Origin: Thermoplasmata archaeon
Lineage (GTDB): Archaea > Thermoplasmatota > DTKX01 > VGTL01
Assembly (NCBI GenBank): GCA_038851035.1
Contig: JAWCLH010000007.1
Span: 1-64,000, forward strand
Reading direction: 5' to 3'
Length of the DNA: 64,000 nt
The position numbers and the translations under genes are program-made. The stretch's first letter is position 1; each line of letters starts with the position of its first letter. Below the pieces are notes generated by a model, which saw only the letters and a program-made list of their open reading frames with translations, was not told the origin of the DNA and ran no database searches. This document shows positions 1 to 64,000 of this stretch, one piece after another.

Positions 1-2
1 AG

Positions 3-239
3 CTAGCTCGCGACTTCATAAAGGAAGGCGACGGGGAGGCGGCGATGCAGTTTGCGATGGAGGCGAGGGCGGCGCTGGGAGGAGTGGGGGGAGGGGTAGC
101 GGGCCGGGCTGGGGGAGGACCCGCTGTTGCGGAGGGGCAAGCGAAAAAGCCAAGGGGCGGTCTCAGATGCCCCTCGTGCGGCGAGGCGCTTGAGCCCGAA
201 TGGCCCGTGTGCCCGGCATGCGGGCACAGAACGAGGTGA
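3..239 (+). CDS. C-terminal part of a zinc-ribbon protein (5' end outside window)
   Basis: The frame is open from the window edge, so this is the end of a longer gene; the ATG at 45 is probably internal. The visible part begins with an amphipathic helical stretch, passes through a Gly/Ala-rich linker, and ends in a four-Cys zinc ribbon (CPSCG, then CPACG, with PEW between). The same tail type, CPSCG-x-(K/A)-(L/V)-x-P-x-W, closes the propeller protein at 42557-44380, and a related ribbon occurs at 59894-60184. The helical segment resembles the one before the ribbon in the 42557 protein. Function is unknown; a role as a protein-interaction or scaffold protein is only an inference. Confidence 0.7.
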   Translation, partial: LARDFIKEGDGEAAMQFAMEARAALGGVGGGVAGRAGGGPAVAEGQAKKPRGGLRCPSCGEALEPEWPVCPACGHRTR

Positions 240-497
240 TGTCCTTAGGCAGGGCATGCGGTCTAGAGTGGAGTAAGAAGGAAGACCTGAGAACGTGATA
301 GTCCCATGACAATAAGTGCCGTGAGAATGGGTCGCCTCTGCTCCATGTTATTAAGCTCCATGCGTTGGATTTAGATAGTAGGACTTTGATATACCCCCCA
401 GACAGACCATCGAGATGATGGTTCGAGGTATGCACCCCGCAAGGGGCGGCAAAGGCGAACTGGTTCTCGAAGAGTTTGTCGATAGAGAGTGAGAAAC

Positions 498-677
498 ATG
501 GAGTTTGGAGATAGAGGCGACAGGCGCAGAGGCGGCTTTGGTGGCCCGAGGGAGATGCACCCTGCGAAGTGCTCGGACTGTGGGAAGGACTGCGAGGTGC
601 CGTTCAAGCCCACGGAGGGCAGGCCAGTCTACTGCAGGGAATGCTTCCAGAAGCACCGCCCGCCGAGAAAGTTCTGA
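498..677 (+). CDS. Small CxxC-x17-CxxC zinc-binding protein
   Basis: A 59-residue basic protein with an Arg/Gly-rich N-terminus (RGDRRRGGFGG) followed by CSDCG, the PFKPTEGRPVYC segment and CREC near the C-terminus. This matches the archaeal CxxC-x17-CxxC small-protein family, a presumed zinc ribbon; the RG-rich arm suggests nucleic-acid binding, which is inference. ATG 498 is preferred; an in-frame GTG at 489 is the alternative. TATA-like sequences near 388-396 would leave a leader of roughly 75 bases, unlike the leaderless genes nearby, so post-transcriptional control is possible. The 249 bases upstream (240-488) hold no gene I can support. Confidence 0.7.
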   Translation: MEFGDRGDRRRGGFGGPREMHPAKCSDCGKDCEVPFKPTEGRPVYCRECFQKHRPPRKF

Positions 678-760
678 TTTCGAGAACCGGTTCGGCCCGG
701 GAGACCGGGCACAGGGATAGCCCGATTTTTAGGGCGCATCTTTTTATTTTTTGTTTACCT

Positions 761-2383
761 TCAGCCCCGCTTTCGCTCCGCCGGGGCCTTTCCATACTTG
801 CGACCGACGGGCGCTCCGGCATGCTTACCGAACCTGAGAGCGATTCTCCTGAACAGATCTGCCCTGAGCTTCGTCTGCCTGTCGAACCTCCCGAGGTGGG
901 CCTCGGCGTCCTTGTAGATGTCGTAGCAAGTGCGGCTGTCGATGTCCACGAGAACCCCAGGCACGCCAATTCTCTCGAAATCATCCCTATGTTTTAAATA
1001 GAAAGCCTCGCAGCAGCTACCGATAAATCCCCTTGAGCCCTCCCTTTTTAGTTTACGTAGAACCGACTCGAGATGGTGGTAGCTGTTGATAGAAACTGGC
1101 ACGAGTCCGGTCCGGCGCGCAAGTCCATACATCTCGCCGACGTCGCACCTCCCGCACTCTGCGCAGCCGTCCTTTTTCCGGTACCGGCAGTCCAGAGGCT
1201 TGGCACAGTATGGGAGGAGGAGGTGGTCGCAGCCCTCCCTTGCGATGTCCACCATTCTACCAGCTACAGGGAAAACGAGGTTCACCTCGTCAGGCGCTAT
1301 TCCATACTTGACCCAGTCCTTCTTTTCCAAAGCTTCGAGGAGGACCGATGTGAAGTCATCGGGGCGAGCAAAGGGGACCACGGGCCTCTCTTCCATGAAG
1401 AAGCGCAGGACGGCGCTTTTTATCGCACGCGCGCTCAGGGGTGAATCTTTGAGACGCGCCTCTAAATTCATTATAGACTCGCGGGGGAAGGCAAAAAAGT
1501 CACCCGTTATGAGAGCGCACTGAACTCTCCTTGCGAGCGGGTCCGCGACGAGGGAGACGCGCACCAGCCCCCCCTTCGACTTTCTCGCGGCCCGGAGCAC
1601 CTGCCTCGAACCCGGTGGCCTGCGAACGCCGTATATCCACCCCGCCGAGCGGAAGCGCGGCAGAGCGCGCTTAAGGAGAGCTCTCTCGTAGGCGGTGAGG
1701 GTGCCGCGCCGGAATTCAGCCCCTAGCGACTCCGCGAACCCGCGCGCGAGAGCCCTCTTTATGACGGAGAGGGGTGGGGCCTCGCCCAGCTCCTCAGAGA
1801 GCCAGGTCACTCTTCTCTTGACCGCCCTAACTTCCTTGTCCCGGAGCTTCTCTATCGGAATTCTCAGGGCCCTGAGCATCGTTTCAGCGTCGAAGTCCAC
1901 GAGGAGCGTCCCCTGGAAGAGGAAGGCATTCCCGAGGAAAGTTCCCCCTGTGCCAGATATTTTTCTCCCGCGGACCTCGATGTCGTTCTTCGGCCTGAAG
2001 CGTGCCTCGACCCCCAGCTCCCTGAGGCCCAGCACCGCTCCCTCGCACATCTTCCTGTACATCGCCTCGACGTTTCTCGGTACTCCAGGTGCCTCGCGGT
2101 CCCCGAATATCTCCCAGCCGAGCTGGCTCTCGTCGAAGTAGAGCGCCCCGCCGCCAGTGAGGCGCCTGTTGATATCGATTCCGTGGCGTGCGCAGTACTC
2201 CTCGCGCACCTCCTGCTCGACGCTCTGGTGGTAGCCTACGAGCACCGCGTGAGGCCTCATCCTCATGAAACGGACCGTCTTCGGGACCCTGCCCTCCGCC
2301 CTCGCCCTCAGTATGCATTCGTCGAGCGCCATATTCACCGCGGCGCTCGCGGGCGGGGTGCTCAGGAGCCTCCAGACCTCCAT
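761..2383 (-). CDS. Lipoate-protein ligase A family protein fused to a DUF116 domain
   Basis: 540 residues. Residues 1-250 are a BPL/LPL ligase fold with RRLTGGGALYFD (73-84), KNDIEV (132-137) and the conserved Lys141 in GRKISGTGG, as expected for activation of lipoate or octanoate and its transfer to a lysine. Residues 270-330 resemble the accessory C-terminal lipoate-ligase domain. Residues 345-515 match DUF116, with a Cys cluster (C393, C399, C407, C410, C413), CC457-458 and C486 that could hold metal or an Fe-S cluster. Start 2383 is chosen because MEVWRLL is the family N-terminus and a TATA box sits 26 bases upstream; longer in-frame starts reach 2494. Divergent from gatE. No lipoylated enzyme is encoded in the window. 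Confidence 0.85.
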   Translation of the reverse strand: MEVWRLLSTPPASAAVNMALDECILRARAEGRVPKTVRFMRMRPHAVLVGYHQSVEQEVREEYCARHGIDINRRLTGGGALYFDESQLGWEIFGDREAPGVPRNVEAMYRKMCEGAVLGLRELGVEARFRPKNDIEVRGRKISGTGGTFLGNAFLFQGTLLVDFDAETMLRALRIPIEKLRDKEVRAVKRRVTWLSEELGEAPPLSVIKRALARGFAESLGAEFRRGTLTAYERALLKRALPRFRSAGWIYGVRRPPGSRQVLRAARKSKGGLVRVSLVADPLARRVQCALITGDFFAFPRESIMNLEARLKDSPLSARAIKSAVLRFFMEERPVVPFARPDDFTSVLLEALEKKDWVKYGIAPDEVNLVFPVAGRMVDIAREGCDHLLLPYCAKPLDCRYRKKDGCAECGRCDVGEMYGLARRTGLVPVSINSYHHLESVLRKLKREGSRGFIGSCCEAFYLKHRDDFERIGVPGVLVDIDSRTCYDIYKDAEAHLGRFDRQTKLRADLFRRIALRFGKHAGAPVGRKYGKAPAERKRG

Positions 2384-2404
2384 CGGGACTGGAATTCGCA
2401 GGCG

Positions 2405-2412
2405 GTATATTA
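2405..2412 (-). promoter_or_regulatory. TATA box of the lipoate-ligase/DUF116 gene
   Basis: Minus-strand TAATATAC lies about 26 bases before ATG 2383, as in a leaderless archaeal promoter. It is the main reason for preferring the shorter start. Confidence 0.5.
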
Positions 2413-2570
2413 CATTGCCCTCAAAGGCGCTCCGATGGTTCGTCCCCACAGGGCTGGAACTCCGCGGGGGCCGAGGCACACGACGGTCCCCCATCCTTTC
2501 TGGGACCGGGGAGAAGGGTCCCGGGCTTGGAGGCGGCTTCCCGAGCTCATGAATGAGGTGTAGGAATCAC

Positions 2571-2580
2571 ATTCATATAG
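2571..2580 (+). promoter_or_regulatory. TATA box of gatE
   Basis: ATTCATATAG is centred about 28 bases before the gatE ATG at 2605, with no Shine-Dalgarno in between, consistent with a leaderless transcript. Confidence 0.5.
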
Positions 2581-2604
2581 GCCAACCATGTTACCGGCCT
2601 GACG

Positions 2605-4590
2605 ATGAGCGAGGGCGGCGAAGGCTGGAAGGACCTTAGCGAGGAGGAGTTTGCGAAGCTGGGCTTCAAGTGTGGGCTCGAGATTCACCACCAGATAAGG
2701 ACAGGGCAGAAGCTCTTCTGCAGGTGCCCGGCGGTGCTCCGGAGGGACCCCCCACACACTCGCATACTCAGACACATGAGGCCCACGATGTCCGAACTCG
2801 GGGTCTACGACGGCACAGCGCTGATGGAGTTCAAGACGAAGAAGAACATCACCTATCACATTTACAGGGACACGGTCTGCACCTATGAGTTCGACGACAC
2901 GCCCCCATTCCCGGTGAATCAGGAGGCAGTGGATATCGCGATACACATCGCAATGCTTCTGAACTGCTCGATTGTGGACGAGCTTCACGTGAGCCGCAAG
3001 CAGTACCTGGACGGTTCCATACCCACGGGCTTCCAGAGGACGATGATCGTGGGCGTTAACGGCTGGCTACCCTATAAAGACAGAAAAATAGGAATTATCC
3101 AGCTCGCGCTCGAGGAGGACGCGTGCCGGCAGGTGACCAACTGGCGCCACGACATCACGTTTAAGACCGACAGGTTGAGCATACCCCTCGTCGAGGTTGT
3201 GACACGCCCGGACATCATGCATCCTAGCGAGGTACCGGAGGTTGCGAATGCGATCGGCAGGCTGCTGAGGGCGACTGGGCTGGCGCGCAGAGGCGACGGC
3301 TCGGTCCGGCAGGACATCAATGTCAGCATCAAGGGAGGCACGAGGGTCGAGATAAAGGGCGTCCCGAAGCTCGCCTGGATGACGCCCCTGACGAGAATCG
3401 AGGCCCTGAGACAGAGGGCTCTGCTCGAGCTGCGCGACGAACTCGCAAGGAGAGGGATCACGAAGGACACATTCAGGGCTGAAATCGTCGACTGCTCCAG
3501 CGCCTTTAGGTCGACGGCATTCGAGCCGATAAAGCGGGCACTGGAGGAGGGGGGCGAGGTCCTTGGAGTCAGGCTCGAGGGCTACAAAGATATTTTGAAC
3601 CACCCGACCCAGCCGGGGAAGACTTTCGCGAGCGAGCTCGCGGGCAGGGTGCGTGTGATCGCGTGCATCGAATACGAGCCCGTAAACATCCTCCACACCG
3701 ACGAGATGCCCAAGCTTGGCTCGACCGAGGAGGAGAGGAGGAGGGTTCTCGAGCTCTGCGGGGCGGGGCCAGACGACGTGGTTGTCTTGGTCTGGGGGAA
3801 TCTGCAGGACGCCACGACGGCCGCGCAGGAGGTCAGGACCAGGGCGTTGGAGCTGACGATAGGAGTGCCCAACGAGACCCGCCAGCCCCTGCCCGATGGA
3901 ACGACGGACTTCGAGAGAATTCTGCCGGGCCCGGACAGAATGTACCCTGACACTGACAGCCCACCATATGTGATAACGAAGGAGAGGTTGGGGCAAATCG
4001 CGCGGCGGCTTGGGGAGACCCCAGACAAAAGGATGGCGCGCTACGAGAAGCTCGGAATTCCGCGGCATGTGGGCTGGGAGCTGGCGATTCACCCTCGCGC
4101 CCTCCTCTTTGACCGCCTTCTTGAGGAACTGAATATTGACCCGAAGTTCGCTGCTGCCTTCCTTGTTGAGACGATGAAGGCACTCGCGCGCAGGGGCATT
4201 CCTGTGGACCAGCTCAGCGACGACGTCATAGCTGCGGTCTTCAGGGCTTATAAAGAGGGCAGGCTGGCGAGGGAGGGGGTAGAGCTGGCTATCTCGGCGG
4301 TTGCTGCGCGGGGCGAGAGCGTGGAGGAGAGAATCGCTGAGCTCGCCTCCGGGCGCCCCGGAGAGGAAGAACTTGCAGCGCTCGTTAAACGAGCGGTAGA
4401 GAGCGTCGGGAAGAGGCTTCCGCCGGGCCGCGACCTCTTTGGCGCGGTGATGGGCTCCCTGATGGCGCAGCTCCGCGGGAAGGTGGGTGGGGCAAGACTA
4501 GCGGAGATGGTTAGGCGTGAGCTCGAGGCGGGCGCCGCCCGCGCGGGTCCCCCGCGCCGTGAGAGCGAGACGGCCGCCGGAAATCTATAA
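2605..4590 (+). CDS. gatE: Glutamyl-tRNA(Gln) amidotransferase subunit E
   Basis: 661 residues. GatE is the archaea-specific subunit that, with GatD, converts Glu-tRNA(Gln) to Gln-tRNA(Gln) in the cytoplasm. The N-terminal half shows the GatB/GatE kinase-like core (CGLEIHHQ near residue 24 and SIPTGFQRT), followed by the AspRS-like GAD insert that distinguishes GatE from GatB, and a helical YqeY-like tail that recognises tRNA. Length is close to the usual 620-640 with a slightly long C-terminus. The leaderless promoter is at 2571. No gatD is in the window, so the partner must be elsewhere. Its last codons overlap the TATA box of purP. Confidence 0.97.
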   Translation: MSEGGEGWKDLSEEEFAKLGFKCGLEIHHQIRTGQKLFCRCPAVLRRDPPHTRILRHMRPTMSELGVYDGTALMEFKTKKNITYHIYRDTVCTYEFDDTPPFPVNQEAVDIAIHIAMLLNCSIVDELHVSRKQYLDGSIPTGFQRTMIVGVNGWLPYKDRKIGIIQLALEEDACRQVTNWRHDITFKTDRLSIPLVEVVTRPDIMHPSEVPEVANAIGRLLRATGLARRGDGSVRQDINVSIKGGTRVEIKGVPKLAWMTPLTRIEALRQRALLELRDELARRGITKDTFRAEIVDCSSAFRSTAFEPIKRALEEGGEVLGVRLEGYKDILNHPTQPGKTFASELAGRVRVIACIEYEPVNILHTDEMPKLGSTEEERRRVLELCGAGPDDVVVLVWGNLQDATTAAQEVRTRALELTIGVPNETRQPLPDGTTDFERILPGPDRMYPDTDSPPYVITKERLGQIARRLGETPDKRMARYEKLGIPRHVGWELAIHPRALLFDRLLEELNIDPKFAAAFLVETMKALARRGIPVDQLSDDVIAAVFRAYKEGRLAREGVELAISAVAARGESVEERIAELASGRPGEEELAALVKRAVESVGKRLPPGRDLFGAVMGSLMAQLRGKVGGARLAEMVRRELEAGAARAGPPRRESETAAGNL

Positions 4591-4593
4591 AAA
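4584..4593 (+). promoter_or_regulatory. TATA box of purP inside the end of gatE
   Basis: TCTATAAAAA spans the gatE stop codon and is centred about 28 bases before ATG 4616, so purP is probably transcribed on its own as a leaderless mRNA. Confidence 0.5.
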
Positions 4594-4615
4594 CCCATAC
4601 AATATTTATGCTGTA

Positions 4616-5683
4616 ATGGTACCCCGCGAGAAAATAATGGAGCTCCTGGGGTCCTACGACCTCTCGAGGCTGACGATAGCGACCGTCTGCTCTCATACAA
4701 GCCTCCAGATATTCGACGGGGCCCGTAAGGAGGGCTTCCGAACCCTGGGCATCTGCATAGGAAAGCAACCAAAGTTTTACGACGCCTTCCCGAAGGCGAA
4801 GCCGGACGAGTTCTTCTGCGTCCGGGAGTACAGCGATATAGTGACCAGGGCTGAGGAGCTGGCGGAGAGGAACGCGATCATCGTCCCCCACGGCTCCTTC
4901 GTCGAATATCTGGGGACCGAGCTTTTCGAGGAGCTCCCCCTCCCCACCTTCGGCAATAGGCGGGTTCTGGAGTGGGAGTCGGACAGGGAGAAGCAGAGGG
5001 AGTGGCTGGAGAGCGCGGGCGTCCAGATGCCAGCTAAAATCGCGCGCCCCGAGGACATAAAGCAGCCCGTGCTTGTCAAGTTCTTCGGAGCGAAGGGTGG
5101 GAGGGGCTTCTTCATCGCCAAGAACTACGAGGAGTTCATGGAGATTAACCCGAAAGAGAAGTACACGATTCAGGAGTACGTGATAGGCACCAGGTACTAC
5201 ATGCACTTCTTCTACTCCCCGATATCGACCGAGGGCTACAGGCTGAGCAGAGGCACGCTCGAGCTCCACTCAATGGACAGGCGCGACGAGGCCAATATAG
5301 ACGAGATGTACAAGCTCGGGAGCGCGGAGAGGCTCAAGAAGCTCGGCATCCTCCCGACATTCGTGGTCACGGGAAACGTGCCGGTGGTCATCAGGGAGTC
5401 CCTCCTCCCCAAGGTCTTCGAGATGGGCGAGAGGACGGTCGAGCGCTCCATCGAGCTCTTCGGTGGGATCATAGGCCCCTTCAGTCTCGAATGCATCGTG
5501 ACCGACAAGCTGGAGTTCAAGGTCTTCGAGATCAGCGCGCGCATCGTGGCCGGGACGAATTTCTTCGTCTCCGGGTCACCCTACTACGACCTGCGCGAGA
5601 GCGGGATGTCCATAGGGCGGAGGATAGCGAGGGAGATAAAGCTCGCGAAAGAGATGAACAGACTGGGCGAGGTTCTGTCCTGA
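4616..5683 (+). CDS. purP: FAICAR synthetase (formate-dependent AICAR formyltransferase)
   Basis: 355 residues. PurP uses ATP and formate to formylate AICAR to FAICAR in archaeal purine synthesis, replacing the folate-dependent PurH step. The N-terminus (LTIATVCSHTSLQIFDGARK) is the pre-ATP-grasp domain. The C-terminal ATP-grasp carries VLVKFFGAKGGRGFF, TIQEYVIGTRYYMHFFYSP and the metal-binding end GPFSLECIVTD / FEISARIVAGTN. Start 4616 fits both the family N-terminus and the TATA position; an in-frame extension to 4517 would overlap gatE and has no support. Formate use here may connect with the formate-THF ligase at 17663, but that is inference. Confidence 0.96.
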   Translation: MVPREKIMELLGSYDLSRLTIATVCSHTSLQIFDGARKEGFRTLGICIGKQPKFYDAFPKAKPDEFFCVREYSDIVTRAEELAERNAIIVPHGSFVEYLGTELFEELPLPTFGNRRVLEWESDREKQREWLESAGVQMPAKIARPEDIKQPVLVKFFGAKGGRGFFIAKNYEEFMEINPKEKYTIQEYVIGTRYYMHFFYSPISTEGYRLSRGTLELHSMDRRDEANIDEMYKLGSAERLKKLGILPTFVVTGNVPVVIRESLLPKVFEMGERTVERSIELFGGIIGPFSLECIVTDKLEFKVFEISARIVAGTNFFVSGSPYYDLRESGMSIGRRIAREIKLAKEMNRLGEVLS

Positions 5684-5707
5684 GGGCAGGTAAGAGGATG
5701 GCCTGGC

Positions 5708-6763
5708 TCAGAGCACGATAGCGATCTCCTTGTCGCATCTCGCGCACCTGCGCCCATTCAGGCCCACGACCTCCGCGCTGAAGCCGTAGCGCTCGATCAG
5801 TAGGGAGCCGCAGGCGGGGCATCGCGTGTTTTCATAATCGCCGTGGGGCACGTTCCCGGCGTAGACATACTCCGCGCCGGCTTTCTTCGCCAGCGAGCAG
5901 GCCTCTTCGAGCTTGGCTAGGGGAGTGGGGGGGAGGCTCGTCAGCCTGTAGTCGGGGTGGAAGCGGGAGAAGTGGAGGGGCACGTCCGGCCCCAGCTCTC
6001 TGACGGCCCACCTGCAGAACTGCTCGATTTCCGAGGAGGAGTCGTTCTTCGTAGGGATGACCAGATAGGTCAGCTCCAGATGTATCTTCAGCTCCCTGTA
6101 GAGCCTGCAGGCTTCGAGCACGGGCTGGAGCCTCGCTCCCGAAACCTCCCTATAGAACTTCTCCGTGAAGGCCTTGACGTCTACATTGGCGGCGTCTAGA
6201 AAGGGCGCGAGCTCGCGCAAGGGGGCCTCGCTGATAAATCCATTGGTCACATAGACGGTGTAGAGCCCGTGCCTCTTCGCCTCCTTGCAGCCCTCAAGGG
6301 TGAATTCGTGCCATATCGTCGGCTCATTATAGGTCCAGGCAATGCCCGTCGAGCCCGTCCTCTCCGCCATCGGTGCGAGTTCGGAGAGCTCGAGCGGCCT
6401 GAGGAGGGAGAAGTCGGCGTCCCGGGCCTGCGATATCTCCCAGTTCTGGCAGTGCAGGCACCTCAGGTTGCAGCCCAGCGTGCCGAAGGAGAGGACAGTC
6501 GAGCCCGGGTGGAAGTGGTATAGGGGCTTCTTTTCCACTGGGTCGGGGTGGACCGAGGCGATTCGGCCATATATCAGCGAGTAGAGCCTCCCATGTCTGT
6601 TCTCGCGAACCCCACATATTCCCCGCTTTCCATCGGTGATTGTGCAGCCGTGCGGGCAGAGTCCACACCTCACCCTCCCATCGCCCAGAGCCGTGTAGTG
6701 GGAGGCCTCCCTCGGCCAGCCCGCTCCTTCGGGGTCCCCGCTCCCTTTTTCCGCCACTTTCAT
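5708..6763 (-). CDS. amrS: AmmeMemoRadiSam-type radical SAM enzyme (AmrS-like)
   Basis: 351 residues. The radical SAM motif CNLRCLHC supplies C98, C102 and C105 for the [4Fe-4S] cluster. An N-terminal Cys group (C33, C36, C40, C50; VRCGLCPHGC) is typical of the PflA-like AmrS subfamily, and the C-terminus has a CPACG...CARCD zinc-ribbon pair. These proteins usually co-occur with AMMECR1 and Memo homologues; neither is next to it here, so the substrate is unknown. ATG 6763 is chosen because GGAGGA lies 8 bases upstream; the in-frame extension to 6871 looks non-coding. Downstream of the carboxyltransferase gene on the same strand with a 123-base gap. Confidence 0.88.
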   Translation of the reverse strand: MKVAEKGSGDPEGAGWPREASHYTALGDGRVRCGLCPHGCTITDGKRGICGVRENRHGRLYSLIYGRIASVHPDPVEKKPLYHFHPGSTVLSFGTLGCNLRCLHCQNWEISQARDADFSLLRPLELSELAPMAERTGSTGIAWTYNEPTIWHEFTLEGCKEAKRHGLYTVYVTNGFISEAPLRELAPFLDAANVDVKAFTEKFYREVSGARLQPVLEACRLYRELKIHLELTYLVIPTKNDSSSEIEQFCRWAVRELGPDVPLHFSRFHPDYRLTSLPPTPLAKLEEACSLAKKAGAEYVYAGNVPHGDYENTRCPACGSLLIERYGFSAEVVGLNGRRCARCDKEIAIVL

Positions 6764-6886
6764 CGTGATTCCTCCAGACGAATTTTCGCGCGCTGCGTTC
6801 TCCGGCGCGCGTAAGATTCTTAGAGCCCTTAGAGCCCATACATCTCTTTTTTCCCCGGCTCTGCTGCTCAACCCGAGCCGTCATCG

Positions 6887-8932
6887 TCATTCGAGGAGTA
6901 TTATCGTCTCCCCGGCCGAGACTTGGGTCCCGGGTTTCACCCTTATCTCCTTGACAACGCCCGCCGTGGGCGCCTGAATCTCGTTCTCCATCTTCATCGC
7001 CTCCAGGACGGCCACGCACTGCCCCGCCCTGACGCTCTCCCCAACCGAGCAGAGAACCCTAGTCAGGAGGCCCTGCATGGGCGCGGTGATTGATTTCTCA
7101 GGGGCCGTGGTGGCCCCGGCGCTGGTAATGGCCGGATGGTGTGAAATCTGGGGAGCGCCGGGTCGTTGAGGAGGCGATGGGGTGGGGGTGCTGTCCAGGG
7201 AGCGGGTTGGGGATAGCCCAAGACGCCGCGCAGTGGGACCGGAGCGCGGCCTGGAAGTGGGGAGGGGGGATCGCGAGCCTTCCCGACGATTCTGCGATCG
7301 GCTTATACCGAACGGGAACCAGACAGCAGGCCCCGCCCGGGGCCTAGCACCCGCGTCCTCGACGCTGACATCAAAGACCCTCTCGCCGACCCTGACGAGG
7401 TACTGGCGATGTCCCGACAGGGCCCTGGCCGAGAGCACCTGTTCCGTCAATATTGGGTCGGATGCCCCCTCTCCCCCACCCCTCTCCTCACCAACTCCTC
7501 CCCCTTCCCAAGGGCATCCCGAGCTCTCCTCTCGCCCAGGAGCGGCCCACCCGGGCGGACGGAGCGCTTCGCCTCTGGCTCCTTGAGGGGGGAGGGGCTC
7601 CTCTTTGAGTTCGCCCCTGAGGAAGCTCTTCGCCACCGATGGAAATAGCGCCAGCATGAGCAGCTCCTCTTCGTCCGTCACGCCCAGCTTCCTCCCCTCC
7701 TCCACCACAGCGGGCCACTCCGGTGGCAGGAGGTCTGCCGGCCGTCCAGCGATGGGCTCCTCGTCCCCAATGACCTTTTTCCGAATTCTTTCGTCAACAG
7801 GTGCTGGGGTCCGGCCGTAGCGCCCCTTCAGGTAATCCTTGACCTCATTCGAGACCACCCTGTACCTCTCGCCGCAGAGGACGTTGAATACTGCTTGTGT
7901 GCCCACGAGCTGGCTCGTCGGGGTGACCAGCGGCGGGTAGCCGAGCTCCGCCCTGACCCTTGGGGTCTCCCGGAGGACTTCGGCGAACTTGTCCATCGCG
8001 TTCTGCTCCTTCAGCTGCGAGATCAGATTTGAGAGCATTCCGCCTGGAATCTGGTAGACTAAGACGCTGGTGTCTACCCTCTCGGACACCGGGTCGATCA
8101 AGGCCCCGTATTTCTCCCGAATTCGGGCGAAGTATTCCCTGAGCTCATTAAGGAGGGAGAGATCCAGACCAGTGTCAGCTGGAGTGCCCTGGAGCGCTGC
8201 CACGACAGCCTCTGCCGCGGGTTGCGAGCTCCCGCCGCTCAGCGGGGATATCGCGGTGTCGAGGATGTCGCAGCCTGCCTCCGCCGCGGCCAAATAGCTC
8301 ATCGGGGCCAGACCAGCGGTGCAGTGGCTGTGGAGGCAGAGGGGGAGGCCGACCTCCTTCTTCACAGCCCTGACCAGCTCCTTCGCCGCTGCCGGGGTGA
8401 TCAGGCCGGCCATGTCCTTGATGCAGAGCGAGTCACACCCGAGCTCCGCCAGCCTCCGGAATGTCTGGACATAGTTCTCGACGGTGTGGACCGGGCTCAG
8501 GGTATAGCAAACCGCCCCTTGGACCTCCTTCCCTTCTCTCTTCGCCACCCGGATCGCAAGCTCCATGTTTCTCACGTCGTTCAAAGCATCAAACACTCGG
8601 AAAATATCAATGCCCAAACGGGCCGCGCGGGCGACGAAGCGCTCGACGATGTCGTCGGCGTAGTGCCTGTAGCCGACAAGATTCTGGCCCCTGAGAAGCA
8701 TCTGGAGTCTCGAGCGCGGCAGGGCACTCCTCAGCATCTTGAGCCTCTCCCACGGGTTCTCGTTGAGGTATCGGAGGCAAACGTCGAAGGTCGCCCCGCC
8801 CCATACCTCTAGCGAATGAAAGCCGACCCTGTCCAATTTGTCACAGGCTGGAAGCATGTCGCGGGTTCTGAGCCTTGTGGCCAGGAGGGACTGGTGCGCA
8901 TCGCGCAGGGTGGTGTCGGTGAGCCTCACCAT
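6887..8932 (-). CDS. Pyruvate carboxylase subunit B / oxaloacetate decarboxylase alpha-type carboxyltransferase with biotin carrier
   Basis: 681 residues. The first about 480 form the TIM-barrel carboxyltransferase: DTTLRDAHQSLLATR at the start, the lysine in LCIKDMAGL, and the metal ligands in LHSHCTAG. The last about 75 are a biotinyl domain with EAMKM; Lys647 is the predicted biotinylation site. Between them lies an unusually long Gly/Glu- then Ser/Pro/Arg-rich linker of about 120 residues, so the protein is some 90-110 residues longer than usual family members. It could be PycB, OadA or a related subunit; without a biotin carboxylase or membrane beta subunit nearby the choice is open. Its ATG overlaps the stop of the small upstream gene, which implies translational coupling. 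Confidence 0.88.
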   Translation of the reverse strand: MVRLTDTTLRDAHQSLLATRLRTRDMLPACDKLDRVGFHSLEVWGGATFDVCLRYLNENPWERLKMLRSALPRSRLQMLLRGQNLVGYRHYADDIVERFVARAARLGIDIFRVFDALNDVRNMELAIRVAKREGKEVQGAVCYTLSPVHTVENYVQTFRRLAELGCDSLCIKDMAGLITPAAAKELVRAVKKEVGLPLCLHSHCTAGLAPMSYLAAAEAGCDILDTAISPLSGGSSQPAAEAVVAALQGTPADTGLDLSLLNELREYFARIREKYGALIDPVSERVDTSVLVYQIPGGMLSNLISQLKEQNAMDKFAEVLRETPRVRAELGYPPLVTPTSQLVGTQAVFNVLCGERYRVVSNEVKDYLKGRYGRTPAPVDERIRKKVIGDEEPIAGRPADLLPPEWPAVVEEGRKLGVTDEEELLMLALFPSVAKSFLRGELKEEPLPPQGARGEALRPPGWAAPGREESSGCPWEGGGVGEERGGGEGASDPILTEQVLSARALSGHRQYLVRVGERVFDVSVEDAGARPRAGPAVWFPFGISRSQNRREGSRSPLPTSRPRSGPTARRLGLSPTRSLDSTPTPSPPQRPGAPQISHHPAITSAGATTAPEKSITAPMQGLLTRVLCSVGESVRAGQCVAVLEAMKMENEIQAPTAGVVKEIRVKPGTQVSAGETIILLE

Positions 8933-9177
8933 GCTCCAGCCCCCGCATCCCCTTCTTTGCTGGTGGAACCCAGCCAGGAAGGCCTTGGGGTGACGGCCAG
9001 AGCCACGAGAGAAGCCCTGCCCTCCCTAAGTTCGACACTGAGACTTGCCCTTCCGAACCGGGGGGCTCTGGTGTCCTCTTCGAACGCGGTGATGGCGGCT
9101 ATGAGGGCCGCGAGCTCTTTAGTTCCGGCTCGCGTAGCGCTTGGAAACCGTACGAACCGAGCTCCTTTACATAGCAT
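8926..9177 (-). CDS. Small protein co-translated with the biotin-dependent carboxyltransferase
   Basis: 83 residues, not recognised with certainty. It has a helix KELAALIAAITAFEED followed by a beta-like segment and a Gly-rich tail. Short helices of this type (AAIAAAIAAY) occur at the C-termini of decarboxylase gamma and carboxylase accessory subunits, so it may be an assembly subunit of the enzyme encoded immediately downstream; this is inference. The stop codon overlaps the carboxyltransferase ATG. ATG 9177 sits 28 bases after the TATA box CTATTTATTA (9201-9210, minus strand); a GTG at 9198 is the alternative. Confidence 0.6.
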   Translation of the reverse strand: MLCKGARFVRFPSATRAGTKELAALIAAITAFEEDTRAPRFGRASLSVELREGRASLVALAVTPRPSWLGSTSKEGDAGAGAW

Positions 9178-9200
9178 TGGGAATACTTTAAACCGCACAA

Positions 9201-9210
9201 TAATAAATAG
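9201..9210 (-). promoter_or_regulatory. TATA box of the small-protein/carboxyltransferase operon
   Basis: Minus-strand CTATTTATTA, 28 bases before ATG 9177; fits a leaderless two-gene transcript. Confidence 0.5.
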
Positions 9211-9261
9211 ATTGCCATTTCGCCGTTGTGATAGTTCGGCAAATGTCGAACTTTTTGGCCT

Positions 9262-10302
9262 TCAACTGGGGTTAATAAGGGTCGTCAGAAAATAAGCGGC
9301 CCCGGAAATAATGGCTGAGAGGGGTATTGTCAGTATCCAGGCCCACACGATGTTCCGAGTAACGCCCCACCTGACCGCTGAGAGTCTCCTGGTGCTCCCG
9401 ACGCCGATGATCGCCCCCGTTATCGTGTGGGTCGTACTCACAGGAATTCCAGCGATGGAGCAACCGATTATCGTTGCGGCACCTGCGCTCTCCGCGACGC
9501 ACCCGTGTATCGGCCTGAGCCTGGTGACCCTCATTCCCATCGTCCGAATCACCCTCCAGCCCCCTACCAGCGTCCCCAATGCTATCGCCGTGTGGGCCGA
9601 TATGATCACCCAGAAGGGCACGAAAATGTCCCCCACTCCTTCCCTCCCTATGCTAGAGAAGTAGCCGGCGCCGTAGAGCAGGAAGATGATGATGCCCATC
9701 GTCTTCTGGGCGTCGTTGAGCCCATGGCTGAAAGAGAATGCGCTGGCCGAGATGAGCTGCAGCCGGCGGGACCAGCGGTTTATCCTCTCGAGGGAGCTGC
9801 GGCGCACGGCATTGAGCGCCAGGACCATGAAAACGAAGCCGAATATCATTCCGATGAGCGGGGATAGAACCATAAAGGCAACGACTTTCCAGAGCCCGCT
9901 CTGGACAACCCCCGAACCAGCGGATACGAGGCCCGCGCCCACCAGTCCCCCGACGAGGGCGTGGGAGACCGATATCGGCAGGCCGCCATAGGTCGCCAGG
10001 GCGGTCCACACGATCGCACCGAGCAGAGAGGCGAAGACGAGTCGAGTCGTGGCGATTTCTGGGCTGATGATTCCCTTCCCCATGGTGAGAGCGACCGACG
10101 TCGACACCGCGAATGCCGCGATGAAGTTGAAGAATGCAGCCATCGCCACGGCTTGCCCGGGCCTCAGGACCTTCGTGGACACGATCGTCGCAATAGAGTT
10201 GGCGGCATCGTTCATCCCGTTAAGAAAGTCAAATATGAGGGCCATTAGAATCAATACAACGACAAAGGGCGAGAGGGCTAGGAGCGCCTCCAGCTCGGTC
10301 AT
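9262..10302 (-). CDS. pit: Inorganic phosphate transporter, PiT family
   Basis: 346 residues, almost entirely hydrophobic with about ten membrane segments. The two inverted PiT signatures are present: GMNDAANSIATI at 29-40 and GLNDAQKTMGI in the second half, with VSTTHTITGAIIGVG and PISVSHALVGG as the matching second elements. PiT carriers take up phosphate (often as metal phosphate) with H+ or Na+. It begins 4 bases after the DUF47 gene ends, so the two form one transcript, the usual arrangement in archaea and bacteria. Confidence 0.95.
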   Translation of the reverse strand: MTELEALLALSPFVVVLILMALIFDFLNGMNDAANSIATIVSTKVLRPGQAVAMAAFFNFIAAFAVSTSVALTMGKGIISPEIATTRLVFASLLGAIVWTALATYGGLPISVSHALVGGLVGAGLVSAGSGVVQSGLWKVVAFMVLSPLIGMIFGFVFMVLALNAVRRSSLERINRWSRRLQLISASAFSFSHGLNDAQKTMGIIIFLLYGAGYFSSIGREGVGDIFVPFWVIISAHTAIALGTLVGGWRVIRTMGMRVTRLRPIHGCVAESAGAATIIGCSIAGIPVSTTHTITGAIIGVGSTRRLSAVRWGVTRNIVWAWILTIPLSAIISGAAYFLTTLINPS

Positions 10303-10306
10303 TCAA

Positions 10307-10945
10307 TCACGCGTGCTTGACCATGATATCGCTGAGAACATTTGCGACATCCTCGCACTTGTCCGTCGCTACCTCAAGCATGTCGTAGATCTCCTTCTTT
10401 TTCATTATTGTCACCGGGTCGAGACTACAGCTGAAGAGGTCGCCCAGGGCGTCGAGGTGGATATCGTCGGCCTTGTTCTCGAGGCTGTGGATGGCCCGGG
10501 CGCGTTTCTCGAAGGTGTTCGAGGGCATGTGCCTTATGCATTTGAGAGCCCTTGTTAGCTCGTCGGTGGTCTGGGAGAGGTTTTCCGCGAACTGCTTTAT
10601 CACCTCGTCCTTCGTGGGGTCGATACCGTATATCACCATCCGCCTGACCGAAGCGTTCACGAAGTCTAGAATGTCATCCATGTGCGAAGTCAGGGCCGCG
10701 ATGTCCTCCCTGTCTATGGGAGTGATGAAGGTCTGGTTCAGAGCGCGGTATATTTCGTGCACCTTGTCGTCGCCCCTGTGCTCCACTACCTTCAACTTCT
10801 TCTGGTAATGGACCGCACCCCGAACCTCCGAGTCACTCACCATCTCCTTCAGTATTGCTATCCCCTCCCTCACTATGGCGAGCTGTTCCTCGAGGAGGTC
10901 GAAGAAGCGCCTCTCCTGCGGTATCAGCCACGCTGTGATTCCCAT
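10307..10945 (-). CDS. DUF47/PhoU-like Pit accessory protein
   Basis: 212 residues, all-alpha, with the PhoU-like pattern (LIPQERRFFDLLEEQLAIV, HRGDDKVHEIYRALNQTFITPIDRED). The TPIDREDI segment is the best-conserved part of DUF47. Such proteins are encoded with PiT transporters and are thought to regulate them. First gene of the operon: a TATA-rich stretch at 10971-10984 lies about 30 bases before ATG 10945, again suggesting a leaderless message. Confidence 0.93.
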   Translation of the reverse strand: MGITAWLIPQERRFFDLLEEQLAIVREGIAILKEMVSDSEVRGAVHYQKKLKVVEHRGDDKVHEIYRALNQTFITPIDREDIAALTSHMDDILDFVNASVRRMVIYGIDPTKDEVIKQFAENLSQTTDELTRALKCIRHMPSNTFEKRARAIHSLENKADDIHLDALGDLFSCSLDPVTIMKKKEIYDMLEVATDKCEDVANVLSDIMVKHA

Positions 10946-10970
10946 ATTTATTGGAGACGGAAAATTAGCA

Positions 10971-10984
10971 ATATAAATAAATAG
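10971..10984 (-). promoter_or_regulatory. TATA box of the DUF47-pit operon
   Basis: Minus-strand CTATTTATTTATAT, about 30 bases before ATG 10945, in a strongly AT-rich island of otherwise GC-rich DNA. Confidence 0.5.
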
Positions 10985-11096
10985 ATAAGCACTAAAATAT
11001 ATAGTGATTATAGATATTCTATATTATTCTATTTCTTCTTTACTACACTCAGCCTGTGAAGCTCCCAATGCCGGCGGGAGGTGGGGGCCGCTCCGC

Positions 11097-11112
11097 TACC
11101 TTGAGCTAGGTA
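11097..11112. other. Hairpin-forming sequence in the 10946-11194 intergenic region
   Basis: TACCTTGAGCTAGGTA can fold back on itself. The surrounding 11060-11190 is GC-rich and rich in short complementary runs (for example CCGCCCGGAG...GAGCGGGGGG), and contains no open frame I can support. It could be an unrecognised small RNA or the 3' region of the rubrerythrin operon; I cannot assign it. Confidence 0.25.
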
Positions 11113-11194
11113 CGTTGCTTCCACTCACGCGATAGTCCGCCCGGAGAGCTGAGCGGGGGGAGCCGACCTCCCCGCAGTGCTCGTCCCGTGGGCC

Positions 11195-11770
11195 TCAGAA
11201 GACTTCTGTGTAGACCTCGAAAAACGCTTGCGGGTGGGCGCAGGACGGGCACTCCTTCGGGGCTTCTGTGCCCTCATGGATATAGCCGCAGTTGCGGCAG
11301 CGCCACTTCACTGGTTTGGCGCGCTTGAAGACCTGCCCCTTTTCCAGATTCTCGAGCAGCAGCAGGTAGCGCCTCTCGTGCCCCTGCTCCGCCACGGACA
11401 CGCTCCTGAACACGGCCGCGATCTGGGGGAAGCCCTCCTTTTCAGCGGTCTTGGCGAACTCGGGATAGAGCTTCGTGTACTCCATATTCTCCCCGGCCGC
11501 CGCGGCTTTGAGGTTCGCCTTCGTGTCCCCGATGACGCCGGCGGGGAATGAGGCGCTGACCATCGCCTCCCCGCCCTCAAGGAACTTGAAGAACCTCTTG
11601 GCGTGCTCCTTCTCGTTGTCCGCGGTATCGGAGAATATCGCGGCTATCTGCTCGTAGCCCTCCTTCCTCGCCTGCGAGGCGAAGTAGGTGTAGCGGTTCC
11701 TCGCCTGCGACTCCCCCGCGAATGCTGTCAGCAGGTTCTGCTCGGTTTTCGTCCCCTTCAGCTTCTGCAT
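11195..11770 (-). CDS. rbr: Rubrerythrin
   Basis: 191 residues. The N-terminal four-helix di-iron domain has the ExxH-type ligands (AFAGESQARNRY, DNEKEHAKRF, GENMEYTKLYPEFA, VAEQGHERRY). The C-terminal rubredoxin-like domain has CRNCGY and CPSCAH for a mononuclear iron. Rubrerythrins reduce hydrogen peroxide in anaerobes. The start is supported by GGAGGG upstream. Last gene of the operon with desulfoferrodoxin and the 49-aa protein, which together would remove superoxide and then peroxide. Confidence 0.96.
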   Translation of the reverse strand: MQKLKGTKTEQNLLTAFAGESQARNRYTYFASQARKEGYEQIAAIFSDTADNEKEHAKRFFKFLEGGEAMVSASFPAGVIGDTKANLKAAAAGENMEYTKLYPEFAKTAEKEGFPQIAAVFRSVSVAEQGHERRYLLLLENLEKGQVFKRAKPVKWRCRNCGYIHEGTEAPKECPSCAHPQAFFEVYTEVF

Positions 11771-11804
11771 TGTCTACCCTCCGTTTTTTAGTGTCGCTCC
11801 GTTC

Positions 11805-11954
11805 TCAGCACGGCTTCATCGGCGCCCCGCAGCATATTAAGTCGCATGCCGCGCAGCCGCAGGGCTCCTCGACAACAACGACCGCTCCACAAACCTCGCA
11901 CTTCATTCTTGGCTTTTTCCCTTCCTTTTCCTTGCCCTTTTTCTTTCCTGGCAT
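11805..11954 (-). CDS. 49-aa Cys-rich protein with a desulforedoxin-like metal site
   Basis: A short gene between desulfoferrodoxin and rubrerythrin on the same strand. After a Lys/Gly-rich N-terminus it reads MKCEVCGAVVVV, then EPCGCAACDLICCGAPMKPC. The CEVCG...CCG-x-PMK pattern copies the desulforedoxin-like N-terminal domain of the adjacent desulfoferrodoxin (CEVCGN...CCGQPMK), with an extra CGCAAC group inserted before the CC. It probably binds iron or zinc and may act as an electron donor to its neighbours; this is inference from context. An in-frame ATG two codons earlier (11960) is the alternative start. Confidence 0.75.
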   Translation of the reverse strand: MPGKKKGKEKEGKKPRMKCEVCGAVVVVEEPCGCAACDLICCGAPMKPC

Positions 11955-11966
11955 ATCCATCCCTCT

Positions 11967-12341
11967 TCAAGCCTTCCATAGGCCGTGGATGTTGCAGTAC
12001 TCCCTCGCCGAGAGCCTCTCTGCCTTCACGGGGAAGAGGGCCTCGGGCTTCTCCCCCGGCTTCAAGAACTTGATGTGCAGAGCGCCGTCGGCCTCGAGCT
12101 CCACCCACTCGATGTAGTGCTTCGCCTCCATCGGGTGAGGCGCGCTCCCGACCCTCACAACAACGCCCTCTGTTCTCCTCTCGATGACCGGGACATGCTT
12201 CTCCTTTGACGCATCCACGGTATTCTCCCTCATCAGCTTCATCGGCTGGCCGCAGCACACAAGCTGGCCCACACCCGCGTGCATCACCATCACAATGTTC
12301 CCGCAGACCTCGCATCTGTAGACCTGCTTTACCTCAGTCAT
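11967..12341 (-). CDS. dfx: Desulfoferrodoxin (superoxide reductase)
   Basis: 124 residues. Centre I, the FeCys4 site, is formed by C10, C13, C29 and C30 (CEVCGN, CCGQ). Centre II, the catalytic Fe(His4Cys) site, is accounted for by H49 (EKHVPV), H69, H75, C116 and H119 (CNIHGLW). The enzyme reduces superoxide to peroxide without producing oxygen, suited to anaerobes. ATG 12341 is preferred over in-frame 12383 because GGAGG lies 8-10 bases upstream and a TATA box at 12386-12397 would give a leader of about 20 bases. First gene of the oxygen-defence operon. Confidence 0.96.
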
Positions 12342-12385
12342 GCGCGTAACCTCCAACCCGTCTGGCCCATACCCAACCCGCATGA

Positions 12386-12397
12386 GTATATAAATTT
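12386..12397 (-). promoter_or_regulatory. TATA box of the desulfoferrodoxin operon
   Basis: Minus-strand AAATTTATATAC; transcription would start near 12360, leaving a short leader with a GGAGG ribosome-binding site before ATG 12341. Confidence 0.5.
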
Positions 12398-12506
12398 TTT
12401 AGTAAACGCCCCCGTTGCCGGCGCGGGGCGAAAATTGAATATCCAGGGGGGCGATTGGCGGATTTGTGGAGCGGAGTCGGGTGGTGAGAAACTGGAGAAC
12501 TCTGAT

Positions 12507-13199
12507 ATGAGAAAATACGCCGCCGAGCTGGTCGGGACCTTTGCGCTTGTCTTCATCGGCTGTGGGAGCGCGGTGATCGCCGGAAAGCAAATAGGCTTCC
12601 TCGGAGTCTCGCTCGCGTTCGGCCTCTCGGTTCTGGCGATGGTCTACGCCATAGGGAGCATCTCGGGCTGCCACATCAACCCCGCGGTCACAGCCGCGAT
12701 GCTCGTGGCCCGGAGAATCGGGGCCCGCGACGCTCTAGTCTACATACTCGTGCAGTGCGTGGGCGCAGTGCTGGCTTCGGTAGTGCTCTTTTACATCGCC
12801 TCCGGCCTCCCTTCCTATAACTTGGCGCTCAACGGGCTCGGCCAGAACGGATACGGCAGCCACTCGCCTGCAGGCTACTCGATGTGGGCGGGCTTCGCCG
12901 CCGAGCTCGTGCTGACCTTCCTTTTCCTGATGGTCGTTTTAGGCTCGACGAGCAAAAGGGCCCCGGGGGGCTTCGCCGGGCTCGCGATCGGCCTCTCGCT
13001 GGTGTTCATTCACCTCGTCGGGATACCTGTCACTGGAACCTCCGTCAACCCTGCGCGCTCACTGGGCCCGGCGCTCGTGACGGGCGGGGACGCCCTTACA
13101 CAGCTCTGGCTCTTCTGGGTCGCGCCGCTCACGGGCGCCCTGCTCGCGGCACTCGTGTGGATGCTGGTTTTCGAGGAGGGGGGCAGGAAGGAGGCCTGA
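12507..13199 (+). CDS. Aquaporin, AqpZ/AqpM-type
   Basis: 230 residues with six membrane segments and the two NPA half-helices: HINPAV (N58) and SVNPARS (N181). Selectivity-filter positions by comparison with AqpZ are F38, H169, T178 and R184, the set seen in water-selective channels, so a water rather than glycerol channel is predicted. ATG 12507 follows GGAG by about 9 bases; the open frame extends upstream to 12279 but that part overlaps the desulfoferrodoxin promoter and is not coding. Stands alone between the oxygen-defence operon and a hypothetical gene. Confidence 0.94.
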   Translation: MRKYAAELVGTFALVFIGCGSAVIAGKQIGFLGVSLAFGLSVLAMVYAIGSISGCHINPAVTAAMLVARRIGARDALVYILVQCVGAVLASVVLFYIASGLPSYNLALNGLGQNGYGSHSPAGYSMWAGFAAELVLTFLFLMVVLGSTSKRAPGGFAGLAIGLSLVFIHLVGIPVTGTSVNPARSLGPALVTGGDALTQLWLFWVAPLTGALLAALVWMLVFEEGGRKEA

Positions 13200-13206
13200 G
13201 CAAAGG

Positions 13207-13215
13207 ATAAATATA
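13207..13215 (+). promoter_or_regulatory. TATA box of the hypothetical gene at 13236
   Basis: ATAAATATA lies about 25 bases before ATG 13236 with no ribosome-binding site between, fitting a leaderless transcript. Confidence 0.45.
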
Positions 13216-13235
13216 ACATCCTGAATCGAAGGCCG

Positions 13236-13583
13236 ATGAAGGAAGACCCCCTCTCGGGCCTCCTCGAGGAAATAAGGAAGAACCCGGAGCTGCTGCTGAC
13301 CAAGTACCTAAAGGCCGATAGGCTCGTTCTCAGAGAGGAGGGAGCGAAGGGCGCAAGGACCGTTTACCGCGTCTATACCGACGTTGTGGTCCTTTTCACC
13401 GAGGGAATGGCGCTCTTCATAGACGCCGACGGAAGACTGCACCAGCTCAACCCCGACGCCGTTCAGGAGATCGTCTATTCCCATGAGGCCTCCCAGTGGC
13501 TCCGGCATCTTATGATATACAGCGCTAGCCAGCTGATTCATCAGCTGATGCTCTCAAAAAAGTACGAGAGGCCGGAAACCTGA
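13236..13583 (+). CDS. Hypothetical 115-aa protein
   Basis: Not recognised. The protein has no signal peptide, membrane segment or Cys pair. It starts with an amphipathic helix (GLLEEIRKNPELLLTKYL), then alternating beta-type strands (VYRVYTDVVVLFTEGMALFIDADG), and ends with a helical stretch (SQWLRHLMIYSASQLIHQLM). This looks like a compact cytoplasmic alpha/beta domain. Start and TATA box agree. It is probably monocistronic, since the next gene is on the opposite strand. Confidence 0.7.
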   Translation: MKEDPLSGLLEEIRKNPELLLTKYLKADRLVLREEGAKGARTVYRVYTDVVVLFTEGMALFIDADGRLHQLNPDAVQEIVYSHEASQWLRHLMIYSASQLIHQLMLSKKYERPET

Positions 13584-13724
13584 TTCCGCCCCAGGAGCCC
13601 CGGCTCGGAGATGGCATTCTGGGGGAGGTTAGGGGTCGGGCGGGCTCCACGCCCTTTGGGGCACCGCCCAACGGTCTGGGCCCCGCCCCGAGAAAAGCCG
13701 GGGGTGTCCGAGAATCCCAAAGCC

Positions 13725-14429
13725 TCAATCCGTCCTCCACACCTCGATGGACCTCTCGCCGATTTTGTAGCCCATTGGGATTCTTGGGCTCCCAGGGGTC
13801 GCTATGGTCATCTGCCCCGTCTCAGGGTTCATCTCTATGAGCATGTCCGCGAGCTGGAGGATAGTCTTCACAGCCTTCTCCTCGTGGAGCTCGGGCTGGA
13901 TGAGCAGGAAACAGACGGCGCGGAAGCTCTTCGTCTTCGCCCTGAGGTAAGAGAGAAACCTATAGACGCCAGCCGGTGAGACATACATCAAAAGGGTGTC
14001 GATGGAGTCGAAAACGAGCCTCTGCTGGAGCATCCCCCTGCCCATGAACTCTCCCATCGCGGCGATTATGGTGTTGCTGAGCTTTGCGAAGTCGGCGACT
14101 GAGGCTACGTACTTCACCGTGGCCGTGTCTTGTAGGGAGGGGTTTGACTGGGGGGAGTAAATGTCGATGAATATGTACTTCCCCCAGTGCCCAGAGAGGT
14201 CGAGGGAGTGCTCCGCCATCTGGGCGATAATGTCCTCGGCGAACTCCTTCGTCGTCACGTAGGTCCCGGCCTCGCCGCTCACGAGGCCTGCGTGGAAGAA
14301 GGTCTGGGCAAGCAGCTCCCTACCCGATAGCGCGGGGCCACTGAGGAGGCAGAAGGAGCCTATACGAATTCCTCCATCTAGGGCGGCGTCAAGTTCGTCG
14401 AGGCCCGTCTTAGCCCTCAGGGTGATCAT
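13725..14429 (-). CDS. KaiC/RadA-like domain protein with degenerate Walker A
   Basis: 234 residues of RecA/KaiC fold. The P-loop position reads GPALSGRE (31-38), with Arg in place of the essential Lys; the Walker B-like strand is RLVFDSIDTLL (D141). ATP hydrolysis is therefore doubtful and a regulatory or partner role is more likely (inference). ATG 14429 is preferred because a G-rich ribosome-binding stretch precedes it; an in-frame start at 14465 would lengthen the overlap with the upstream gene. It overlaps the end of the KaiC-GTPase fusion gene by 20 bases, so the two are co-translated. Third gene of the operon. Confidence 0.82.
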   Translation of the reverse strand: MITLRAKTGLDELDAALDGGIRIGSFCLLSGPALSGRELLAQTFFHAGLVSGEAGTYVTTKEFAEDIIAQMAEHSLDLSGHWGKYIFIDIYSPQSNPSLQDTATVKYVASVADFAKLSNTIIAAMGEFMGRGMLQQRLVFDSIDTLLMYVSPAGVYRFLSYLRAKTKSFRAVCFLLIQPELHEEKAVKTILQLADMLIEMNPETGQMTIATPGSPRIPMGYKIGERSIEVWRTD

Positions 14430-15630
14430 GACGCCCCCCCTCACGCAGTGCCTCCGCCTCCGCAACCTCCATGAGTTTGCTGACTAGGACATCGAGCAGC
14501 TCAGGCACGCCCTTGCCCTCGGTCGCAACCGTCGGGATTATCGGTGTGCTCTCTGGCAACCTGAGCCTCTCCCTTATCACGGGCAACGGGAGCGCGCCAT
14601 CCCTATCCTGGTGGTTTGCGGCGACTATCAGGGGCAGGGAGTGGGCGTGGGTGAGCTGCATCATCGTTCTGGCGCGGTCGAAGCTCCCGACGTCCGCAGC
14701 ATTGATGACCAGGATTACAGCCACGGCCTCCTCAGCAAGGGTTCCAAGAATGGGGTCGAAGAGCTCCTGCCCCGGCGTTCCGTAGAGGTCGCAGGCAAAC
14801 CCCCTGTAGTCTAGGTAACCGTGGTCCATCGCTATGGTGGTCCCCATCCTGTCCACGCTAACCGCAGCGGTAGACATTGCCCTGACCAGCGTTGACTTGC
14901 CCGATTTATACGGGCCCGTGATGAGCACCTTGGGGAAGTAGACCCTGACACCGCCCGGCTTCAGGACCTTGACCGGCACCGCGAGCCTCTGGGTCAGCCC
15001 AGACCCTATCTTCTCTGCTAAAAGGAACTGCCTTACAAGTGATATCTCCTGCATCGGCCTAAGGCAGAGCACGGTGTCGAACTCAGCCTTTACCCTCTTC
15101 ACGCACTCGGGGTCGTAGTCCCACGTCGAGAAGAACACCATGACAGAGGCGCGGCGCTTCAGCTCCCTGACCAGCTCCAGGAACTCCTCGACACCGTCGC
15201 CCTGCATGTCCATGTAAGACGACATGCTGTCGACAAAGACCACCGAGTCCTGCTCGAGCGCGGGCTCGATTGTCCTGAGCACCCCCTCTAGGTCGAATGG
15301 GTCCTGGACGACGTACTTCTCGTTGGAGGGCCCCCCGCCATAGGACGAGTAGGAGTCGACTAGGTAGAGCCTCCCCTGCTCCTCCAGCCCGCGGAGGTCG
15401 TGCCCCATGAGTTCCGCCTCCCTCCTCACGGAGGAGGGGGGCTTGTTGTTCACGAGGTATATGGCGCGCCCTCGCCCCTTCAGCGAGCTGTTGATGGCGT
15501 GGATTCCAAAGGGGGTGGGGTCGAGACCGGGGGAGCTTATGAAAAGGACCGAAGACTTCTCCGGGAGTTCCTTCAGCCTCTCGTCAAAGACCCCGACGCC
15601 GAGCCTGAGCATTCGCTCACACCGCCTCAC
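14410..15630 (-). CDS. Fusion of a KaiC-like domain and a small Ras/MglA-like GTPase
   Basis: 406 residues. Residues 10-200 have the RecA/KaiC fold pattern (SSVLFISSPGLDP, DSVVFVDSMSSYM) but no usable Walker A. Residues 232-400 are a small GTPase of the COG2229/MglA kind: P-loop GPYKSGKST (239-247), switch I T264/T265, DLYGTPGQ (281-288) for G3, and NHQD (339-342) for G4. DxxGTPGQ is typical of the archaeal and bacterial branch. The start is GTG, overlapping the upstream TGA as GTGA; ATG 15612 is the alternative. Probably a nucleotide-switched signalling protein; target unknown. Confidence 0.88.
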   Translation of the reverse strand: MRRCERMLRLGVGVFDERLKELPEKSSVLFISSPGLDPTPFGIHAINSSLKGRGRAIYLVNNKPPSSVRREAELMGHDLRGLEEQGRLYLVDSYSSYGGGPSNEKYVVQDPFDLEGVLRTIEPALEQDSVVFVDSMSSYMDMQGDGVEEFLELVRELKRRASVMVFFSTWDYDPECVKRVKAEFDTVLCLRPMQEISLVRQFLLAEKIGSGLTQRLAVPVKVLKPGGVRVYFPKVLITGPYKSGKSTLVRAMSTAAVSVDRMGTTIAMDHGYLDYRGFACDLYGTPGQELFDPILGTLAEEAVAVILVINAADVGSFDRARTMMQLTHAHSLPLIVAANHQDRDGALPLPVIRERLRLPESTPIIPTVATEGKGVPELLDVLVSKLMEVAEAEALREGGRHDHPEG

Positions 15631-16301
15631 CTCAGGCCCGGCTGGACCGAGATGCCGTCCCGGCCGATATCCACGGCCTGCTCGCCCGTCAGGTGCTTGG
15701 TTCCCCTCATCTTGAGAACCTCGATGTACTTCCTACGCGCGTTCTCTTCCTTTGGGTAGGAGAGAACGAGAATCGAGTCGGCCATGTAGCCCTCGACCGA
15801 GTGGGGGATATCGGCGTAGCCCATCTCCGAGGTGAGGAAGGTGATGCAGTTGAAGGCCTTCATGAATGTGGTGAAGTCGTGGAGGAACTCCCTGTACTTC
15901 CTCTGGCTATCGAACGCGATTTTCATCACGGTCACGGGGTCCAGCACCAGCCGGTTCGGGGAGTAGCGCTCGACTTCGGCTTTCAGCGCGTTGAGCACCT
16001 CATCCGGGTTCTGGCGCATCGCGTCGCCCATGTCAATAAAAACCACCCGGCCCATCTCGACCAGGGACTGGTCGAAGAAGCTGAAGCTGGAAAGGAACTT
16101 CTGGACCACCCAGTTGGGCTCCGAGATTCCCGTGAGGTACATACCGGTCTCCCCCGCCCTCGCCCCGTGGAAAAGGCTCTGGACGGTCAGGGTGGTCTTG
16201 CCCGTCCCGGGCTCCCCGGCGACAAGGATGCTGGAAGGAAGCGGGAATCCGCCCTCTATCATCTCATCCAGCCCGGCTATTCCTGACTCGACCCTCTCCA
16301 A
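15627..16301 (-). CDS. KaiC/RadA family ATPase
   Basis: 224 residues, a single KaiC domain with intact Walker A GEPGTGKTT (29-37) and Walker B-like RLVLDPVTVM. The N-terminal VESGIAGLDEMIEGGFP is the classical KaiC/Sms entry motif. This is the only member of the three-gene operon with a complete ATP site. The start codon is TTG, supported by GGGAGGT six bases upstream; no in-frame ATG precedes the conserved N-terminus. A TATA-rich stretch (ATATATATAAGC, minus strand, about 16338-16350) probably starts the operon. Single-domain KaiC proteins often work in signalling or as archaellum-type regulators, but no archaellum gene is nearby. Confidence 0.9.
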   Translation of the reverse strand: MERVESGIAGLDEMIEGGFPLPSSILVAGEPGTGKTTLTVQSLFHGARAGETGMYLTGISEPNWVVQKFLSSFSFFDQSLVEMGRVVFIDMGDAMRQNPDEVLNALKAEVERYSPNRLVLDPVTVMKIAFDSQRKYREFLHDFTTFMKAFNCITFLTSEMGYADIPHSVEGYMADSILVLSYPKEENARRKYIEVLKMRGTKHLTGEQAVDIGRDGISVQPGLR

Positions 16302-16425
16302 TGGTAGACCTCCCGTGCAGGTAATTAAATAATGCTATGAGCTTATATATATTTATCCCGACGAACCGCCCCGCTCTATGTCCCGGTCGAGAAGGGGGCA
16401 GCTTGCGCAGGGCGGCAGGGCCCTT

Positions 16426-17505
16426 TCAGAGCTCGATGAGTTCCCTCGGCGCCTCCGTGAGAATTCGCGGCTTCCCGCCGGTCACGATGACATCGTCCTC
16501 TATCCTCACCCCGCCGAGGCCGGGGATGTAGACCCCCGGCTCCACAGTGAACACCATGTTCTCCTTAAGAATGAGCGACTGGTCGAATATCCTCTGGCCG
16601 TCGTGGACCGCCAGTCCCAGGCTGTGGCCCGTCGAATGGGTGAAGCGGCCCTTGAACTCTGTTGCGTCAATGTAACCTGCGACCGCTGCGTGGACTTCCT
16701 TGGCGTCCACTCCCGCCCTGATCATGTCGAGCGCTAGGGCCTGCGCCGCGTAAACAACCCAATGCATTCTCTTCAGCTCCTCTGGGGCCCTCCCGAGGAC
16801 GAGCGTCCGGGTGATGTCCGAGTTGTACCTCCCAAACACGCATCCGAAATCGAGGAGCACGATGTCGCCCCTCCTCAGCACGGCCTCCCCGCTCATATAG
16901 TGGGGCTCGGCGCTGTTGGGGCCGAAGGCGACGATGCAGTAGTTTGGCCTCGAGGCGCCCTTCCTCTGCATTCTGTAGGCAAGCTCGGCCGCGAGCTCAC
17001 TCTCCCTCATTCCCTCCCGGATGAGGCTCGGGGCCTCTCTCGCCACCTCCGAAGCTATCTTACATGCCTCCGAGAGGAGCTCAAGCTCCCTCCCATCCTT
17101 AACGGCGCGCGTCTCTTTAATCTCCTGCGAGATGTCCACGAATTCAGCACGCGGAGCCATGCGGTCGAGCTTGCTGAAGCTGGCGTGGGTGAGCTCTTCC
17201 GCGTTGACTCCGATTCTCTTCTTCCCCGCGAGAAGAGAACGCAGGAGCTCCTCGGCCTCCTCCTGCTTTTTAAATATGTGCAGGGTGGCGTCCGTCTTTC
17301 GGGCAGTGGTCTCCTCGAGTGTGGAGGAGACGAGGTCCACCCCTCCGTCCGGGTGGATGACGGCGGCGCAGCCCTCGAAGAGGCCGTCGGTCAGGCCGCT
17401 GAAGTAGAAGAAAGCGTTGTCCAAGTGGGGCTCTACACCGTTGAGGAAAACCGCGCAGTCGAGCTTTCCGCACCGCTCGTATAGCCTCTTGACGCGCTCC
17501 CTCAT
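16426..17505 (-). CDS. pepQ: Xaa-Pro aminopeptidase / M24 metallopeptidase
   Basis: 359 residues. The N-terminal 1-130 is a creatinase-like domain and the C-terminal part the pita-bread catalytic domain. All five metal ligands can be placed: D219 (LLDFGC), D230 (NSDITRT), H294 (HSTGHSLG), E322 (TVEPGVY) and E336 (RIEDDV). Such enzymes release residues before proline or cleave Xaa-Pro dipeptides in the cytoplasm. PepP- and PepQ-type functions cannot be separated from sequence alone. The gene begins 18 bases after the 3' end of tRNA-Pro on the same strand, so it may be read from the tRNA promoter. Confidence 0.9.
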   Translation of the reverse strand: MRERVKRLYERCGKLDCAVFLNGVEPHLDNAFFYFSGLTDGLFEGCAAVIHPDGGVDLVSSTLEETTARKTDATLHIFKKQEEAEELLRSLLAGKKRIGVNAEELTHASFSKLDRMAPRAEFVDISQEIKETRAVKDGRELELLSEACKIASEVAREAPSLIREGMRESELAAELAYRMQRKGASRPNYCIVAFGPNSAEPHYMSGEAVLRRGDIVLLDFGCVFGRYNSDITRTLVLGRAPEELKRMHWVVYAAQALALDMIRAGVDAKEVHAAVAGYIDATEFKGRFTHSTGHSLGLAVHDGQRIFDQSLILKENMVFTVEPGVYIPGLGGVRIEDDVIVTGGKPRILTEAPRELIEL

Positions 17506-17522
17506 GCACCGGCACCCTGATG

Positions 17523-17619
17523 TGGGGCCACGGCGATTTGAACGCCGGTCGCCAGCACTCCGGGCCCGCCAGAGGCGGACTCCCCAAGCTGGTAGGATAC
17601 CAAGCTACCCCATGGCCCC
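17523..17619 (-). tRNA. tRNA-Pro(GGG) with a 24-nt intron
   Basis: Acceptor GGGGCCA pairs with TGGCCCC, followed by discriminator A. The T arm is CGGCG-TTCAAAT-CGCCG. The anticodon stem CCAGC/GCTGG encloses the loop TTGGGG|T, with anticodon GGG. Between positions 37 and 38 lies an insert at 17558-17581 that can itself pair (TCCGCC-TCT-GGCGGG), as expected of the bulge-helix-bulge introns cut by the archaeal splicing endonuclease. The mature RNA would be 73 nt before CCA addition; CCA is not encoded. A TATA-like box (17645-17657, minus strand) precedes it by about 30 bases. Confidence 0.92.
17558..17581 (-). other. Intron of tRNA-Pro
   Basis: 24 nt at the canonical 37/38 site. Its removal restores the loop TTGGGGT of archaeal tRNA-Pro and a perfect five-pair anticodon stem. 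Confidence 0.8.
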
Positions 17620-17644
17620 AACGGATGCCGGATGGCGGGGGCGG

Positions 17645-17657
17645 CTTAATAGTTTTA
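17645..17657 (-). promoter_or_regulatory. TATA box of tRNA-Pro
   Basis: Minus-strand TAAAACTATTAAG, about 30 bases before the 5' end of the tRNA. Confidence 0.45.
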
Positions 17658-17662
17658 TGGCC

Positions 17663-19345
17663 TCAGCTCAGGCCTGTTATCCGACCGCTCCCGTCGATGT
17701 CCATCCTCTCGGCGGCGGGGACCGGAGGAAGGCCCGGAATCGTTGTTATCTGCCCTGTGAGAGGGACAATGAAGCCAGCCCCGGCGGATATTCTCACCTC
17801 CCGCACCGTCAGTCTCCAGCCCATCGGCGCGCCCTTTGCCGCAGGGTCGTCCGTGACGGAGAACTGGGTCTTCGCCATGCAGATCGGCAGGGCGCCGTAG
17901 CCATTGTCCTCGATGATTCGGATGGCCCTCTCAGCCTCCTCCGTGTAGTCCACGCCGCCCGCGCCATAGACCTGAGTGGCTATGGTGTGGATTTTCTCCT
18001 TCACCGACCAGTCGAGCTCGTAGAGGAAGCGCAACTGCCCCCTTTCCTTCTCCATCGTCTCCAAAACAGCGCGCGCTAGCTCCACCCCGCCCTCCCCACC
18101 GTCGGTGTAGACGGTGGAGACAGCGCACCTGACGCCCAAGGCCGTGCAGTGTCTCCTGACCAGCTCGAGCTCTTCGTCAGTATCCTGCGAGAAGCGGTTG
18201 AGGGCGACCACCGCGGGCACGTTGAACTTGCGCACCGTTCTGAGGTGCCTGTCGAGATTAGCGAGGCCCCTCTCAAGGGCCGCCGCATTGGGCTCGGCGA
18301 GCCTCTCCTTCGGCACCCCGCCGTGCATCTTAAGGGCCCTGATACTCGCCACTAGAACCACGCAGTCCGGCCTGATTCCGGTTCCCCTGCAGACGATGTG
18401 GAACGCCTTCTCAAGACCCAGGTCGGCGCCGAACCCCGCCTCCGTAACGGTGACGTCCGCGAGCTTCAGCGCCATCCTGAGCGCCAGAACGCTGTTGCAA
18501 CCGTGGGCGATGTTGGCGAAGGGGAAGCCGTGGACGAGCACGGGCTGGCCCTCCAGCGTCTGGACGAGGTTGGGGCGGATCGCGTCCTTCAGGAGAAGGG
18601 CCATCGCGCCCACGCACTTGAGCTGCAACGCCGTGACCGGCCTCCCGTCCCTCGTGAAGGCTACGACCATCCTCCCCAGCCTCTCCTTCAGCTCATCGAT
18701 GCTGCTCGAGAGCGCCAGAATCGCGCTCACCTCCGAGGCCGCGGTGATGTCGAACCCGCTCTCGTGCTCCACGCCCCCGTTCCTGCCGCGCCCCACCACT
18801 ATACTGCGGAGCTCCCTCGCGCTGACGTCGATGACCTTTCTGAGCAGGATGCGCTCCGTGTCAATGTTCAGCGCATTGCCCCTGTAGATGTGGTTCTCGA
18901 GCACCGCGCTGAGCAGATTGTGGGCTGCGCCGACGGCGTGGATGTCGCCGGTGAAGTGGAGGTTGATGTCCCACATCGGGTAGACCTGCGCCCTGCCTCC
19001 CCCAGTGGCTCCGCCCTTCACGCCGAAAACCGGCGCGAGCGAGGGCTGGCGCAGCGTGCCCATCACCCTCCTCCCGAGCCTCGCGAGCGCCTGAACGAGG
19101 CCGATTGTTGTAACGGTCTTTCCCTCGCCCGCGGGCGTGGGCGTGATTGCGGACACCCACACAAGCCTCCCATCCGGGCGGTCCGCCAGCCTCTCAAGGA
19201 GCCCTAGATGCACCTTTCCTGTGTACCTCCCGCAGTTCTCGAAGAGCTCGTCAGGGATGCCCGCCTCCGCGGCGACCTCGCATATCGGCCTCACCCAGGC
19301 CTCTTGAGCTATCTCGATGTCCGTTTTGATGTGAGTTCCCCCCAT
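17663..19345 (-). CDS. fhs: Formate--tetrahydrofolate ligase
   Basis: 560 residues, the usual length. The ATP-binding TPTPAGEGKT (68-77) and TIGLVQALARLG follow the N-terminal helices; further signatures are GGRAQVYPMWDINLHFTGD and LRQPSLAPVFGVKGGATGGG. The enzyme makes 10-formyl-THF from formate, ATP and THF, entering the folate C1 branch rather than the methanopterin one. Since purines here can be formylated by PurP directly from formate, Fhs more likely serves one-carbon catabolism or acetogenesis-like metabolism (inference). It is monocistronic; 19346-19561 downstream of the next gene is a C-rich stretch with no gene. Confidence 0.95.
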   Translation of the reverse strand: MGGTHIKTDIEIAQEAWVRPICEVAAEAGIPDELFENCGRYTGKVHLGLLERLADRPDGRLVWVSAITPTPAGEGKTVTTIGLVQALARLGRRVMGTLRQPSLAPVFGVKGGATGGGRAQVYPMWDINLHFTGDIHAVGAAHNLLSAVLENHIYRGNALNIDTERILLRKVIDVSARELRSIVVGRGRNGGVEHESGFDITAASEVSAILALSSSIDELKERLGRMVVAFTRDGRPVTALQLKCVGAMALLLKDAIRPNLVQTLEGQPVLVHGFPFANIAHGCNSVLALRMALKLADVTVTEAGFGADLGLEKAFHIVCRGTGIRPDCVVLVASIRALKMHGGVPKERLAEPNAAALERGLANLDRHLRTVRKFNVPAVVALNRFSQDTDEELELVRRHCTALGVRCAVSTVYTDGGEGGVELARAVLETMEKERGQLRFLYELDWSVKEKIHTIATQVYGAGGVDYTEEAERAIRIIEDNGYGALPICMAKTQFSVTDDPAAKGAPMGWRLTVREVRISAGAGFIVPLTGQITTIPGLPPVPAAERMDIDGSGRITGLS

Positions 19346-19561
19346 CTATCCTTGCGCGTGTGCAACCGGTCTGAGAGTGAGAGCCGATCTCCCCTCCGTC
19401 GCCCGCCCCTCGACCCCACCTTCATTCCCACCCCCTTCCCGCAGGCCATTTTCTTCCGCTGCCCGCCTACCCCATCACCTAACACGCCCCCTGCACCCCT
19501 GACCCCGCTCTTGTCCTGCCCCCGATTCCCTGAGTCTCTCCTCGCGCCTTGGGGTCCGGGG

Positions 19562-21895
19562 CTACTCTCCCCTGAACTCCGGCCGCCGCTTCTCCATGAA
19601 GGCTCGCATCCCCTCCGCCTTGTCCCGCGTGGTCATGCACTTCATCACAGTCTCCAGCTCGTACCTGAGGCCTTCTTCAAGACCCGTCTCGAGGGCCTTG
19701 TTTATCGCAGACTTCGCGAGTGCGACCGCAATGGGCGCGCCCGCGGCGACCGCATGCGCGAGGACCCTTGCCTCGGCCATCAGGCGCGCGGGCGGGACGA
19801 CGCGATCCACGATTCCGAGCTGGAGGGCGCGCTGAGCGTCAATGGTGTCGCCGGTGAATATTAGCTCGCACGCCCTCGACTTTCCAATGAGTCGGGTCAG
19901 CCTCTGCGTGCCCCCGAGGCCCGGGAAAATGCCTAGCCTGACCTCGGGGAGTCCCAGCCTCGCCCTCTCGGACGCTATTCTGATGTCGCAGGCGAGCGCT
20001 GTCTCCAGACCGCCGCCGAGGGCGAAGCCGTTTATTGCCGCGATGACCGGCTTTCCGAGCCCCTCGAGCCTTCTTAGGACGCGCTGGCCCAGCTCCGTGA
20101 ACTCACGGATTTTCTCGGGCGGCATGGAGCTCATGTCCTTTATGTCGGCGCCTGCGATGAATGCCCTGCCCTCGCCAGTCAGAATCACGGCCCTGACCTC
20201 GCGGTCCCCCTCCAGCTCCTCGAGAACCCCTTCAAGGTCCCTGAAGACCGCTCCATTGAGGGCGTTCAGCTGGTCGGGCCTGTTGACGAGGACGGTCGCT
20301 ATCTGCCCCTCCCTCTCCAGCCTGACCACTCTCGCCTTCCAGGGCAGGCCGCTCGCGGCCTGCCGCTCCAGAAGCGCGGGCACGGGGAAGGTCCCCCTCG
20401 ACCTCTCGCTCAGCCCCCTTACTAGGGCAAGTGTAGCCCCGAGGCCGAGCTCGTTCATCATCGCGAACGGTCCGACCCTCCAGCGCAGGCCGATTGTCGC
20501 GCCCGTGTCCGCGTCCTCTATAGTAGCCACGCCCTCCTCGACCATTTTTACGGCAACGCCGAAGACCACGGCCCTCAGACGGTCGGCGACGGCGCCGAAC
20601 CTCTCCTTGTCCACCTCTCCCGTCAACTCCCAAGGCTTCCCTGAGCCGGCCTGCTTCCTGAGAGACTCGGCCGGCTCGTAGAAAGGCCCGAGGGCCTTCG
20701 CGAGAGAGCTCTCGGCATGGAAGGCTATTGGAACGCCCGTGGCGTTCATCAGCTCGAAAGGACCCATCGTGATTCCAAAGGCCTCCTTCGCGGCCTCGTC
20801 AATCGTCCGGATGCTGGCCGCGCCCTCCTCCATGAGCCTGCAGGCCTCATTGAGCCACGGCACGAAGAAGCGGTTGACGGCGAACCCGGGTGCGTCCTTC
20901 ACGCGAATCGGTATCTTGCCGGTTATCCGCGCCAGCTCCATGAGTGCGGACACAACCTCCGGTGCGGTCCTTTCCCCTGCCACAACCTCGAGCAGCTGGT
21001 TGACCGCGGCCGGGTAGAAGTAGTGGAGGCCTGCGAAGCGCTCTGGCCTGTGCGTCACCTCTGCCATCTCGGTGATGCTGAGCGAGGACGTGTTGGAGGC
21101 AAGAATCGTGTCCGGCGCGCAGACCGCGTCCAGCTCGGCGAAGAGCTTCTTCTTCACCTCGAGGTCCTCGAAAACGGCCTCGACCACCAGCCCCGCGCCC
21201 TCCACGGCTTCCTTCATTGATGTGAAGCCCCGAATACGGGCCATCATTTTTTCTAGCTCGTCCGCCTTCATCTTGCCCTTTGCGACCCTCTTCTCAAGGG
21301 GCCCCCGAATTCTGGCGAGCCCCGCCTCAACGAATCTCTGCTCGATATCCAAGAGGGAGACCTCGAAACCCGCCTGCGCGAAGGACTGGGCGATTCCTGA
21401 GCCCATGTTGCCAGCGCCGACAACGCAGACCTTTTTGATTCCGGCGACTATGTCATCGGCGGTGCTGCGAGGTCTGAACCTGAAGAAGACCCTCCCGTCC
21501 TCGAGGGCGATTGTCCTGAACTCAACATCCATCCCGGGGGTCACGTCCTCGTATTTGACGCCGTCTATGCGCGAGGCCACTTTAATTCCGGTGCCCTCGA
21601 GCTCCACCACGCCCAGAACGAATGGTACGTCCCTCTCGAAGCCCATCGGGGCTCCCGCTAGCATCGCGCTGTAGTTCACGAGCTTGCCGAACTTTGGCAG
21701 GTCCACCCACTCTAGCTCGTCCGAGTTACATGAAGGACAGACCACTCGAGGGTGCCAATGGAGCTCGCCGCACTTTTTACATTTTGTCGTGGTGAGCCTC
21801 CCCCTCCTCAAGTTGTCGAAGAAGGGCTGAATTCTCGTGTTCTTCTCCCCCTGGAGGGGGTAGAAGTCCAGCGCCACTGGCAGGTCTATTTTCAT
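19562..21895 (-). CDS. DUF35 acyl-CoA-tether + 3-hydroxyacyl-CoA dehydrogenase + enoyl-CoA hydratase fusion
   Basis: 777 residues in three parts. 1-145: DUF35 with rubredoxin-like zinc ribbon (C39, C42, C53, C56) and OB fold. 150-520: 3-hydroxyacyl-CoA dehydrogenase, NAD site GAGNMGSG (160-167), His291 in GLHYFYPA, and tandem C-terminal helices. 525-777: crotonase fold with oxyanion segment FIAGADIKDM and catalytic Glu631 (GGGLE) and Glu651 (LPEVRLG). HAD-ECH fusions are common in archaea; the extra DUF35 domain is not usual. DUF35 normally accompanies a thiolase, and here the thiolase gene overlaps this one by ATGA, so a channelled thiolase-dehydrogenase-hydratase complex is plausible. Confidence 0.93.
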   Translation of the reverse strand: MKIDLPVALDFYPLQGEKNTRIQPFFDNLRRGRLTTTKCKKCGELHWHPRVVCPSCNSDELEWVDLPKFGKLVNYSAMLAGAPMGFERDVPFVLGVVELEGTGIKVASRIDGVKYEDVTPGMDVEFRTIALEDGRVFFRFRPRSTADDIVAGIKKVCVVGAGNMGSGIAQSFAQAGFEVSLLDIEQRFVEAGLARIRGPLEKRVAKGKMKADELEKMMARIRGFTSMKEAVEGAGLVVEAVFEDLEVKKKLFAELDAVCAPDTILASNTSSLSITEMAEVTHRPERFAGLHYFYPAAVNQLLEVVAGERTAPEVVSALMELARITGKIPIRVKDAPGFAVNRFFVPWLNEACRLMEEGAASIRTIDEAAKEAFGITMGPFELMNATGVPIAFHAESSLAKALGPFYEPAESLRKQAGSGKPWELTGEVDKERFGAVADRLRAVVFGVAVKMVEEGVATIEDADTGATIGLRWRVGPFAMMNELGLGATLALVRGLSERSRGTFPVPALLERQAASGLPWKARVVRLEREGQIATVLVNRPDQLNALNGAVFRDLEGVLEELEGDREVRAVILTGEGRAFIAGADIKDMSSMPPEKIREFTELGQRVLRRLEGLGKPVIAAINGFALGGGLETALACDIRIASERARLGLPEVRLGIFPGLGGTQRLTRLIGKSRACELIFTGDTIDAQRALQLGIVDRVVPPARLMAEARVLAHAVAAGAPIAVALAKSAINKALETGLEEGLRYELETVMKCMTTRDKAEGMRAFMEKRRPEFRGE

Positions 21896-23064
21896 TTCTT
21901 ATCCCTCCCGTAGACGAGGATGCTGTGAACGTTGGCCGAGCCGCTCAGGTTGTGGCTTAGGGCTCTCTCCGCACCCGCGACCAGCCTCTTTTGCGGAACG
22001 AGTGAGTTGAATTGCCAGAATATCTCGATGGCCTGCCCGATGCCTGTGGCGCCGAGAGGGTGGCCGCAGCCGAGCAGACCGCCGCGGGTGTTGACCGGGA
22101 TTTTCCCGCCGATATCCGACTGCCCATCTTCGATGAATTTCCCGCCCTTCCCCTTCTCGCAGAACCCGAGCTCCTCGTACTCCATTATCTCCGATATTGT
22201 GAAGCAGTCATGGGTCTCGGCGAAGTCGAGGTCCCCTGGCTCTAGCCGGGCGCTTCTGTAGGCCTCTTTTGCCGCCGCCCTGAGGGGCTCCCAGGTTGCC
22301 ATGTCCCTGTGCCTGTATATCAGATTCCCCATTGCGCACTGGCCGCTGCCGATTATGTAGGCCGGGGTGTCGCAGTACTTCTTTGCCTCCTCGGCCGGTG
22401 CAAGAAGCACCGCGGCCGCGCCGTCGGTGATTCCTGAGCAGTCGAGCAGCCTGAGAGGGGGGGAGACCATTAGAGAGTTCGATATCTCGTCGAGCGTGTA
22501 CTCCCTCTGGAAGTGCGCGTAAGGGTTTGTGGAGGAGAACCTGTGGTTCTTCTGGGAGACGAGCGAGAGCTGCTCCCTCGTGGTTCCGTACTTCCTCATG
22601 TGCTCCTGCGCCACCATTGCGAAGAAGGGTGGGGCCGAGAAGCCCATCACTCCCTCCCAGTCCCTGTCAAGGACCGCCGCCATGGAGGCCTGGGCCTCGA
22701 GCATGTTGGGGAGGTTCATCTTCTCCGCCCCGACCGCCAGAGCGAGGTCGCTCATTCCGGTCGCTATCGCCATGTAGGCGACGCGAATCGCGCACTGGCC
22801 CGAGGCGCAGGCGAGCTCGGTCCTCATCGTCACTTTGCGCGGCGTGATGCCGAGCGCCTCGGCCACCATTGGCGCCACATGGGCCTGAAATGTGAACCTC
22901 TCGGGCTGGGCGGCGCCCACGATTAGGCTGTCGATGTCTTTCTTGTCGAGATTGCGCGTCGTGTCGAAGAGCATCTTCCCCGCCTCCTGCACCATCTCGC
23001 GCCAGGAGGCGCTGCGCACCCCCCACTTCGACAGGCCCGCGCCGACTATCGCGACCTTCCGCAT
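21892..23064 (-). CDS. Acetyl-CoA C-acetyltransferase (archaeal thiolase)
   Basis: 390 residues. Nucleophilic C86 lies in TELACASGQ, His285 in AETHDCF, and the second Cys/His pair in GCGHPLGATG (C333, H335), all as in the archaeal/SCP-x type thiolase family that requires a DUF35 partner. It condenses or cleaves acyl-CoA and acetyl-CoA. Upstream, a TATA-like box (about 23094-23104, minus strand) and GGGGGAT before ATG support the start. Its stop codon overlaps the ATG of the DUF35-HAD-ECH gene. No HMG-CoA synthase is adjacent, which argues for fatty-acid or butyrate-type metabolism rather than the mevalonate route. Confidence 0.93.
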   Translation of the reverse strand: MRKVAIVGAGLSKWGVRSASWREMVQEAGKMLFDTTRNLDKKDIDSLIVGAAQPERFTFQAHVAPMVAEALGITPRKVTMRTELACASGQCAIRVAYMAIATGMSDLALAVGAEKMNLPNMLEAQASMAAVLDRDWEGVMGFSAPPFFAMVAQEHMRKYGTTREQLSLVSQKNHRFSSTNPYAHFQREYTLDEISNSLMVSPPLRLLDCSGITDGAAAVLLAPAEEAKKYCDTPAYIIGSGQCAMGNLIYRHRDMATWEPLRAAAKEAYRSARLEPGDLDFAETHDCFTISEIMEYEELGFCEKGKGGKFIEDGQSDIGGKIPVNTRGGLLGCGHPLGATGIGQAIEIFWQFNSLVPQKRLVAGAERALSHNLSGSANVHSILVYGRDKK

Positions 23065-23420
23065 TTTATCCCCCGGATGGGGCGGTATGAGTGATATGTA
23101 TTAAGGATTTTTGGAGGGGCTCTCTCTCGTGATTCCGCAAACCCTGGGGGGAAGGTGTACAATGAATTTCGCCGCCGCGCAATCAGCCTGGGAGCCAAGG
23201 ACTCTGGCGTCCCGGCGAAAATCCTATAGGGGTGGGGGAGGCCTGGGCGGGTTTGAGGGTGAATGGGCGCGTGTTGGCAGAATGGCTATCCCCTCAATTC
23301 CGGCTCCGGCGCGCCGAATCTGCGGAAATTCATCGCCCAGAGCTATTCCGTTGAAAGGAGCAGCATGGGTCGCGATCTGCCGGCTGGGCGGCGAGGTGTC
23401 AGGCCGCCGGACCGGCCCCG
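23065..23420. other. Intergenic region between thiolase and the DMT transporter
   Basis: 356 bases between a gene start and a convergently read gene end. It carries the thiolase promoter at its left side and one copy of the 18-bp repeat at its right end. Open frames here lack recognisable content; I see no RNA gene. Confidence 0.4.
23398..23415 (+). repeat. 18-bp direct repeat, left copy
   Basis: GTCAGGCCGCCGGACCGG, identical to 24407-24424. The two copies enclose the DMT transporter gene; the left copy ends 5 bases before its stop codon. Confidence 0.7.
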
Positions 23421-24335
23421 CTAGAGCAGCATCAGCACAGCCACGCCCGAGAAAGCGACGAGCGCTCCGAGGATGCCGCGCGCGCTCGTCCTCTGGCCGT
23501 AGACGACCCAGACAACCGGAATCACGAAAACGGGCATGAGCGACATCAGCGTCGCGGCCACGCCCGCGTCTGCGTTCGCGACCGCAACCATTGATATCCA
23601 CACGCCTAGGAATGGGCCGATGAGCGTCCCGGCCGCGGTCATTCCCATCCCCTTTCTGTCCCCGAGGGCTTCCCTCATTTTCCCAAGCCTGCCCGTGAGC
23701 GAGACGAAGAGGGCGAAGAAGATGGTGGCGGCCAGCATCCGAATCAGGGAGGCCGAGAGGGGACTGAGGGGTCCAGTGTCGGAGGCGTTTATCATGCCGT
23801 ACTTGGAGAGTACGAGGCCCACGCCCTGTCCCGCGGAGCCGACCACGCCCGCCATGACGCCGAGCGCCTTCTGCCGGCGCGAGAGCGCGGGCTCGAAACT
23901 GTTCTCCTCCCTTTCTAGTATCACCCAGCTCACGCCAGCCAGAGTCAGCGCGATTCCGGCAATCGTCCAGGCGGAGAGGAGCTCCCTGAGGGCGAATATG
24001 CCCAGCACGACCGAGAATATCGGGTTGATGGCCATCAGGAGCGTCCCCCTCCTCGGGCCGATTATCATCAGCGAGGCGAAGTAGCCTAGGTCGCCTATCG
24101 CGAGGCCGATGACGCCGCTCAAGCTCAGGTAGAGCCACTGCGCTCCGTTCGCGGCCGGCGCAGGGGAGCCCAGAATCGCGATGTGGGATATGAGAAGAAG
24201 CCCGGAGGCGAAGAGCATGCGCCACATATTGACCGCGAAGGGCCCGATGCGCCTGCTGGCGACTGTGAACGCGAGGGAGGTGAATGTCCAGAGCACCGAG
24301 GCCGCCAGCGCCGCCCCCTCGCCGAAGCCGCTCAT
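23421..24335 (-). CDS. EamA/DMT-superfamily transporter
   Basis: 304 residues with about ten membrane segments in two EamA halves. Typical features are GIGxxLWxxx-like entry helices (GAALAASVLWTFTSLAFT), the first-half LMAINPIFSVVLGIFALRE (the pattern preceding the Glu at the end of TM4), and VVWVVYGQRTS in the second half. The substrate cannot be predicted; relatives export amino acids or metabolites. It stands alone and is framed by identical 18-bp direct repeats, so it may have been exchanged or moved as a unit. Confidence 0.9.
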   Translation of the reverse strand: MSGFGEGAALAASVLWTFTSLAFTVASRRIGPFAVNMWRMLFASGLLLISHIAILGSPAPAANGAQWLYLSLSGVIGLAIGDLGYFASLMIIGPRRGTLLMAINPIFSVVLGIFALRELLSAWTIAGIALTLAGVSWVILEREENSFEPALSRRQKALGVMAGVVGSAGQGVGLVLSKYGMINASDTGPLSPLSASLIRMLAATIFFALFVSLTGRLGKMREALGDRKGMGMTAAGTLIGPFLGVWISMVAVANADAGVAATLMSLMPVFVIPVVWVVYGQRTSARGILGALVAFSGVAVLMLL

Positions 24336-24367
24336 CGGGCCGGGAACTCCCGTGCTGTATATGTAGT

Positions 24368-24387
24368 TATTCGGCCGTATTCGGCCG
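24368..24387 (+). repeat. Tandem 10-bp repeat (TATTCGGCCG)x2
   Basis: TATTCGGCCG occurs twice in direct succession upstream of the DMT transporter start. It lies between that gene's likely promoter and the right copy of the 18-bp repeat. Possible operator or slippage product. Confidence 0.45.
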
Positions 24388-24406
24388 CCCCGGGGGCAGG
24401 CTGTTC

Positions 24407-24424
24407 GTCAGGCCGCCGGACCGG
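24407..24424 (+). repeat. 18-bp direct repeat, right copy
   Basis: Same 18 bases as 23398-23415, in the same orientation, about 1.0 kb away. Confidence 0.7.
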
Positions 24425-24608
24425 ACCGCGCGCCCCTCACCGCCCCCTCTCCTCGACCCTGATGGCCAGTTCCTGACCCGCGGGAGGTTCCACCCGCTCC
24501 ACACCCGCAAGCTGCACGGGTGAACGCCCCGGGAGGGCCCGCCTCCCCGTCGAGAGCGAAACATGCCCGCTCCGGCGGAGTCCATGAACTTCTCGGTATT
24601 GGGGGTCG

Positions 24609-27600
24609 CTAGTGCTCCGTCCTCCTCCGGGCCAGCACGACCCCCGCCGAAATCAGCACGAGCAGTACCACCACCAGAGCCCCCAGCTCCACCGGCCCGA
24701 GCCCGCCCGCCTTCGTCGGGGTAGGGGCGGGGGTCCTGACGGTCAGATCCTGAGTGACGACGCTGTTCCCGGACATGTCGGTCAGGTTGAGCCTGTAGTG
24801 GTAGGTTTTCGATGCGGAGAGGTTGGTCAGGGTCACGCTGTGGACCCTGCCCGCCACGGGGGACTCGGCCCGGCGGCCATAGGAGCCGTTCTGGCCGTAC
24901 TCCACCCTGCACAGCGTTTTTTCGGTGGTGTATATCACCAGCGTGACGGATTTCTCCGTGACCCTCGAGGGTGTTACGTTCAGCACCCCCGGGCCGAGCT
25001 CATCCACGGCGTCGAAGGCCCGGGAGCCCGCCGCCAGAGGGGTTGAGTTGCCCGCGAGCTCGGCGAGGTAGGTGTAGGAAGCGCTGTGGATTCCCGTCTG
25101 GTCCGTCGAGTTGAAGGGCACCGAGAACGACCCGCGGTTCTCGCCCGGGCTCAGGTTCCAGGGCACCTCGCTCTCCCCGGCCACATTTCCCTGTGGGTCG
25201 TAGACCGTCAGCACGAGCCTGCCCACGGTCGGCCTGTTAGCCTCTATCGTCACAGAAACGTTCAGGGTCTCGCCGGCCTCGTGCTCCCCGCCCTCCAGCT
25301 GCGCCTCAACGAATCTGGCAGAGTAGCCTGAGACGTCGAAGGGGACGCTGCCGTTGAAGCCGCCGAAGGAGTAGAGGATGTGGTAGGTTCCGGACCTGAG
25401 CTCCGGAACCGGCACCCGAATCGTGGTCGTGCCGTAGTGGGAGAGGGAGCCGCTGTACCACGGCGTCCTCAGGGTCAGGAGGCCCTGAACGGTCGACTCC
25501 GCGGTTACCCGTATCTCCTCGCCTATCTCGTAGACCTGCTTGTCGGTGGTCAGGACCACGTCTCCGGCGGGCCTGACACGGACATAGAGCGAGTTGATAT
25601 ATAGCGACCTTCCGGAGGATGTGTAGACCGAGTAGAAGAGCTTCTCCCCTCCCGCTTCGACGACCGGCACATCGAAAACGAGGGTGGTATTACCATGTGC
25701 GCTCAGATTGAAGGGCCGGACTTCGTCAAAGCTACCATACTTGACGCGGGAGAAAAGCTCGACGTCGAAGGCCTTCAGATTAGCGACTTCGATGGAGAGC
25801 CGCGCCACATCCCTGGCTCTGTAGAGGTTCCTGTCAAGGGAGGCATTCACGGCCACCTTCATGCCCCTGACGATGATTCTCTGCTCATGCCGGACCCCTT
25901 CCATCGTGAAGAATGCTTTGTAGCCCCTCTCCTCGAGGTCGTCGGGGAAGGTGAAGTTGAAGAACACCCCGGCCTCCTCGCCCGGCGGCACCCAGGCGTA
26001 GCCGTTTTCCTCATAGATGCCCGGAATCGTGAGGTTCACCTCGGCCTTCCCGACTAGGTCCCCGATGTTCCTCACCCTGACCTCCACGCTCGCGGGCTCG
26101 CCGATAAAGTATATGTTGTAGCCCGGCAGGGAGACGAGCTCGAACTCTGGGGGGAGGACGCCCCACTCGCCGGAGCGGGTCATGTATATCTTTCTGCTCA
26201 CATCCCTGTTCACGAGAACCGTTGCGCTCCCCTCGAAATCAATGTATCCCTCGGCGCCCACGAGCATAGTGTAGCTGCGCGAAGGGGCCTCGACCCTGAA
26301 CGCGCCGGCGGCGTCGGTGGTAGTGTTGACGAAGAGCGGCTCGGGGTAGCCGGAGTAGAGCGATATGCTCGCTCCCCCGACGGGTCGGCCAGAGACCTTG
26401 TCCAGCACAACGCCGCTCAGGTTGCCGGTGCCATTCTCCAGTACGAGATAGAAATCAATGTGCGTGGTCCTAATCCAGGGAACGCTCACATTGAGGCTCG
26501 TGTTCAGGTACCCCTCTGACGAAACCTCTATCGCGCACACGCCCTTCGGCAGCGTCGCAGTAAAAACCCCGTTCTCGTCCGTGGTGACGCTCAGGCCGCC
26601 AAGATTGAGGGTCGCGCTCAGGGGCTCGCCCGTGACCATGTCCAGAACGCGGCCGGTGAGGTTGCCTGTGGAGGGGGTGGGCCTCGGCATCAGATAAAAG
26701 TCGAGTCGCAGCCCGGTGCCCCTGTATACCCACACGCCGGGGCTCTGGCCGCGCGTGTCGAGCCCGTCGTGGTTGTCGGTCCCGCGCACTATTAATTCGT
26801 GGTTGCCGTGGTAGTATGTGAATGAGTAGGAGCCGTTGGCGTCCGTGGTGACGCGGTCCCAGCCGTCGTACCAGATGGTGATTCCCGGCACGGGGAGTCC
26901 GGAGACGACGTCGTATACGGTTCCCGATAGCGTGCCCTTTCTGGGCTCGATGTAGAAGTCAAGGTTGAGGTTCCGGCCGCGGTAGATGCACTGGCCCACC
27001 GTCTGGCCGCGTGTGTCGATGCCGTCGTGGTTGTCGGTCCCGCGCACTATTAATTCGTGGTTCCCGTGGTAGTATGTGAATGAGTAGGAGCCATTCCCGT
27101 CCGTGGTGACGCGGTCCCAGCCGTCGTACCAGACTGTGATTCCGGGGACGGGGAGTCCGGAAATGACATCATAGACTGTTCCCGAGAGCGTGCCCTTCCG
27201 GGGCTCGAGGTAGAAGTCCAGTGTGAGGGTGCGGCCGCGGTAAATGTACTGGCCAACGGTCTGGCCGCGCGTGTCGAGGCCCTCGTGGCCGTCGGTCCCG
27301 CGCACTATTAATTCGTGGTTCCCGTGGTAGTAAGTGAAGGAGTAGGAGCCATTCCCGTCCGTGGTGACGCGGTCCCAGCCGTCGTACCAGATGGTTATTC
27401 CCGGCACGGGGAGTCCGGAGACCGTGTCATAGACCTTTCCGCTCAGGGTCCCTTTTCTGGGCGAGAGATGGAAATCCGCCGTTGTATTTCCACCCGCGTA
27501 TATCACCCAGCCGGTGTGCCCCAATGAGTCCAAGCCGTCGTAATCGTCTGTTCCGCGGACGATGAGGCGGCACACGCCCGCGCGGTACTGGAAGGAGTAG

Positions 27601-30600
27601 AACCCGGTCTCATTCGTCGTGACGCGGTCCCAGTCGTCGTACCATATTGTGATTCCCTCCACAGGCTGGCCGCTCACGAGGTCATACACGCGCCCGGTCA
27701 GATTGCCCGTGGTCACTGGGGGCGTGTAGCCCTGCGGGGTGAGGCGGAAGTAGAGCGGCGGGGAGCGCGCGGTCACCAGAACGGTGGTCACCAGGGTGTC
27801 GTAGCCTGTTTTGCTGATCTCGACGTCGTGGAGGCCCCTCGAGAGGGTGACTGTGAAGCCCCCGTTTCCGTCCGTTGTGGCGGAGGTGGAGCCGTCGAAG
27901 ACCACGCTCGCGCCCGGAAGGCCGGCGGTCTCGTTCAGGTCATTGACCGTGCCCGATACTGTAAACGCATTGGGCTCGAGGTAGAAGTCCAGCTCCGAGG
28001 CCCTGCCCGCGAGGTGGATGCCTGTGGTGAGGGGGTCGTAGCCCGTCTTCGAGAGGCTCACGGTGTGGTAGCCCGTCCCAAGATTCTTGGAATAGCGGCC
28101 CCCGGCGTCGGTTGTGGCGGTCAGGGAGCCGTCGAAGGTTAGCTCCACGCCCCCGATGGGCGCCCCGGTGACTAGGTCCCGCACGGTTCCGTTGGCGTAG
28201 CTCAGGTTGAAGGAGGGGGGAGTGAGGTAGAACACGTAGTCAGATGAGTTGGCGGCGACGTGAATTCCCGTGGTGAGGGGGGAGTAGGAGGGGTTGACCA
28301 GCTCCACATTATGATAGCCCGTGGAGACCGTCATGCTGAACCTTCCATCGGGGCCTGTGGTCGTGTTGTGGGTCGAGTCGATGCTCACCCTGACATTTGG
28401 TATCGGAAACTCATAGATGAGGTCCAGGACAACACCCGCTATCGGTCTGGTGAGGGGCTTCAGGAAGAAGTCGTAGCCCGAGCTCCTCTTGGCGACATGA
28501 ACGCCCGTCGAGATGCCCTCGTAGCCCTCGAGGGCGAGGGAGACGGAGTGGTAGCCGACCGAAAGGGCTATGGCGTAGCCGCCGTCCGGGCCGGTGGTCG
28601 TGTTGCTGGTCCCGTCGAAGCTCAGCGCGACGCCGGCCAGCGGGAAGCCGTACACTAGGTCCCTGACGGTGCCTGATATCTCCTCGCCCATCGGTTTTAG
28701 ATAGAAATCCATATCAGAGCTTCGGGCCGCCACATGAACCCCGGTCCTCACGCTCTCGTAACCCTCCGCTGAGACCTCCACGCTGTGGTGGCCCGTCCCG
28801 AGCAGGGCCCTGTACCGGCCCTCTGAGTCAGTTGTGGCGTTGACAACTCCGTCGAAACTGACCATTGCCCGGGATATCGGGCTCTCGTCCACCAGATTCC
28901 TGATAACACCCGTCGTCCAGTTCGTCGTGGGGAAGAGGAAGAAGTCCAGGTCGGAGGTGCGCTGGGCGACGTAGATCCCGGTCTCGAGCCCCGCGTAGCC
29001 CCCGGCGGAGACGGAAACGCTGTGGTGGCCGACCGCGAGCGCCACAGTGTAGCGCCCGCTCCCGTCGGTGAGGACCGCTGGGCCCCCGTCGAAAACGAGC
29101 GACGCGCCGGGAATCGGGGTTCTGTAGACTATGTCCAATACAGTCCCGCTCTGGAGGTCGGCGTCGAGGTATAGGTCAAGTGTGGTCATCCTGCCCGAGC
29201 AGACGATGGCTTCGGTGGGTGCTGATTGGGAGCCCCCCAGCTCGGCCATCACGCGGTACTTACCCGGAGGCAGGAGAATCGAGTAGCGCCCGTCATCCTC
29301 CGTATCAACGAAAATCTCGTTCGCGCTCAGGTTCACGAGCACCGAGGCGCCGCCGACCCCCTTCTCGCTCAGGAGCGTCAGCACCCTCCCCTCGATGCCC
29401 TGCCTCCCAATGTTGAGCGCGCCCGCGCCCCCCGCGGTGGTGTAGATGTCCCTCGTGTTGTTCGTATACGCATAGACCGGAATCATGACCCGGGCGCTGT
29501 TGTACCCCTGGGCCTTTGTGACCACCTTGTAGTAGGCCCCGCGCAGCTCGAGCGAGTAGGAGCCATCGGCGTCCGTTGTTGCGCTGCGCACCTCCCCCAG
29601 CGCCTCGAAGGTGATGGTCGCTCCGGGGATGCTCCCGTTCGTGAGCCAGTCCGCGAGCCTCCCCGAGACCCTGCCCTCCCCGCCCGTGTAGTTTACCCTC
29701 GCGGAGCCCATGCCCGTGTCCACGAGGGCCTCGGCTCTCGCGACGAGGAGGTAGCTGCCGGAGAGGGCCGTGCGCGGCAGAGAGAGGGTGAAGGTCTCGG
29801 TCGCGGGGGCGCCGTAGAGCTCCACCTCGCGGCTCTCCGAGGCGGCGGAGTTACCCACCGGGTCGAGCGCCGAGAGGGTGAGGCTCGCGATGCCCAGAGC
29901 GGATGGGGAGGAGACCGAGACAGTGACGTTGATTCCCTCCCCCTCGGCATAACCTCCCCTGTCCGCCGAGACCGACACCTTTATTGATGGAGTGAAGCCC
30001 CAGATGCCCTTCGAGGCGACGCCGAGCTGGCGGCCCGACTCGTCATAGAACCAGGCCCAGAAGCGACCCGTGTCGGCGTTCTTTCTCTCATAGACGAGGT
30101 CAATGCTGCCGCCGGCGGGGACCGCGACCCTCCTCTCGTCGAAGACCACGTGGCTCCAGTCGTATTTGACTGTCACGTTCTGGTCCGTGGAGAGATAGCT
30201 GCGGATGTGAATCGTGAAGTTCACGCTCGAGCCCCGGGGCACATGCTCTTTATCAGAAGTTATGTCGAAGAACATACCGGAGAAGTTGTAGAGGAAACCG
30301 CGGGGATTCGCTCTGTACATGGACACGGCGAGCCTCTGGGCGTCGAAGCCCTGCGAGACCACTTTTCCCGAAGAGTCTTTGAGATTGTAGTCCAGCCACC
30401 AGATGCCGGGGGTTGATGGCGCGGTGAGGCTCAGGTTGAGGGTCGTGGAGGAGCCGGGGGAGAGGCTCACAGACTGTTCAAGAGACGCGACAATGGCGCG
30501 GTCCGGGCTGACGGTCGTTATGGAGACCTTGCTAGCCGCGACCGGGCCCCTGTTCTTCAGCGGCACCTCGACCGACGCGGAGGAGCCGGGGGCTGCTTCC

Positions 30601-32483
30601 GTCAAGGGGGCGGGGTCCACGGCCCAGGCCACGAGGTCTTGAATCAGGCGCTTCCCGTCGGCCGAGAGCGCGTTGTGGGAATGGGCCCAGTCCTCGTATG
30701 CGGAGAGGACCACGACCCTCCCTCTGCCCCACTCGTAGGCCAGCATCGCCGGCTGGGCGTTTTTCGTTCTCGAGAGCACGACCGTGGCGCTCTCGGGCCA
30801 GCTCGTGAAGTAGCCGTCCACATTTATGCTGGGCGAGGGGCCGGATTGGCCGGCGAGGAAGGGCATGTATGTGGTGATTCCCACTGAAGCGTACTGGCAG
30901 CTCTGGTCCTCTATCCAGCCATATCCCTTCAGATTCCCGGGAAGCGCCCCGTAGTCGTTGCCGTACTGCTGCGCCAGCGCTATTATCGTTCCGCCGGCCT
31001 CCAGATAATCCTCGAGCTTTGATTTGAAGCTCCGGGAGCCGTCGAGGCCGTAGAGCCCTCCCGATGGGATAATCAGGACCGGGTGGCACACGAGGCGGTC
31101 GAGCTCGCAGTTTACGTCAACAAATGTCACAGGCTCTCCGATGTTAGTGAGGAGCCAGCCAGACTCACTCCAGAATCCGTTCCGCAGGACCGCCACCCTG
31201 GGCAGCTCCAGAATTTCAAGGAAACAGTCCTGATGGGCCTTCATTATGCCGTAAATGGCCGACGGGTCCTCGTTGAGGGTCTGGTTCACTATGCGCATTG
31301 AGAAGGGCTTTACCGTAGTGTCGGATATAGAGGTGCTGGGCTCGAGGCCGATGTTCTTCACCGACACCGTCATGGTATAATTGTCCATCGCCTTTAGCGC
31401 CTCCTCGGGAAGGGAGGCCACGAGCGCCGGATAGACCTCCATGAAAATCTCGTACATCATGCCCGCCAGCGCCAGCACGTCGGGCCTCCAGGCTGAGACC
31501 ACATTCTTATTTACCTCATCGGACTGGCTCTTGATGTGTTGCATCATCATTACTATCTGGGTGGAGTTCCGGATATCCGCGATTCGCTCGTATGCATTGA
31601 AGAGGCTCTGGTCCCGGACTATGACGCCGCTGGAAACGTCCTGGTTGTCATCTGGATGGTCGTTGCCTGGGGTTGTGGGCGGCCTATAAGGCGGTTTGGG
31701 CGTGGGCTTGGGGGGCTTCTGCGGCTTGGGTAGCTTGGGTGGCTTCGGGGGCTCGGGCGGTTTGGGAGGCTCAGGCGGTTTGGGGGGCTCGGGCGGCTTT
31801 TGCTTTGGCTTAGTGTGGTTCCACGCCCATTTAATAAAGTCCACGACCTCATCAACGAATTCGTTAATGCTCTCGCCGGCGTTCTCGAGAAGGGTCTTCT
31901 GGGCGCCCCTCGTGTTTTGGGCGACCCAGAGGTCCATCTGATACTTTACTTCAAGCGCTATGAACATGTTCTTGTAGTTCCCCTTGAAGTTGTCCCAGCA
32001 CTCCTTGTCGGTGTCAAGAGGAAACTCCTGCTTGACCTTATATAGAGGGTTTTCGGGGCGGATGGTGATGTCGTTGTAGGCACTGGCAATGTCCTTCGGG
32101 CTCAGGCCGGCCTCCCGGCACCTCTGGTACGCGGCGGCGACCCTCTTCTGCTGCGCGCTCATCGCCAGCTCGCCGAAGTAGACGCCCGTGTCCTTGGCCC
32201 ATGTGAGCCAGCCGAGGCTCGGGTTTATCTGGTCCACGCCCTTGTCCATTATGTAGGACAGGACGTCGTTCTTCATTCCCTCCGTGTCGCCCGCGTTCAT
32301 GTGAATCAGAAGGTTGTAGCCGTTGGATATCTCGCTCCCGTGCTCCACGGAGGGCGGAAGCGAGGGCATGGGCGAGGTCTCGATCTTCCCCTGCGCGTCC
32401 TCCTCGACCAGAGCGCTGAGGCCCGTGAGGAGCAGAAGGCCCGCAGCCAGCACAGTTGACAGCCCGCGCAATATACCAACCAT
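24609..32483 (-). CDS. Giant cell-surface protein with 14 carboxypeptidase-regulatory-like repeats
   Basis: 2624 residues, secreted and anchored at the C-terminus. Order: signal peptide (ILRGLSTVLAAGLLLLTG); an alpha-rich domain to about 225; a Pro/Lys stalk of KPPEPPKPPEP type (about 226-266); a GATase/ThuA-like alpha/beta domain (about 427-617); CARDB/Ig-like domains; 14 CarboxypepD_reg-type beta-sandwich repeats (about 935-2105) of about 75-86 residues; more Ig-like domains; a fibronectin-III-like domain; and a TM helix followed by ARRRTEH. Three central repeats are nearly identical at DNA level. Start 32483 has GGGAG before it and a TATA-like box near 32546-32557; an in-frame start at 32621 lies inside that promoter region. 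Likely adhesion or S-layer-associated; ligand unknown. Confidence 0.88.
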   Translation of the reverse strand: MVGILRGLSTVLAAGLLLLTGLSALVEEDAQGKIETSPMPSLPPSVEHGSEISNGYNLLIHMNAGDTEGMKNDVLSYIMDKGVDQINPSLGWLTWAKDTGVYFGELAMSAQQKRVAAAYQRCREAGLSPKDIASAYNDITIRPENPLYKVKQEFPLDTDKECWDNFKGNYKNMFIALEVKYQMDLWVAQNTRGAQKTLLENAGESINEFVDEVVDFIKWAWNHTKPKQKPPEPPKPPEPPKPPEPPKPPKLPKPQKPPKPTPKPPYRPPTTPGNDHPDDNQDVSSGVIVRDQSLFNAYERIADIRNSTQIVMMMQHIKSQSDEVNKNVVSAWRPDVLALAGMMYEIFMEVYPALVASLPEEALKAMDNYTMTVSVKNIGLEPSTSISDTTVKPFSMRIVNQTLNEDPSAIYGIMKAHQDCFLEILELPRVAVLRNGFWSESGWLLTNIGEPVTFVDVNCELDRLVCHPVLIIPSGGLYGLDGSRSFKSKLEDYLEAGGTIIALAQQYGNDYGALPGNLKGYGWIEDQSCQYASVGITTYMPFLAGQSGPSPSINVDGYFTSWPESATVVLSRTKNAQPAMLAYEWGRGRVVVLSAYEDWAHSHNALSADGKRLIQDLVAWAVDPAPLTEAAPGSSASVEVPLKNRGPVAASKVSITTVSPDRAIVASLEQSVSLSPGSSTTLNLSLTAPSTPGIWWLDYNLKDSSGKVVSQGFDAQRLAVSMYRANPRGFLYNFSGMFFDITSDKEHVPRGSSVNFTIHIRSYLSTDQNVTVKYDWSHVVFDERRVAVPAGGSIDLVYERKNADTGRFWAWFYDESGRQLGVASKGIWGFTPSIKVSVSADRGGYAEGEGINVTVSVSSPSALGIASLTLSALDPVGNSAASESREVELYGAPATETFTLSLPRTALSGSYLLVARAEALVDTGMGSARVNYTGGEGRVSGRLADWLTNGSIPGATITFEALGEVRSATTDADGSYSLELRGAYYKVVTKAQGYNSARVMIPVYAYTNNTRDIYTTAGGAGALNIGRQGIEGRVLTLLSEKGVGGASVLVNLSANEIFVDTEDDGRYSILLPPGKYRVMAELGGSQSAPTEAIVCSGRMTTLDLYLDADLQSGTVLDIVYRTPIPGASLVFDGGPAVLTDGSGRYTVALAVGHHSVSVSAGGYAGLETGIYVAQRTSDLDFFLFPTTNWTTGVIRNLVDESPISRAMVSFDGVVNATTDSEGRYRALLGTGHHSVEVSAEGYESVRTGVHVAARSSDMDFYLKPMGEEISGTVRDLVYGFPLAGVALSFDGTSNTTTGPDGGYAIALSVGYHSVSLALEGYEGISTGVHVAKRSSGYDFFLKPLTRPIAGVVLDLIYEFPIPNVRVSIDSTHNTTTGPDGRFSMTVSTGYHNVELVNPSYSPLTTGIHVAANSSDYVFYLTPPSFNLSYANGTVRDLVTGAPIGGVELTFDGSLTATTDAGGRYSKNLGTGYHTVSLSKTGYDPLTTGIHLAGRASELDFYLEPNAFTVSGTVNDLNETAGLPGASVVFDGSTSATTDGNGGFTVTLSRGLHDVEISKTGYDTLVTTVLVTARSPPLYFRLTPQGYTPPVTTGNLTGRVYDLVSGQPVEGITIWYDDWDRVTTNETGFYSFQYRAGVCRLIVRGTDDYDGLDSLGHTGWVIYAGGNTTADFHLSPRKGTLSGKVYDTVSGLPVPGITIWYDGWDRVTTDGNGSYSFTYYHGNHELIVRGTDGHEGLDTRGQTVGQYIYRGRTLTLDFYLEPRKGTLSGTVYDVISGLPVPGITVWYDGWDRVTTDGNGSYSFTYYHGNHELIVRGTDNHDGIDTRGQTVGQCIYRGRNLNLDFYIEPRKGTLSGTVYDVVSGLPVPGITIWYDGWDRVTTDANGSYSFTYYHGNHELIVRGTDNHDGLDTRGQSPGVWVYRGTGLRLDFYLMPRPTPSTGNLTGRVLDMVTGEPLSATLNLGGLSVTTDENGVFTATLPKGVCAIEVSSEGYLNTSLNVSVPWIRTTHIDFYLVLENGTGNLSGVVLDKVSGRPVGGASISLYSGYPEPLFVNTTTDAAGAFRVEAPSRSYTMLVGAEGYIDFEGSATVLVNRDVSRKIYMTRSGEWGVLPPEFELVSLPGYNIYFIGEPASVEVRVRNIGDLVGKAEVNLTIPGIYEENGYAWVPPGEEAGVFFNFTFPDDLEERGYKAFFTMEGVRHEQRIIVRGMKVAVNASLDRNLYRARDVARLSIEVANLKAFDVELFSRVKYGSFDEVRPFNLSAHGNTTLVFDVPVVEAGGEKLFYSVYTSSGRSLYINSLYVRVRPAGDVVLTTDKQVYEIGEEIRVTAESTVQGLLTLRTPWYSGSLSHYGTTTIRVPVPELRSGTYHILYSFGGFNGSVPFDVSGYSARFVEAQLEGGEHEAGETLNVSVTIEANRPTVGRLVLTVYDPQGNVAGESEVPWNLSPGENRGSFSVPFNSTDQTGIHSASYTYLAELAGNSTPLAAGSRAFDAVDELGPGVLNVTPSRVTEKSVTLVIYTTEKTLCRVEYGQNGSYGRRAESPVAGRVHSVTLTNLSASKTYHYRLNLTDMSGNSVVTQDLTVRTPAPTPTKAGGLGPVELGALVVVLLVLISAGVVLARRRTEH
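26690..27473 (-). repeat. Three near-identical 258-bp tandem repeats within the surface-protein gene
   Basis: The marker CGCGCACTATTAATTCGTGG occurs at 26783, 27041 and 27299, exactly 258 bases (86 codons) apart, and the whole units differ at few positions. Each encodes one beta-sandwich repeat (GLPVPGIT-x-WYDGWDRVTTD...). A diverged fourth unit follows to about 27730. The period is a multiple of three, so unit gain or loss keeps the frame. Confidence 0.88.
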
Positions 32484-32579
32484 TACATCAGCTCCCTTGT
32501 CCGCTCCGCATGGAACGGAATGGAGCCGTATCGATAATTGGCAGTATAATAATTTTTGGATTGGTGGTCTTCTAGTGGG

Positions 32580-32609
32580 GGCTGTCGGAGAAGTGGGCGT
32601 GGCGCCCGC
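32580..32609 (+). repeat. 30-bp imperfect direct repeat, copy 1, near tRNA-Arg
   Basis: 28 of 30 bases match 32715-32744. On the minus strand the unit includes the last bases of the tRNA acceptor stem, the CCA and downstream flank. Confidence 0.7.
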
Positions 32610-32699
32610 GCCCATGCGCACAAATTGCGGCTCGCATACGCTCCCGAAATTTGTGGACTAGAACGAGAGCCCTCTCTGCCGTGTCGGGCGCTCGTTCAG

Positions 32700-32717
32700 T
32701 CGAATCCCAGTGCGGGC
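32700..32717 (+). repeat. Inverted copy of the tRNA-Arg T arm/acceptor 3' strand
   Basis: TCGAATCCCAGTGCGGGC is the exact reverse complement of 32739-32756, which lies inside tRNA-Arg. The two arms of 18 bp are separated by 21 bases. Confidence 0.85.
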
Positions 32718-32744
32718 TGTCAGAGAAGTGGGTGTGGCGCCCGC
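32715..32744 (+). repeat. 30-bp imperfect direct repeat, copy 2, overlapping the tRNA-Arg 3' end
   Basis: Second copy of the 32580-32609 unit, two mismatches, 135 bases away. Overlap with the tRNA 3' end resembles the att-site geometry of integrases, but no integrase gene is near. Confidence 0.7.
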
Positions 32745-32811
32745 ACTGGGATTCGAACCCAGGTCTGGAACTCCGCAGGCTCCTAGGATATCCGTACTAC
32801 CCCATGCGGGC
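32738..32811 (-). tRNA. tRNA-Arg(GCG)
   Basis: 74 nt. Acceptor GCCCGCA/TGCGGGC, discriminator G, T arm CTGGG-TTCGAAT-CCCAG, anticodon stem GGAGC/GTTCC with loop CTGCGGA, giving anticodon GCG. No intron. Unlike tRNA-Pro, the bases CCA follow directly in the DNA (32735-32737). A TATA box, minus-strand ATCTTTATAAATC (32835-32847), lies about 30 bases upstream. The 3' flank carries the inverted and direct repeats listed separately. Confidence 0.95.
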
Positions 32812-32834
32812 GCGGGGCGAAGGAAGGGCGGCGG

Positions 32835-32847
32835 GATTTATAAAGAT
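32835..32847 (-). promoter_or_regulatory. TATA box of tRNA-Arg
   Basis: Minus-strand ATCTTTATAAATC, about 30 bases before the tRNA 5' end. Confidence 0.5.
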
Positions 32848-32977
32848 ATGCGCGGACCTTCGCGAAGCGATGCGAGCCGCCCGCTTTTTCCTCAGGGCGT
32901 GGGAACCCTCATTGCATCTACCTTTAGTGCCTGAAGAACCCTCCATCCGAGCGGCTGTTCATGGCCGAATCAACAAG

Positions 32978-32987
32978 AAATTTATCC
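32978..32987 (+). promoter_or_regulatory. TATA box of the aldehyde:ferredoxin oxidoreductase gene
   Basis: AAATTTATCC is centred 27 bases before ATG 33010 and supports that start over ATG 33001. Confidence 0.45.
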
Positions 32988-33009
32988 CCATTTTAAATAT
33001 ATGGGTACG

Positions 33010-35088
33010 ATGAAAGGCTTTACAGGCAGAATTCTCAGAGTTGACCTCTCATCGGGCCTCTGGCGGGCGGAGCCTACAGACCCGGTGGAGGCCAGGGCCT
33101 TCCTCGGCGGAAAAGGATACGCGGCCTCGAGGCTATTCCGCGAGCTCGCTCCCGGGACCGAACCCCTCTCCCCAGAGAACAAAGTAGCTCTTATGGCGGG
33201 CCCCCTCACGGGCACTAGCGGGCCGATGGCAAACCGATTTGCGGTCTGCACGAAGTCCCCACTCACCGGTGCGTGGCTCGACTCGCACTGCGGGGGCCGC
33301 TGGGGCGTGGAGCTCAAGCGCGCCGGCTGGGACGGGATAATTCTCGAGGGGAGGGCGGAGGGGCCCGTGCACATGAGAATTCGTGACGCGGATGTGGAGC
33401 TGGCCGGCGCCTCCGATTTCTGGGGAAAGGGGACGTTTGAGACGACGAGAGCGATTCAGGAAGGGGAAATTGAGGGGTCCGGCGGGCGGAGGCCCTCGGT
33501 CCTCTGCATCGGGCCCGCAGGCGAAAGCCTCTGCCTCACCGCGTGCGTTATCGCCGACGCGAGGGCCGCGGGCCGGGGCGGCGCTGGAGCGGTTCTGGGC
33601 TCGAAGAACCTGAAGGCCATATCGGTTCTTGGCACAGGCAGCGTTCCCCTCGCTGACGAGGCAGCGTTTGAGGAACTCGCGCGGAGGACTCGTGAGAAGC
33701 TTCTAGCTAGCCCCTCCCTGCGAGAGAGGCACATTCTCGGCACCGCCGGGAACGTGAGGCCGGTTAATGCAACGGGCGGGCTCCCTACCCGCAACTTCCA
33801 GAAGGGAAGCTTCGAGGCTTTCGAAGAGATAACTGGAGACGCCTTCTCGAAACACCTCTGGAACAACTCAAAGAATTTGAGGCCCTGCTGGGGTTGCGTC
33901 ATCCCCTGCGCGCACTACGCCGTCCTCCGCCCCGGAGGACCCGCTCGCTACCTCGGCCGCCCCGGCGCCGGGGATGAGAAGCGCTGTGCAGATGGAAAGG
34001 AGGGGGTCGCTGAAGGGGGAGCTCAGCAGGCTGGACAGAGCGGGGAGGAATGGTGGGGGAGAGAGGGGAGGGGAGTCGTCTCTGGCGCGCAAGCGCGGAG
34101 CGAGCCAGGAGCCCGGGAGGATGGGGAGAAATGGGCGCTGGGGGAGCGGAGCACCGAGATTGTCGACGAGGGTCCCGAGTACGAGACCATCGCCATGCTC
34201 GGCTCCAATCTGGGCATTGCTGACAGGGAGGCAATCGCTCTCGCCGACTATATGCTCGACGACGTCGGCCTAGACACAATCTCATTTGGCAACACGCTGG
34301 GCTTCCTGATTGAGTGCTTTGAGACGGGCCTTCTCGGTCTCGAAGAGACCTCCGGCCTGAGGCTGGAATTCGGCTGTGCCGAGGTCCTTCACCGAAGCAT
34401 CCTCATCGCCTCGAAAAGGGCGGGGCCGCTCGGCGGGCTGCTCGCAGACGGTGTGCTGAGGGCGTCGAGGAGGATAGGGAAGGGGAGCGAGGGATTTGCG
34501 ATGCATGTGAAGGGCCTGGAGATTCCCGCCTACGACCCCCGCGCCTCCCCGGGGCAGGCGCTGGCCTACGCCGTCGCGGACAGGGGGGCCTGCCACCTCA
34601 GGCCATTCATGTACGGGAGCGAGCACTTCGGGAAGTCCCCGCGGCTCGACGCCCTCACTTACGAAGGAAAGGCGGCGGAGGTCAAGAGCGGTCAGGAGAG
34701 GTGCGCAGTCGTCGACTCCATCGGCCTCTGCCTCTTCCACATGATGGCCCTGAGCCTCACTAAGGATATCCTTCCGCTTCTGAACGCCGCCACCGGCTTC
34801 AACTACTCGGAGCAGGAGCTCCTAAAGGTGGGGGAGAGAATCAACAATCTGACCCGCGCCTTCAACTGCCGCGAGGGCTTTGACGTTAAGGACGACGCTC
34901 TCCCCCCGAGGTGCCGGGAGCCCCTGAGGGACGGGAAGCGAGCCGGCCTGCCCATGGAGCTCGAGCGGATGCTCCCGGAGTACTACCGCCTCTGCGGCTG
35001 GGACGAGAGAGGAGTTCCAACCCCAGAGAAGCTGGGGGAGCTGGGGCTGGAGTTCGCAATTGATTCACTGACGGGAAGGGGGCGTTGA
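33010..35088 (+). CDS. aor: Tungsten-dependent aldehyde:ferredoxin oxidoreductase family protein
   Basis: 692 residues. The N-terminus MKGFTGRILRVDLSSG aligns with the start of archaeal AORs; PLTGTSGPMANRF and AAGRGGAGAVLGSKNLKA are pterin-binding signatures. The [4Fe-4S] cluster ligands are C293, C296 and C300 (CWGCVIPC), with a later Cys (FNCREGF) as probable fourth. After the cluster an insertion of about 75 residues rich in Gly, Glu, Arg and Ala separates it from GPEYETIAMLGSN; typical members have about 10-20 residues there. The enzyme oxidises aldehydes to acids with ferredoxin. ATG 33001 is the alternative start. Convergent with the DHH gene. Confidence 0.93.
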   Translation: MKGFTGRILRVDLSSGLWRAEPTDPVEARAFLGGKGYAASRLFRELAPGTEPLSPENKVALMAGPLTGTSGPMANRFAVCTKSPLTGAWLDSHCGGRWGVELKRAGWDGIILEGRAEGPVHMRIRDADVELAGASDFWGKGTFETTRAIQEGEIEGSGGRRPSVLCIGPAGESLCLTACVIADARAAGRGGAGAVLGSKNLKAISVLGTGSVPLADEAAFEELARRTREKLLASPSLRERHILGTAGNVRPVNATGGLPTRNFQKGSFEAFEEITGDAFSKHLWNNSKNLRPCWGCVIPCAHYAVLRPGGPARYLGRPGAGDEKRCADGKEGVAEGGAQQAGQSGEEWWGREGRGVVSGAQARSEPGAREDGEKWALGERSTEIVDEGPEYETIAMLGSNLGIADREAIALADYMLDDVGLDTISFGNTLGFLIECFETGLLGLEETSGLRLEFGCAEVLHRSILIASKRAGPLGGLLADGVLRASRRIGKGSEGFAMHVKGLEIPAYDPRASPGQALAYAVADRGACHLRPFMYGSEHFGKSPRLDALTYEGKAAEVKSGQERCAVVDSIGLCLFHMMALSLTKDILPLLNAATGFNYSEQELLKVGERINNLTRAFNCREGFDVKDDALPPRCREPLRDGKRAGLPMELERMLPEYYRLCGWDERGVPTPEKLGELGLEFAIDSLTGRGR

Positions 35089-35099
35089 GCCCGCCCGCG

Positions 35100-36482
35100 C
35101 TACGCGCTCTTGCCGGCGAGCTGCCCCCCGAGAATTCTCTCGGCCTCTTCGAGGAAGCGCTCCTCACTACCCTCGGGAATCGTCCCGCCGGCCGCGACGT
35201 TGTGCCCTCCACCCGTCCCGCCCACGGCGGCGGCCGCGCCGCGCATCACCACAGAGAGGTCGAGCCCCCTCTCGGTCAGGGCCCGGGTGCCCCTTGCCGA
35301 GACCTTCACCCCGGATCCGTCCTCGGCCTTTGCGAAGGCTACCATTGGAAGCCCCGGATCTACTCCCGCTTCTCCCGACGCCAGGAGCATCCCCGCGACC
35401 ACGCCGACGATAGTGTCCGATATTCCGTCGCCCGCGTGGAAGTACTGGAGGTGGCGCCTCCTCCTGACCCCGAGCTCCTTCACGAGCTGAATTCCGTCGA
35501 CGAGAGAGCGCCTGTGGCCTTGCAGAAGCGAGAGGGCCCTTCGCAGCCCCTCGCCCCTGTCTCCCCTGCACACCGCGAGCCCGACCTCCGGCCTGTCGTG
35601 CCTCCCGCAGGAGTTGAGCAGGGTCGCGAATTCCATAGCGTCCCTGAGCTCCGTTCCCGGCTCCTCCTTTATCAAAGTGTAGACCTCGCCCAGAACCCTA
35701 CGGGCGGCGGCGTGGCCGGCGCCGAGCTCGATAAGGCGAATGACGATGGCCGAGGCTATTTTCCTCTTTTCCTCTAGAGAGAGCGAAGCCCAGCTCCTCC
35801 ACCTCTCTCCGTCCTTCAGTGGAACGCCGAGAGGCTGGAGGAAAGCCAGCGACCCCTCCTCGCTGCCCGACACTCCCGGAATTCCGGGGTCGCTTGCGTA
35901 CTGGAGCATCTTGTGTACCGGCCGCGTCTCCCGGCCAAAGTACCGGATGTCTATGGACCAGTCGAGGACTCCCGCCCTCTTCCCCTCGTCGAGAATCAGC
36001 CTGTTGGTGCCGACCAGCCTTCCGGCGCGCCTGTCCTGAAGGTCGCCGACCGCCCCAACAACCGCAAGCGCCGTGAGTTCCCCGGCCTGCGGCGCGAGCT
36101 CGCGCGCGACGAGATAGGTTGCTCCGGCGCCGCTTAAGTCAGTGGCACCATCGAGCCCCGCGAGATGCGGATTGACCTGCGGAATTCTAGTGGTGCCGTC
36201 TGGGACGTGGTGGTCGGTTATCACACACTCCAGCTCCCCGAGGAGCGACTGGGAACCGCTGCCCAGATCCGTGAACCATATGAGCGAGTCCGTGTCCAAT
36301 GTGGAGACGGTGGCCACGTCGAGCTGCTTCAGGAACCGCACCCTGTGCTCAATGCCCGCGCGCTCCAGCGCGAGCGAGGCGATCGCACCGGAGCAAATTC
36401 CGTCGGCGTCGATATGAGTCACGACGAGGACCCTCTTCTTTCCGCGCAGGAGCGCCGCGATGCTCCGGGCCCGCTCGAGCAT
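35100..36482 (-). CDS. DHH-family phosphoesterase, archaeal RecJ-like (GAN type)
   Basis: 460 residues. The DHH core has THIDADG (22-28), the catalytic Asp in TDLGSG (D72), and the namesake TDHHVPD (D90-H91-H92); the C-terminal DHHA1 domain ends with GTGGGHNVAAGG, the substrate-binding glycines. Archaeal members are 5'-3' or 3'-5' single-strand exonucleases, some bound to GINS at the replication fork. No GINS or primase gene is nearby, so the precise role is open. Probably monocistronic. The upstream 36483-36654 holds no gene. Confidence 0.88.
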   Translation of the reverse strand: MLERARSIAALLRGKKRVLVVTHIDADGICSGAIASLALERAGIEHRVRFLKQLDVATVSTLDTDSLIWFTDLGSGSQSLLGELECVITDHHVPDGTTRIPQVNPHLAGLDGATDLSGAGATYLVARELAPQAGELTALAVVGAVGDLQDRRAGRLVGTNRLILDEGKRAGVLDWSIDIRYFGRETRPVHKMLQYASDPGIPGVSGSEEGSLAFLQPLGVPLKDGERWRSWASLSLEEKRKIASAIVIRLIELGAGHAAARRVLGEVYTLIKEEPGTELRDAMEFATLLNSCGRHDRPEVGLAVCRGDRGEGLRRALSLLQGHRRSLVDGIQLVKELGVRRRRHLQYFHAGDGISDTIVGVVAGMLLASGEAGVDPGLPMVAFAKAEDGSGVKVSARGTRALTERGLDLSVVMRGAAAAVGGTGGGHNVAAGGTIPEGSEERFLEEAERILGGQLAGKSA

Positions 36483-36654
36483 GTCGTCCCGAGTAATTGC
36501 TGCCCATGCTTAAAGGTTGCCGGTGGGGGCGCTGGTAGCCGCTTTCCCGGAGGCCCGACGAAAGCCCGAAGGGGATCGCGCGCACCCGAATGGATTTCTG
36601 TGCCTCTCGGTGCCCGGCTCTGGCGCGCCACCGCTTATCCGGCCGATAGATAAG

Positions 36655-36990
36655 TCAAAAGAATTTGCGAATCGTCGAGAGGTCCTCCATGGAGATCTTC
36701 GTCAGCCTGAGGCGCTTCGTCACGAGGGCCTTCATCGGCCCCATCTCCTTCTTCAGCAGGGCCTCTAGGGTCGCGCTGTCGGTGGTGATGTGGATGTCCG
36801 GGTTCGGCAGGACCCCCTTCGAGAATTCCTGTATCTGGTTGTCCCGCAGGGTGAAGTGATAACCCTCCGCATCCGTAAGCTCGATGAAGACACCTCTGGT
36901 CTTCCCCTCGAGCTCTGACCTCAGCTTCGGGTCGGTCCGAGCCCTCTCATTAAACCTCTCTATGACGCTCCTCAGCTCGTCCTCAAGCAT
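36655..36990 (-). CDS. SCP2 sterol-binding-domain protein
   Basis: 111 residues covering a complete SCP2 fold: an N-terminal helix (LEDELRSVIERFNERA), strands GVFIELTDAEGYHFTLRDNQ, and the conserved DIHITTDSATLEALLKKE with a helical tail. SCP2 domains bind lipids or acyl-CoA in a hydrophobic tunnel. It overlaps the 3' end of the RNase HII gene by 19 bases, so it is translated from the same message, though a functional link between the two is not obvious. Acyl-chain handling together with the beta-oxidation genes is a guess. Confidence 0.85.
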   Translation of the reverse strand: MLEDELRSVIERFNERARTDPKLRSELEGKTRGVFIELTDAEGYHFTLRDNQIQEFSKGVLPNPDIHITTDSATLEALLKKEMGPMKALVTKRLRLTKISMEDLSTIRKFF

Positions 36991-37760
36991 TTCGAATCAG
37001 CCCCCTTTGAGCTCTCACGCTTCTCACTGCGGGCACCCTCCGCCGGTGCGAACTCATCCAGTTTTCTCTCCTGCCTGACCAGCTTCCGGACGGTCTCCCA
37101 GCTGGTCCTTGTGTGGGGAGGGAGAGTTCCCGTTGTTTCAAAGTATTTTTTTATATAGGCTATCGTCACCGGGTCGGCAGGGTAGCCACTGCCCGCGTCC
37201 TCCCCGGCCTCTCTCGATATCTTCTCCATCTCCTCGTCGCGGATTAACTTTGCGAGAATCGACGCCGCCGATACAACTGGGTACTTCACGTCCGCCCTGT
37301 GCTCGGAGACGAGCTCTATTCTCAGGCCTAGGTGGTGGAGCACCCTGAGCCCGAACTGGTGGGCGTCCGTGTCGACCGCGTCGACGAAGACCCTGACGCC
37401 CGAGGGCGCGCGTCCGGCGGGCAGTCTGGAGGTCAGGAGGGCCTTGATGACGTCCGCGAAGACCTCCGCCTCTAGCTCGTTGAGGCTACCGCGGTCGCGA
37501 TATGAATCTATCTCCTCCGCGGGTATTTTCCTCACGACAACGTCCTCGCAGAGCCGGCGAATTCCGGCCCCTAAGCGGCGCCTGGTCTCGGGAGTGCACA
37601 GCTTAGAGTCCCGCACCCCGAGCTCGCGCAGCGTGCGGTCGTCTCGGATCCTGACGCCGACGATGACGAGTGGTCCCAGGACCGGGCCCCTTCCCGCCTC
37701 GTCCACGCCGATGAGCTCCTCCGCACCCGGCGCCTGAAACCCCTTTGCCTCTCCGGACAA
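36972..37760 (-). CDS. rnhB: Ribonuclease HII
   Basis: 262 residues. The signature LIGVDEAGRGPVLGPLVI (D20, E21), the third acidic residue in FVDAVDTD and the fourth in EHRADVKYPVVSAASI are all present, as is the C-terminal Tyr-containing GYPADPVTIAYIKKY that recognises the RNA-DNA junction. It removes ribonucleotides and RNA primers from DNA. The tail (about 225-262) is Lys/Glu/Ser-rich and longer than usual. The start is TTG at 37760; no ATG precedes the conserved region. Co-transcribed with the SCP2 gene. Confidence 0.94.
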   Translation of the reverse strand: MSGEAKGFQAPGAEELIGVDEAGRGPVLGPLVIVGVRIRDDRTLRELGVRDSKLCTPETRRRLGAGIRRLCEDVVVRKIPAEEIDSYRDRGSLNELEAEVFADVIKALLTSRLPAGRAPSGVRVFVDAVDTDAHQFGLRVLHHLGLRIELVSEHRADVKYPVVSAASILAKLIRDEEMEKISREAGEDAGSGYPADPVTIAYIKKYFETTGTLPPHTRTSWETVRKLVRQERKLDEFAPAEGARSEKRESSKGADSKCLRTS

Positions 37761-37942
37761 CGTGACCGTATCCGGCGGTGGGTAGTTATGCGTATTGGTC
37801 TCCCGGGGCAGGCACCGATGAGGGGCGCTGGAACCGCGGCGGGCCTCTGTCGTGGGTTAGAGCCGAGACCAGAACGGCCCGGCCTCCGGGTCTAACGGCC
37901 TCAGGGTTCTCCGGCGCAATCAAAAACAATCAAAAAATAATA

Positions 37943-37953
37943 ATACTTATAAC
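37943..37953 (+). promoter_or_regulatory. TATA box of the nfeD-SPFH operon
   Basis: ATACTTATAAC in an AT-rich island (37925-37965). A GGAGAAAGG ribosome-binding site lies just before ATG 37980. Confidence 0.45.
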
Positions 37954-37979
37954 ACACTATATCCAGTCTGGAGAAAGGC

Positions 37980-38486
37980 ATGGAATACTGGGTAACGGGG
38001 CTAGTTGTTTTAATTATCGGAATGATTCTTCTGGTCGTCGAAGTCGCCACTCCCGGCCAGACCTTTATGGCAATACCGGGAACTGTGGCGGTCGTCCTCG
38101 GCTTGATAATGATGGCGCTGGGCCCCTGGCTCTTCTCGGAGGTCTGGTACGCCCCCGTGATCGCGCTTCTTGTCGTGCTCCCCGTCACGGTTATCACGAT
38201 ATGGTTCTACAGGAAGCTCGGGAGGGGCCACCCACCCATAACCACCGTCGGCGACTCTCTCATCGGCCGGCAGGGGGTAGTGATAGAGAGGGTCGAGCCA
38301 GAGAGTATCAAAGGGAAGGTCAAGGTGGCGAGCCAGATATGGAGCGCCACGGCCGACACCGTGATTGAGCCGGGAGAGAGGGTAGAGGTGGTGGCGAGCG
38401 AGGGAGTTCATGTCCACGTCGAGAGGGTGGAGAAAATCGCAAGGATAGAGAGGGAGATGATGGAGAAACAAGAGAGGGGAGAGTGA
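37980..38486 (+). CDS. NfeD-like membrane protein
   Basis: 168 residues. Membrane helices at about 5-25, 28-50 and 57-78, followed by a cytoplasmic or extracellular OB-fold NfeD C-domain (DSLIGRQGVVIERVEPESIKGKVKVASQIWSATAD). The OB segment with GxxGxxxxxL/V and W-A is the family hallmark. It lacks the N-terminal ClpP-like protease domain, so it is the short NfeD1b type. The next gene, four bases later, encodes the stomatin-like partner; NfeD and SPFH proteins form membrane complexes in many prokaryotes. Confidence 0.93.
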   Translation: MEYWVTGLVVLIIGMILLVVEVATPGQTFMAIPGTVAVVLGLIMMALGPWLFSEVWYAPVIALLVVLPVTVITIWFYRKLGRGHPPITTVGDSLIGRQGVVIERVEPESIKGKVKVASQIWSATADTVIEPGERVEVVASEGVHVHVERVEKIARIEREMMEKQERGE

Positions 38487-38490
38487 TGCA

Positions 38491-39675
38491 GTGGCGGATG
38501 CCTCTGAGATGCTAATATGGATGATGGTCATCATCGTGGTTCTGGTCGTCGTAGTGATACTCCTTTCCTCGGTTAGAATCATATACCCCTGGGAGAAGGG
38601 ACTAAAGATTGTACTGGGAAGCTACAGGGGCAAGCTTAACCCGGGGCTGAACCTCGTCATCCCTATGGTGACGACCGTTGTTCGGATGGACCTTAGGACG
38701 CAGGTCTTCGACGTCCCCCGCCAGGAGGTCATCACCAAGGACAACTCGCCGACGAACGTGGACGCTATCATATACATCAAGGTCACCGACCCCGAGAAGG
38801 CGTTCTTCGAGATCACCAACTATCGCCAGGCCACCATCGCGCTCGCCCAGACCACCCTCCGGTCCACCATCGGCGACATGGAGCTCGACGAGGTCCTCTA
38901 CAACCGCCACGCCATCAACATCAAGCTCAGGGACGTGCTCGACGAGGCGACCGATGCCTGGGGCGTGAAGGTCGAGGCGGTGGAGATCAGGGAGGTGGAC
39001 CCCGTCGGGCCGGTTAAGGCTGCGATGGAGGAGCAGACAGCGGCGGAGAGGGAGAGGAGGGCTGCGATTCTGCGCGCCGACGGCGAGAAGCGCTCCGCGA
39101 TTCTGAAAGCCGAGGGCGCCAAGCGCGCGCGCATCCTTCAGGCGGAGGGAGTCAGGCAGGCCAGGATTCTGGAGGCCGAAGGCGCGCGGCAGGCGAAGAT
39201 ACTGGAGATGCAGGGTGAAGCCCAGTCCCTCCGGCTCCTGACGCTCGGAGCCGCCCTGATGGACCAGAAGGCATTGACCGTCAAGTCCCTGGACACCCTC
39301 GCGGCGATGGCCAGCGGTCAGGCGACGAAGATAATATTCCCGTTCGAGCTCAGCAGGCTGCTCGAGGGCGCCTCCCAGTACATCGGCGCTGGAACCAAGA
39401 TACCCGATAGGCAGCCGGCGAACGTCATCGAGCTTGAGAGGCTGATAGGGAAGGCGCAGGATATATTGGGCCCGATTCCGAGCGCGCAGGAGCTCCGCGA
39501 GGAGATCGCGGCCATAGACAAGGAGATCAGGAGCGAGAGCCTCCAGTCTCAAGAGATCGCCCAGATTGGAGGAAGGGGGGTCGCGAGACCCGGAGAGCCC
39601 TCACCAGTTGGTAGCATGGAGGATGTCCTGAGGAAGGAGCCCCCGCCCCTCTTGCAAAAGCCGGCTCAGAAGTAA
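38491..39675 (+). CDS. SPFH/Band 7 stomatin-like protein
   Basis: 394 residues. An N-terminal membrane helix (about 8-27) is followed by the Band 7 domain (RIIYPWEKGLKIVLGSYRG to about 190) and a long coiled coil with Ala/Glu/Arg repeats of the ILRADGEKR / ILKAEGAKR / ILQAEGVRQ kind. The C-terminal 60 residues are predicted to be disordered. Such proteins form membrane-associated rings or microdomains and regulate proteases or transporters. The start is GTG (VADASEM); ATG 38508 is an alternative. Operon with nfeD. Confidence 0.93.
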   Translation: MADASEMLIWMMVIIVVLVVVVILLSSVRIIYPWEKGLKIVLGSYRGKLNPGLNLVIPMVTTVVRMDLRTQVFDVPRQEVITKDNSPTNVDAIIYIKVTDPEKAFFEITNYRQATIALAQTTLRSTIGDMELDEVLYNRHAINIKLRDVLDEATDAWGVKVEAVEIREVDPVGPVKAAMEEQTAAERERRAAILRADGEKRSAILKAEGAKRARILQAEGVRQARILEAEGARQAKILEMQGEAQSLRLLTLGAALMDQKALTVKSLDTLAAMASGQATKIIFPFELSRLLEGASQYIGAGTKIPDRQPANVIELERLIGKAQDILGPIPSAQELREEIAAIDKEIRSESLQSQEIAQIGGRGVARPGEPSPVGSMEDVLRKEPPPLLQKPAQK

Positions 39676-39829
39676 CGCTCTTCATTGATTCCCCCGAGGG
39701 CTGCCGGGCACAAGCATCGCCACTTGGCTTCTTATCAGGTTGGAGCCTCCGTGGTCCCGAGAAAAATCGCCCAGCACCGCTTTCTCCGGCCGGGGCCATG
39801 CGGCGTTCCCCATCCCAGAATGGGGAGCG

Positions 39830-40699
39830 TCAGGGCTCCTTCCAGTCGATTATTTTCCTTACCGGGCTGATGTTCATCCCGAGACCCAGGCGGTCCGGGT
39901 CGAGGCCCATGGCAAGGCCCAGTAGCTGGGTATAGTAGATCACGGGAAGGCTGAGCTCGGCTCCTATCGTCCTTCCGCATATGTCCTGCGTGTCGAGCAT
40001 CTTCTGGCAGGAGGGGCAGACGGTCACGACGGCGTCAATGCCCGCCTCCTGAATCGCCTTGATTTTCTGACCCGCCATCGTGAAGGCTGCGCTGTCGTTC
40101 TTCAGGAGCAGGGGTGCGCCGCAGCAGTCAAGCTTCTGGGGATAATAGGGGGAGGATGCCCCGAGCGCCTCGATGAGGCGGTCGAGCTTCTGGGGATTCT
40201 CCGGGTCGTCCTGCCTGCCGACCGCGCTGGGCCTGAGGGCGTGGCAGCCGTAGTGCGGCACGATTTTCAGCCCCCTGAATTTCCTGAGGGCTGAGGCCTT
40301 TATCCTCTCCGGGCCTATGACGTCGTGAAGGAGCTCGACGATGTGCATCACTCTCGATGTCCCCCTGTACTCAAGACCCTCTGTGGAGAGGACAGCGTTC
40401 ACCCTCCGCTTCATGCCGTCGTTATGGTCAAGGACGTGCTTGGCCTCGAGGAGAGTCATCCGGCAGCCCGTGCAGAATGTCATTATGTCCAGACCAGTCC
40501 CCTCGCCTATGGCGATGTTGCGCGCGGCGAGGTATAGGAAGGCGAAGGGGTTGATGCTGCGAATCGTCACCCCGCAGCACGAGTGGCCCGGACAGTCCAC
40601 GAACTCCACCCCGAGCCTGCCCAGCGTCTCGCGGGCCGACATCTCGTAGGCGTAGGCCTCGGTGGTTATTGCGCAGCCGAGGTAGAGCGCGTACTTCAT
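39830..40699 (-). CDS. hdrB: Heterodisulfide reductase subunit B-like protein
   Basis: 289 residues with two CCG domains: C9, C41-C42, C76, C79 in the first and C152, C192-C193, C228, C231 in the second (FVDCPGHSCCG...FCTGC; HYGC...LDCCGAP...CPSC). In methanogens these bind the two non-cubane [4Fe-4S] clusters that reduce CoM-S-S-CoB. Here no methanogenesis genes are seen, so the disulfide or other acceptor is unknown. Its ATG overlaps the hdrC stop as ATGA. No hdrA follows; 39676-39829 downstream is empty. Confidence 0.93.
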   Translation of the reverse strand: MKYALYLGCAITTEAYAYEMSARETLGRLGVEFVDCPGHSCCGVTIRSINPFAFLYLAARNIAIGEGTGLDIMTFCTGCRMTLLEAKHVLDHNDGMKRRVNAVLSTEGLEYRGTSRVMHIVELLHDVIGPERIKASALRKFRGLKIVPHYGCHALRPSAVGRQDDPENPQKLDRLIEALGASSPYYPQKLDCCGAPLLLKNDSAAFTMAGQKIKAIQEAGIDAVVTVCPSCQKMLDTQDICGRTIGAELSLPVIYYTQLLGLAMGLDPDRLGLGMNISPVRKIIDWKEP

Positions 40700-41256
40700 T
40701 GCTGGTCCTCCAGAAGGCTCTGGCAAAGGGCGCCGGTCAGCGCCTCCCTGAACTTCTCCATGTCCACGGGCCTCGAGGCCTCGCCGAGACCTGCGCCCTT
40801 CCTGTCGGTAAATCTCTTTTTACCGGTCGCGACGCTCCTGTAGAGAACCTCGACGGGGTCCTGAATCAGCCCCTTCTCAATGACCGCTTGAAGGACTCCT
40901 GCGAAGCCGGGAGGCACGGGGAGGCCCCTCTGGACCGCTATTGAGCGCAGGAGGAGAATGACGTCCACCGGCGTGACCTTCTGGGGGCACCTCTCCTTGC
41001 ACTTGAAGCACGTAACGCAGCACCATATGACCTCCGACTTCAGCAGCTCTTCTGTGAAGCCGAGGTTGAATAGTGCCATGACCTCGTGGGGGTGGAGCTC
41101 GAGGAGCTTCATCGCCGGGCAGCCGGCGGTGCACTTGACGCACTGGAGGCAGTAATCCGGTGTTTCCTCCCTCATCTCCCTGAGCATTCGCCTCTCTAGC
41201 TCGCTGACCTCGCTGGAGCTCTCAGCGGAGCTCATTTGGTCAGTCAGGTCCGACAT
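40696..41256 (-). CDS. hdrC: Heterodisulfide reductase subunit C-like protein
   Basis: 186 residues with two ferredoxin-type clusters: C36, C39, C42, C46 (CLQCVKCTAGC) and C80, C83, C86, C90 (CVTCFKCKERC). It passes electrons to HdrB, whose gene overlaps by four bases. An AT-rich TATA-like stretch (41281-41292, minus strand) and GGAGGG precede the start. The gene lies 33 bases after the end of the acyl-CoA dehydrogenase gene on the same strand, so the three may share a transcript. This order suggests an electron path from acyl-CoA oxidation into HdrBC (inference). Confidence 0.93.
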   Translation of the reverse strand: MSDLTDQMSSAESSSEVSELERRMLREMREETPDYCLQCVKCTAGCPAMKLLELHPHEVMALFNLGFTEELLKSEVIWCCVTCFKCKERCPQKVTPVDVILLLRSIAVQRGLPVPPGFAGVLQAVIEKGLIQDPVEVLYRSVATGKKRFTDRKGAGLGEASRPVDMEKFREALTGALCQSLLEDQQ

Positions 41257-41289
41257 CTCGCCATCACCCTAGCCCTCCGTTTATTTAAA

Positions 41290-42408
41290 TTATTTGAGAA
41301 GCTCCGCCGCCACCGCCAGCCTATGCGAGTCGGGTGGCGATGGATAGACCGCGAGAGCCATTGCGTCCCTATAGTATCTCTCCACCGGCATCTCCTTCGT
41401 ATAGCCCACCCCCCCGTGAACCTGTACCGCCTTGTTCCCGACCCGCACGCTGGAGTCTGCGGCGTGGGCCCTAGCCATCGCCGCCGCCATCCTGATGTCC
41501 TCCCCGTTGTCGCGCGCGAAGGCAGCTCTGTAGACCAGGAGCCTCGTCGCCTCGGTCTCTATCGCCATCTCGGCCAGCATGGTCTGAATCGCCTGAAATT
41601 TCGCGATAGGCTGGCCGAACTGGACGCGGATTTTGGCATAGCCCACCGAAGCCTCAATCGCGGCCCTGGAGACGCCGACCGAGGCCGCCGCGAGCCCGAT
41701 TCCATCCACGGCTAGAACGCTCTCCAGAATTCGGCTGGCCCCGCCCTCCGGCCCGATCATGTTCGCCACCGGGACGTGGGCGCTGAACTCAACGGGGCCG
41801 ATGCCCGCGCCACGGAGACCGAGCAGCTCCTCCCGCTCTCCCAGCGCTACGCCATCTCCCCTCTCCACCACGAAGAGGGTCGGGCCCTTCTCCGTCGTCG
41901 CCAGCACTATAAAGACACCCGCCTCGGACGCCATGGGCACGAAGAGCTTTTTACCAGTGATTCTGAACCCGTCGCCCTCGCGCGCGGCGGTGGTTCGCAG
42001 GGTCGAGAGGTCCAGACCCGCTCCGCTATCGAGGAGGGCCAGGGTCCCGAGGGTTTGACCCGAGGCCAGTGCGGGGAGGAGAGAGGCCTTCTGCTCCTCG
42101 CTCCCGAAGGCGGCGATGGGAAGGATGCCCAACGCGTTGTGCGCCCCGACCACGCGCGCTGTGGAGGCGCACGCCCGGGCCAGCTCTTCAACCGCTATCG
42201 CGAATGTGATGGTGTCCACTCCAGCGCCGCCGCACTCTTGGGGGGCGAGAAGGCCGAGGAGCTGGAGCTCCGCCATCCTCCGGATGGTCTCGACCGGAAA
42301 GGTCCTCTCCTCGTCGGTCCTTGCGGCGCGTGGCGCGACCTCCTTATCCACGAACTCCCTGACCATGTCCCTCGTCAGCGCCTGAACCTCGCTAAGCCTG
42401 AAGTCCAT
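41290..42408 (-). CDS. Acyl-CoA dehydrogenase
   Basis: 372 residues, full-length ACAD fold. C-terminal signature GGVGYTKEMPVERYYRDA is good. The catalytic Glu of the butyryl/medium-chain type (IYEGT) is replaced: the sequence reads VYPSPPD. A Glu at the isovaleryl-CoA dehydrogenase position (E229 in RILESVLAVDG) could serve instead. The FAD segment usually reading TEPGAGSD is LLDSGAGLD here. It probably acts on a branched or otherwise unusual acyl-CoA, if active. ATG 42408 has a G-rich site upstream and a TATA-like box at 42451-42460; the open frame extends to 42471. Confidence 0.88.
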   Translation of the reverse strand: MDFRLSEVQALTRDMVREFVDKEVAPRAARTDEERTFPVETIRRMAELQLLGLLAPQECGGAGVDTITFAIAVEELARACASTARVVGAHNALGILPIAAFGSEEQKASLLPALASGQTLGTLALLDSGAGLDLSTLRTTAAREGDGFRITGKKLFVPMASEAGVFIVLATTEKGPTLFVVERGDGVALGEREELLGLRGAGIGPVEFSAHVPVANMIGPEGGASRILESVLAVDGIGLAAASVGVSRAAIEASVGYAKIRVQFGQPIAKFQAIQTMLAEMAIETEATRLLVYRAAFARDNGEDIRMAAAMARAHAADSSVRVGNKAVQVHGGVGYTKEMPVERYYRDAMALAVYPSPPDSHRLAVAAELLK

Positions 42409-42491
42409 TCCATTCCCCCTAGCGATCCACGCTCTCCGCAACTCAGCCGCATTATAAAAACCTTTTATCATTTGGCCGCCTTCTCACCAAC

Positions 42492-42502
42492 AATATTTAT
42501 TA
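42492..42502 (+). promoter_or_regulatory. TATA box of the beta-propeller/zinc-ribbon gene
   Basis: AATATTTATTA, about 60 bases before ATG 42557; the mRNA would have a leader of about 30 bases. Confidence 0.4.
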
Positions 42503-42556
42503 CACCAGAGCGCCTTTTAGCACCGAGGCGCCGGAGAGCCATCACCGGGTGGATAA

Positions 42557-44380
42557 ATGCCGAATCTGAGCGAGGCCTGGAAGTACGAGGCCGAGGGTCT
42601 TGTGTGGAGCGTCAGCGTGCCGCCCGGGGGCGGCCTCGTGGCCGCGGGCTCGTGGGACGGGCACCTCCACATCATTGATGAGAAAGGCTCGCTCCTGTGG
42701 AAGCAGAAGACGGGCGACATGGTCGGCGGGACCGGTATCTCAGGGGACGGGGGTATAGTCGTGGGAGGCTCCTACGACAAACACGTCTACGCCTTTGACA
42801 GGGGCGGGGGCCTCCTGTTTAAGTTCAAGACGGACAGCTTCGTTAGGGTCGCTTCCATAACTGCTACCGGTGACAGAATTATAGCGGCCGGGTGGAGCGG
42901 GACCCTCATCGCGCTGGATAAAAAAGGTACTGTGGAGTGGAGGGCGGACCTAGGGACCAACCCTCTCTGCGCGGTGGCGGTTGAGGGAGGCGGGGCGCTC
43001 GTTGGCTGCGCGGACAGCACCGTGCGCCGGCTCGACCCCGCCGGGAAGGAGATGTGGAAGCTGGAGGCGGGGAGCGCTGTGATATCCGTCGCCGCCTTGC
43101 CCTCCGGGGGCCTGATGGCCGCAGGATCTACCGACACGAACATCTACCTGATTTCCCCGGATGGGAAGGTGGTCTGGAAGTACAGGACGGGGGGCATTGT
43201 GCGCGGCGTGACCCTCTCAGAGACCGGGGACTACTTGGTCGCCACCTCGCATGATCGATATATTTATTTTTTTGAGCGGGGCGGCCGCCTTCTATGGATG
43301 ACGAGGGTCGGGCCCGAGGTGTGGTCGATCGCAGCAACCGGAATGTGCGACACGCTTGTCATAGGATGCAGGGACGGCACCGTTCGGATGCTCAGGAACC
43401 CGGAGATATTGAGAATTCAGCTAGAATCCGCGAAGACGGCCATACTACTCGCGGAGAGTGAAGGGGCGGACACGAAGGAGGCCAAGCGGCTCCTCAGCGA
43501 GGCCGAGGCATCGGCGGCGGCGGGAAGTATGCAGATTGCCCTCTCCAGCGTCTCGGCCAGCAGGGCATCCGCCGAGAAAGCCCTCCGGGCCCAACTGAAC
43601 CAGCTCTTGGACGAGAAGCTTGCGGAGTTCGAGAAGATGGCCGCGGAGCTGAAGCAGGCGGGCAAGAGCACCGCACGCGTCGACTGGGCGATACAGAGGG
43701 CGAAGAAACTCCGGGAGGCGGGGAGACTGAAAAGGGCCCTTGATTCCGCTCGCAGGAGCGAGGAGTACCTCAGGGGCGCGCCGGAGGCGCCGAGGCCTCC
43801 CCCCGTGGCGGAAGAAGTGCCTCCCACGCAGGCCCCGGCGGCGGAAGAGGGAGCGGAGGACCTCAGGCCTGTGGTCGAGTCTGAGTACAGCGCGACCCTC
43901 CAGGAGATCAGCGAACTCGGGAAGACCGGAGCCGACGTGACGGACGCCATGGCGCTGCTCGAGAAGGCGAAGGGAGCCATAGCGAGGAGGGACTATCTCG
44001 TCGCCGCGGAGTTTATATCTTCGGCGAGCAAGCAGGCCCAGACCATTGCGAAGAAGAGATCGGATGCCGCCGCGAAGCTGGCGGAGGCCGAGACGGCGCT
44101 GTCCGCGGCCCGCGCCGTAGGTGCTGAGACGGATGAGGTCGCCGGAACACTGAAAATGGCGAAGGACGCGATGGAGGCTGGGGAGTATGACCTCGCGATG
44201 GACTACGCCAGTCAGGTGGCGGCCCAGGCCTCGGAGCTAAAAAAGAAGAAGCTCGCGGAGCCGGTGGCGAAGGCCCCAGCGGGCCCGAAGCCCGAGGGAC
44301 CCCCGAAGTGCCCGAGCTGCGGGAGGAAGGTCAAACCCCAGTGGAAGACCTGCCCATTCTGCAGGACAAGGCTGAAGTGA
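42557..44380 (+). CDS. PQQ/WD40-like beta-propeller protein with coiled segments and C-terminal zinc ribbon
   Basis: 607 residues, no signal peptide. Residues 10-290 contain about seven blades of the kind W-S-V-x-V...L-V-A-A-G-S-x-D-G/T-x-I-Y-L/A-x-D (AAGSWDGHLHIID, VGGSYDKHVYAFD, AAGSTDTNIYLIS). Residues 290-560 are Ala/Glu/Lys-rich helices in two blocks with a Pro-rich hinge (PEAPRPPPVAEEVPP). The last 30 residues are a zinc ribbon CPSCG...CPFC with W between. A related propeller/ribbon gene is at 47052-48572. Probably a cytoplasmic scaffold or sensor; the ligand is unknown. Confidence 0.85.
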   Translation: MPNLSEAWKYEAEGLVWSVSVPPGGGLVAAGSWDGHLHIIDEKGSLLWKQKTGDMVGGTGISGDGGIVVGGSYDKHVYAFDRGGGLLFKFKTDSFVRVASITATGDRIIAAGWSGTLIALDKKGTVEWRADLGTNPLCAVAVEGGGALVGCADSTVRRLDPAGKEMWKLEAGSAVISVAALPSGGLMAAGSTDTNIYLISPDGKVVWKYRTGGIVRGVTLSETGDYLVATSHDRYIYFFERGGRLLWMTRVGPEVWSIAATGMCDTLVIGCRDGTVRMLRNPEILRIQLESAKTAILLAESEGADTKEAKRLLSEAEASAAAGSMQIALSSVSASRASAEKALRAQLNQLLDEKLAEFEKMAAELKQAGKSTARVDWAIQRAKKLREAGRLKRALDSARRSEEYLRGAPEAPRPPPVAEEVPPTQAPAAEEGAEDLRPVVESEYSATLQEISELGKTGADVTDAMALLEKAKGAIARRDYLVAAEFISSASKQAQTIAKKRSDAAAKLAEAETALSAARAVGAETDEVAGTLKMAKDAMEAGEYDLAMDYASQVAAQASELKKKKLAEPVAKAPAGPKPEGPPKCPSCGRKVKPQWKTCPFCRTRLK

Positions 44381-44517
44381 TTAATTCCCGTCGACTTCGT
44401 TCTCATCCAATCTCGAGAGCCGCACCCCCGGCCCTACCCCCTCCCCCTCTCTTTTCCCGCACCCCCTTTTCCCACACCCCCCTTATCTCTATCCCGAACC
44501 CCCCAGCAATTGCCCCG
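44381..44517. other. Pyrimidine-rich intergenic tract
   Basis: Convergent gene ends separated by a C/T-rich run (44425-44505 is almost only C and T on the plus strand). It could act as terminator for either gene; no coding content seen. Confidence 0.4.
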
Positions 44518-44808
44518 CTACTCCTCCTCCCCCACCCCCGAGGGTGACAATACACTCTCCTCAAGAGGCCCTCGGAGGATTTTCCCGTCCACGAGCTTCA
44601 CCACCTCCAGCTTTTTCTCGATTTTTTCCAGCTCCTCGAGGCACCTCCTCGAGAGCCTGTTCCCCTCTTCGTAGAGCCGGAGAGCCTCCTCGAGCCCGAC
44701 CTCCCCCACCTCGAGCGTCCTGACAATGTTCTCTAGTTTGGTCAGGGCCTCCTCGAAGCTCAGCCTCTTCTCCCTGCCCTTTTTCCCTTCATCTCTGTAA
44801 ATATCCAT
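44518..44808 (-). CDS. xseB: Exodeoxyribonuclease VII small subunit
   Basis: 96 residues. The conserved XseB core LSFEEALTKLENIVRTLEVGEVGLEEALRLYEEGNRL is present, flanked by a basic N-terminus and a longer acidic tail. XseB multimers coat the large subunit to form the nuclease. It overlaps the end of xseA by 49 bases, as in many bacterial xseAB operons. ExoVII is a bacterial-type enzyme found in only some archaea, which suggests past transfer. Confidence 0.93.
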   Translation of the reverse strand: MDIYRDEGKKGREKRLSFEEALTKLENIVRTLEVGEVGLEEALRLYEEGNRLSRRCLEELEKIEKKLEVVKLVDGKILRGPLEESVLSPSGVGEEE

Positions 44809-46076
44809 CCCTCCCTCCTCGTGCTTGTGCCCTTGACGGCGCTCACGACCTCTCCTCCGGAGAGAACGGTCAGGAGCTCCTCGCCCCTCCGCAGCGAGGC
44901 GGGGTCGCGGACGGCTCGCCCCGTGGACCGTCTGAGCGTTATGCTGTAGCCCCGCGCCAGCACTTGCCCAGGGGACATAGCATTGAGCATTGACGAGAGC
45001 CTGAGTAGACGCTCCCTCTTCCTCGCGAGCAGGTTGCCCACGGCCCTTCCGAGGGCGCGTGTGAGCTCGTCCGTCCTGAGCCGCGCCTGGTCGAAGCGGC
45101 TGATGAGCTCCCGGTCCAGCGCCCGCCGGAGGTCGGCGATGCGCCCTTCGAGCTCGGCCTTGTCGGGTACGACCATCTCAGCCGCCTTTGACGGCGTCGG
45201 GGCTCGGGCGTCGGCGGCGAAGTCGGCAATGGTGAAGTCGGTCTCGTGCCCCACGGCCGACACCACCGGAACTCTTGAGGAGCGAATCGCCCTTGCGACT
45301 TTTTCTTCGTTGAATGGCCAGAGGTCCTCGAGTGAGCCTCCTCCCCGAGCCAGGATAATCACGTCCGGCCCCTCCTCTTCAAGAGAGTTGAGGAGACGGA
45401 TGGCCGCAACGAGCTCGTCCGCGGCGCCCTCACCCTGCACCCTCGCGGGCGCGAGGAGGAGGTGTGCGTTCGGGAAGCGGCCGAATAGAATTCGCTTGAT
45501 GTCCTGAAGCACCGCGCCGGTCGGTGAGGTCACCACCCCGACTATCCTAGGGAGGAATGGCAGGGGGCGCTTGATTTTGGGGTCGAAGAGGCCCTCCTCC
45601 TCGAGCTTCCTCTTCAGTTGCTCGAAGGCGAGAAAGAGCTCCCCGACGCCCTCCGGCCTGGCCTCGGCAACGCGGAGCTCGTACTCACCCTTCGCCGCGT
45701 AGACGATTACACCGCCCCTGACCAGGAGCTTCATCCCGTTCGTGATGGTGAACCTCAAGGCGCGATTGACTTCGCGAAACATCACACACCTGAGGACCGC
45801 CGCCGCGTCCTTAAGGTCGAAGTACATATGGCCGGACTGGTGGTGGTGGAAGTTCGAGACCTCGCCTCTCACCCACACATCGCGCAGGAGGGGGTCGCCC
45901 TCGAGAACGCTGGATATGTATCGCGTTAGCTCTGTTACTCCAAAAACTCGCGGGCCGGGCGGCGCGCCCGCGGCCCCGCTCCCTCCCGGTCCCTCCGGTA
46001 CCCGTCCTCTTTCCTCGAGCCGGTCCCCTCCGTACGAGAGCAGCGTGGCGTTCCTGAGGGACCCCCGCCGGCGCAT
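44760..46076 (-). CDS. xseA: Exodeoxyribonuclease VII large subunit
   Basis: 438 residues. OB domain: FGVTELTRYISSVLEGDPLLRDVWVRGEVSNF through HMYFDLKD. The catalytic domain has PTGAVLQDI, the signature RGGGSLEDLWPFNEE and VGHETDFTIADFAADARAPTPSKAAE. Together with XseB it degrades single-stranded DNA from both ends. The N-terminal about 45 residues before the OB domain are low-complexity. It follows the lipoprotein gene by 6 bases and overlaps xseB downstream, so the three form an operon. Confidence 0.95.
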   Translation of the reverse strand: MRRRGSLRNATLLSYGGDRLEERGRVPEGPGGSGAAGAPPGPRVFGVTELTRYISSVLEGDPLLRDVWVRGEVSNFHHHQSGHMYFDLKDAAAVLRCVMFREVNRALRFTITNGMKLLVRGGVIVYAAKGEYELRVAEARPEGVGELFLAFEQLKRKLEEEGLFDPKIKRPLPFLPRIVGVVTSPTGAVLQDIKRILFGRFPNAHLLLAPARVQGEGAADELVAAIRLLNSLEEEGPDVIILARGGGSLEDLWPFNEEKVARAIRSSRVPVVSAVGHETDFTIADFAADARAPTPSKAAEMVVPDKAELEGRIADLRRALDRELISRFDQARLRTDELTRALGRAVGNLLARKRERLLRLSSMLNAMSPGQVLARGYSITLRRSTGRAVRDPASLRRGEELLTVLSGGEVVSAVKGTSTRREGWIFTEMKGKRAGRRG

Positions 46077-46082
46077 CGGGGG

Positions 46083-46613
46083 TCACCCCGGCTCCCTGAC
46101 CGTCAGCATGACCTTAAAGTTGTCCTGGAGACCGATCGTAGCGTTCCCCACACCCCCCGCCTCGACGCGCACTGTCCAGGGTCCGTCAATCGGCCCCATC
46201 GCGGTAATGTTCTCGTGGGCTGTGGCATAGTAGGTCTGGTCCAACCAGCTAGTGCCGTCGGAGGTGATAACCTCGACGCGAAGGTATCTCTGGAAGTAAC
46301 CCGTGATGTCGGAAATATCTATAGGGAGGAGGTTGAAGTCGACGATCGTGACGTCAATGTAGACCTTAAGCCACTCAGTGCCCCTTTTGACAAATGCCTG
46401 CTGGGACGCCACGTAAACCCAGCTAGCGGGGTCCGCAAATTTGTAGTTGAAGGCGTGAGCTATCAGGACCTTGCACCTCTCGCGATAGCTCGGTCTCGGG
46501 GAGGGTTTCTTTCCGCCGAAGAGCTCGCGCGCTCCATAGATGTCCACGCAGCCTGAGGCCGCCACAAGGGCGGCCGTGCAGATAATGGCTACCGCGGCCT
46601 TCAATCCACGCAT
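46083..46613 (-). CDS. Predicted lipoprotein with an Ig-like domain
   Basis: 176 residues. Signal peptide with lipobox-like end (AAVAIICTAALVAASGC), so C22 or the nearby Cys may be lipid-modified. The rest is beta-rich (WLKVYIDVTIVDFNLLPIDISDITGYF, WTVRVEAGGVGNATIGL), resembling archaeal DUF4352/CARDB-like extracellular domains. Function unknown. It is first in an operon with xseA and xseB, an unexpected combination. A TATA-like ATAAAG stretch near 46645-46657 (minus strand) could start it. Confidence 0.75.
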   Translation of the reverse strand: MRGLKAAVAIICTAALVAASGCVDIYGARELFGGKKPSPRPSYRERCKVLIAHAFNYKFADPASWVYVASQQAFVKRGTEWLKVYIDVTIVDFNLLPIDISDITGYFQRYLRVEVITSDGTSWLDQTYYATAHENITAMGPIDGPWTVRVEAGGVGNATIGLQDNFKVMLTVREPG

Positions 46614-47051
46614 CCCGGCGCCACCACGTCAGCCCAATCCACCTCCCAAGATAAAGCTTTTTCACGGCGCCAGGCCCAGGCGCGGGCCGACATCCGCCTA
46701 ATGGAGAGGGTGAGCATTCAGACCTTTCAGGCGCGAGGGCACGGGACCTCATCCCTTTGCCCTGCCCAGCACAAAGAGTTATTTAACCTTCAGAGAATCA
46801 TTATATTGCGCCAGATGAGGACAAGAGGGTCAGGCGACGTCGGCCGGTCAACCCCTGCGGCCGGCAGGGCCCTTCGGCCGTCAAATTTCAAGCCCTGAGA
46901 TGGCGGATGAGCGGACCTGTGAGTTCCGATGGCGCCCGGGTGTTTGGCTGAGTTAGATGGGGCGCCCAGCCGCCGAACCCCCTCCCGTGTGTTATTCTTG
47001 CTGGGGAGCCAGTGGTCGAACCCCGCCTCCGAGGGGGTCTGCGCCCGGGGG
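46614..47051. other. 438-base intergenic region without a supported gene
   Basis: Divergent/tail region between the lipoprotein promoter and the end of the second propeller gene. AT-rich boxes near 46779 and 46800 could start a plus-strand transcript; only a 27-codon frame (46815) follows. The 46930-47050 part is GC-rich with imperfect repeats (GCGCCCGGG twice, CGAACCCC twice). A T-loop-like TCGAACC occurs at about 47012, but no tRNA can be built around it. Confidence 0.35.
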
Positions 47052-48572
47052 TTATCTGACCAAACCTAGCTTCCCGCACTTCGGACAAAGGTTGAGGAAG
47101 GGCCTTTCGGTTTCAAAGACCGGGTTCGAGGCCCCACAAAAGCACCTAGCAGTCAGGGAGGGCTTTCGGCTGGAGAGGGGTTTCTCGAGCGCTTCCCGCG
47201 CCGATATCTCAACGGCGGCCATTGCCTCCGGAGTGACTACGCCGTCGGCGGACTTCTGAATCGCGCTCAGGGCTTCCTCGTAGTACCTGCATGCGAGCTC
47301 CGCCGACGCCAGTGCTCCACGGAGGTCGGAGGAGGAGGCGGCATTGAGAGCGTCGAGGAAGGAGCGGTCAGCCATGGGAGCGGCCTGTCCGGCCCTTGCG
47401 CACTCGTCTGCGAGTACCCTCGACGCTCGGAGTAAGTAGTCAACGAGCGAGGGGCCGACGTCGAGAATGAATAGATGGGTCGAGCCCCCAGCCTCCCCGA
47501 TGGAGAATATGGTTCCCATGCCATCGTAGAACGCGAAGGAGGCGCTGGCGCATGCCACGGGCACTGGGCATTCCAGCACCAGGTTGCCCCATTTGTCCAC
47601 GGCGGCCGCCCCACCCTGGAAGGGGAGTAGAAGGAGTCTCGGGCCCGGCATGACCGAGCTAGATGGGGGGTGGCTGTCTATATCGCCGAGCCACTGTCTC
47701 TTCCCGCCAGGGAGGTATCTCGCGACCGTCCGGGGCCCGATGGCGTATATCCCCTCCCCGTCCTCTGGCATTCTCACAGCACTCGTACCCTCCGGAACGT
47801 CCACCGTCCAGAGCTCGCTCCCGTCGAAGGAGAGGGAGTGGAGCGCATGGCCCGTCAGGACCACCGTCCTGCTCAGACTCCCGGTCGCGGCGAAGTCCCT
47901 GACCCCGTCCGGAAAGGCCCTCCTCCAGAGGACCCTGCCGCCCTGGGCGATGAGCGAGACTCCACCGGCCTGGTCAAGGGAGAGGGCGGCGGAGCCGTCG
48001 CCGGCCATCCTGAGCGCCCTCGCCGGTGACTCGAGCCTGGCGCTCCATAGAGGCTTTCCATCTAGGGCTATGCAGGCCACTCGTCCCTTCTCGTCGGCCA
48101 CGGCCGCGCATTGGCCCGCCGAGGAAGAGGCGAGGGCCATGACCTCAGGTCCAATCCTGTACTTCCACTGCGGCTTCCCCGCGCGGCTTAAGAAATAGAG
48201 CAGCCCGCCTGAAAGGGCGGCGAATATCCCCCCCTCAGCCCCCTCGACCGAGACATACTTCATTGGGGCTTCGAGCTCCCTGACCCACCTGAGCGCCCTT
48301 TCAGAGGATATCGAGAGGAGGCTCGGGGAGGCCCGGAACCCTAGAACGAGCGCCGGGGCCTCCTTGGTCACGAATTTCGATGTGACTTCCATGGCTTTGG
48401 TCCCGTGAGGAATTAAAGGTGGCGAGATTTGTAGGGCGTCACCCGCTGGGTGGGGGGGAGGAATCAAGGCCGCTGACCCGAATGGCTTCTCAAGAATCGC
48501 GTAGAACTTGAGCCTAGAGCTCTTAATTGAGGCGTCCATGTAGTACTTCTGCCACCTGAGCTCCCCGGGCAT
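47052..48572 (-). CDS. Second beta-propeller protein with C-terminal zinc ribbon
   Basis: 506 residues. About 60-380 form PQQ/WD-like blades (FAALSGGLLYFLSRAGKPQWKYR, VACIALDGKPLWSARLES, VSLIAQGGRVLWRRAF), followed by a helical region (390-465) and a ribbon CFCGA...CPKCGK at the end. It has the same general plan as the 42557 protein but a diverged sequence and ribbon. Its ATG overlaps the stop of the upstream nuclease-like gene (TGATG) with GGAGG before it, so translation is coupled. The Cys-free N-terminal 60 residues are not recognisable. Confidence 0.82.
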   Translation of the reverse strand: MPGELRWQKYYMDASIKSSRLKFYAILEKPFGSAALIPPPHPAGDALQISPPLIPHGTKAMEVTSKFVTKEAPALVLGFRASPSLLSISSERALRWVRELEAPMKYVSVEGAEGGIFAALSGGLLYFLSRAGKPQWKYRIGPEVMALASSSAGQCAAVADEKGRVACIALDGKPLWSARLESPARALRMAGDGSAALSLDQAGGVSLIAQGGRVLWRRAFPDGVRDFAATGSLSRTVVLTGHALHSLSFDGSELWTVDVPEGTSAVRMPEDGEGIYAIGPRTVARYLPGGKRQWLGDIDSHPPSSSVMPGPRLLLLPFQGGAAAVDKWGNLVLECPVPVACASASFAFYDGMGTIFSIGEAGGSTHLFILDVGPSLVDYLLRASRVLADECARAGQAAPMADRSFLDALNAASSSDLRGALASAELACRYYEEALSAIQKSADGVVTPEAMAAVEISAREALEKPLSSRKPSLTARCFCGASNPVFETERPFLNLCPKCGKLGLVR

Positions 48573-49111
48573 CAGTCGCCACCTCCGTACTCGCCGCGAG
48601 GGAGGGACGCGGCCCAGTCTATGAAGGAGTGCAGGGGCCAGCCGCTCCCCCAGCGCATTACGTAATTATTGCTCCTCGTGTACTCCAGTTTCGGGAGCCT
48701 GCTGTAGAAGAGTCTCTGGAGGCCATAGAGCTTTTTCTCGTCGAGCTCGATTGTGAAGAGACGCCAGGGGTCTCCGCCCCTCAGGCGCTTGAGCCGATAG
48801 GCGTAGACGGGAGTCACCCCCGCTTCCATGCACAGCCTCTTCAGGTGCTCGGCCTGCTCGATGATTCTGGGCTTGTTGAAATGGTATACGTCGTCAACTG
48901 ATGTCTTCTCTTCAACGAGAAATGGGATGATTCCCACGACCGCCATATCCACGCCGAATGAGCCCGCGGCGCGCACAACCACGAAGGGCCTCTCAATTAT
49001 TCTCATGTACGCGAGCTGCTCCTCTGGCGGGAGGTGCGCCACGACGCGCTTCAGAACCTCCGGGTCGGCCATCAGAATTCCCTTGAGCTCGCGCTCGTAT
49101 ACCTGGCTCAC
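48572..49111 (-). CDS. Hjc-like PD-(D/E)XK nuclease
   Basis: 179 residues. The N-terminal YERELKGIL, the strand VVVRAAGSFGVDMAVVG (D55) and LVEEKTS (E67-x-K69) follow the order of the Holliday-junction resolvase Hjc active site, and EQAEHLKRLCMEAGVTPVYAYRLK matches the Hjc helix and last strand. Compared with Hjc (about 130 residues) it has extra sequence between the first helix and the core and a C-terminal extension of about 60. Whether it cuts junctions, another DNA structure or RNA is open. The start is GTG 49111, 25 bases after a TATA box. Coupled to the propeller gene downstream. Confidence 0.75.
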   Translation of the reverse strand: MSQVYERELKGILMADPEVLKRVVAHLPPEEQLAYMRIIERPFVVVRAAGSFGVDMAVVGIIPFLVEEKTSVDDVYHFNKPRIIEQAEHLKRLCMEAGVTPVYAYRLKRLRGGDPWRLFTIELDEKKLYGLQRLFYSRLPKLEYTRSNNYVMRWGSGWPLHSFIDWAASLPRGEYGGGD

Positions 49112-49130
49112 GGTATCTGAATCGGTCTGA

Positions 49131-49140
49131 GGATATTAAA
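49131..49140 (-). promoter_or_regulatory. TATA box of the nuclease/propeller operon
   Basis: Minus-strand TTTAATATCC, 25 bases before GTG 49111; supports the non-ATG start. Confidence 0.45.
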
Positions 49141-49233
49141 TGATTGATTGCCTGCGAGACCCACTTCCCGCAACGAGAGTAACCCGGGAAAGGGTAAAGA
49201 GGCCCCGTCCGGCAGTTGAGAGCTGCCGGGGCT

Positions 49234-51000
49234 TCACCCGCTCCTCCCGAACTTCCTCTCCAGCTCTTTCCTCGTCATGTGAATCATCGTGGGCCGACCA
49301 TGGGGGCAGGAGAAGGGGTCCTGCGCTTTGTAGAGCGCTTCGACCAGCTCCCTCATCTCGGCGACCTCGAGCCTCTCGCCACCCCTCACCGACTCATGGC
49401 ACGCCATCAGCTTCAGCGCCCTGTCGGCCTGCGCCTCGAGAGTCCTCGCCGGCCTCCCCGAAGCCTCGAGAACCTCGCCCAGAACCTCCCGCAGGGTCTC
49501 GGCCGGGAGGGCGGTGCCACCGACAACCGGAACCGCCTTGACCACGACACTCCTCCCTCCGAACTCCTCGACCTGATAGCCGAGCCTCCCGATTAGCTCC
49601 CTCCCAGCCTCCAGAGCCCGCCTCTCCCTCGCTCCGAGCTCGAGAGTCCTGGGCTGGAGCAGAGTCTGGCTCCTGACCCTGCCCGAGGAGAGCTGCTCCC
49701 TCAGCCGCTCGTAGTTCACCCTCTCTTGAGCGGCGTGCTGGTCTATCATCACGATTCCGTCGGGTGCCTGACCTATGATATAGAGGTTATGGGCCTGGCC
49801 TATGATTGTGAGCTCGGGCAGGCCCTTCTCTGGCTCGGGGGGCGGGGGAGGCGGGGGGGCCTCGGCGCCGTATATCGTCCTCTGGACCGGCCCAGCCTCG
49901 ACCTTCGGCGGCGTTGTGGGCGTGAAAGGCAGGGGCTCTAGAGGTCTCCCGGGGATGCCGTGCGGTTGGCTGGCGGCGGTTGCGAGCGCGCGCCTGACAG
50001 CGTCCAGAAGCGCTGTCCGCACCTTCTCCTCGTCCGCAAATCTGACGACGCTCTTCGCTGGGTGGACGTTGACGTCCACTAGGGCGGGGTTCATCTCAAG
50101 GTGGATGACACCGATAGGGTACCTTCCCTGCGGGATGAGCTCGCCGTAGGCCTCGAGAACCGTCTGGGTCAGGGCCCTGTCGGAGAAAAGGCGGCCGTTG
50201 ATGAAAAAGCGCAGCTCTGAGGAGCGCCCCTTGGTCAGGGTGGGGCGTGAGACGTACCCCTGCACGAAGCAGCCCGAGAGGGGATACTCGTCGTAGGAGT
50301 GCGGGAGCTCTCGGCAGGCACCCAATACTTGAAGTAGCTCCCGGAATATCTGGACGCCGTATAATCCTGCCACCCTCTCGCCGAGGCTTGCCGCCGGGTG
50401 AAGCGACAGGACCTCCTTTCCGTCCGAGAGCGCCCTGAACCCGACACGGGGGCGGGCGAGGGCGTAGCCCGTCAGTACGTCCAGTACATGTTCCTCCTCG
50501 ACGCGCTCGCTCTTCAAAAACTTCTTTCGCGCGGGCACATTATAGAAGAGCTCGCGGACCTCCACAGTCGTCCCGGGCGAGCGGCTCGAGGCCCTAGCGT
50601 CCAATACTTTCCCCCCCTCCGCCCTGACTTCGGTCGCCTCCGCCTCCTCCCTGACCCTGGTGATAAGCTTTACCCTAGCCACAGCGGCTATCGCCGCCAG
50701 AGCCTCTCCCCTGAAGCCCAGAGTGGTTATGCTCGAGAGATCCTCCGCCGAGGTTATCTTGCTGGTCGCGTGCCTCTCGAACGCCTTTATGGAGTCTTCC
50801 CTGCACATCCCGCAGCCGTCGTCGCTGACCCTTATGAGCCTCTTCCCCCCCTTTTCCATCTCGAGCACGATATTAGTGGCACCGGCGTCGAGAGCGTTCT
50901 CTATAAGCTCCTTCGCCACCGATGCGGGCCTCTCCACGACCTCACCGGCCGCGATCTTGGCGACGGTCTCTGGAGGGAGAACCCGAATTTTCCCTCTCAT
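49234..51000 (-). CDS. mutL: DNA mismatch repair protein MutL with endonuclease site
   Basis: 588 residues. GHKL ATPase: ELIENALDAGA (E34, N38 region), DDGCGM and the lid GFRGEAL. Pro-rich linker (APPPPPPPEP) at about 380-390. The C-terminal domain has the nicking motif DQHAAQERVNYE (420-431), ACHESV (533-538), CPHGRP (565-570) and terminal FGR (584-586). MutL of this kind nicks the strand to be repaired, so no MutH is needed. Its ATG overlaps the mutS stop (ATGA). MutL is patchily distributed in archaea and probably of bacterial origin. Confidence 0.97.
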   Translation of the reverse strand: MRGKIRVLPPETVAKIAAGEVVERPASVAKELIENALDAGATNIVLEMEKGGKRLIRVSDDGCGMCREDSIKAFERHATSKITSAEDLSSITTLGFRGEALAAIAAVARVKLITRVREEAEATEVRAEGGKVLDARASSRSPGTTVEVRELFYNVPARKKFLKSERVEEEHVLDVLTGYALARPRVGFRALSDGKEVLSLHPAASLGERVAGLYGVQIFRELLQVLGACRELPHSYDEYPLSGCFVQGYVSRPTLTKGRSSELRFFINGRLFSDRALTQTVLEAYGELIPQGRYPIGVIHLEMNPALVDVNVHPAKSVVRFADEEKVRTALLDAVRRALATAASQPHGIPGRPLEPLPFTPTTPPKVEAGPVQRTIYGAEAPPPPPPPEPEKGLPELTIIGQAHNLYIIGQAPDGIVMIDQHAAQERVNYERLREQLSSGRVRSQTLLQPRTLELGARERRALEAGRELIGRLGYQVEEFGGRSVVVKAVPVVGGTALPAETLREVLGEVLEASGRPARTLEAQADRALKLMACHESVRGGERLEVAEMRELVEALYKAQDPFSCPHGRPTMIHMTRKELERKFGRSG

Positions 51001-53627
51001 TTCCCGACCTCCCTGACCTCTGGGGCCGCCTTGGGGGCCACCCCCAATTTCTTCTGCAGCTCGTGGAGCCTGACCAACGCCTCGATGGGCGACATCCGCT
51101 CGAGGTCGAGGCCTCGCAGCTCCTCGATTATGGGGTCGGTGGCGGGCTGCGGGGCGAAAAGCGTGGTCTGCCTGGGCCCCCGGGGCCTCACCGGGACCGA
51201 TCCGGCCTCGAGGCTCGCGAGGACGGCCCTCGCCCTCTCCGTTACCTTTTTCGGGAGGCCCGCGAGCCTGGCGACTTGTATCCCGTAACTCCTGTCCACG
51301 CTCCCCGGGACCACCCTTCTCAGGAAAACGATCTCCTCGCCCGCTTCCTTAACAGGCATGTGGTAGTTCCGTGCCCGGGGCAGGCTGCGCGCGAGCTCGG
51401 TGAGCTGGTGGTAGTGGGTGGCGAAAATGGTTTTGCAGCCCGCGCGCGGTTCGTTGTGGAGGTACTCCGCAACTGCCCAGGCGATGCTCAGGCCGTCGTA
51501 TGTGCTTGTGCCCCTCCCGATTTCGTCGAGCAGGACGAGACTACGGCGGGTGGCGCTGTTCAGGATGCTCGCGGTTTCGACCATCTCGACCATGAAGGTG
51601 CTCTGCCCCCTGACGAGATCGTCCGTCGCACCGACCCTAGTGAAGACCCTGTCGACGATGCCGATTTTTGCGCTCCTCGCGGGCACGAAGGAGCCTAGCT
51701 GGGCCATGATTACAATCAACGCAACCTGTCTCATGTAGGTCGATTTGCCAGCCATGTTGGGGCCGGTGAGAATCATTATCTGCTCCCGGCTGCAGTCAAG
51801 GTGGGTGTCATTGGGGACAAAGCTGCCGGGGGGCAGCGCTCTCTCTATGACGGGGTGCCTGCCCTCCCTAATGTCGATGGCGTCCCCCTCGTCCACCTCC
51901 GGCTCGCAGTAGCCGCCCCTAGACGCGGCCTCTGAGAGGCTCAGAAGAGCGTCCACCTCGGCCACGGCGCGAGCGGTGGCCAGAATTCCCGGCGCCCGCG
52001 CGGCCACTTTCGAGAGCAGCTCGGAGAAGAGCCTCTGCTCAAGGGCTTTAATCCTCTCTTCGGCGCTCAGGACGATCTCCTCGTATCTCTGGAGCTCCTC
52101 GGTGACGAACCTCTCCCCGTTCGCCAGGGTCTGCTTCCGAATGTAGTCCGGGGGGACCATCCCGAGGTTGGGCTTAGTGACCTCTATATAGTAGCCGAAA
52201 ACTCTGTTGAAGCCGACCTTCAGGGACCGAATTCCTGTCCTTTCCCTCTCCTTGACCTCGAGACCAGCGAGCCAGTCGCGGGCCTCGCGCGTACTCGCCC
52301 TCAGCGCGTCCAGCTCCGCGCTGTAGCCGTCCTGAATGAACCCGCCTTCGCGGGTGGTGGCGGGCGCGTCGGGGGGAATGGCGCTCGAGAGCAGGGAGGC
52401 CAGTTCCTCGAGCGGGTCGATTTCCTCTGCGAGCTGGCGGAGCCGCTCCGAGCGGGCGGGCTCGAGGACCCTCCTGAGCTGGCCCGCGACCCTGAGCGAC
52501 GAGGAGACCGCGAGCAGATCCCGCGGCGTCGCCGTCCCGAATGTGACTCTACCCGTGAGCCTCTCGAGGTCGTGCACACCACGGAGGAGCTCGCGGGCGG
52601 TCTGGGACAGAACGGCGGTCTCAAGGAGCTCACGCACCGCCTCCAGCCTCAGGCGAATTCGGGAGACGTCCATTAGGGGCTGGAGAATCCATCCGCGGAG
52701 GAGCCTCCCGCCCATCGCCGTGACGGTGTGATCCAGAACCTCGAGAAGGGTCCCCTTCGCGCTGCCCTCACGCAGGGACTGGACGAGCTCGAGGTTCCGC
52801 TGGGTGACGGCGTCGAGAACCATGTGCTCCCCCGGTGTCTGGGTCCTGAGGGTGTCGATGCAGAACTCCGCCCCCTTGCGGACGCGGTCAAGGTAGGAGA
52901 GCACCGCCCCGGCGGCGGATATCGCAAGCTCTTTTCCGGCGCACCCGAAGCCCTCCAGACTGACGGCCTCGAAGTACTCCATTATCCTTCTTGCGGCGGC
53001 CTGAGGCTCGAAGGCCTCCGCCTCGAGCCGGACCAGCGCCATCTCCGAAAGATTCCTCAGCTGCTCCGTCAGCCTCCTGTCCCCGAAGAGCTCGGGAGGC
53101 AGGAGGCACTCCGAGGGCTTCAGGCGGGACACCTCCCCGAGGAGACGGGTGAGGGCATCTTCGCCGGTGAGCTCCATGGTGACGAACTCGCCCGTCGAGA
53201 CCTCGACCGCGGAGAGGCCGAAGCCCCGCTCAGACCTCGATATCGCTACTAAGTAATTTCCGGCCTTTCTCTCCAGCATCGAATCCTCGAGGACTGTTCC
53301 GGGGGTTATGACGCGCACGACCTCCCGCCTGACGAGCCCTTTGGCGAGGGCAGGGTCCTCCATCTGCTCGCATATCGCGACCTTGTGGCCCTTCTTGATG
53401 AGCTTGGCTATATATGACTCCGCAGCGTGGTAGGGGATGCCCGCCATCGGGACCCGTTCCTCCCCCCTGCCCCTCGACGTGAGAACTATGTCCAGCTCGC
53501 GCGAGGTCAGGGCTGCGTCCTCGAAGAAGGTCTCGTAGAAATCTCCGAGTCTATAGAGAAGAATATAGTCCTGATATTCCTTCTTTATGGCCCTATACTG
53601 CTCCATCATTGGGGTGAGCTCGCCCAT
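50997..53627 (-). CDS. mutS: DNA mismatch repair protein MutS
   Basis: 876 residues. The mismatch-reading Phe-x-Glu is GDFYETFF (F30, E32). The connector, core and clamp domains follow; the ATPase has GPNMAGKSTYMRQ (Walker A), DEIGRGTSTYDG and ATHYHQLTEL. The C-terminal tail ends with a helix typical for tetramerisation. Thus it is a MutS1 of the bacterial type rather than an archaeal MutS5. ATG 53627 is preferred to the in-frame 53675, which would include the promoter box GATATTAATATC (53655-53666). Confidence 0.97.
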   Translation of the reverse strand: MGELTPMMEQYRAIKKEYQDYILLYRLGDFYETFFEDAALTSRELDIVLTSRGRGEERVPMAGIPYHAAESYIAKLIKKGHKVAICEQMEDPALAKGLVRREVVRVITPGTVLEDSMLERKAGNYLVAISRSERGFGLSAVEVSTGEFVTMELTGEDALTRLLGEVSRLKPSECLLPPELFGDRRLTEQLRNLSEMALVRLEAEAFEPQAAARRIMEYFEAVSLEGFGCAGKELAISAAGAVLSYLDRVRKGAEFCIDTLRTQTPGEHMVLDAVTQRNLELVQSLREGSAKGTLLEVLDHTVTAMGGRLLRGWILQPLMDVSRIRLRLEAVRELLETAVLSQTARELLRGVHDLERLTGRVTFGTATPRDLLAVSSSLRVAGQLRRVLEPARSERLRQLAEEIDPLEELASLLSSAIPPDAPATTREGGFIQDGYSAELDALRASTREARDWLAGLEVKERERTGIRSLKVGFNRVFGYYIEVTKPNLGMVPPDYIRKQTLANGERFVTEELQRYEEIVLSAEERIKALEQRLFSELLSKVAARAPGILATARAVAEVDALLSLSEAASRGGYCEPEVDEGDAIDIREGRHPVIERALPPGSFVPNDTHLDCSREQIMILTGPNMAGKSTYMRQVALIVIMAQLGSFVPARSAKIGIVDRVFTRVGATDDLVRGQSTFMVEMVETASILNSATRRSLVLLDEIGRGTSTYDGLSIAWAVAEYLHNEPRAGCKTIFATHYHQLTELARSLPRARNYHMPVKEAGEEIVFLRRVVPGSVDRSYGIQVARLAGLPKKVTERARAVLASLEAGSVPVRPRGPRQTTLFAPQPATDPIIEELRGLDLERMSPIEALVRLHELQKKLGVAPKAAPEVREVGK

Positions 53628-53654
53628 CGCCTGCCCGACCGGATATCGTCGGAG

Positions 53655-53666
53655 GATATTAATATC
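53655..53666 (-). promoter_or_regulatory. Palindromic TATA-like box of the mutSL operon
   Basis: GATATTAATATC, self-complementary, 28-39 bases before the mutS ATG. It lies between the divergent mutS and the 53718 gene. Confidence 0.4.
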
Positions 53667-53717
53667 TCGCGGCAATCAGGTTTATTAGCCCTCAGATGCA
53701 TTATCGTCGGGGAGACC

Positions 53718-53987
53718 ATGAGAACCTATATAGACGTGACCATCAACCCCAACAGCGCTGGCCCCTCTGAGGTCGTCCACGCGATGATGAAGCTAGGTAT
53801 CAAACCAATATTCGGGGCTCACGATTTTTATATAGACTGGACCACAGAGGAGGAGTTTAAGAGCAAATTCAAAGAGGTCCACAGAGTCCTCCAATCCCTG
53901 AACATCTCCTACAGGCTGCAAACCTACGAGTTCCCCCAAGAAGAGGCAAGGTCAATAGCAGTTCTGAGCAGGAAGCGTGAGAGATAG
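53718..53987 (+). CDS. Hypothetical 89-aa protein
   Basis: Not recognised. Beta-alpha-beta pattern: MRTYIDVTINPNSAGPSEVVHAMMKLG, then PIFGAHDFYIDWTTEEEFKSKFKEVHRVL, then SYRLQTYEF. This resembles a small ferredoxin-like alpha/beta domain without cofactor motifs. ATG 53718 follows GGGGAG; the open frame upstream runs antisense to mutS and is not coding. Divergent from mutS with 90 bases between the starts, so co-regulation with mismatch repair is possible but unproven. Confidence 0.75.
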   Translation: MRTYIDVTINPNSAGPSEVVHAMMKLGIKPIFGAHDFYIDWTTEEEFKSKFKEVHRVLQSLNISYRLQTYEFPQEEARSIAVLSRKRER

Positions 53988-54069
53988 GGATGGGGGCCCT
54001 GGCATGAGCGGGGGCCGTCCGTCGGAGGTTATGAGGCAACCCTTTTCACAGCCTCATACCGACAGCACA

Positions 54070-54081
54070 AAATAAATATAC
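54070..54081 (+). promoter_or_regulatory. TATA box of the small winged-helix gene
   Basis: AAATAAATATAC, about 55 bases before ATG 54131, implying a leader of about 30 bases that contains a purine-rich ribosome-binding stretch. Confidence 0.45.
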
Positions 54082-54130
54082 GGGAGAAGTAATCTCCCGC
54101 CCCGGCAAGAAAAAGAGGGAGCGGAAGAGA

Positions 54131-54355
54131 ATGCTCGAGGGTGTTTCGGACAGGGCCAATAAGGTCTATGAAGTGATGAAGGGCGCGGGGATAGTGGGCG
54201 AGGAGAAGATGGCCAACGCAGACAGAATAACGCAGATGTGCAAGATGCCCAAGAACCAGGTTCTGGCCGGTCTGCAGGAACTCGAGCAAAAGGGATACGC
54301 AAAGAGGAAGGCGCGCGAGAAGGCGGCGGGTTATTTCCTCCTGCCCGGCAAGTGA
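54131..54355 (+). CDS. Small winged-helix DNA-binding protein
   Basis: 74 residues. Helices DRANKVYEVMKG, EEKMANADRITQMC and KNQVLAGLQELEQKG followed by the basic wing YAKRKAREKAAGYFLLPG make a minimal winged helix-turn-helix, with KNQVLAGLQELEQKGYAKR as the recognition part. It probably acts as a transcription regulator or chromatin-associated protein; no ligand domain is present. It stands alone; the following 54356-54517 is empty. Confidence 0.75.
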   Translation: MLEGVSDRANKVYEVMKGAGIVGEEKMANADRITQMCKMPKNQVLAGLQELEQKGYAKRKAREKAAGYFLLPGK

Positions 54356-54517
54356 AGGGAGCATACCACCCGTCTCATACCCGCTCAGTGCGCCCCGGCA
54401 CCGATGGGGAGCATGAAGAATTCAGCGATAGCACGCTATAGCGATGGGGGGGAATAGGGCGATGCCCCTCCGTCGCTCTCCAACCCAGCTCCGTCGAGAT
54501 CCATTTCCCGCTTATTG

Positions 54518-54643
54518 TTACTTTTTATACACTATGTGAGTGCAGTTGGTGCACTTCCAGACCTCGAATACATCGTGGCCCATGGAGAACGGTATCATGT
54601 GGCCCTTGTTGCATCTCGGGCAAGGCGGGAATATGCTGTCCAT
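54518..54643 (-). CDS. 41-aa zinc-ribbon protein
   Basis: A short gene divergent from the TPR gene. It reads CPRC near the N-terminus and CTNC near the C-terminus with FEVWKCTNC, the pattern of small archaeal zinc ribbons. AGGTGGG lies about 5-10 bases before the ATG. Function unknown; the size and basic end allow nucleic-acid or protein binding. Confidence 0.65.
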   Translation of the reverse strand: MDSIFPPCPRCNKGHMIPFSMGHDVFEVWKCTNCTHIVYKK

Positions 54644-54665
54644 CAGGCCCACCTAAAAAGGGATT

Positions 54666-54682
54666 GAGTACTTAGTACTTAA
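54666..54682. promoter_or_regulatory. Repeated AGTACTT motif in a divergent promoter
   Basis: AGTACTTAGTACTT is a tandem of a 7-base motif in the 83-base gap between the 41-aa gene and the giant TPR gene. AT-rich and partly self-complementary; may be the TATA region or an operator for one or both genes. Confidence 0.35.
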
Positions 54683-54726
54683 GGACTTCGCAGGGGAAAG
54701 AGTTAATTCCGGCGAGCCGGTTTTGG

Positions 54727-57700
54727 ATGGGCGCCATGGAGGATTCAGGGACCATAGGTAAATGCGCGGTGTGCGGGTCCGAGGTGCTCGTGGGCGCAGG
54801 TGCCTGTCCGACGTGCGGGACTAAGACAAGCCTCGTCCCCGTCATTAAAGTCAAGAGGGCAAGGCTGAGGCCGTTTGAGACGCCCGAGCAAGGTCTGGAA
54901 CTCGCCCAGCACTCACTAGAGCAAGGCAGACTCCAGGAAGCCCTCCGTTATTGCGACCGGGTTCTCAGCCTTTTTCCTAACCACGCGGAGGCGCTGCGTG
55001 TCCGCGCCGTCGCGCTCGACCGACTGGGGAGCAGAGACGAGCTCCTCCGCACACTGGACACTCTCGTCTCCATCTCTCCGGGAAGACCCGAGCCCCTGAG
55101 AGAGAAGGCGGCCGCACTCCAGAAGTTTGGAATGTCTGAGGAGGCCCTGAAGACCCTTGAGAAGGCACTGGAGTTGGACAGGAACTCCCACGAGACTTGG
55201 TTCTCGATAGGCGAGGCGCACTTCTCGCTAGGACACTACGAAGAGGCCCTGCGCGCCCTGGATGGCGCAGTCGAGGCGAACCCTGAATTCGGCCAGGGGT
55301 GGCTACTCAGGGGGAGGGTTCTGGAGGTCCTTGGAAGAATGGAGGAGGCCGCGAGGTCCTACGAGCGGACGCTCGCTCTCTCGCCCGGTCTGGAGGAGGC
55401 CTGGATTCGCAAGGGGCGCACGATGCTGGCGATGGGGAGAGGAGGTGAGGCGCTGGAGTGCTTCACAAAGGCTCTCGCGATTCGGCCTGGGAGGGTGAAT
55501 GCGCTCCGGGGGAAAGGGCAGGCCCAGGGCCTGATGGGCGACTGCGACGCGGCTCTGAAGACCTTTGAGGAGCTCGTTCTCCGGTGCCCGGAGGACGGGG
55601 AGGCATGGCTTTTTCAGGCTGAGTATCATCTGGACGAGGACAGGGTGGACGAGGCCCTCCGGTGCGTCAACAATGCGGTGGTGTACCTGCCCCGGAGCGC
55701 AAAAGCATGGCTTCTGAGGGGGCATGCTCTCCTTAGGTCCAATCTGTTTAAGGAGGCTATGGCGAGCTATGAAAAGGTTCTTGAGATGGACCCCGAGAGC
55801 AGCGAGGCCCACTTGGGTTTCGCCGCCGCGGCGGAGAGGCTCAGGAAGCTCCCAGAGGCCGTCCAGGCCTACACCGAGGCGCTGGAGCTGGACCCCCGGA
55901 ACCTCCAAGCATGGCTCAAGAAGGCGGCCCTACTGCAGGAACTCAAGAGGTATGGCGAGGCGGTTGAGGCCTACCAGAGGGCCTCGGCGCTGGACCCAGA
56001 CAACCCCGACGTGTGGAGCGCGCTGGGAGCCCTCTACCACCAGACCGGAAGGAACGAGCTCGCCGTCAAGTGCTACGATAGGGTCCGGGAATTAATAAAG
56101 GAAGACGCGGACGTCTGGTATAAAAAGGGCCTCGCTCTCGCGGGGATGGGAGACCATCAGGGAGCCGTTGATTGCTTCACCAGGGCGCTGAAGATAAAGC
56201 CGGACCTATTCCAAGCCGTCAAGGGCAAGGCGGATTCACTAGTAGCCCTCAGAAAGTTCCCGGAGGCCCTGAGAGCCTATGACGGCGCCCTTAGGCTCAA
56301 CCCTGGACTTGCGGAGGCATGGTATGAGAAGGCCGGGGTGCTCTCCGTCCTCGGGAGGCACGAAAGCGCGGTCAGGTGTCTCAACCAGGCGGTCTCGCTT
56401 AGGCCGGACTACGCCGAGGCTTGGTACAAACTGGGCCTCACCCTGGCCGGTATAAGGAGGCGGGAGGAGGCCCTCAAGGTGTTTGATCGCGTTGCGGAGC
56501 TGCGCCCGGACGACCCCGAGATATGGTATAGCCGGGGGGTACTGGAGAGAGAGATGGGGCGAGGGGCTGAGGCTCTAGCGTCCTTCCGGAAAGCGATTCA
56601 GAAGAGTCCACATCACATAGCGGCCTGGTACGCCGGTGGCACTGCCCTCCTCGAGCAGAGAAATTTCGAGGAGGCGATTCAGTGGTTCGAACGCGCGCTT
56701 GCGCTCAACCCCCGCCACAGCTCCTCCCTCGTCGGAAAGGGCGAGGCCCTCTTAGAGCTGGGGAGGTGGAAGGAGGCGGAGAGCGAGTTCGACCGGGCCA
56801 TCGAGGTCAACCCCCACCTCGCGCTGGGATGGGCTGGGAAGGCCCGGGTTAAGGAGGAGAGGGGGGAGCTGGAAGGCGCTCTCGAGTGCTACGAGAAGGC
56901 CGCCGCCGAGAACCCTGGCTTAGTCTCTGCCTGGCTGCGGATGGGCGGAATTCTGAGGAGGCTGGGGAGGCCTGAGGAGGCGCTGGCGCGCGTGACCAAG
57001 GCGACGGAGGTCAGGCCCGACCTTGTCGAGGGATGGTCCGAGAGGGCGGCCCTTCTCGAGGAGCTCAGGAGGCCCGAGGAAGCTCTGAAAAGCTACGAGA
57101 CCGCCCTATCCATCAACCCGAAAAACACGCCGGTCTGGATTCGCCGTGGGCACATCCTCCTCGGGCTGACGAGGACAGAGGAGGCGCTGGCATCCTTCCA
57201 GCAGGCGGTCACCCTCTCGCCGGACAACCCGGGTGGCTGGTTCGGGCGGGGACTGGCTCTAGAGGCTCTTGGGATGTGGCCTGAAGCAGAAATCGCCTTC
57301 AGGCGCACTGTGGAAATCAACAAGGACGACATGGAGGCTCTCCTACACCACGCCCTCTCGCTGCGTGAGTGCGGCAGGTTTGCGGAGGCTCTTTCCCGCT
57401 ACGAGCAGGCGGCCGCGAGCGCCGGGGAGAGCACCCGAACCCTGCTCGGAAAGGGGCTCTGCCTCGAGGGCATGGGCGAGTGGGACAGGGCGGTCGAGGT
57501 CTTCGACCGCATCATAACCGACGAGCCCGAGAACGTCGACGCCTGGCTCCACAAGGGCCTGGCACTGGAGCGGAAATGGGCCCTGGACAAGGCTCTGGCT
57601 TGTTACGAAACCGCCCTGGCGATAGATGACAGGAGCGGCGAGGCTTGGATGAAGAAAGCCGGCCTGCTGGAGAAGAAAAGGGACCTGGAGGGCTCTCTCG

Positions 57701-59835
57701 AGTGCCTCCGGAGGGCGCTCGAGTGCTCGCGCAGGCCGGAGGAGGTTCTCATGGCCATGGGCAGGCTCCACCACGAGATGGGCAACCACACCGAGTCCCG
57801 CAAATGCTACGAGAGGGTTCTGGAGACCCAGCCCGCAAACGTCGAAGCCATGCTCAAAAAGGCGGATGAGTTCGTCCATGTCGAGCACTACCGGTACGCC
57901 CTGAACGCGGTCAAGGACGCAATTCTAGTTGCTCCCAGCAGGGCCGACCTCTGGCTGAAGAAGGGGGACCTGCAGAGGAGGCTTGAGAGGTTCGACGAGG
58001 CGCTGGAGAGCTATGCGCGTGCGGTCAAGCATGGGCCCGGAATGGTTGAGGCGTGGGAGAGGTACGCGGAGGAGCTCCTCAGAGCCAGGCGGCACAAGGA
58101 GGCGCTCGCAGCGCTGGAGAGAGGAATCGCCATCTCGCCACGGAATGTCGACCTAATCGAGAAGAAGGCTCTGCTCCTTCAGACGATGGGCCGGGGAGAG
58201 AAGGCCCTGGAGTTCCTGCTAGGGCTGGAGCCAGAGCTAAGGGAGCTACCCCGTCTCGTTCACAGAAGGGGAGTTGTGTTGGCGGGGCTCGGAAAGAACG
58301 AGGAGGCCCTGCTCTCCTTCAATAAATCCATCAAGTTGGACCCGGGCCTCACGGACGCCTACTTCAGCAAAGGAATCATACTCGAGGCCTTGGGCAGGTT
58401 CAAGGAGGCCATTGAAACCTACGACGCAGTGCTTGCAAAAGAGCCGCGAGACCCTGAGGCCTGGATTCGGAAGGGGGTCGCTCTCCACGGGGCAGGCTCA
58501 CTCCTAGAGAGCATAAAGTGCTTCAAGATGGCACTGGAGCTCGAGCCGAAAAACCCGGAGGCGCTCTTCCAGCTCGCCAAGGCGCTCCATGAGTGCGGAA
58601 AGAGCCCCGATGCCCTCAGGTTGCTCGAAAGGGCGCTCAAAATCAACCCCGAGCTCCCTGAGGGGTGGCTCCACAAGGGAATTCTGGAGCTGCGGACTGG
58701 GGCGGCGCTGGCCGCCATCAGGAGCTTCGAGAAGGAGCTGGAGTTCTCCCCGGACTCGGAGAAGGCCTGGCTCCAGCTCGGCCTCGCCTGTGAGGCGGCG
58801 AAGAAGTACGAGCGGGCGCAAGAATGTTTCGAGAGGGTTCTGGAGCTGAACCCCGGCCGCTGGGAGGCCTGGAGCCGCAGGGGCGTTTGCCTTGCCGAGA
58901 TGGGGAATCTAGAGGGTGCGCTCTCGAGCCTCATAAAGGCGGCGGAGCTAAGAGCGGGGTCGGCAGAGGTGCAGTACAATCTCGGAGTGCTGCACCAGAA
59001 GCTCGGGCACCTCCCGGCCGCCCTCCGGTGCTACGAGCGGGCACTCAAGACCGGCGGAACCGACCCCGATATATGGTACAACCAGGGGGTTGTGCTCTCC
59101 AAGATGGGCAGGGTCGACGAAGCGATCAAGGCCTATTCGAAGGCGCTCGAGCTGAGGCCAGACTTCAACGAGGCCCGGCTGAATCTCAGCGCCGTCTATC
59201 TGGAGGCCTCGATGCTCAGAGAGGCTCATCTCCTTCTGGAGAAAAAGATGAAGGACTCATCCAGTAACTCGGAGGCCATGGTCAACACAGCAGTTCTTCT
59301 CATCAAAAAGAAAAAGTTCACGGAGGCGGAGAGGCTTCTGGAGAGAGCGCTTCAACTCAACCCAGCGCGACCCGAGGCCTGGATAAATCGCGGAATCGCC
59401 CTCAATTCGCTGGGGAGGTCCCGCGAGGCGCTCGACTGCTACAGAAGAGCCCTTGAGCTCTCGCCCGACGACCCCCGCGCCAGATTCAACATGGGTGTCG
59501 CCCTGGAGATTCTCGGGAGGGACGGGGAGGCTTTCAAGGAGTATGATCGCGCGATCGCAGCCGACCCCTCATTCGCCCGTGCCCACTTCAATAGGGGAGT
59601 CCTCCTTCTAGCGGAGGGCAGGAACGCCGAGGCCCTCAGCGCGTTCGAGAGCTATCTTAAGGAGGCCCCCGGCGACGAGAAGGGCTGGTACAATAGGGGC
59701 CTCGCGCTAATAAGACTGAATATGCGTGGCGAGGCCATTGACTCTATGAAGAGAGCGCTGGCGCTCAGGCCGGACCATCAGGGGGCGAGGAAGGCCCTCG
59801 AAAGGCTCGGGGCCCGCCCGCGGAGGCGAGGGTAG
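54727..59835 (+). CDS. Giant tetratricopeptide-repeat protein with N-terminal zinc ribbon
   Basis: 1702 residues. The first 35 hold a zinc ribbon (C13, C16, C27, C30; KCAVCG...CPTCG). From about residue 55 to 1690 the sequence is an uninterrupted series of roughly 45-48 TPR units of 34 residues, each with the W/Y-G-A-F/Y-A-P pattern (for example EAWYEKAGVLSVLGRHESAVRCLNQA). No signal peptide or membrane segment is seen, so it is a cytoplasmic superhelix several turns long and presumably a scaffold. ATG 54727 follows an AT-rich box at 54698-54708; ATG 54736 is equally possible. A zinc-ribbon gene follows 58 bases later. Confidence 0.92.
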   Translation: MGAMEDSGTIGKCAVCGSEVLVGAGACPTCGTKTSLVPVIKVKRARLRPFETPEQGLELAQHSLEQGRLQEALRYCDRVLSLFPNHAEALRVRAVALDRLGSRDELLRTLDTLVSISPGRPEPLREKAAALQKFGMSEEALKTLEKALELDRNSHETWFSIGEAHFSLGHYEEALRALDGAVEANPEFGQGWLLRGRVLEVLGRMEEAARSYERTLALSPGLEEAWIRKGRTMLAMGRGGEALECFTKALAIRPGRVNALRGKGQAQGLMGDCDAALKTFEELVLRCPEDGEAWLFQAEYHLDEDRVDEALRCVNNAVVYLPRSAKAWLLRGHALLRSNLFKEAMASYEKVLEMDPESSEAHLGFAAAAERLRKLPEAVQAYTEALELDPRNLQAWLKKAALLQELKRYGEAVEAYQRASALDPDNPDVWSALGALYHQTGRNELAVKCYDRVRELIKEDADVWYKKGLALAGMGDHQGAVDCFTRALKIKPDLFQAVKGKADSLVALRKFPEALRAYDGALRLNPGLAEAWYEKAGVLSVLGRHESAVRCLNQAVSLRPDYAEAWYKLGLTLAGIRRREEALKVFDRVAELRPDDPEIWYSRGVLEREMGRGAEALASFRKAIQKSPHHIAAWYAGGTALLEQRNFEEAIQWFERALALNPRHSSSLVGKGEALLELGRWKEAESEFDRAIEVNPHLALGWAGKARVKEERGELEGALECYEKAAAENPGLVSAWLRMGGILRRLGRPEEALARVTKATEVRPDLVEGWSERAALLEELRRPEEALKSYETALSINPKNTPVWIRRGHILLGLTRTEEALASFQQAVTLSPDNPGGWFGRGLALEALGMWPEAEIAFRRTVEINKDDMEALLHHALSLRECGRFAEALSRYEQAAASAGESTRTLLGKGLCLEGMGEWDRAVEVFDRIITDEPENVDAWLHKGLALERKWALDKALACYETALAIDDRSGEAWMKKAGLLEKKRDLEGSLECLRRALECSRRPEEVLMAMGRLHHEMGNHTESRKCYERVLETQPANVEAMLKKADEFVHVEHYRYALNAVKDAILVAPSRADLWLKKGDLQRRLERFDEALESYARAVKHGPGMVEAWERYAEELLRARRHKEALAALERGIAISPRNVDLIEKKALLLQTMGRGEKALEFLLGLEPELRELPRLVHRRGVVLAGLGKNEEALLSFNKSIKLDPGLTDAYFSKGIILEALGRFKEAIETYDAVLAKEPRDPEAWIRKGVALHGAGSLLESIKCFKMALELEPKNPEALFQLAKALHECGKSPDALRLLERALKINPELPEGWLHKGILELRTGAALAAIRSFEKELEFSPDSEKAWLQLGLACEAAKKYERAQECFERVLELNPGRWEAWSRRGVCLAEMGNLEGALSSLIKAAELRAGSAEVQYNLGVLHQKLGHLPAALRCYERALKTGGTDPDIWYNQGVVLSKMGRVDEAIKAYSKALELRPDFNEARLNLSAVYLEASMLREAHLLLEKKMKDSSSNSEAMVNTAVLLIKKKKFTEAERLLERALQLNPARPEAWINRGIALNSLGRSREALDCYRRALELSPDDPRARFNMGVALEILGRDGEAFKEYDRAIAADPSFARAHFNRGVLLLAEGRNAEALSAFESYLKEAPGDEKGWYNRGLALIRLNMRGEAIDSMKRALALRPDHQGARKALERLGARPRRRG

Positions 59836-59893
59836 GTACCACGCTGGTTTTATTAACCCCGCTGGAGAGGAGTGAAATCGGCGGGGTGGGACA

Positions 59894-60184
59894 ATGCGCT
59901 CCAGTTCAAGAATTCTCGATGCGCCGGAGGAGAGGGACTGGGGGGTCGTCGTGAGACCCGGTCCTAGGCCCATTCCTTATCCTGTAAAGGGCGGTGGCTT
60001 CAGTTTCAAGTGCGCAAGGTGCGGAATCGAGGTGCTGCCCGAGTGGCTCTTCTGCCCAGACTGCGGCACTGGCATCGGCTGGGTCCGGCTTTGTAAGGTT
60101 GAGCTACAGTGCGGCATCTGCGGCGAGCCCCTCGAGCCGGGCTGGGAAAGGTGCCCGGCGTGTGCCTACCCTGTAGGGTGGTGA
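59894..60184 (+). CDS. Double zinc-ribbon protein
   Basis: 96 residues. After about 35 residues without clear fold there are two ribbons: CARCGIEVLPEWLFCPDCG and CGICGEPLEPGWERCPAC, both C-x2-C-x10-C-x2-C with Pro-x-Trp before the second pair. The same Pro-x-Trp ribbon closes the partial gene at the window start (LEPEWPVCPACG) and the 42557 propeller protein (VKPQWKTCPFC). It is close behind the TPR gene on the same strand, so it may be a partner. Confidence 0.8.
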   Translation: MRSSSRILDAPEERDWGVVVRPGPRPIPYPVKGGGFSFKCARCGIEVLPEWLFCPDCGTGIGWVRLCKVELQCGICGEPLEPGWERCPACAYPVGW

Positions 60185-60261
60185 AAAGGCGGGAGCAGCG
60201 CTCCCGAAACCTTTTAATGCCCTATCCATTATTAAGGCCTCCGCAGCCGGGAAGGGAAGCG

Positions 60262-60714
60262 ATGACCACAGTGTTCGACGTGCCCGCCGACGCACTCATA
60301 ACAAGGGTGGCGGAGAAGCTCAAGCAGATGCCCGAGCTCGCCCCACCCGAGTGGGCGGCGTACGTCAAGACGGGGCCCCACAGGGAGAAGCCACCCGAGC
60401 AGAGGGACTGGTGGCACATCAGGATGGCCGCCATCCTTCGGAAAGTCTACATATTGGGCCCTGTGGGAAGCTCGCGGCTCTCCGCCAAGTTCGGCGGGGC
60501 GAGGGACAGGAGAGACGCCCCAAACATCTCGGTCAAGGGGAGCGGCTCGATATCGCGGAAGGGGCTCCAGCAGCTCGAGAGAGCGGGGCTGGTCACCACC
60601 ACCAAGGGGCGGGGTAGGGTCGTGACTCCGAAGGGCAGGCGTCTGCTCGACAACACCGCCCACGAGGTTGCCCAGGAGCTCGAGAAGAAGCTGCCCGAGC
60701 TGGCGAAGTACTGA
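60262..60714 (+). CDS. rps19e: 30S ribosomal protein S19e
   Basis: 150 residues. Features are TVFDVPADALITRVAEKLK at the N-terminus, EWAAYVKTGPHREKPPEQRDWWHIRMAAILRKVYI in the middle, and the winged-helix end LQQLERAGLVTTTKGRGRVVTPKGRRLLD. S19e is present in archaea and eukaryotes, needed for small-subunit maturation. ATG 60262 follows GGGAAGGGAAG; TATA-like boxes at 60210-60221 and 60229-60238 lie upstream. First gene of the translation cluster. Confidence 0.97.
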   Translation: MTTVFDVPADALITRVAEKLKQMPELAPPEWAAYVKTGPHREKPPEQRDWWHIRMAAILRKVYILGPVGSSRLSAKFGGARDRRDAPNISVKGSGSISRKGLQQLERAGLVTTTKGRGRVVTPKGRRLLDNTAHEVAQELEKKLPELAKY

Positions 60715-60729
60715 GGGGGCAGGGGGCCG

Positions 60730-61065
60730 ATGGGCGACGATGAGGAGCTGGAGGAACTCAGGCGTAGGAAGCTGATGGAGCTCCAAGCCCAGAAGGAGCA
60801 GCTCGCCGAGGCCCGCGAGCGGGCGGCCGCTCTCGAGGCGCAGAGGCAGGCGATTCTTAGGGGAATTCTCACGCCGGAGGCGAGGGAGAGGCTGGGGCGG
60901 CTTCGCACCGCCTACCCCGAGATCGCCGCCGCAGTCGAGCAGCAGCTGATCGCGCTCGCCCAGAGCGGGAGGCTCGGCGACCACAGAATCGACGACCTTA
61001 CGCTCAGGCAGCTGCTGGAGAGAATCGTGCCCCAGAAAAGGGAGATAAGAATAGTGAGGCGATAG
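60730..61065 (+). CDS. DNA-binding PDCD5/TFAR19 family protein
   Basis: 111 residues. The N-terminal helix ELEELRRRKLMELQAQ, then EAQRQAILRGILTPEARERLGRLR and the C-terminal LRQLLERIVPQKREIRIVRR are typical of archaeal PDCD5 homologues. They bind DNA or chaperonins; a ribosome-associated role is suggested by constant linkage to S19e and L39e. 15 bases after S19e, clearly co-transcribed. Confidence 0.95.
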   Translation: MGDDEELEELRRRKLMELQAQKEQLAEARERAAALEAQRQAILRGILTPEARERLGRLRTAYPEIAAAVEQQLIALAQSGRLGDHRIDDLTLRQLLERIVPQKREIRIVRR

Positions 61066-61154
61066 GTTGAGCATCGAAATGGAGGTGGAGGCTGGACTGA
61101 GCCAGGTCCGGAGGGGAGCGAGAGGCAGTCCAGGGCAGGGAAGGGGCGAGTGAA

Positions 61155-61310
61155 ATGGCGAGAAGGAAACCGCTCGGAAAAAAGCTGAGGCTACTCAAGG
61201 CAGTGAAAGAGAACAGGAGGGTGCCGGCCTGGGTGATGCAGCGCACCGCGCGCAGATTCACGAGGCACCCTAAGAGGCACCACTGGAGAAGGAACTCTCT
61301 GAAGAAATAG
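61155..61310 (+). CDS. rpl39e: 50S ribosomal protein L39e
   Basis: 51 residues, the full length of this very small protein lining the peptide exit tunnel. It has [20 protein letters not shown] followed by [10 protein letters not shown] and the [15 protein letters not shown] tail. It lies between PDCD5 and L31e, the usual archaeal order, with a G-rich ribosome-binding stretch upstream. Confidence 0.96.
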
Positions 61311-61320
61311 GGTGGTCTCA

Positions 61321-61605
61321 TTGGTCGATGAGGAGCAGAAGAGGGAGAGGGTGATGACGGTGCCCCTCCGCTACCCGCACAACCAGCCCCGGACAAAGCG
61401 GGCCAAGGCCGCAATCGCCTTCATAAGGGAGTACGTGGGAAGGCACATGAAGGTGCCGCGCGAGGAGGTCTGGATAGACCCGATATTCAACGAGGTGGTC
61501 TGGAAGCGCGGAAGGCAAAAGCCGCCACCAAAGGTAAAGGTTAAGGCGGAGAAGTTCTGGGACCAGAAGCGGAGCGTGTGGTACGTTGAGGTGACGGTCC
61601 CATAG
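61321..61605 (+). CDS. rpl31e: 50S ribosomal protein L31e
   Basis: 94 residues. RVMTVPLRYPHNQPRTKRAKAAIAFIREYVGRHMK and the following VWIDPIFNEVVWKRGRQKPP are the family core. The start is TTG 61321 with GGTGGT 5-10 bases before; GTG 61312 in frame is possible. It is 10 bases after L39e and on the same transcript as aIF6. Confidence 0.96.
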   Translation: MVDEEQKRERVMTVPLRYPHNQPRTKRAKAAIAFIREYVGRHMKVPREEVWIDPIFNEVVWKRGRQKPPPKVKVKAEKFWDQKRSVWYVEVTVP

Positions 61606-61647
61606 CGCTCCCCACCCGGAGCGGCGACCGGCCGGGGGAATGGCACA

Positions 61648-62319
61648 TTGTTGAAGAGGCTGGACTTCAACGGCAACCCATACCTCGGCATTCTCTCGCA
61701 GGTCAGCGACACCTTGGCCGTCCTCGCACCCGACGCGGACGACGAACTCGTGAGGGAGTATTCTGAGTGCTTCGGCGCGCCCGTGGTCAGGACGACATTG
61801 GGCGGCTCCCGCGTTGTGGGCTCCCTGTGCGCGATAAACTCGTCGGGGATCGTCGTCACAGGCTTTGCGACCGACGAGGAGATGGAGGCAATAAGGAGGG
61901 TCGGCCCCCCCGGAATGCGCATACTACGCCTCCCCGACAAGCTCAACGCAGTGGGTAACAATGTTCTCGTCAACGATAGAGCCGCACTGGTCCACCCGGA
62001 CCTCGGAAGGGCGTCGGTGAGGAGGCTTGCGGATGCCCTCGACGTCGAGGTCGTGAAGGGTACGGTCGCGGGCATGAAGACCGTTGGTAGCGCCGCCGTG
62101 GTCACGGCCAAAGGTGTGCTCTGCCACCCGAGGGCCAGCGCAGCTGAGAAAAAGGTTCTGAGGGAGGTGTTTGGGGTTCCGGTGACTGTAGGCACTGCCA
62201 ACTATGGGTCTCCGATGGTCGGCGCCTGCGTCGTGGCCAACTCGAGGGGGATCGCCGCGGGCACCACGAGCACCGGAATTGAGCTCGGAAGGATGGAGGA
62301 GGCGCTCGGCTTTCTTTAA
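61648..62319 (+). CDS. eif6: Translation initiation factor 6 (aIF6)
   Basis: 223 residues of five-fold alpha/beta pentein repeats (LDFNGNPYLGILSQVSDTLAVLAP; DALDVEVVKGTVAGMKTVGSAAVVTAKGVLCHP; GTANYGSPMVGACVVANSRGIAAG). aIF6 binds the large subunit at L23/L24e and prevents joining. The start is TTG 61648 or 61651, after GGGGGA; the ATG at 61640 is out of frame. In many archaea L18a/LX, prefoldin alpha and FtsY follow; here the cluster ends and the next gene is on the other strand. Confidence 0.96.
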   Translation: MLKRLDFNGNPYLGILSQVSDTLAVLAPDADDELVREYSECFGAPVVRTTLGGSRVVGSLCAINSSGIVVTGFATDEEMEAIRRVGPPGMRILRLPDKLNAVGNNVLVNDRAALVHPDLGRASVRRLADALDVEVVKGTVAGMKTVGSAAVVTAKGVLCHPRASAAEKKVLREVFGVPVTVGTANYGSPMVGACVVANSRGIAAGTTSTGIELGRMEEALGFL

Positions 62320-62339
62320 TGCGAGGCTTCCGGGCTCTC

Positions 62340-63421
62340 TCACTCCCATAGAATTTGAGACACGACCTTTCCTATCCCATCCGGCTCCCGACCGTCCCAG
62401 TTGGCCAGCGCCTCTCCGTACTCCGCCTCAATCTCCCTGAGGACCCGCCTCATAGTCTCCCTGAGCCCGGGAGGCTCGGTCTCTCCCGAAGGGAAAGTCA
62501 CCGCCAGATACAGGCTCCGGCCCGCCTCAATGAGAACGTTGAGCTCCCCGTGCTCGAGCCTCCTCAGGGCCCCGCCCTCTGTCTTGAATGCATCGCGTAT
62601 GAAGTCCTGAATCACGAGGAGCATCCCGCTCACGCTCGAGCTGCTGAGCGGCCTCATGCTGCCCCCGGTGTACTGGTAGACGAGCCTCCCGTCCTGATGA
62701 ATCAGGAAGATGTGCTCGAACCTTGTTGGCACCCTCCTTCCGCACGGCGAGAGGCCAGAGGGCCGGGGTGCGCTCTCGAGAGGCCTCAGGCACTCCGGGC
62801 AGCGGCGCTCCTCTGCAATCCTGACCCCCGCCAAGCGTCCAAGGGCATCCAGCATCCTCTCCGGCTCGTCCACGCTCAGCACCACCCTCTTAACGGGCCT
62901 TCCCGAGGAAGAGGGGAGGGGCACTGGTTCACGTAGTTCAACGTAGACCAGTGGGAAGGAGGAGAGGGTGACGTAAAGCGTGCTCCTCCGGGGCGAGAAG
63001 GATATGCTCTTTGGAGGCACTTCTTCGTCCGTCGCCCCAGCCTCCGAAATGCTTGAGGCCGGGAGGAATACAGAGAAGTACCATCCCTGACGGACCGTCA
63101 GGCCTGCCGGCGAGACCGTGTGTGCCGTCAGGAGGGGCGAGAGGGCGAAGAGGAAGAGCGGCGGTAGAGAGGCGGCGACCACGATAGCGACGTAGGCCTC
63201 CCCTGCCCCTGAGGCGAGCACCAAACCGGAGAAGAAGACCATCAGGAAAAGAATAGTCAGGAACCTCGAGAGCGGGTACCTCCCGCGGCTCCTGAAGCGG
63301 ACCTCCCCCCGGGAGCCCCACCTAGACTGGCCACGCTCCGGGGCGCCGGACTCCTCTATCGCCCCTCCCCCCTTTCTCTCCTCACCCTCCGGCCGGCATT
63401 CGGGCCAGAGCCATCCTCCAT
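62340..63421 (-). CDS. Membrane protein with cytoplasmic Roadblock-like region (probable frameshift near its start)
   Basis: The main frame has two membrane helices (FLTILFLMVFFSGLVLASG and AYVAIVVAASLPPLFLFAL), a PH-like beta domain (SFSPRRSTLYVTLSSFPLVYVEL), a Cys pair (CPECLRPL) and a C-terminal alpha/beta region (IFLIHQDGRLVYQY...MLLVIQDFIRDAF) that recalls Roadblock/longin folds. No ATG, GTG or TTG opens this frame after the upstream stop. An ATG overlapping that stop (TGATG, 63419-63421) starts a frame of 21 codons that would join the main frame if one G were added to a G6 run at 63366-63371. So either an assembly error, a programmed -1 shift, or a decayed gene. Confidence 0.6.
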
Positions 63422-64000
63422 CACTTCCACCCCTCTCCCTTGCCGAAACCCGGGCCAGCCACCACATCCATCTTCCGACCCCCCGCCATAGCCCGGGCCA
63501 GACATATTGCGGCCAGCGCCGCGAGGAGCAGTGGTGCGCCCGTCCCGGGGATGAATTTCCAGCCTTCCCGGCCCGCGGGGCGGGCTCCGGCGGGCCTCTC
63601 GAGCCAGACATGAGTCTGCGCGATCCCGGCGTTCCCGGAGGCATCGAAGGCCCTGACTGTGATGTTGCACCTGCCCTCTGGCAGGCCGGAGGTCTCGATG
63701 GTGTGCCTGAAGACCCCGCCACGGAGAGAACCTAGAATGCTCCTCCAGCCCAGCTCGCCGACGCGAACCTCGAGCCTCGCCACGCCCTGTGCGTCGGAGG
63801 CCACTCCCGTAATGTTGATTTCCTCCCCGATCCTCAGGAAGGAACCGGAACGTGGAGAGGTTATGCAAACCTCCGGGGAGACACGGTCCGCGAGGAGGAA
63901 GACCCTCGACACAGAGGCTGAGTTGCCCGCGCCGTCCACGGCGCTCACCTTGAGAGCGACCTCTCCCGGTCCCTCAGCCTCCGAACTGTTCCAGACATAC
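63421..64000 (-). CDS. C-terminal part of a surface protein with Ig-like domains (5' end outside window)
   Basis: The frame is open to the window end; the GTG near 63948 is probably internal. It shows bacterial-Ig-like repeats: VSAVDGAGNSASVSRVFLLADRV, PEVCITSPRSGSFLRIGEEINITGVASDAQGVARLEVRV and FRHTIETSGLPEGRCNITVRAFDASGNAG. It ends with a membrane helix (TGAPLLLAALAAICLARAM) and a short basic tail. Probably anchored at the cell surface like the 24609-32483 protein. Its stop overlaps the next ATG, so the two genes are coupled. Confidence 0.75.
   Translation of the reverse strand, partial: YVWNSSEAEGPGEVALKVSAVDGAGNSASVSRVFLLADRVSPEVCITSPRSGSFLRIGEEINITGVASDAQGVARLEVRVGELGWRSILGSLRGGVFRHTIETSGLPEGRCNITVRAFDASGNAGIAQTHVWLERPAGARPAGREGWKFIPGTGAPLLLAALAAICLARAMAGGRKMDVVAGPGFGKGEGWK

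Follow-up and report, generated by a model that had tools for sequence, protein, structure and literature searches.

A KaiC Pseudo-ATPase Fused to an MglA-Type GTPase in a Conserved Archaeal Gene Neighbourhood

Introduction

GTPases of the MglA family have as their partner MglB, a protein of the Roadblock/LC7 family, and bacterial members of the MglA family control polarity. The survey of this family by Wuichet and Sogaard-Andersen (2014; PMC4316618), in which proteins over 240 aa were left out, did not find conserved neighbours in the archaeal Group 4. A second known arrangement is the actinobacterial conservon (CvnA-D), in which a CvnD-type GTPase is found with a Roadblock protein (CvnB), a histidine kinase and CvnC.

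As signalling currencies, Ras-like GTPases and ATPases of the KaiC/RecA fold are usually considered separately. Makarova et al. 2017 reportedly described signalling hubs of archaeal KaiC-like proteins, some of them inactivated, and Elp456 is a ring of RecA-fold pseudo-ATPases. Fusions of iKaiC to REC, HalOD1 and similar domains were listed by Galperin et al. (2018; PMC5847659), where we found no fusion to a GTPase. In TRAPP, Ragulator and their Asgard relatives (PMC10933270; PMC2253512) a small GTPase is combined with proteins of the Roadblock/longin and V4R/TRAPPC3 folds; the V4R/TRAPP paper does not report on gene neighbourhoods.

Here we analyse an operon from a Thermoplasmata archaeon (contig JAWCLH010000007.1), within a stretch of 64,000 nucleotides that we call the window. 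Three related kinds of system are already known, namely conservons, MglA-MglB switches and KaiC hubs that include inactivated members, and the locus resembles the last in having inactivated KaiC domains that are fused to other signalling domains. What we found undescribed in the searchable papers, a scope that leaves Makarova et al. 2017 outside, is the combination of an inactivated KaiC-MglA-type GTPase fusion with a second degenerate KaiC and a Roadblock protein. The two classes of NTPase are thereby joined in one conserved archaeal unit.

Results and Discussion

Operon Organization

Three genes on the minus strand, g1, g2 and g3, span positions 16301 to 13725, and all three open reading frames are present where the original prediction had placed them. 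The first (g1, 15627..16301) encodes a single-domain KaiC-family ATPase of 224 aa, as judged from Pfam and homologue identities. On the basis of Pfam, alignment and structural models, g2 (14410..15612) encodes a protein of 400 aa in which a KaiC pseudo-ATPase domain is fused to an MglA-type GTPase, and g3 (13725..14429) a KaiC-fold protein of 234 aa with a degenerate P-loop. A candidate operon promoter and ribosome-binding site occupy 16308..16354 on the same strand: inspection of the sequence alone suggests a TATA-like element, AAATATATATAA, running from 16354, and a Shine-Dalgarno GGAGGT (16313-16308) lies 6 nt upstream of the TTG with which g1 starts. The most likely start of g2 is the ATG at 15612, 14 nt past the end of g1, which we prefer because it aligns with the starts of the orthologues; an alternative GTG at 15630 would give a longer protein and a GTGA overlap with g1. 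Thus, of the two overlaps initially proposed, the 20-base one between g2 and g3 is present, whereas the GTGA depends on the less likely start.

The KaiC Domains

The intact Walker A attributed to one of the KaiC domains was found in g1 as GEPGTGKTT (16217-16191), and Pfam KaiC (PF06745) matches this protein at 1.5e-41. The same family matches residues 5-163 of g2 at 2e-10. Here, however, the original prediction needs amending: it rightly recognized a KaiC-like domain fused to a GTPase, as the Pfam matches to both halves indicate, but missed that the KaiC half (residues 1-205, 14998..15612, minus strand) has lost its Walker A. In the window protein SSPGLDPTPFG occupies that place, and the Walker A lysine is absent from this protein and from all 44 homologues compared in the alignment. 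Since this half has no P-loop, the operon holds two degenerate KaiC domains and not one, and its content is one intact KaiC, two degenerate KaiC domains and one GTPase. Superposition of the AlphaFold model of the KaiC half on PH0284, a KaiC-family protein of known crystal structure (2dr3), gives a TM-score of 0.83 by target length with an rmsd of 2.5 A, and the half is accordingly modelled as retaining the KaiC fold despite the loss of the P-loop. The final KaiC strands of the model lead directly into the strand that opens the GTPase domain.

The second degenerate domain, g3, is matched by PF06745 at 6e-16 and carries GPALSGRE (14339-14316) at the P-loop. The arginine that had been reported in place of the P-loop lysine is therefore real, but we reject its reading as the key change: lysine and arginine alternate across the g3 family (GxxxxG[KR][E/D/S]), which makes it a lineage variant. 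Where a hydroxyl residue is expected after this position, most members have E or D, with S in some, so that hydrolysis by g3 is doubtful family-wide and not because of the arginine alone. Its model (pLDDT 96; TM 0.81 to PH0284) likewise predicts a KaiC fold, and the KaiC half of g2 and g3 are homologous across the whole domain (hhalign 99.8%). Three g3-like proteins surround a Roadblock-g2 pair, next to pilin-like ORFs, in one Methanobacteriaceae locus (L082:4694-8569), and two of them have a nearly regular P-loop, GPPKVGKS.

Like ArlH/FlaH of the archaellum, g1 and g3 consist of a single KaiC-fold domain, and a FlaH structure is among the structural matches of g3; unlike it, they score far under the 215-bit cut-off of the ArlH profile (31.7 bits for g1 and 47.9 for g3), and no archaellum genes were seen nearby. 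A circadian KaiC was ruled out, as each protein has one KaiC domain and not the CI plus CII pair; scores of g1 to g3 are also far below the KaiC equivalog cut-offs. The PAXNEB (Elp4) family is matched by 13 of 28 g3 members.

The GTPase Domain

The second half of g2 (residues 221-388, 14449..14952, minus strand; Pfam, alignment and tree) matches Arf/MMR_HSR1 over residues 228-379. Alignment places G1 (GPYKSGKST) at 14916-14890, G3 (GTPGQ) at 14781-14767 and G4 at 14616-14605, where NHQD stands for NKxD with its lysine lost, all on the minus strand. The G1 motif is kept as GPxxxGK[ST] in 45 of 45 sequences (the window protein and 44 homologues). The window protein (P0002) has GTPGQE in G3 and GTT, with its threonine, in G2, as do most homologues, and this is the signature of MglA Groups 2-5, which have GTPGQ instead of DxxGQ in G3 and Thr for Arg in G2 (PMC4316618). 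From these motifs the domain is assigned to the MglA family. Since the protein is 400 aa long, and not a single domain of 150-240 aa, we speak of a GTPase domain of MglA type and not of a classical MglA.

Phylogenetic analysis supports the same placement. A single clade (support 99/92, 45 rows) unites the G domains of the fusions and lies within an archaeal clade that adjoins bacterial MglA-type GTPases, including the conservon-type GTPases of Streptomyces. With conservons the locus shares a CvnD-type GTPase associated with Roadblock in a conserved small operon, as well as the missing G4 lysine of CvnD. In contrast, KaiC-fold proteins are found here instead of a histidine kinase and CvnC (DUF742), neither of which was seen at the g2 loci, and the GTPases of the two systems fall in separate clades. 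Membership of the Rup family was discarded, given that the G3 aspartate is missing (glycine stands there, in GTPGQ) and that a Roadblock gene is coupled to g2 in relatives. Stand-alone MglA-type GTPases adjoining a Roadblock gene also occur (family f20; L064:9134-9942 and L065:70-849), and these neighbour the fusion clade in the GTPase tree. In the window's genome P0002 is the sole strong MglA-type match, at 460 bits, the next GTPase-region match scoring under 26 bits.

Distribution and Conserved Neighbourhood

A first search recovered full-length g2 from 13 of 41 genomes, our own included, plus one truncated copy. Over the phylum the g2 search was positive in 35 of 293 genomes, a count that includes one genome (G029) with stand-alone GTPases only, and 88% of the sampled genomes lack g2. 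A scan of named genomes extends full-length g2 to at least eight archaeal lineages: among the matches listed are Methanosarcinales/ANME-2/Methanoperedens, Archaeoglobaceae, Methanobacteriaceae, Hecatellales and Thermoplasmata, together with Micrarchaeota, Aenigmatarchaeota and Parvarchaeota/Nanoarchaeota.

Profile searches within 1.4 kb of g2 found g3 in 40 of 44 loci, a Roadblock/LC7 gene in 39 and both in 36, the loci not being independent, as many are from Methanosarcinales. These neighbours are always on the strand of g2, the identity of the Roadblock proteins is confirmed by Pfam, and the g2-g3 junction is overlapping or within 10 nt in 27 of 39 cases. The commonest order is g3-g2-Roadblock (20 loci), followed by Roadblock-g2-g3 (11); g1-g2-g3 is found in two relatives besides the window, g1-g2-Roadblock-g3, with or without a further KaiC gene, in three, and the remaining orders are single. 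The widespread core is thus g2, g3 and Roadblock/LC7, in the first two of these orders. In common with MglA-MglB systems and MglA Groups 2-5, the GTPase has GTPGQ in G3 and threonine in G2 and, in 39 of 44 loci, a coupled Roadblock gene; it differs in being part of a protein of about 390-415 aa that also contains a KaiC pseudo-ATPase, and in having a constant second KaiC-fold partner, and the window operon has no Roadblock gene.

This conservation bears directly on whether the three genes are simply KaiC paralogues brought together by accident, each acting independently and g2 being a GTPase on its own. The window's genome does contain more than 20 KaiC domains, and g1 has a much lower rate of evolution than its two neighbours (90% identity to relative G001, against 61% for g2 and 68% for g3), both of which would fit such independence. 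Nevertheless, in 40 of the 44 loci, which come from several archaeal phyla, g2 and g3 lie side by side, mostly as overlapping genes, an association far beyond chance; we therefore reject a chance cluster and regard independent paralogues as highly improbable. A dedicated module, as originally proposed, is upheld by the retained gene order, which is conserved in related genomes, and by the MglA affiliation of the GTPase. Its supposed composition is not: an active ATPase, a GTPase and a pseudo-ATPase do not form the fixed unit, because the core is g2, g3 and Roadblock, and g1 accompanies g2-g3 only in one Thermoplasmatota clade (families f1, f3, f13 and f21). Within it g1 is conserved at about 90% identity in G001 and 55-70% in f3, f13 and f21. 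A core role for g1 was ruled out, since KaiC neighbours elsewhere look generic, scoring about 50-125 against the g1 profile versus about 440 for a true g1.

V4R genes lie near g2 in seven of the 44 loci. The overall set of parts, a small GTPase with Roadblock/longin and V4R/TRAPPC3 folds, is that of TRAPP and Ragulator, but this minority presence of V4R, the proposed KaiC scaffold and a GTPase of MglA type, not Rab or Rag, distinguish the module. In Archaeoglobaceae and Hecatellales protoglobin and V4R genes adjoin g2-Roadblock (L080:1846-2955 and L085:6003-7544), which suggests a heme or small-ligand input.

Dispersed Roadblock and V4R Genes

No Roadblock gene is adjacent to the window operon at its locus. 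The genome has two, one of them side by side with a V4R gene on contig C4. This Roadblock protein shares 51% identity with its operonic counterpart in Archaeoglobaceae, and it retains the Asp-Gly pair that has been described for the MglB partners of Groups 2-5. The V4R-Roadblock pair recurs in G001 (69% identity for V4R and 82% for Roadblock) and in G002 (48% and 60%); g2 was not detected in the latter genome, which is 88% complete, so the pair has some independent role.

The families f13 and f21 show how these parts may be arranged together. In both, the Roadblock gene sits between g2 and g3, and the full operon runs from a coiled-coil KaiC protein through V4R (f21), g1, g2, Roadblock and a small membrane protein to g3. 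The window's genome has a homologue of the coiled-coil KaiC protein (37% identity over 695 aa) alone on contig C23. With V4R-Roadblock on C4 and g1-g2-g3 on C7, the parts of the f13/f21 operon are therefore present but dispersed. This long coiled-coil protein, which has a C-terminal g3-like KaiC domain, lies at L052:110-2644, L053:4075-5283 and L055:4622-6238 and, in the window's own genome, at L045:1387-3597. Roadblock and V4R can be named as likely partners of what would otherwise be an orphan operon.

The departure of Roadblock raises the question of whether the GTPase still works in this lineage. The NKxD motif of G4 is found in most homologues and its lysine is lost in few, notably in the window lineage, where GTP specificity is consequently not assured. 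The three g1-g2-g3 genomes without an operonic Roadblock have NHQD, NYSD and NFSD, against a lysine kept in nearly all others. Thus, Roadblock control may have been lost and G4 decayed, leaving an inactive scaffold, or one of altered specificity, with g1 as the only NTP-driven part. We consider this improbable, given that the G1 P-loop, G2 Thr, G3 GTPGQ and G4 Asp are all intact and that V4R-Roadblock is still encoded elsewhere in the genome. Moreover, an [NT]KxD motif in G4 is not required in MglA Groups 2 and 3, which also lack the lysine, and CvnD9 hydrolyses GTP (PMC4316618), so that loss of the lysine does not prove inactivity.

Proposed Function

The explanation that we favour, and hold to be reasonably probable, is a GTPase switch of the MglA/MglB type that is tethered to a scaffold of KaiC pseudo-ATPase domains, of which the window carries the Thermoplasmatota version of a conserved archaeal module. 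Contacts of the KaiC/RecA type would bring g3 and the KaiC half of g2 together in a hetero-oligomeric scaffold, as happens with other RecA-fold pseudo-ATPases such as Elp4/5/6, and the GTPase would be displayed on it. A dimer of Roadblock would bind this GTPase in the manner of MglB with MglA, promoting hydrolysis and/or exchange, and input to the switch may come from the V4R, protoglobin or receiver-domain sensors that some lineages encode close by. In the window lineage the Roadblock gene would have left the operon and g1 been added to it, which probably links the switch to ATP-driven dynamics. The locus may then show what many inactivated archaeal KaiC proteins are for, if dead KaiC domains serve to scaffold a GTPase switch, and it is relevant to how sets of GTPase, Roadblock and V4R occurred in non-Asgard archaea.

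A more far-reaching scenario, which we advance only tentatively, is that of an ancient and separate archaeal GTPase machine, a hetero-oligomeric ring of dead KaiC domains (g2 and g3) with built-in MglA-type GTPases and Roadblock/V4R regulators. If true, it would be the KaiC-based counterpart, in non-Asgard archaea, of MglAB and TRAPP/Ragulator. Such a ring would recall Elongator Elp4/5/6 in having RecA-fold subunits without a working P-loop, although Elongator has no GTPase and the assembly of the g2-g3 ring is inferred.

As to the output of the tethered switch, our best guess is type IV pili or a cue for polarity. In a sharper form of this reading, the module would be a regulator of adhesion or of type IV pili, much as MglA/SofG is in Myxococcus: its KaiC scaffold would dock on the pilus ATPase in the way that ArlH docks on ArlI, and the state of the GTPase would set where or when the machine runs. 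Genes for a PilB-like ATPase and TadC adjoin the module in three loci (L059, L060 and L061), DPANN and Methanobacteriaceae loci have pilin-like ORFs on either side of it, and KaiC families and the Roadblock arCOG02603 occur in archaeal T4P loci (Makarova et al. 2016; PMC4858521). However, pilus genes are missing from the surroundings of the window locus and of most of the 44 loci, and the few cases may be partly due to chance. The pilus output is therefore only a lead, and this narrower version rather unlikely.

Other Features of the Window

Reading by eye suggests several further genes of interest in the window. A 777-aa protein (19562-21895, minus strand) appears to combine a zinc-ribbon/OB-like N-terminus with 3-hydroxyacyl-CoA dehydrogenase and enoyl-CoA hydratase in an unusual domain order, and a thiolase gene (21892-23064) adjoins it. 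A 2670-aa surface-type protein (24609-32621, minus strand) has many carboxypeptidase-regulatory-like repeats and a proline-rich stretch, and a 1702-aa protein (54727-59835, plus strand) consists nearly entirely of TPR-like repeats. Finally, apparent bacterial-type XseA, MutL and MutS genes lie at 44760-46076 and 49234-53675 (minus strand) of this archaeal genome.

Follow-up and report, generated by a model that had tools for sequence, protein, structure and literature searches.

The window, as we call the whole stretch of 64,000 nucleotides analysed here, comes from a Thermoplasmata genome of 2.69 Mb that is 99% complete, and carries on its minus strand two overlapping genes. The upstream gene (21892..23064) encodes a thiolase of 390 residues of the archaeal/SCP2 type (PRK06064-like), and the downstream open reading frame (21895-19562) a protein of 777 residues in which Pfam domains place a DUF35 domain before a 3-hydroxyacyl-CoA dehydrogenase (HAD) and an enoyl-CoA hydratase (ECH). 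The thiolase stop codon and the fusion start codon overlap in an ATGA read directly in the sequence (21892..21895), as a preliminary description of this DNA had noted, and this overlap supports the view that translation of the fusion would be coupled to that of the thiolase. The transcription unit of these two genes contains neither an acyl-CoA dehydrogenase nor a CoA ligase gene. The thiolase carries the full catalytic set of the archaeal/SCP2 type, namely Cys86, the H285-D-C287 motif with His285 and Cys287, and His335 within GHP.

All parts of the fusion protein are likewise encoded on the minus strand. Residues 1-142 (21470..21895) form the DUF35 domain, which is recognised by Pfam, by profile matches to PDB entries, by its conserved positions and in the AlphaFold2 model, and consists of an N-terminal tail and helix, a rubredoxin-like zinc ribbon with the four cysteines 39, 42, 53 and 56, and an OB fold (61-142). 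The corresponding Pfam matches are zf-ChsH2 (29-62, 3.6e-11, 43.1 bits against a cut-off of 23.2) and OB_ChsH2_C (63-126, 7e-12, 45.5 bits against a cut-off of 27.1). A linker of 11 residues, RSTADDIVAGI (143-153; 21437..21469), delimited by alignment and model and mainly helical at 146-152 in the AlphaFold2 model, leads to the dehydrogenase part (residues ~154-520; 20336..21436). This comprises 3HCDH_N (155-334, 7.8e-64) and two 3HCDH C-terminal modules (the better one at 337-418), all above cut-off, with an intact GAGNMG motif (160-165) and the His291/Glu303 dyad. The C-terminal enoyl-CoA hydratase domain (residues ~521-777; 19562..20335, including the stop codon) is short-chain crotonase-like by Pfam and by PDB and fold matches (ECH_1, 528-776, 1.6e-66, above cut-off) and retains the motifs AGADI, GGGLE and GLPEV. 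In order, modules and active-site motifs, the region behind the linker corresponds to the archaeal HAD-ECH fusion of the Msed_0399 type, which differs in having no DUF35. The Pfam domain order bears out the earlier statement that DUF35 is the N-terminus of a dehydrogenase-hydratase fusion.

FadAB/FadIJ and the mitochondrial trifunctional enzyme likewise combine HAD and ECH on one chain with a thiolase for three consecutive steps, and their HAD and ECH modules are homologous to those described here. FadB differs in its order, ECH-HAD, and in the absence of DUF35, and FadA is a classical thiolase that is docked in another way. The fusion protein is not a FadB-type alpha subunit: besides its HAD-ECH order, it reaches 386 bits with the NCBIfam FadB/FadJ equivalog, far below the cut-off of 869 bits. 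Its HAD part is FadB-like in fold (Z 45 to 1wdk_A) and its ECH part is a crotonase, so that the preliminary description, which had called the pair comparable but unrelated to FadAB, was mistaken about relatedness at the level of the modules; the modules are permuted, HAD preceding ECH, and would be docked by DUF35.

The fusion is real, since the full 777-residue protein recurs with 72% identity over residues 1-777 in an independent metagenome-assembled genome (G001; VGTL01000010.1, locus L036), where the linker position and the ATGA overlap are identical to those in the window. This recurrence rules out a chance reading frame or an assembly artefact. G001 is the sole other sampled genome of the window's order, and identity between the two fusions is 69% in DUF35, compared with 74% in HAD and 72% in ECH. 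The preliminary description had proposed a domain-architecture search to establish whether the fusion is widespread; G001 alone was found to share it, with no further fusion among 389 genomes of the phylum Thermoplasmatota and none in the best 80 loci of a scan covering one genome per species (84,980 species), which was keyed on exact short peptides and could therefore miss distant independent fusions. Long reading frames at five loci (L012, L044, L101, L043 and L098) were rejected as fusions, as Pfam detects no DUF35 in them, and a sixth candidate (L048) was rejected because its match from residue 56 is an alignment extension and DUF35 is absent. Full-text literature searches, which covered few subscription papers, returned no description of a DUF35-HAD-ECH protein. 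The DUF35 fusions listed in the SSO2064 paper are with thiolases, SDR-like Rossmann domains, SCP2 and hot-dog dehydratases, and HAD-ECH is not among them (PMC2954200). DUF35-HAD-ECH seems to be a lineage-restricted new domain architecture, confined to one family of uncultured archaea and built on a known principle, the use of DUF35 as a docking adaptor for thiolase-fold enzymes.

Relatives with separate genes indicate how this architecture came about. Standalone DUF35 proteins with 46-61% identity to the fused domain occur in 28 other Thermoplasmatota genomes and at locus L037, and each time (28/28 genomes and L037) the orthologous thiolase gene immediately precedes them, in the same orientation. 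The thiolase-DUF35 pair is directly followed by separate HAD and ECH genes in four genomes (G381, G292, G359 and G002) and by a single HAD-ECH gene at L037; G003 and G004 carry their HAD-ECH gene on that strand only after a further 2.3 kb, past opposite-strand genes, and in 19 genomes of one family HAD or ECH genes do not directly follow the pair. The ATGA overlap is also found at L036, L037 and L166. Aligned with L037, the window protein is a complete DUF35 (ending in FFRFRP at residue 142) joined end-to-end to a complete HAD-ECH (starting with KKVCVVGAG), and RSTADDIVAGI stands where the split form has a stop codon and an intergenic gap. By this comparison of sequences, the fusion is shown to have arisen by the joining of neighbours in an older thiolase-DUF35-HAD-ECH operon. 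The arrangements form a series from four genes (thiolase, DUF35, HAD and ECH) through three (with HAD-ECH) to two (with DUF35-HAD-ECH), and the window is the most compact end of it, as judged from gene order. Alternatively, the fusion could be a relic or neutral: DUF35 would still bind the thiolase, but its joining to HAD-ECH would merely record that co-transcribed neighbours lost the stop codon separating them, with no gain beyond co-expression. The persistence of split-gene forms in all other genomes agrees with that. We nevertheless consider this rather unlikely, as the fusion has been kept in two genera at 72% identity, with a constraint on its DUF35 similar to that on the enzyme domains.

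Three indirect lines of evidence agree in suggesting that the fused DUF35 may still partner the thiolase. In trees of both proteins, the window and G001 fall within a clade of adjacent pairs (SH-aLRT 100 for DUF35 and 99 for the thiolase), and the pairwise distances of DUF35 and thiolase correlate at 0.88, a value reached in 0/2000 permutations, although shared species history contributes to it. Standalone DUF35 copies (29 compared) share 35 positions at a conservation of 90% or more; the window fusion retains 34 of these, and the G001 fusion 32. Since a fold search with the full-length model (pLDDT 92, pTM 0.85) was dominated by HAD and ECH matches, DUF35 was folded alone (AlphaFold2, pLDDT 85). 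The resulting model matches thiolase-bound DUF35 proteins best, those of Ltp2-ChsH2 (Z 16.5), Sal-Shy (16.1), the thiolase/HMG-CoA synthase (HMGCS) complex (13.7), PhlABC (13.5) and BbsAB (12.3), the remaining DUF35 matches being Trf (13.8), MucABC (13.0) and SSO2064 (9.8), with unrelated OB folds at about 6. By sequence, the closest solved DUF35 is 6esq_E (6.1e-27). The low-confidence stretches of the full-length model, 1-20 and 81-90, contain conserved residues (L9, D10, F11 and P13; G81, P83, G85 and E87) and align to the N-terminal tail and loop 74-87 of PhlB, which lie buried at PhlA/PhlC and seal off the cavity of the active site (PMC6392133). With its thiolase gene pairing in every sampled genome and its conserved tail and loop retained, the fused domain is a putative member of the thiolase-docking subgroup, whose members are encoded with, and bind, a thiolase-fold partner. 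Trees, conserved positions and modelled fold support the earlier reading of residues 1-145 as a DUF35 that is probably of this kind.

The archaeal thiolase/HMGCS/DUF35 complex (6esq) belongs to the same branch of the thiolase superfamily and is the nearest solved combination of DUF35 and thiolase by sequence; its acetoacetyl-CoA thiolase, 6esq_A, is the closest PDB match of the window thiolase. It could be argued on this basis that the thiolase and DUF35 supply the mevalonate pathway with its acetoacetyl-CoA thiolase, HAD-ECH having been added secondarily, all the more so as the window's own assembly contains no canonical archaeal HMGCS above cut-off, perhaps owing to an assembly gap. However, no HMGCS (TIGR00748) lies beside the window pair, canonical archaeal HMGCS is encoded elsewhere in 13 of the 15 related genomes tested, including the sister genome G001, and the HMGCS-thiolase-DUF35 operon found in G107 encodes proteins only 44% and 26% identical to the window pair. 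The known complex also differs in its separate DUF35 subunit and its HMGCS partner. We regard a role in the mevalonate pathway as highly improbable, and the pair is not the thiolase/HMG-CoA synthase complex, which the preliminary description had brought in for comparison, with a new partner: the window pair forms a separate orthogroup, paralogous and not orthologous to that complex.

We propose instead that the two genes probably encode a DUF35-docked trifunctional enzyme of the beta-oxidation type. In this model, the thiolase would form its usual dimer, which DUF35 would clamp via its N-terminal tail and the 79-90 loop, as expected from homology to the DUF35 partners in PhlABC, Sal-Shy, Ltp2-ChsH2, BbsAB and the archaeal thiolase/HMGCS complex; two DUF35 domains would thus flank the dimer, each bearing a HAD-ECH body on a short linker. 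Because this linker covalently joins DUF35 to the dehydrogenase-hydratase, hydration, oxidation and thiolysis would be gathered on one assembly, probably alpha2-beta2, following the route from 2-enoyl-CoA via 3-hydroxyacyl-CoA and 3-ketoacyl-CoA to acetyl-CoA and acyl-CoA, in which all steps are reversible. The three consecutive activities that the preliminary description had placed on one scaffold are therefore backed by domains with intact motifs, and its single scaffold is best read as probably one assembly. The likely gain would be a fixed stoichiometry and proximity: tethering would hold 3-ketoacyl-CoA, whose equilibrium concentration is low, beside the thiolase, and immediate thiolysis would pull its unfavourable formation by oxidation, or the reverse in synthesis. 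Against this reading, standalone DUF35 partners suffice elsewhere, so that the fusion itself may add little; the 19 genomes of one family contain the thiolase-DUF35 pair without directly adjoining HAD or ECH genes; and, as noted above, acyl-CoA dehydrogenase and CoA ligase genes are absent from the transcription unit. Substrates in the C4 range (short-chain) are plausible from sequence comparison, because the ECH domain is closest to the short-chain crotonases 5zai and 5z7r and the thiolase to 6esq_A; the homologous HAD-ECH Msed_0399 also accepts C8 (PMC7078158). Given the reversibility of all three reactions, the enzyme might run in reverse and build crotonyl-CoA, or longer acyl-CoA, by condensing acetyl-CoA, in the service of fatty-acid synthesis or synthesis of the PHA type, as has been proposed for archaeal beta-oxidation genes in the absence of ACP (PMC6449355). 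The six acyl-CoA dehydrogenase genes of the genome, one of them in the window, favour oxidation, and we consider the synthetic direction rather unlikely.

A precedent for docking of this kind is provided by bacteria. Shy, a DUF35-MaoC hydratase, docks on Sal, with which it co-purifies, and together with ChsH2 represents the functional precedent (PMC11321319). As proposed for the window, in Shy-Sal of Comamonas testosteroni and ChsH2-Ltp2 of Thermomonospora a DUF35-hydratase fusion docks the preceding enzyme on a thiolase-fold C-C lyase encoded by a neighbouring gene. These systems differ in their MaoC hot-dog hydratase, the absence of a dehydrogenase, an aldolase as the lyase and steroid substrates, whereas the window combines HAD and crotonase with a thiolase possessing its full catalytic set. 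Its hydratase is of the crotonase fold (ECH_1), so the fusion is not itself of the Shy/ChsH2 family but may function like Shy. In BbsAB (benzoylsuccinyl-CoA thiolase) and PhlABC, a DUF35 subunit is clamped on a thiolase-family dimer as well, but is not fused to HAD-ECH.

Beyond proximity, true channelling is conceivable, in which a fused CoA site at the DUF35-thiolase interface would let the 3-ketoacyl chain swing from HAD to the thiolase, HAD-ECH taking the place of HMGCS; the pattern for this is the passage of acetoacetyl-CoA from thiolase to HMGCS in the methanogen complex, to which the closest solved DUF35, 6esq_E, belongs. The covalent attachment of HAD-ECH to DUF35 is compatible with such a transfer, as is the short, mainly helical linker of the fusion, compared with the 26-residue disordered linker of Shy (PMC12329534). 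On the other hand, HMGCS shares the thiolase superfamily and HAD-ECH does not resemble it, and the authors of the Shy-Sal study, considering its DUF35 tether and long linker, judged direct channelling unlikely there (PMC12329534). We therefore consider channelling at a fused CoA site doubtful. Rather speculative, too, is the broader notion of a new trifunctional class, in which DUF35, in place of an interface of the FadA/FadB type, would hold the thiolase to HAD-ECH rigidly enough for direct transfer of 3-ketoacyl-CoA and the ancestral operon would be Thermoplasmatota-wide. The naturally occurring fused, split and half-split versions offer material for asking whether tethering gives channelling.

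In the preferred reading of a DUF35-docked trifunctional enzyme, the parts are known and their combination seems new. The fusion acts as a Rosetta stone: it assigns HAD and ECH as specific partners to the standalone pairs of thiolase and DUF35 in Thermoplasmatota, and it predicts that the enzymes of the three steps are physically associated in organisms about whose fatty-acid metabolism little is known. It further suggests that DUF35 was recruited on two or more occasions to deliver the preceding step to a thiolase-fold enzyme, and with hydratases that are not related to each other, MaoC in the bacterial case and a crotonase in the window. A similar, distant operon of thiolase, DUF35, ECH and HAD-ECH genes occurs at Desulfobacterota-type loci, where both the thiolase and DUF35 lie outside the window clade in the trees.

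Besides the DUF35-HAD-ECH fusion in the window, the same genome encodes a second DUF35 fusion, in which DUF35 forms the C-terminus of a KASIII/HMGCS-like protein, followed downstream by a thiolase homologue and a methylmalonyl-CoA mutase (locus L180 on contig C33, 5081-7911). At a further locus of this genome (L181 on contig C3, 4684-7294), two DUF35 genes in tandem come after a gene for a thiolase homologue in which the catalytic Cys, HDC motif and His of GHP have all been lost. No archaeal HMG-CoA synthase (TIGR00748) exceeded the cut-off in this 99% complete genome, unlike the sister genome, which has one.

In Desulfobacterota-type genomes, the gene order thiolase, DUF35, enoyl-CoA hydratase and HAD/ECH recurs as an operon (loci L058, L062, L080, L084, L085, L090, L094, L098, L107, L109 and L114); judging by its parts, this operon seems to be distantly equivalent to the system in the window. 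At loci L171 and L172 and in other f7 genomes, the pair of thiolase and DUF35 genes is adjoined by genes for the large and small subunits of an aconitase-family protein, for an isopropylmalate/isocitrate dehydrogenase and for an HMGL-like protein of the isopropylmalate/homocitrate synthase type.

Elsewhere in the window (39830-42471, minus strand), genes for an acyl-CoA dehydrogenase, a 4Fe-4S (HdrC-like) protein and a CCG-domain (HdrB-like) protein follow one another, and this succession on one strand suggests an Hdr-like electron carrier coupled to acyl-CoA dehydrogenation.
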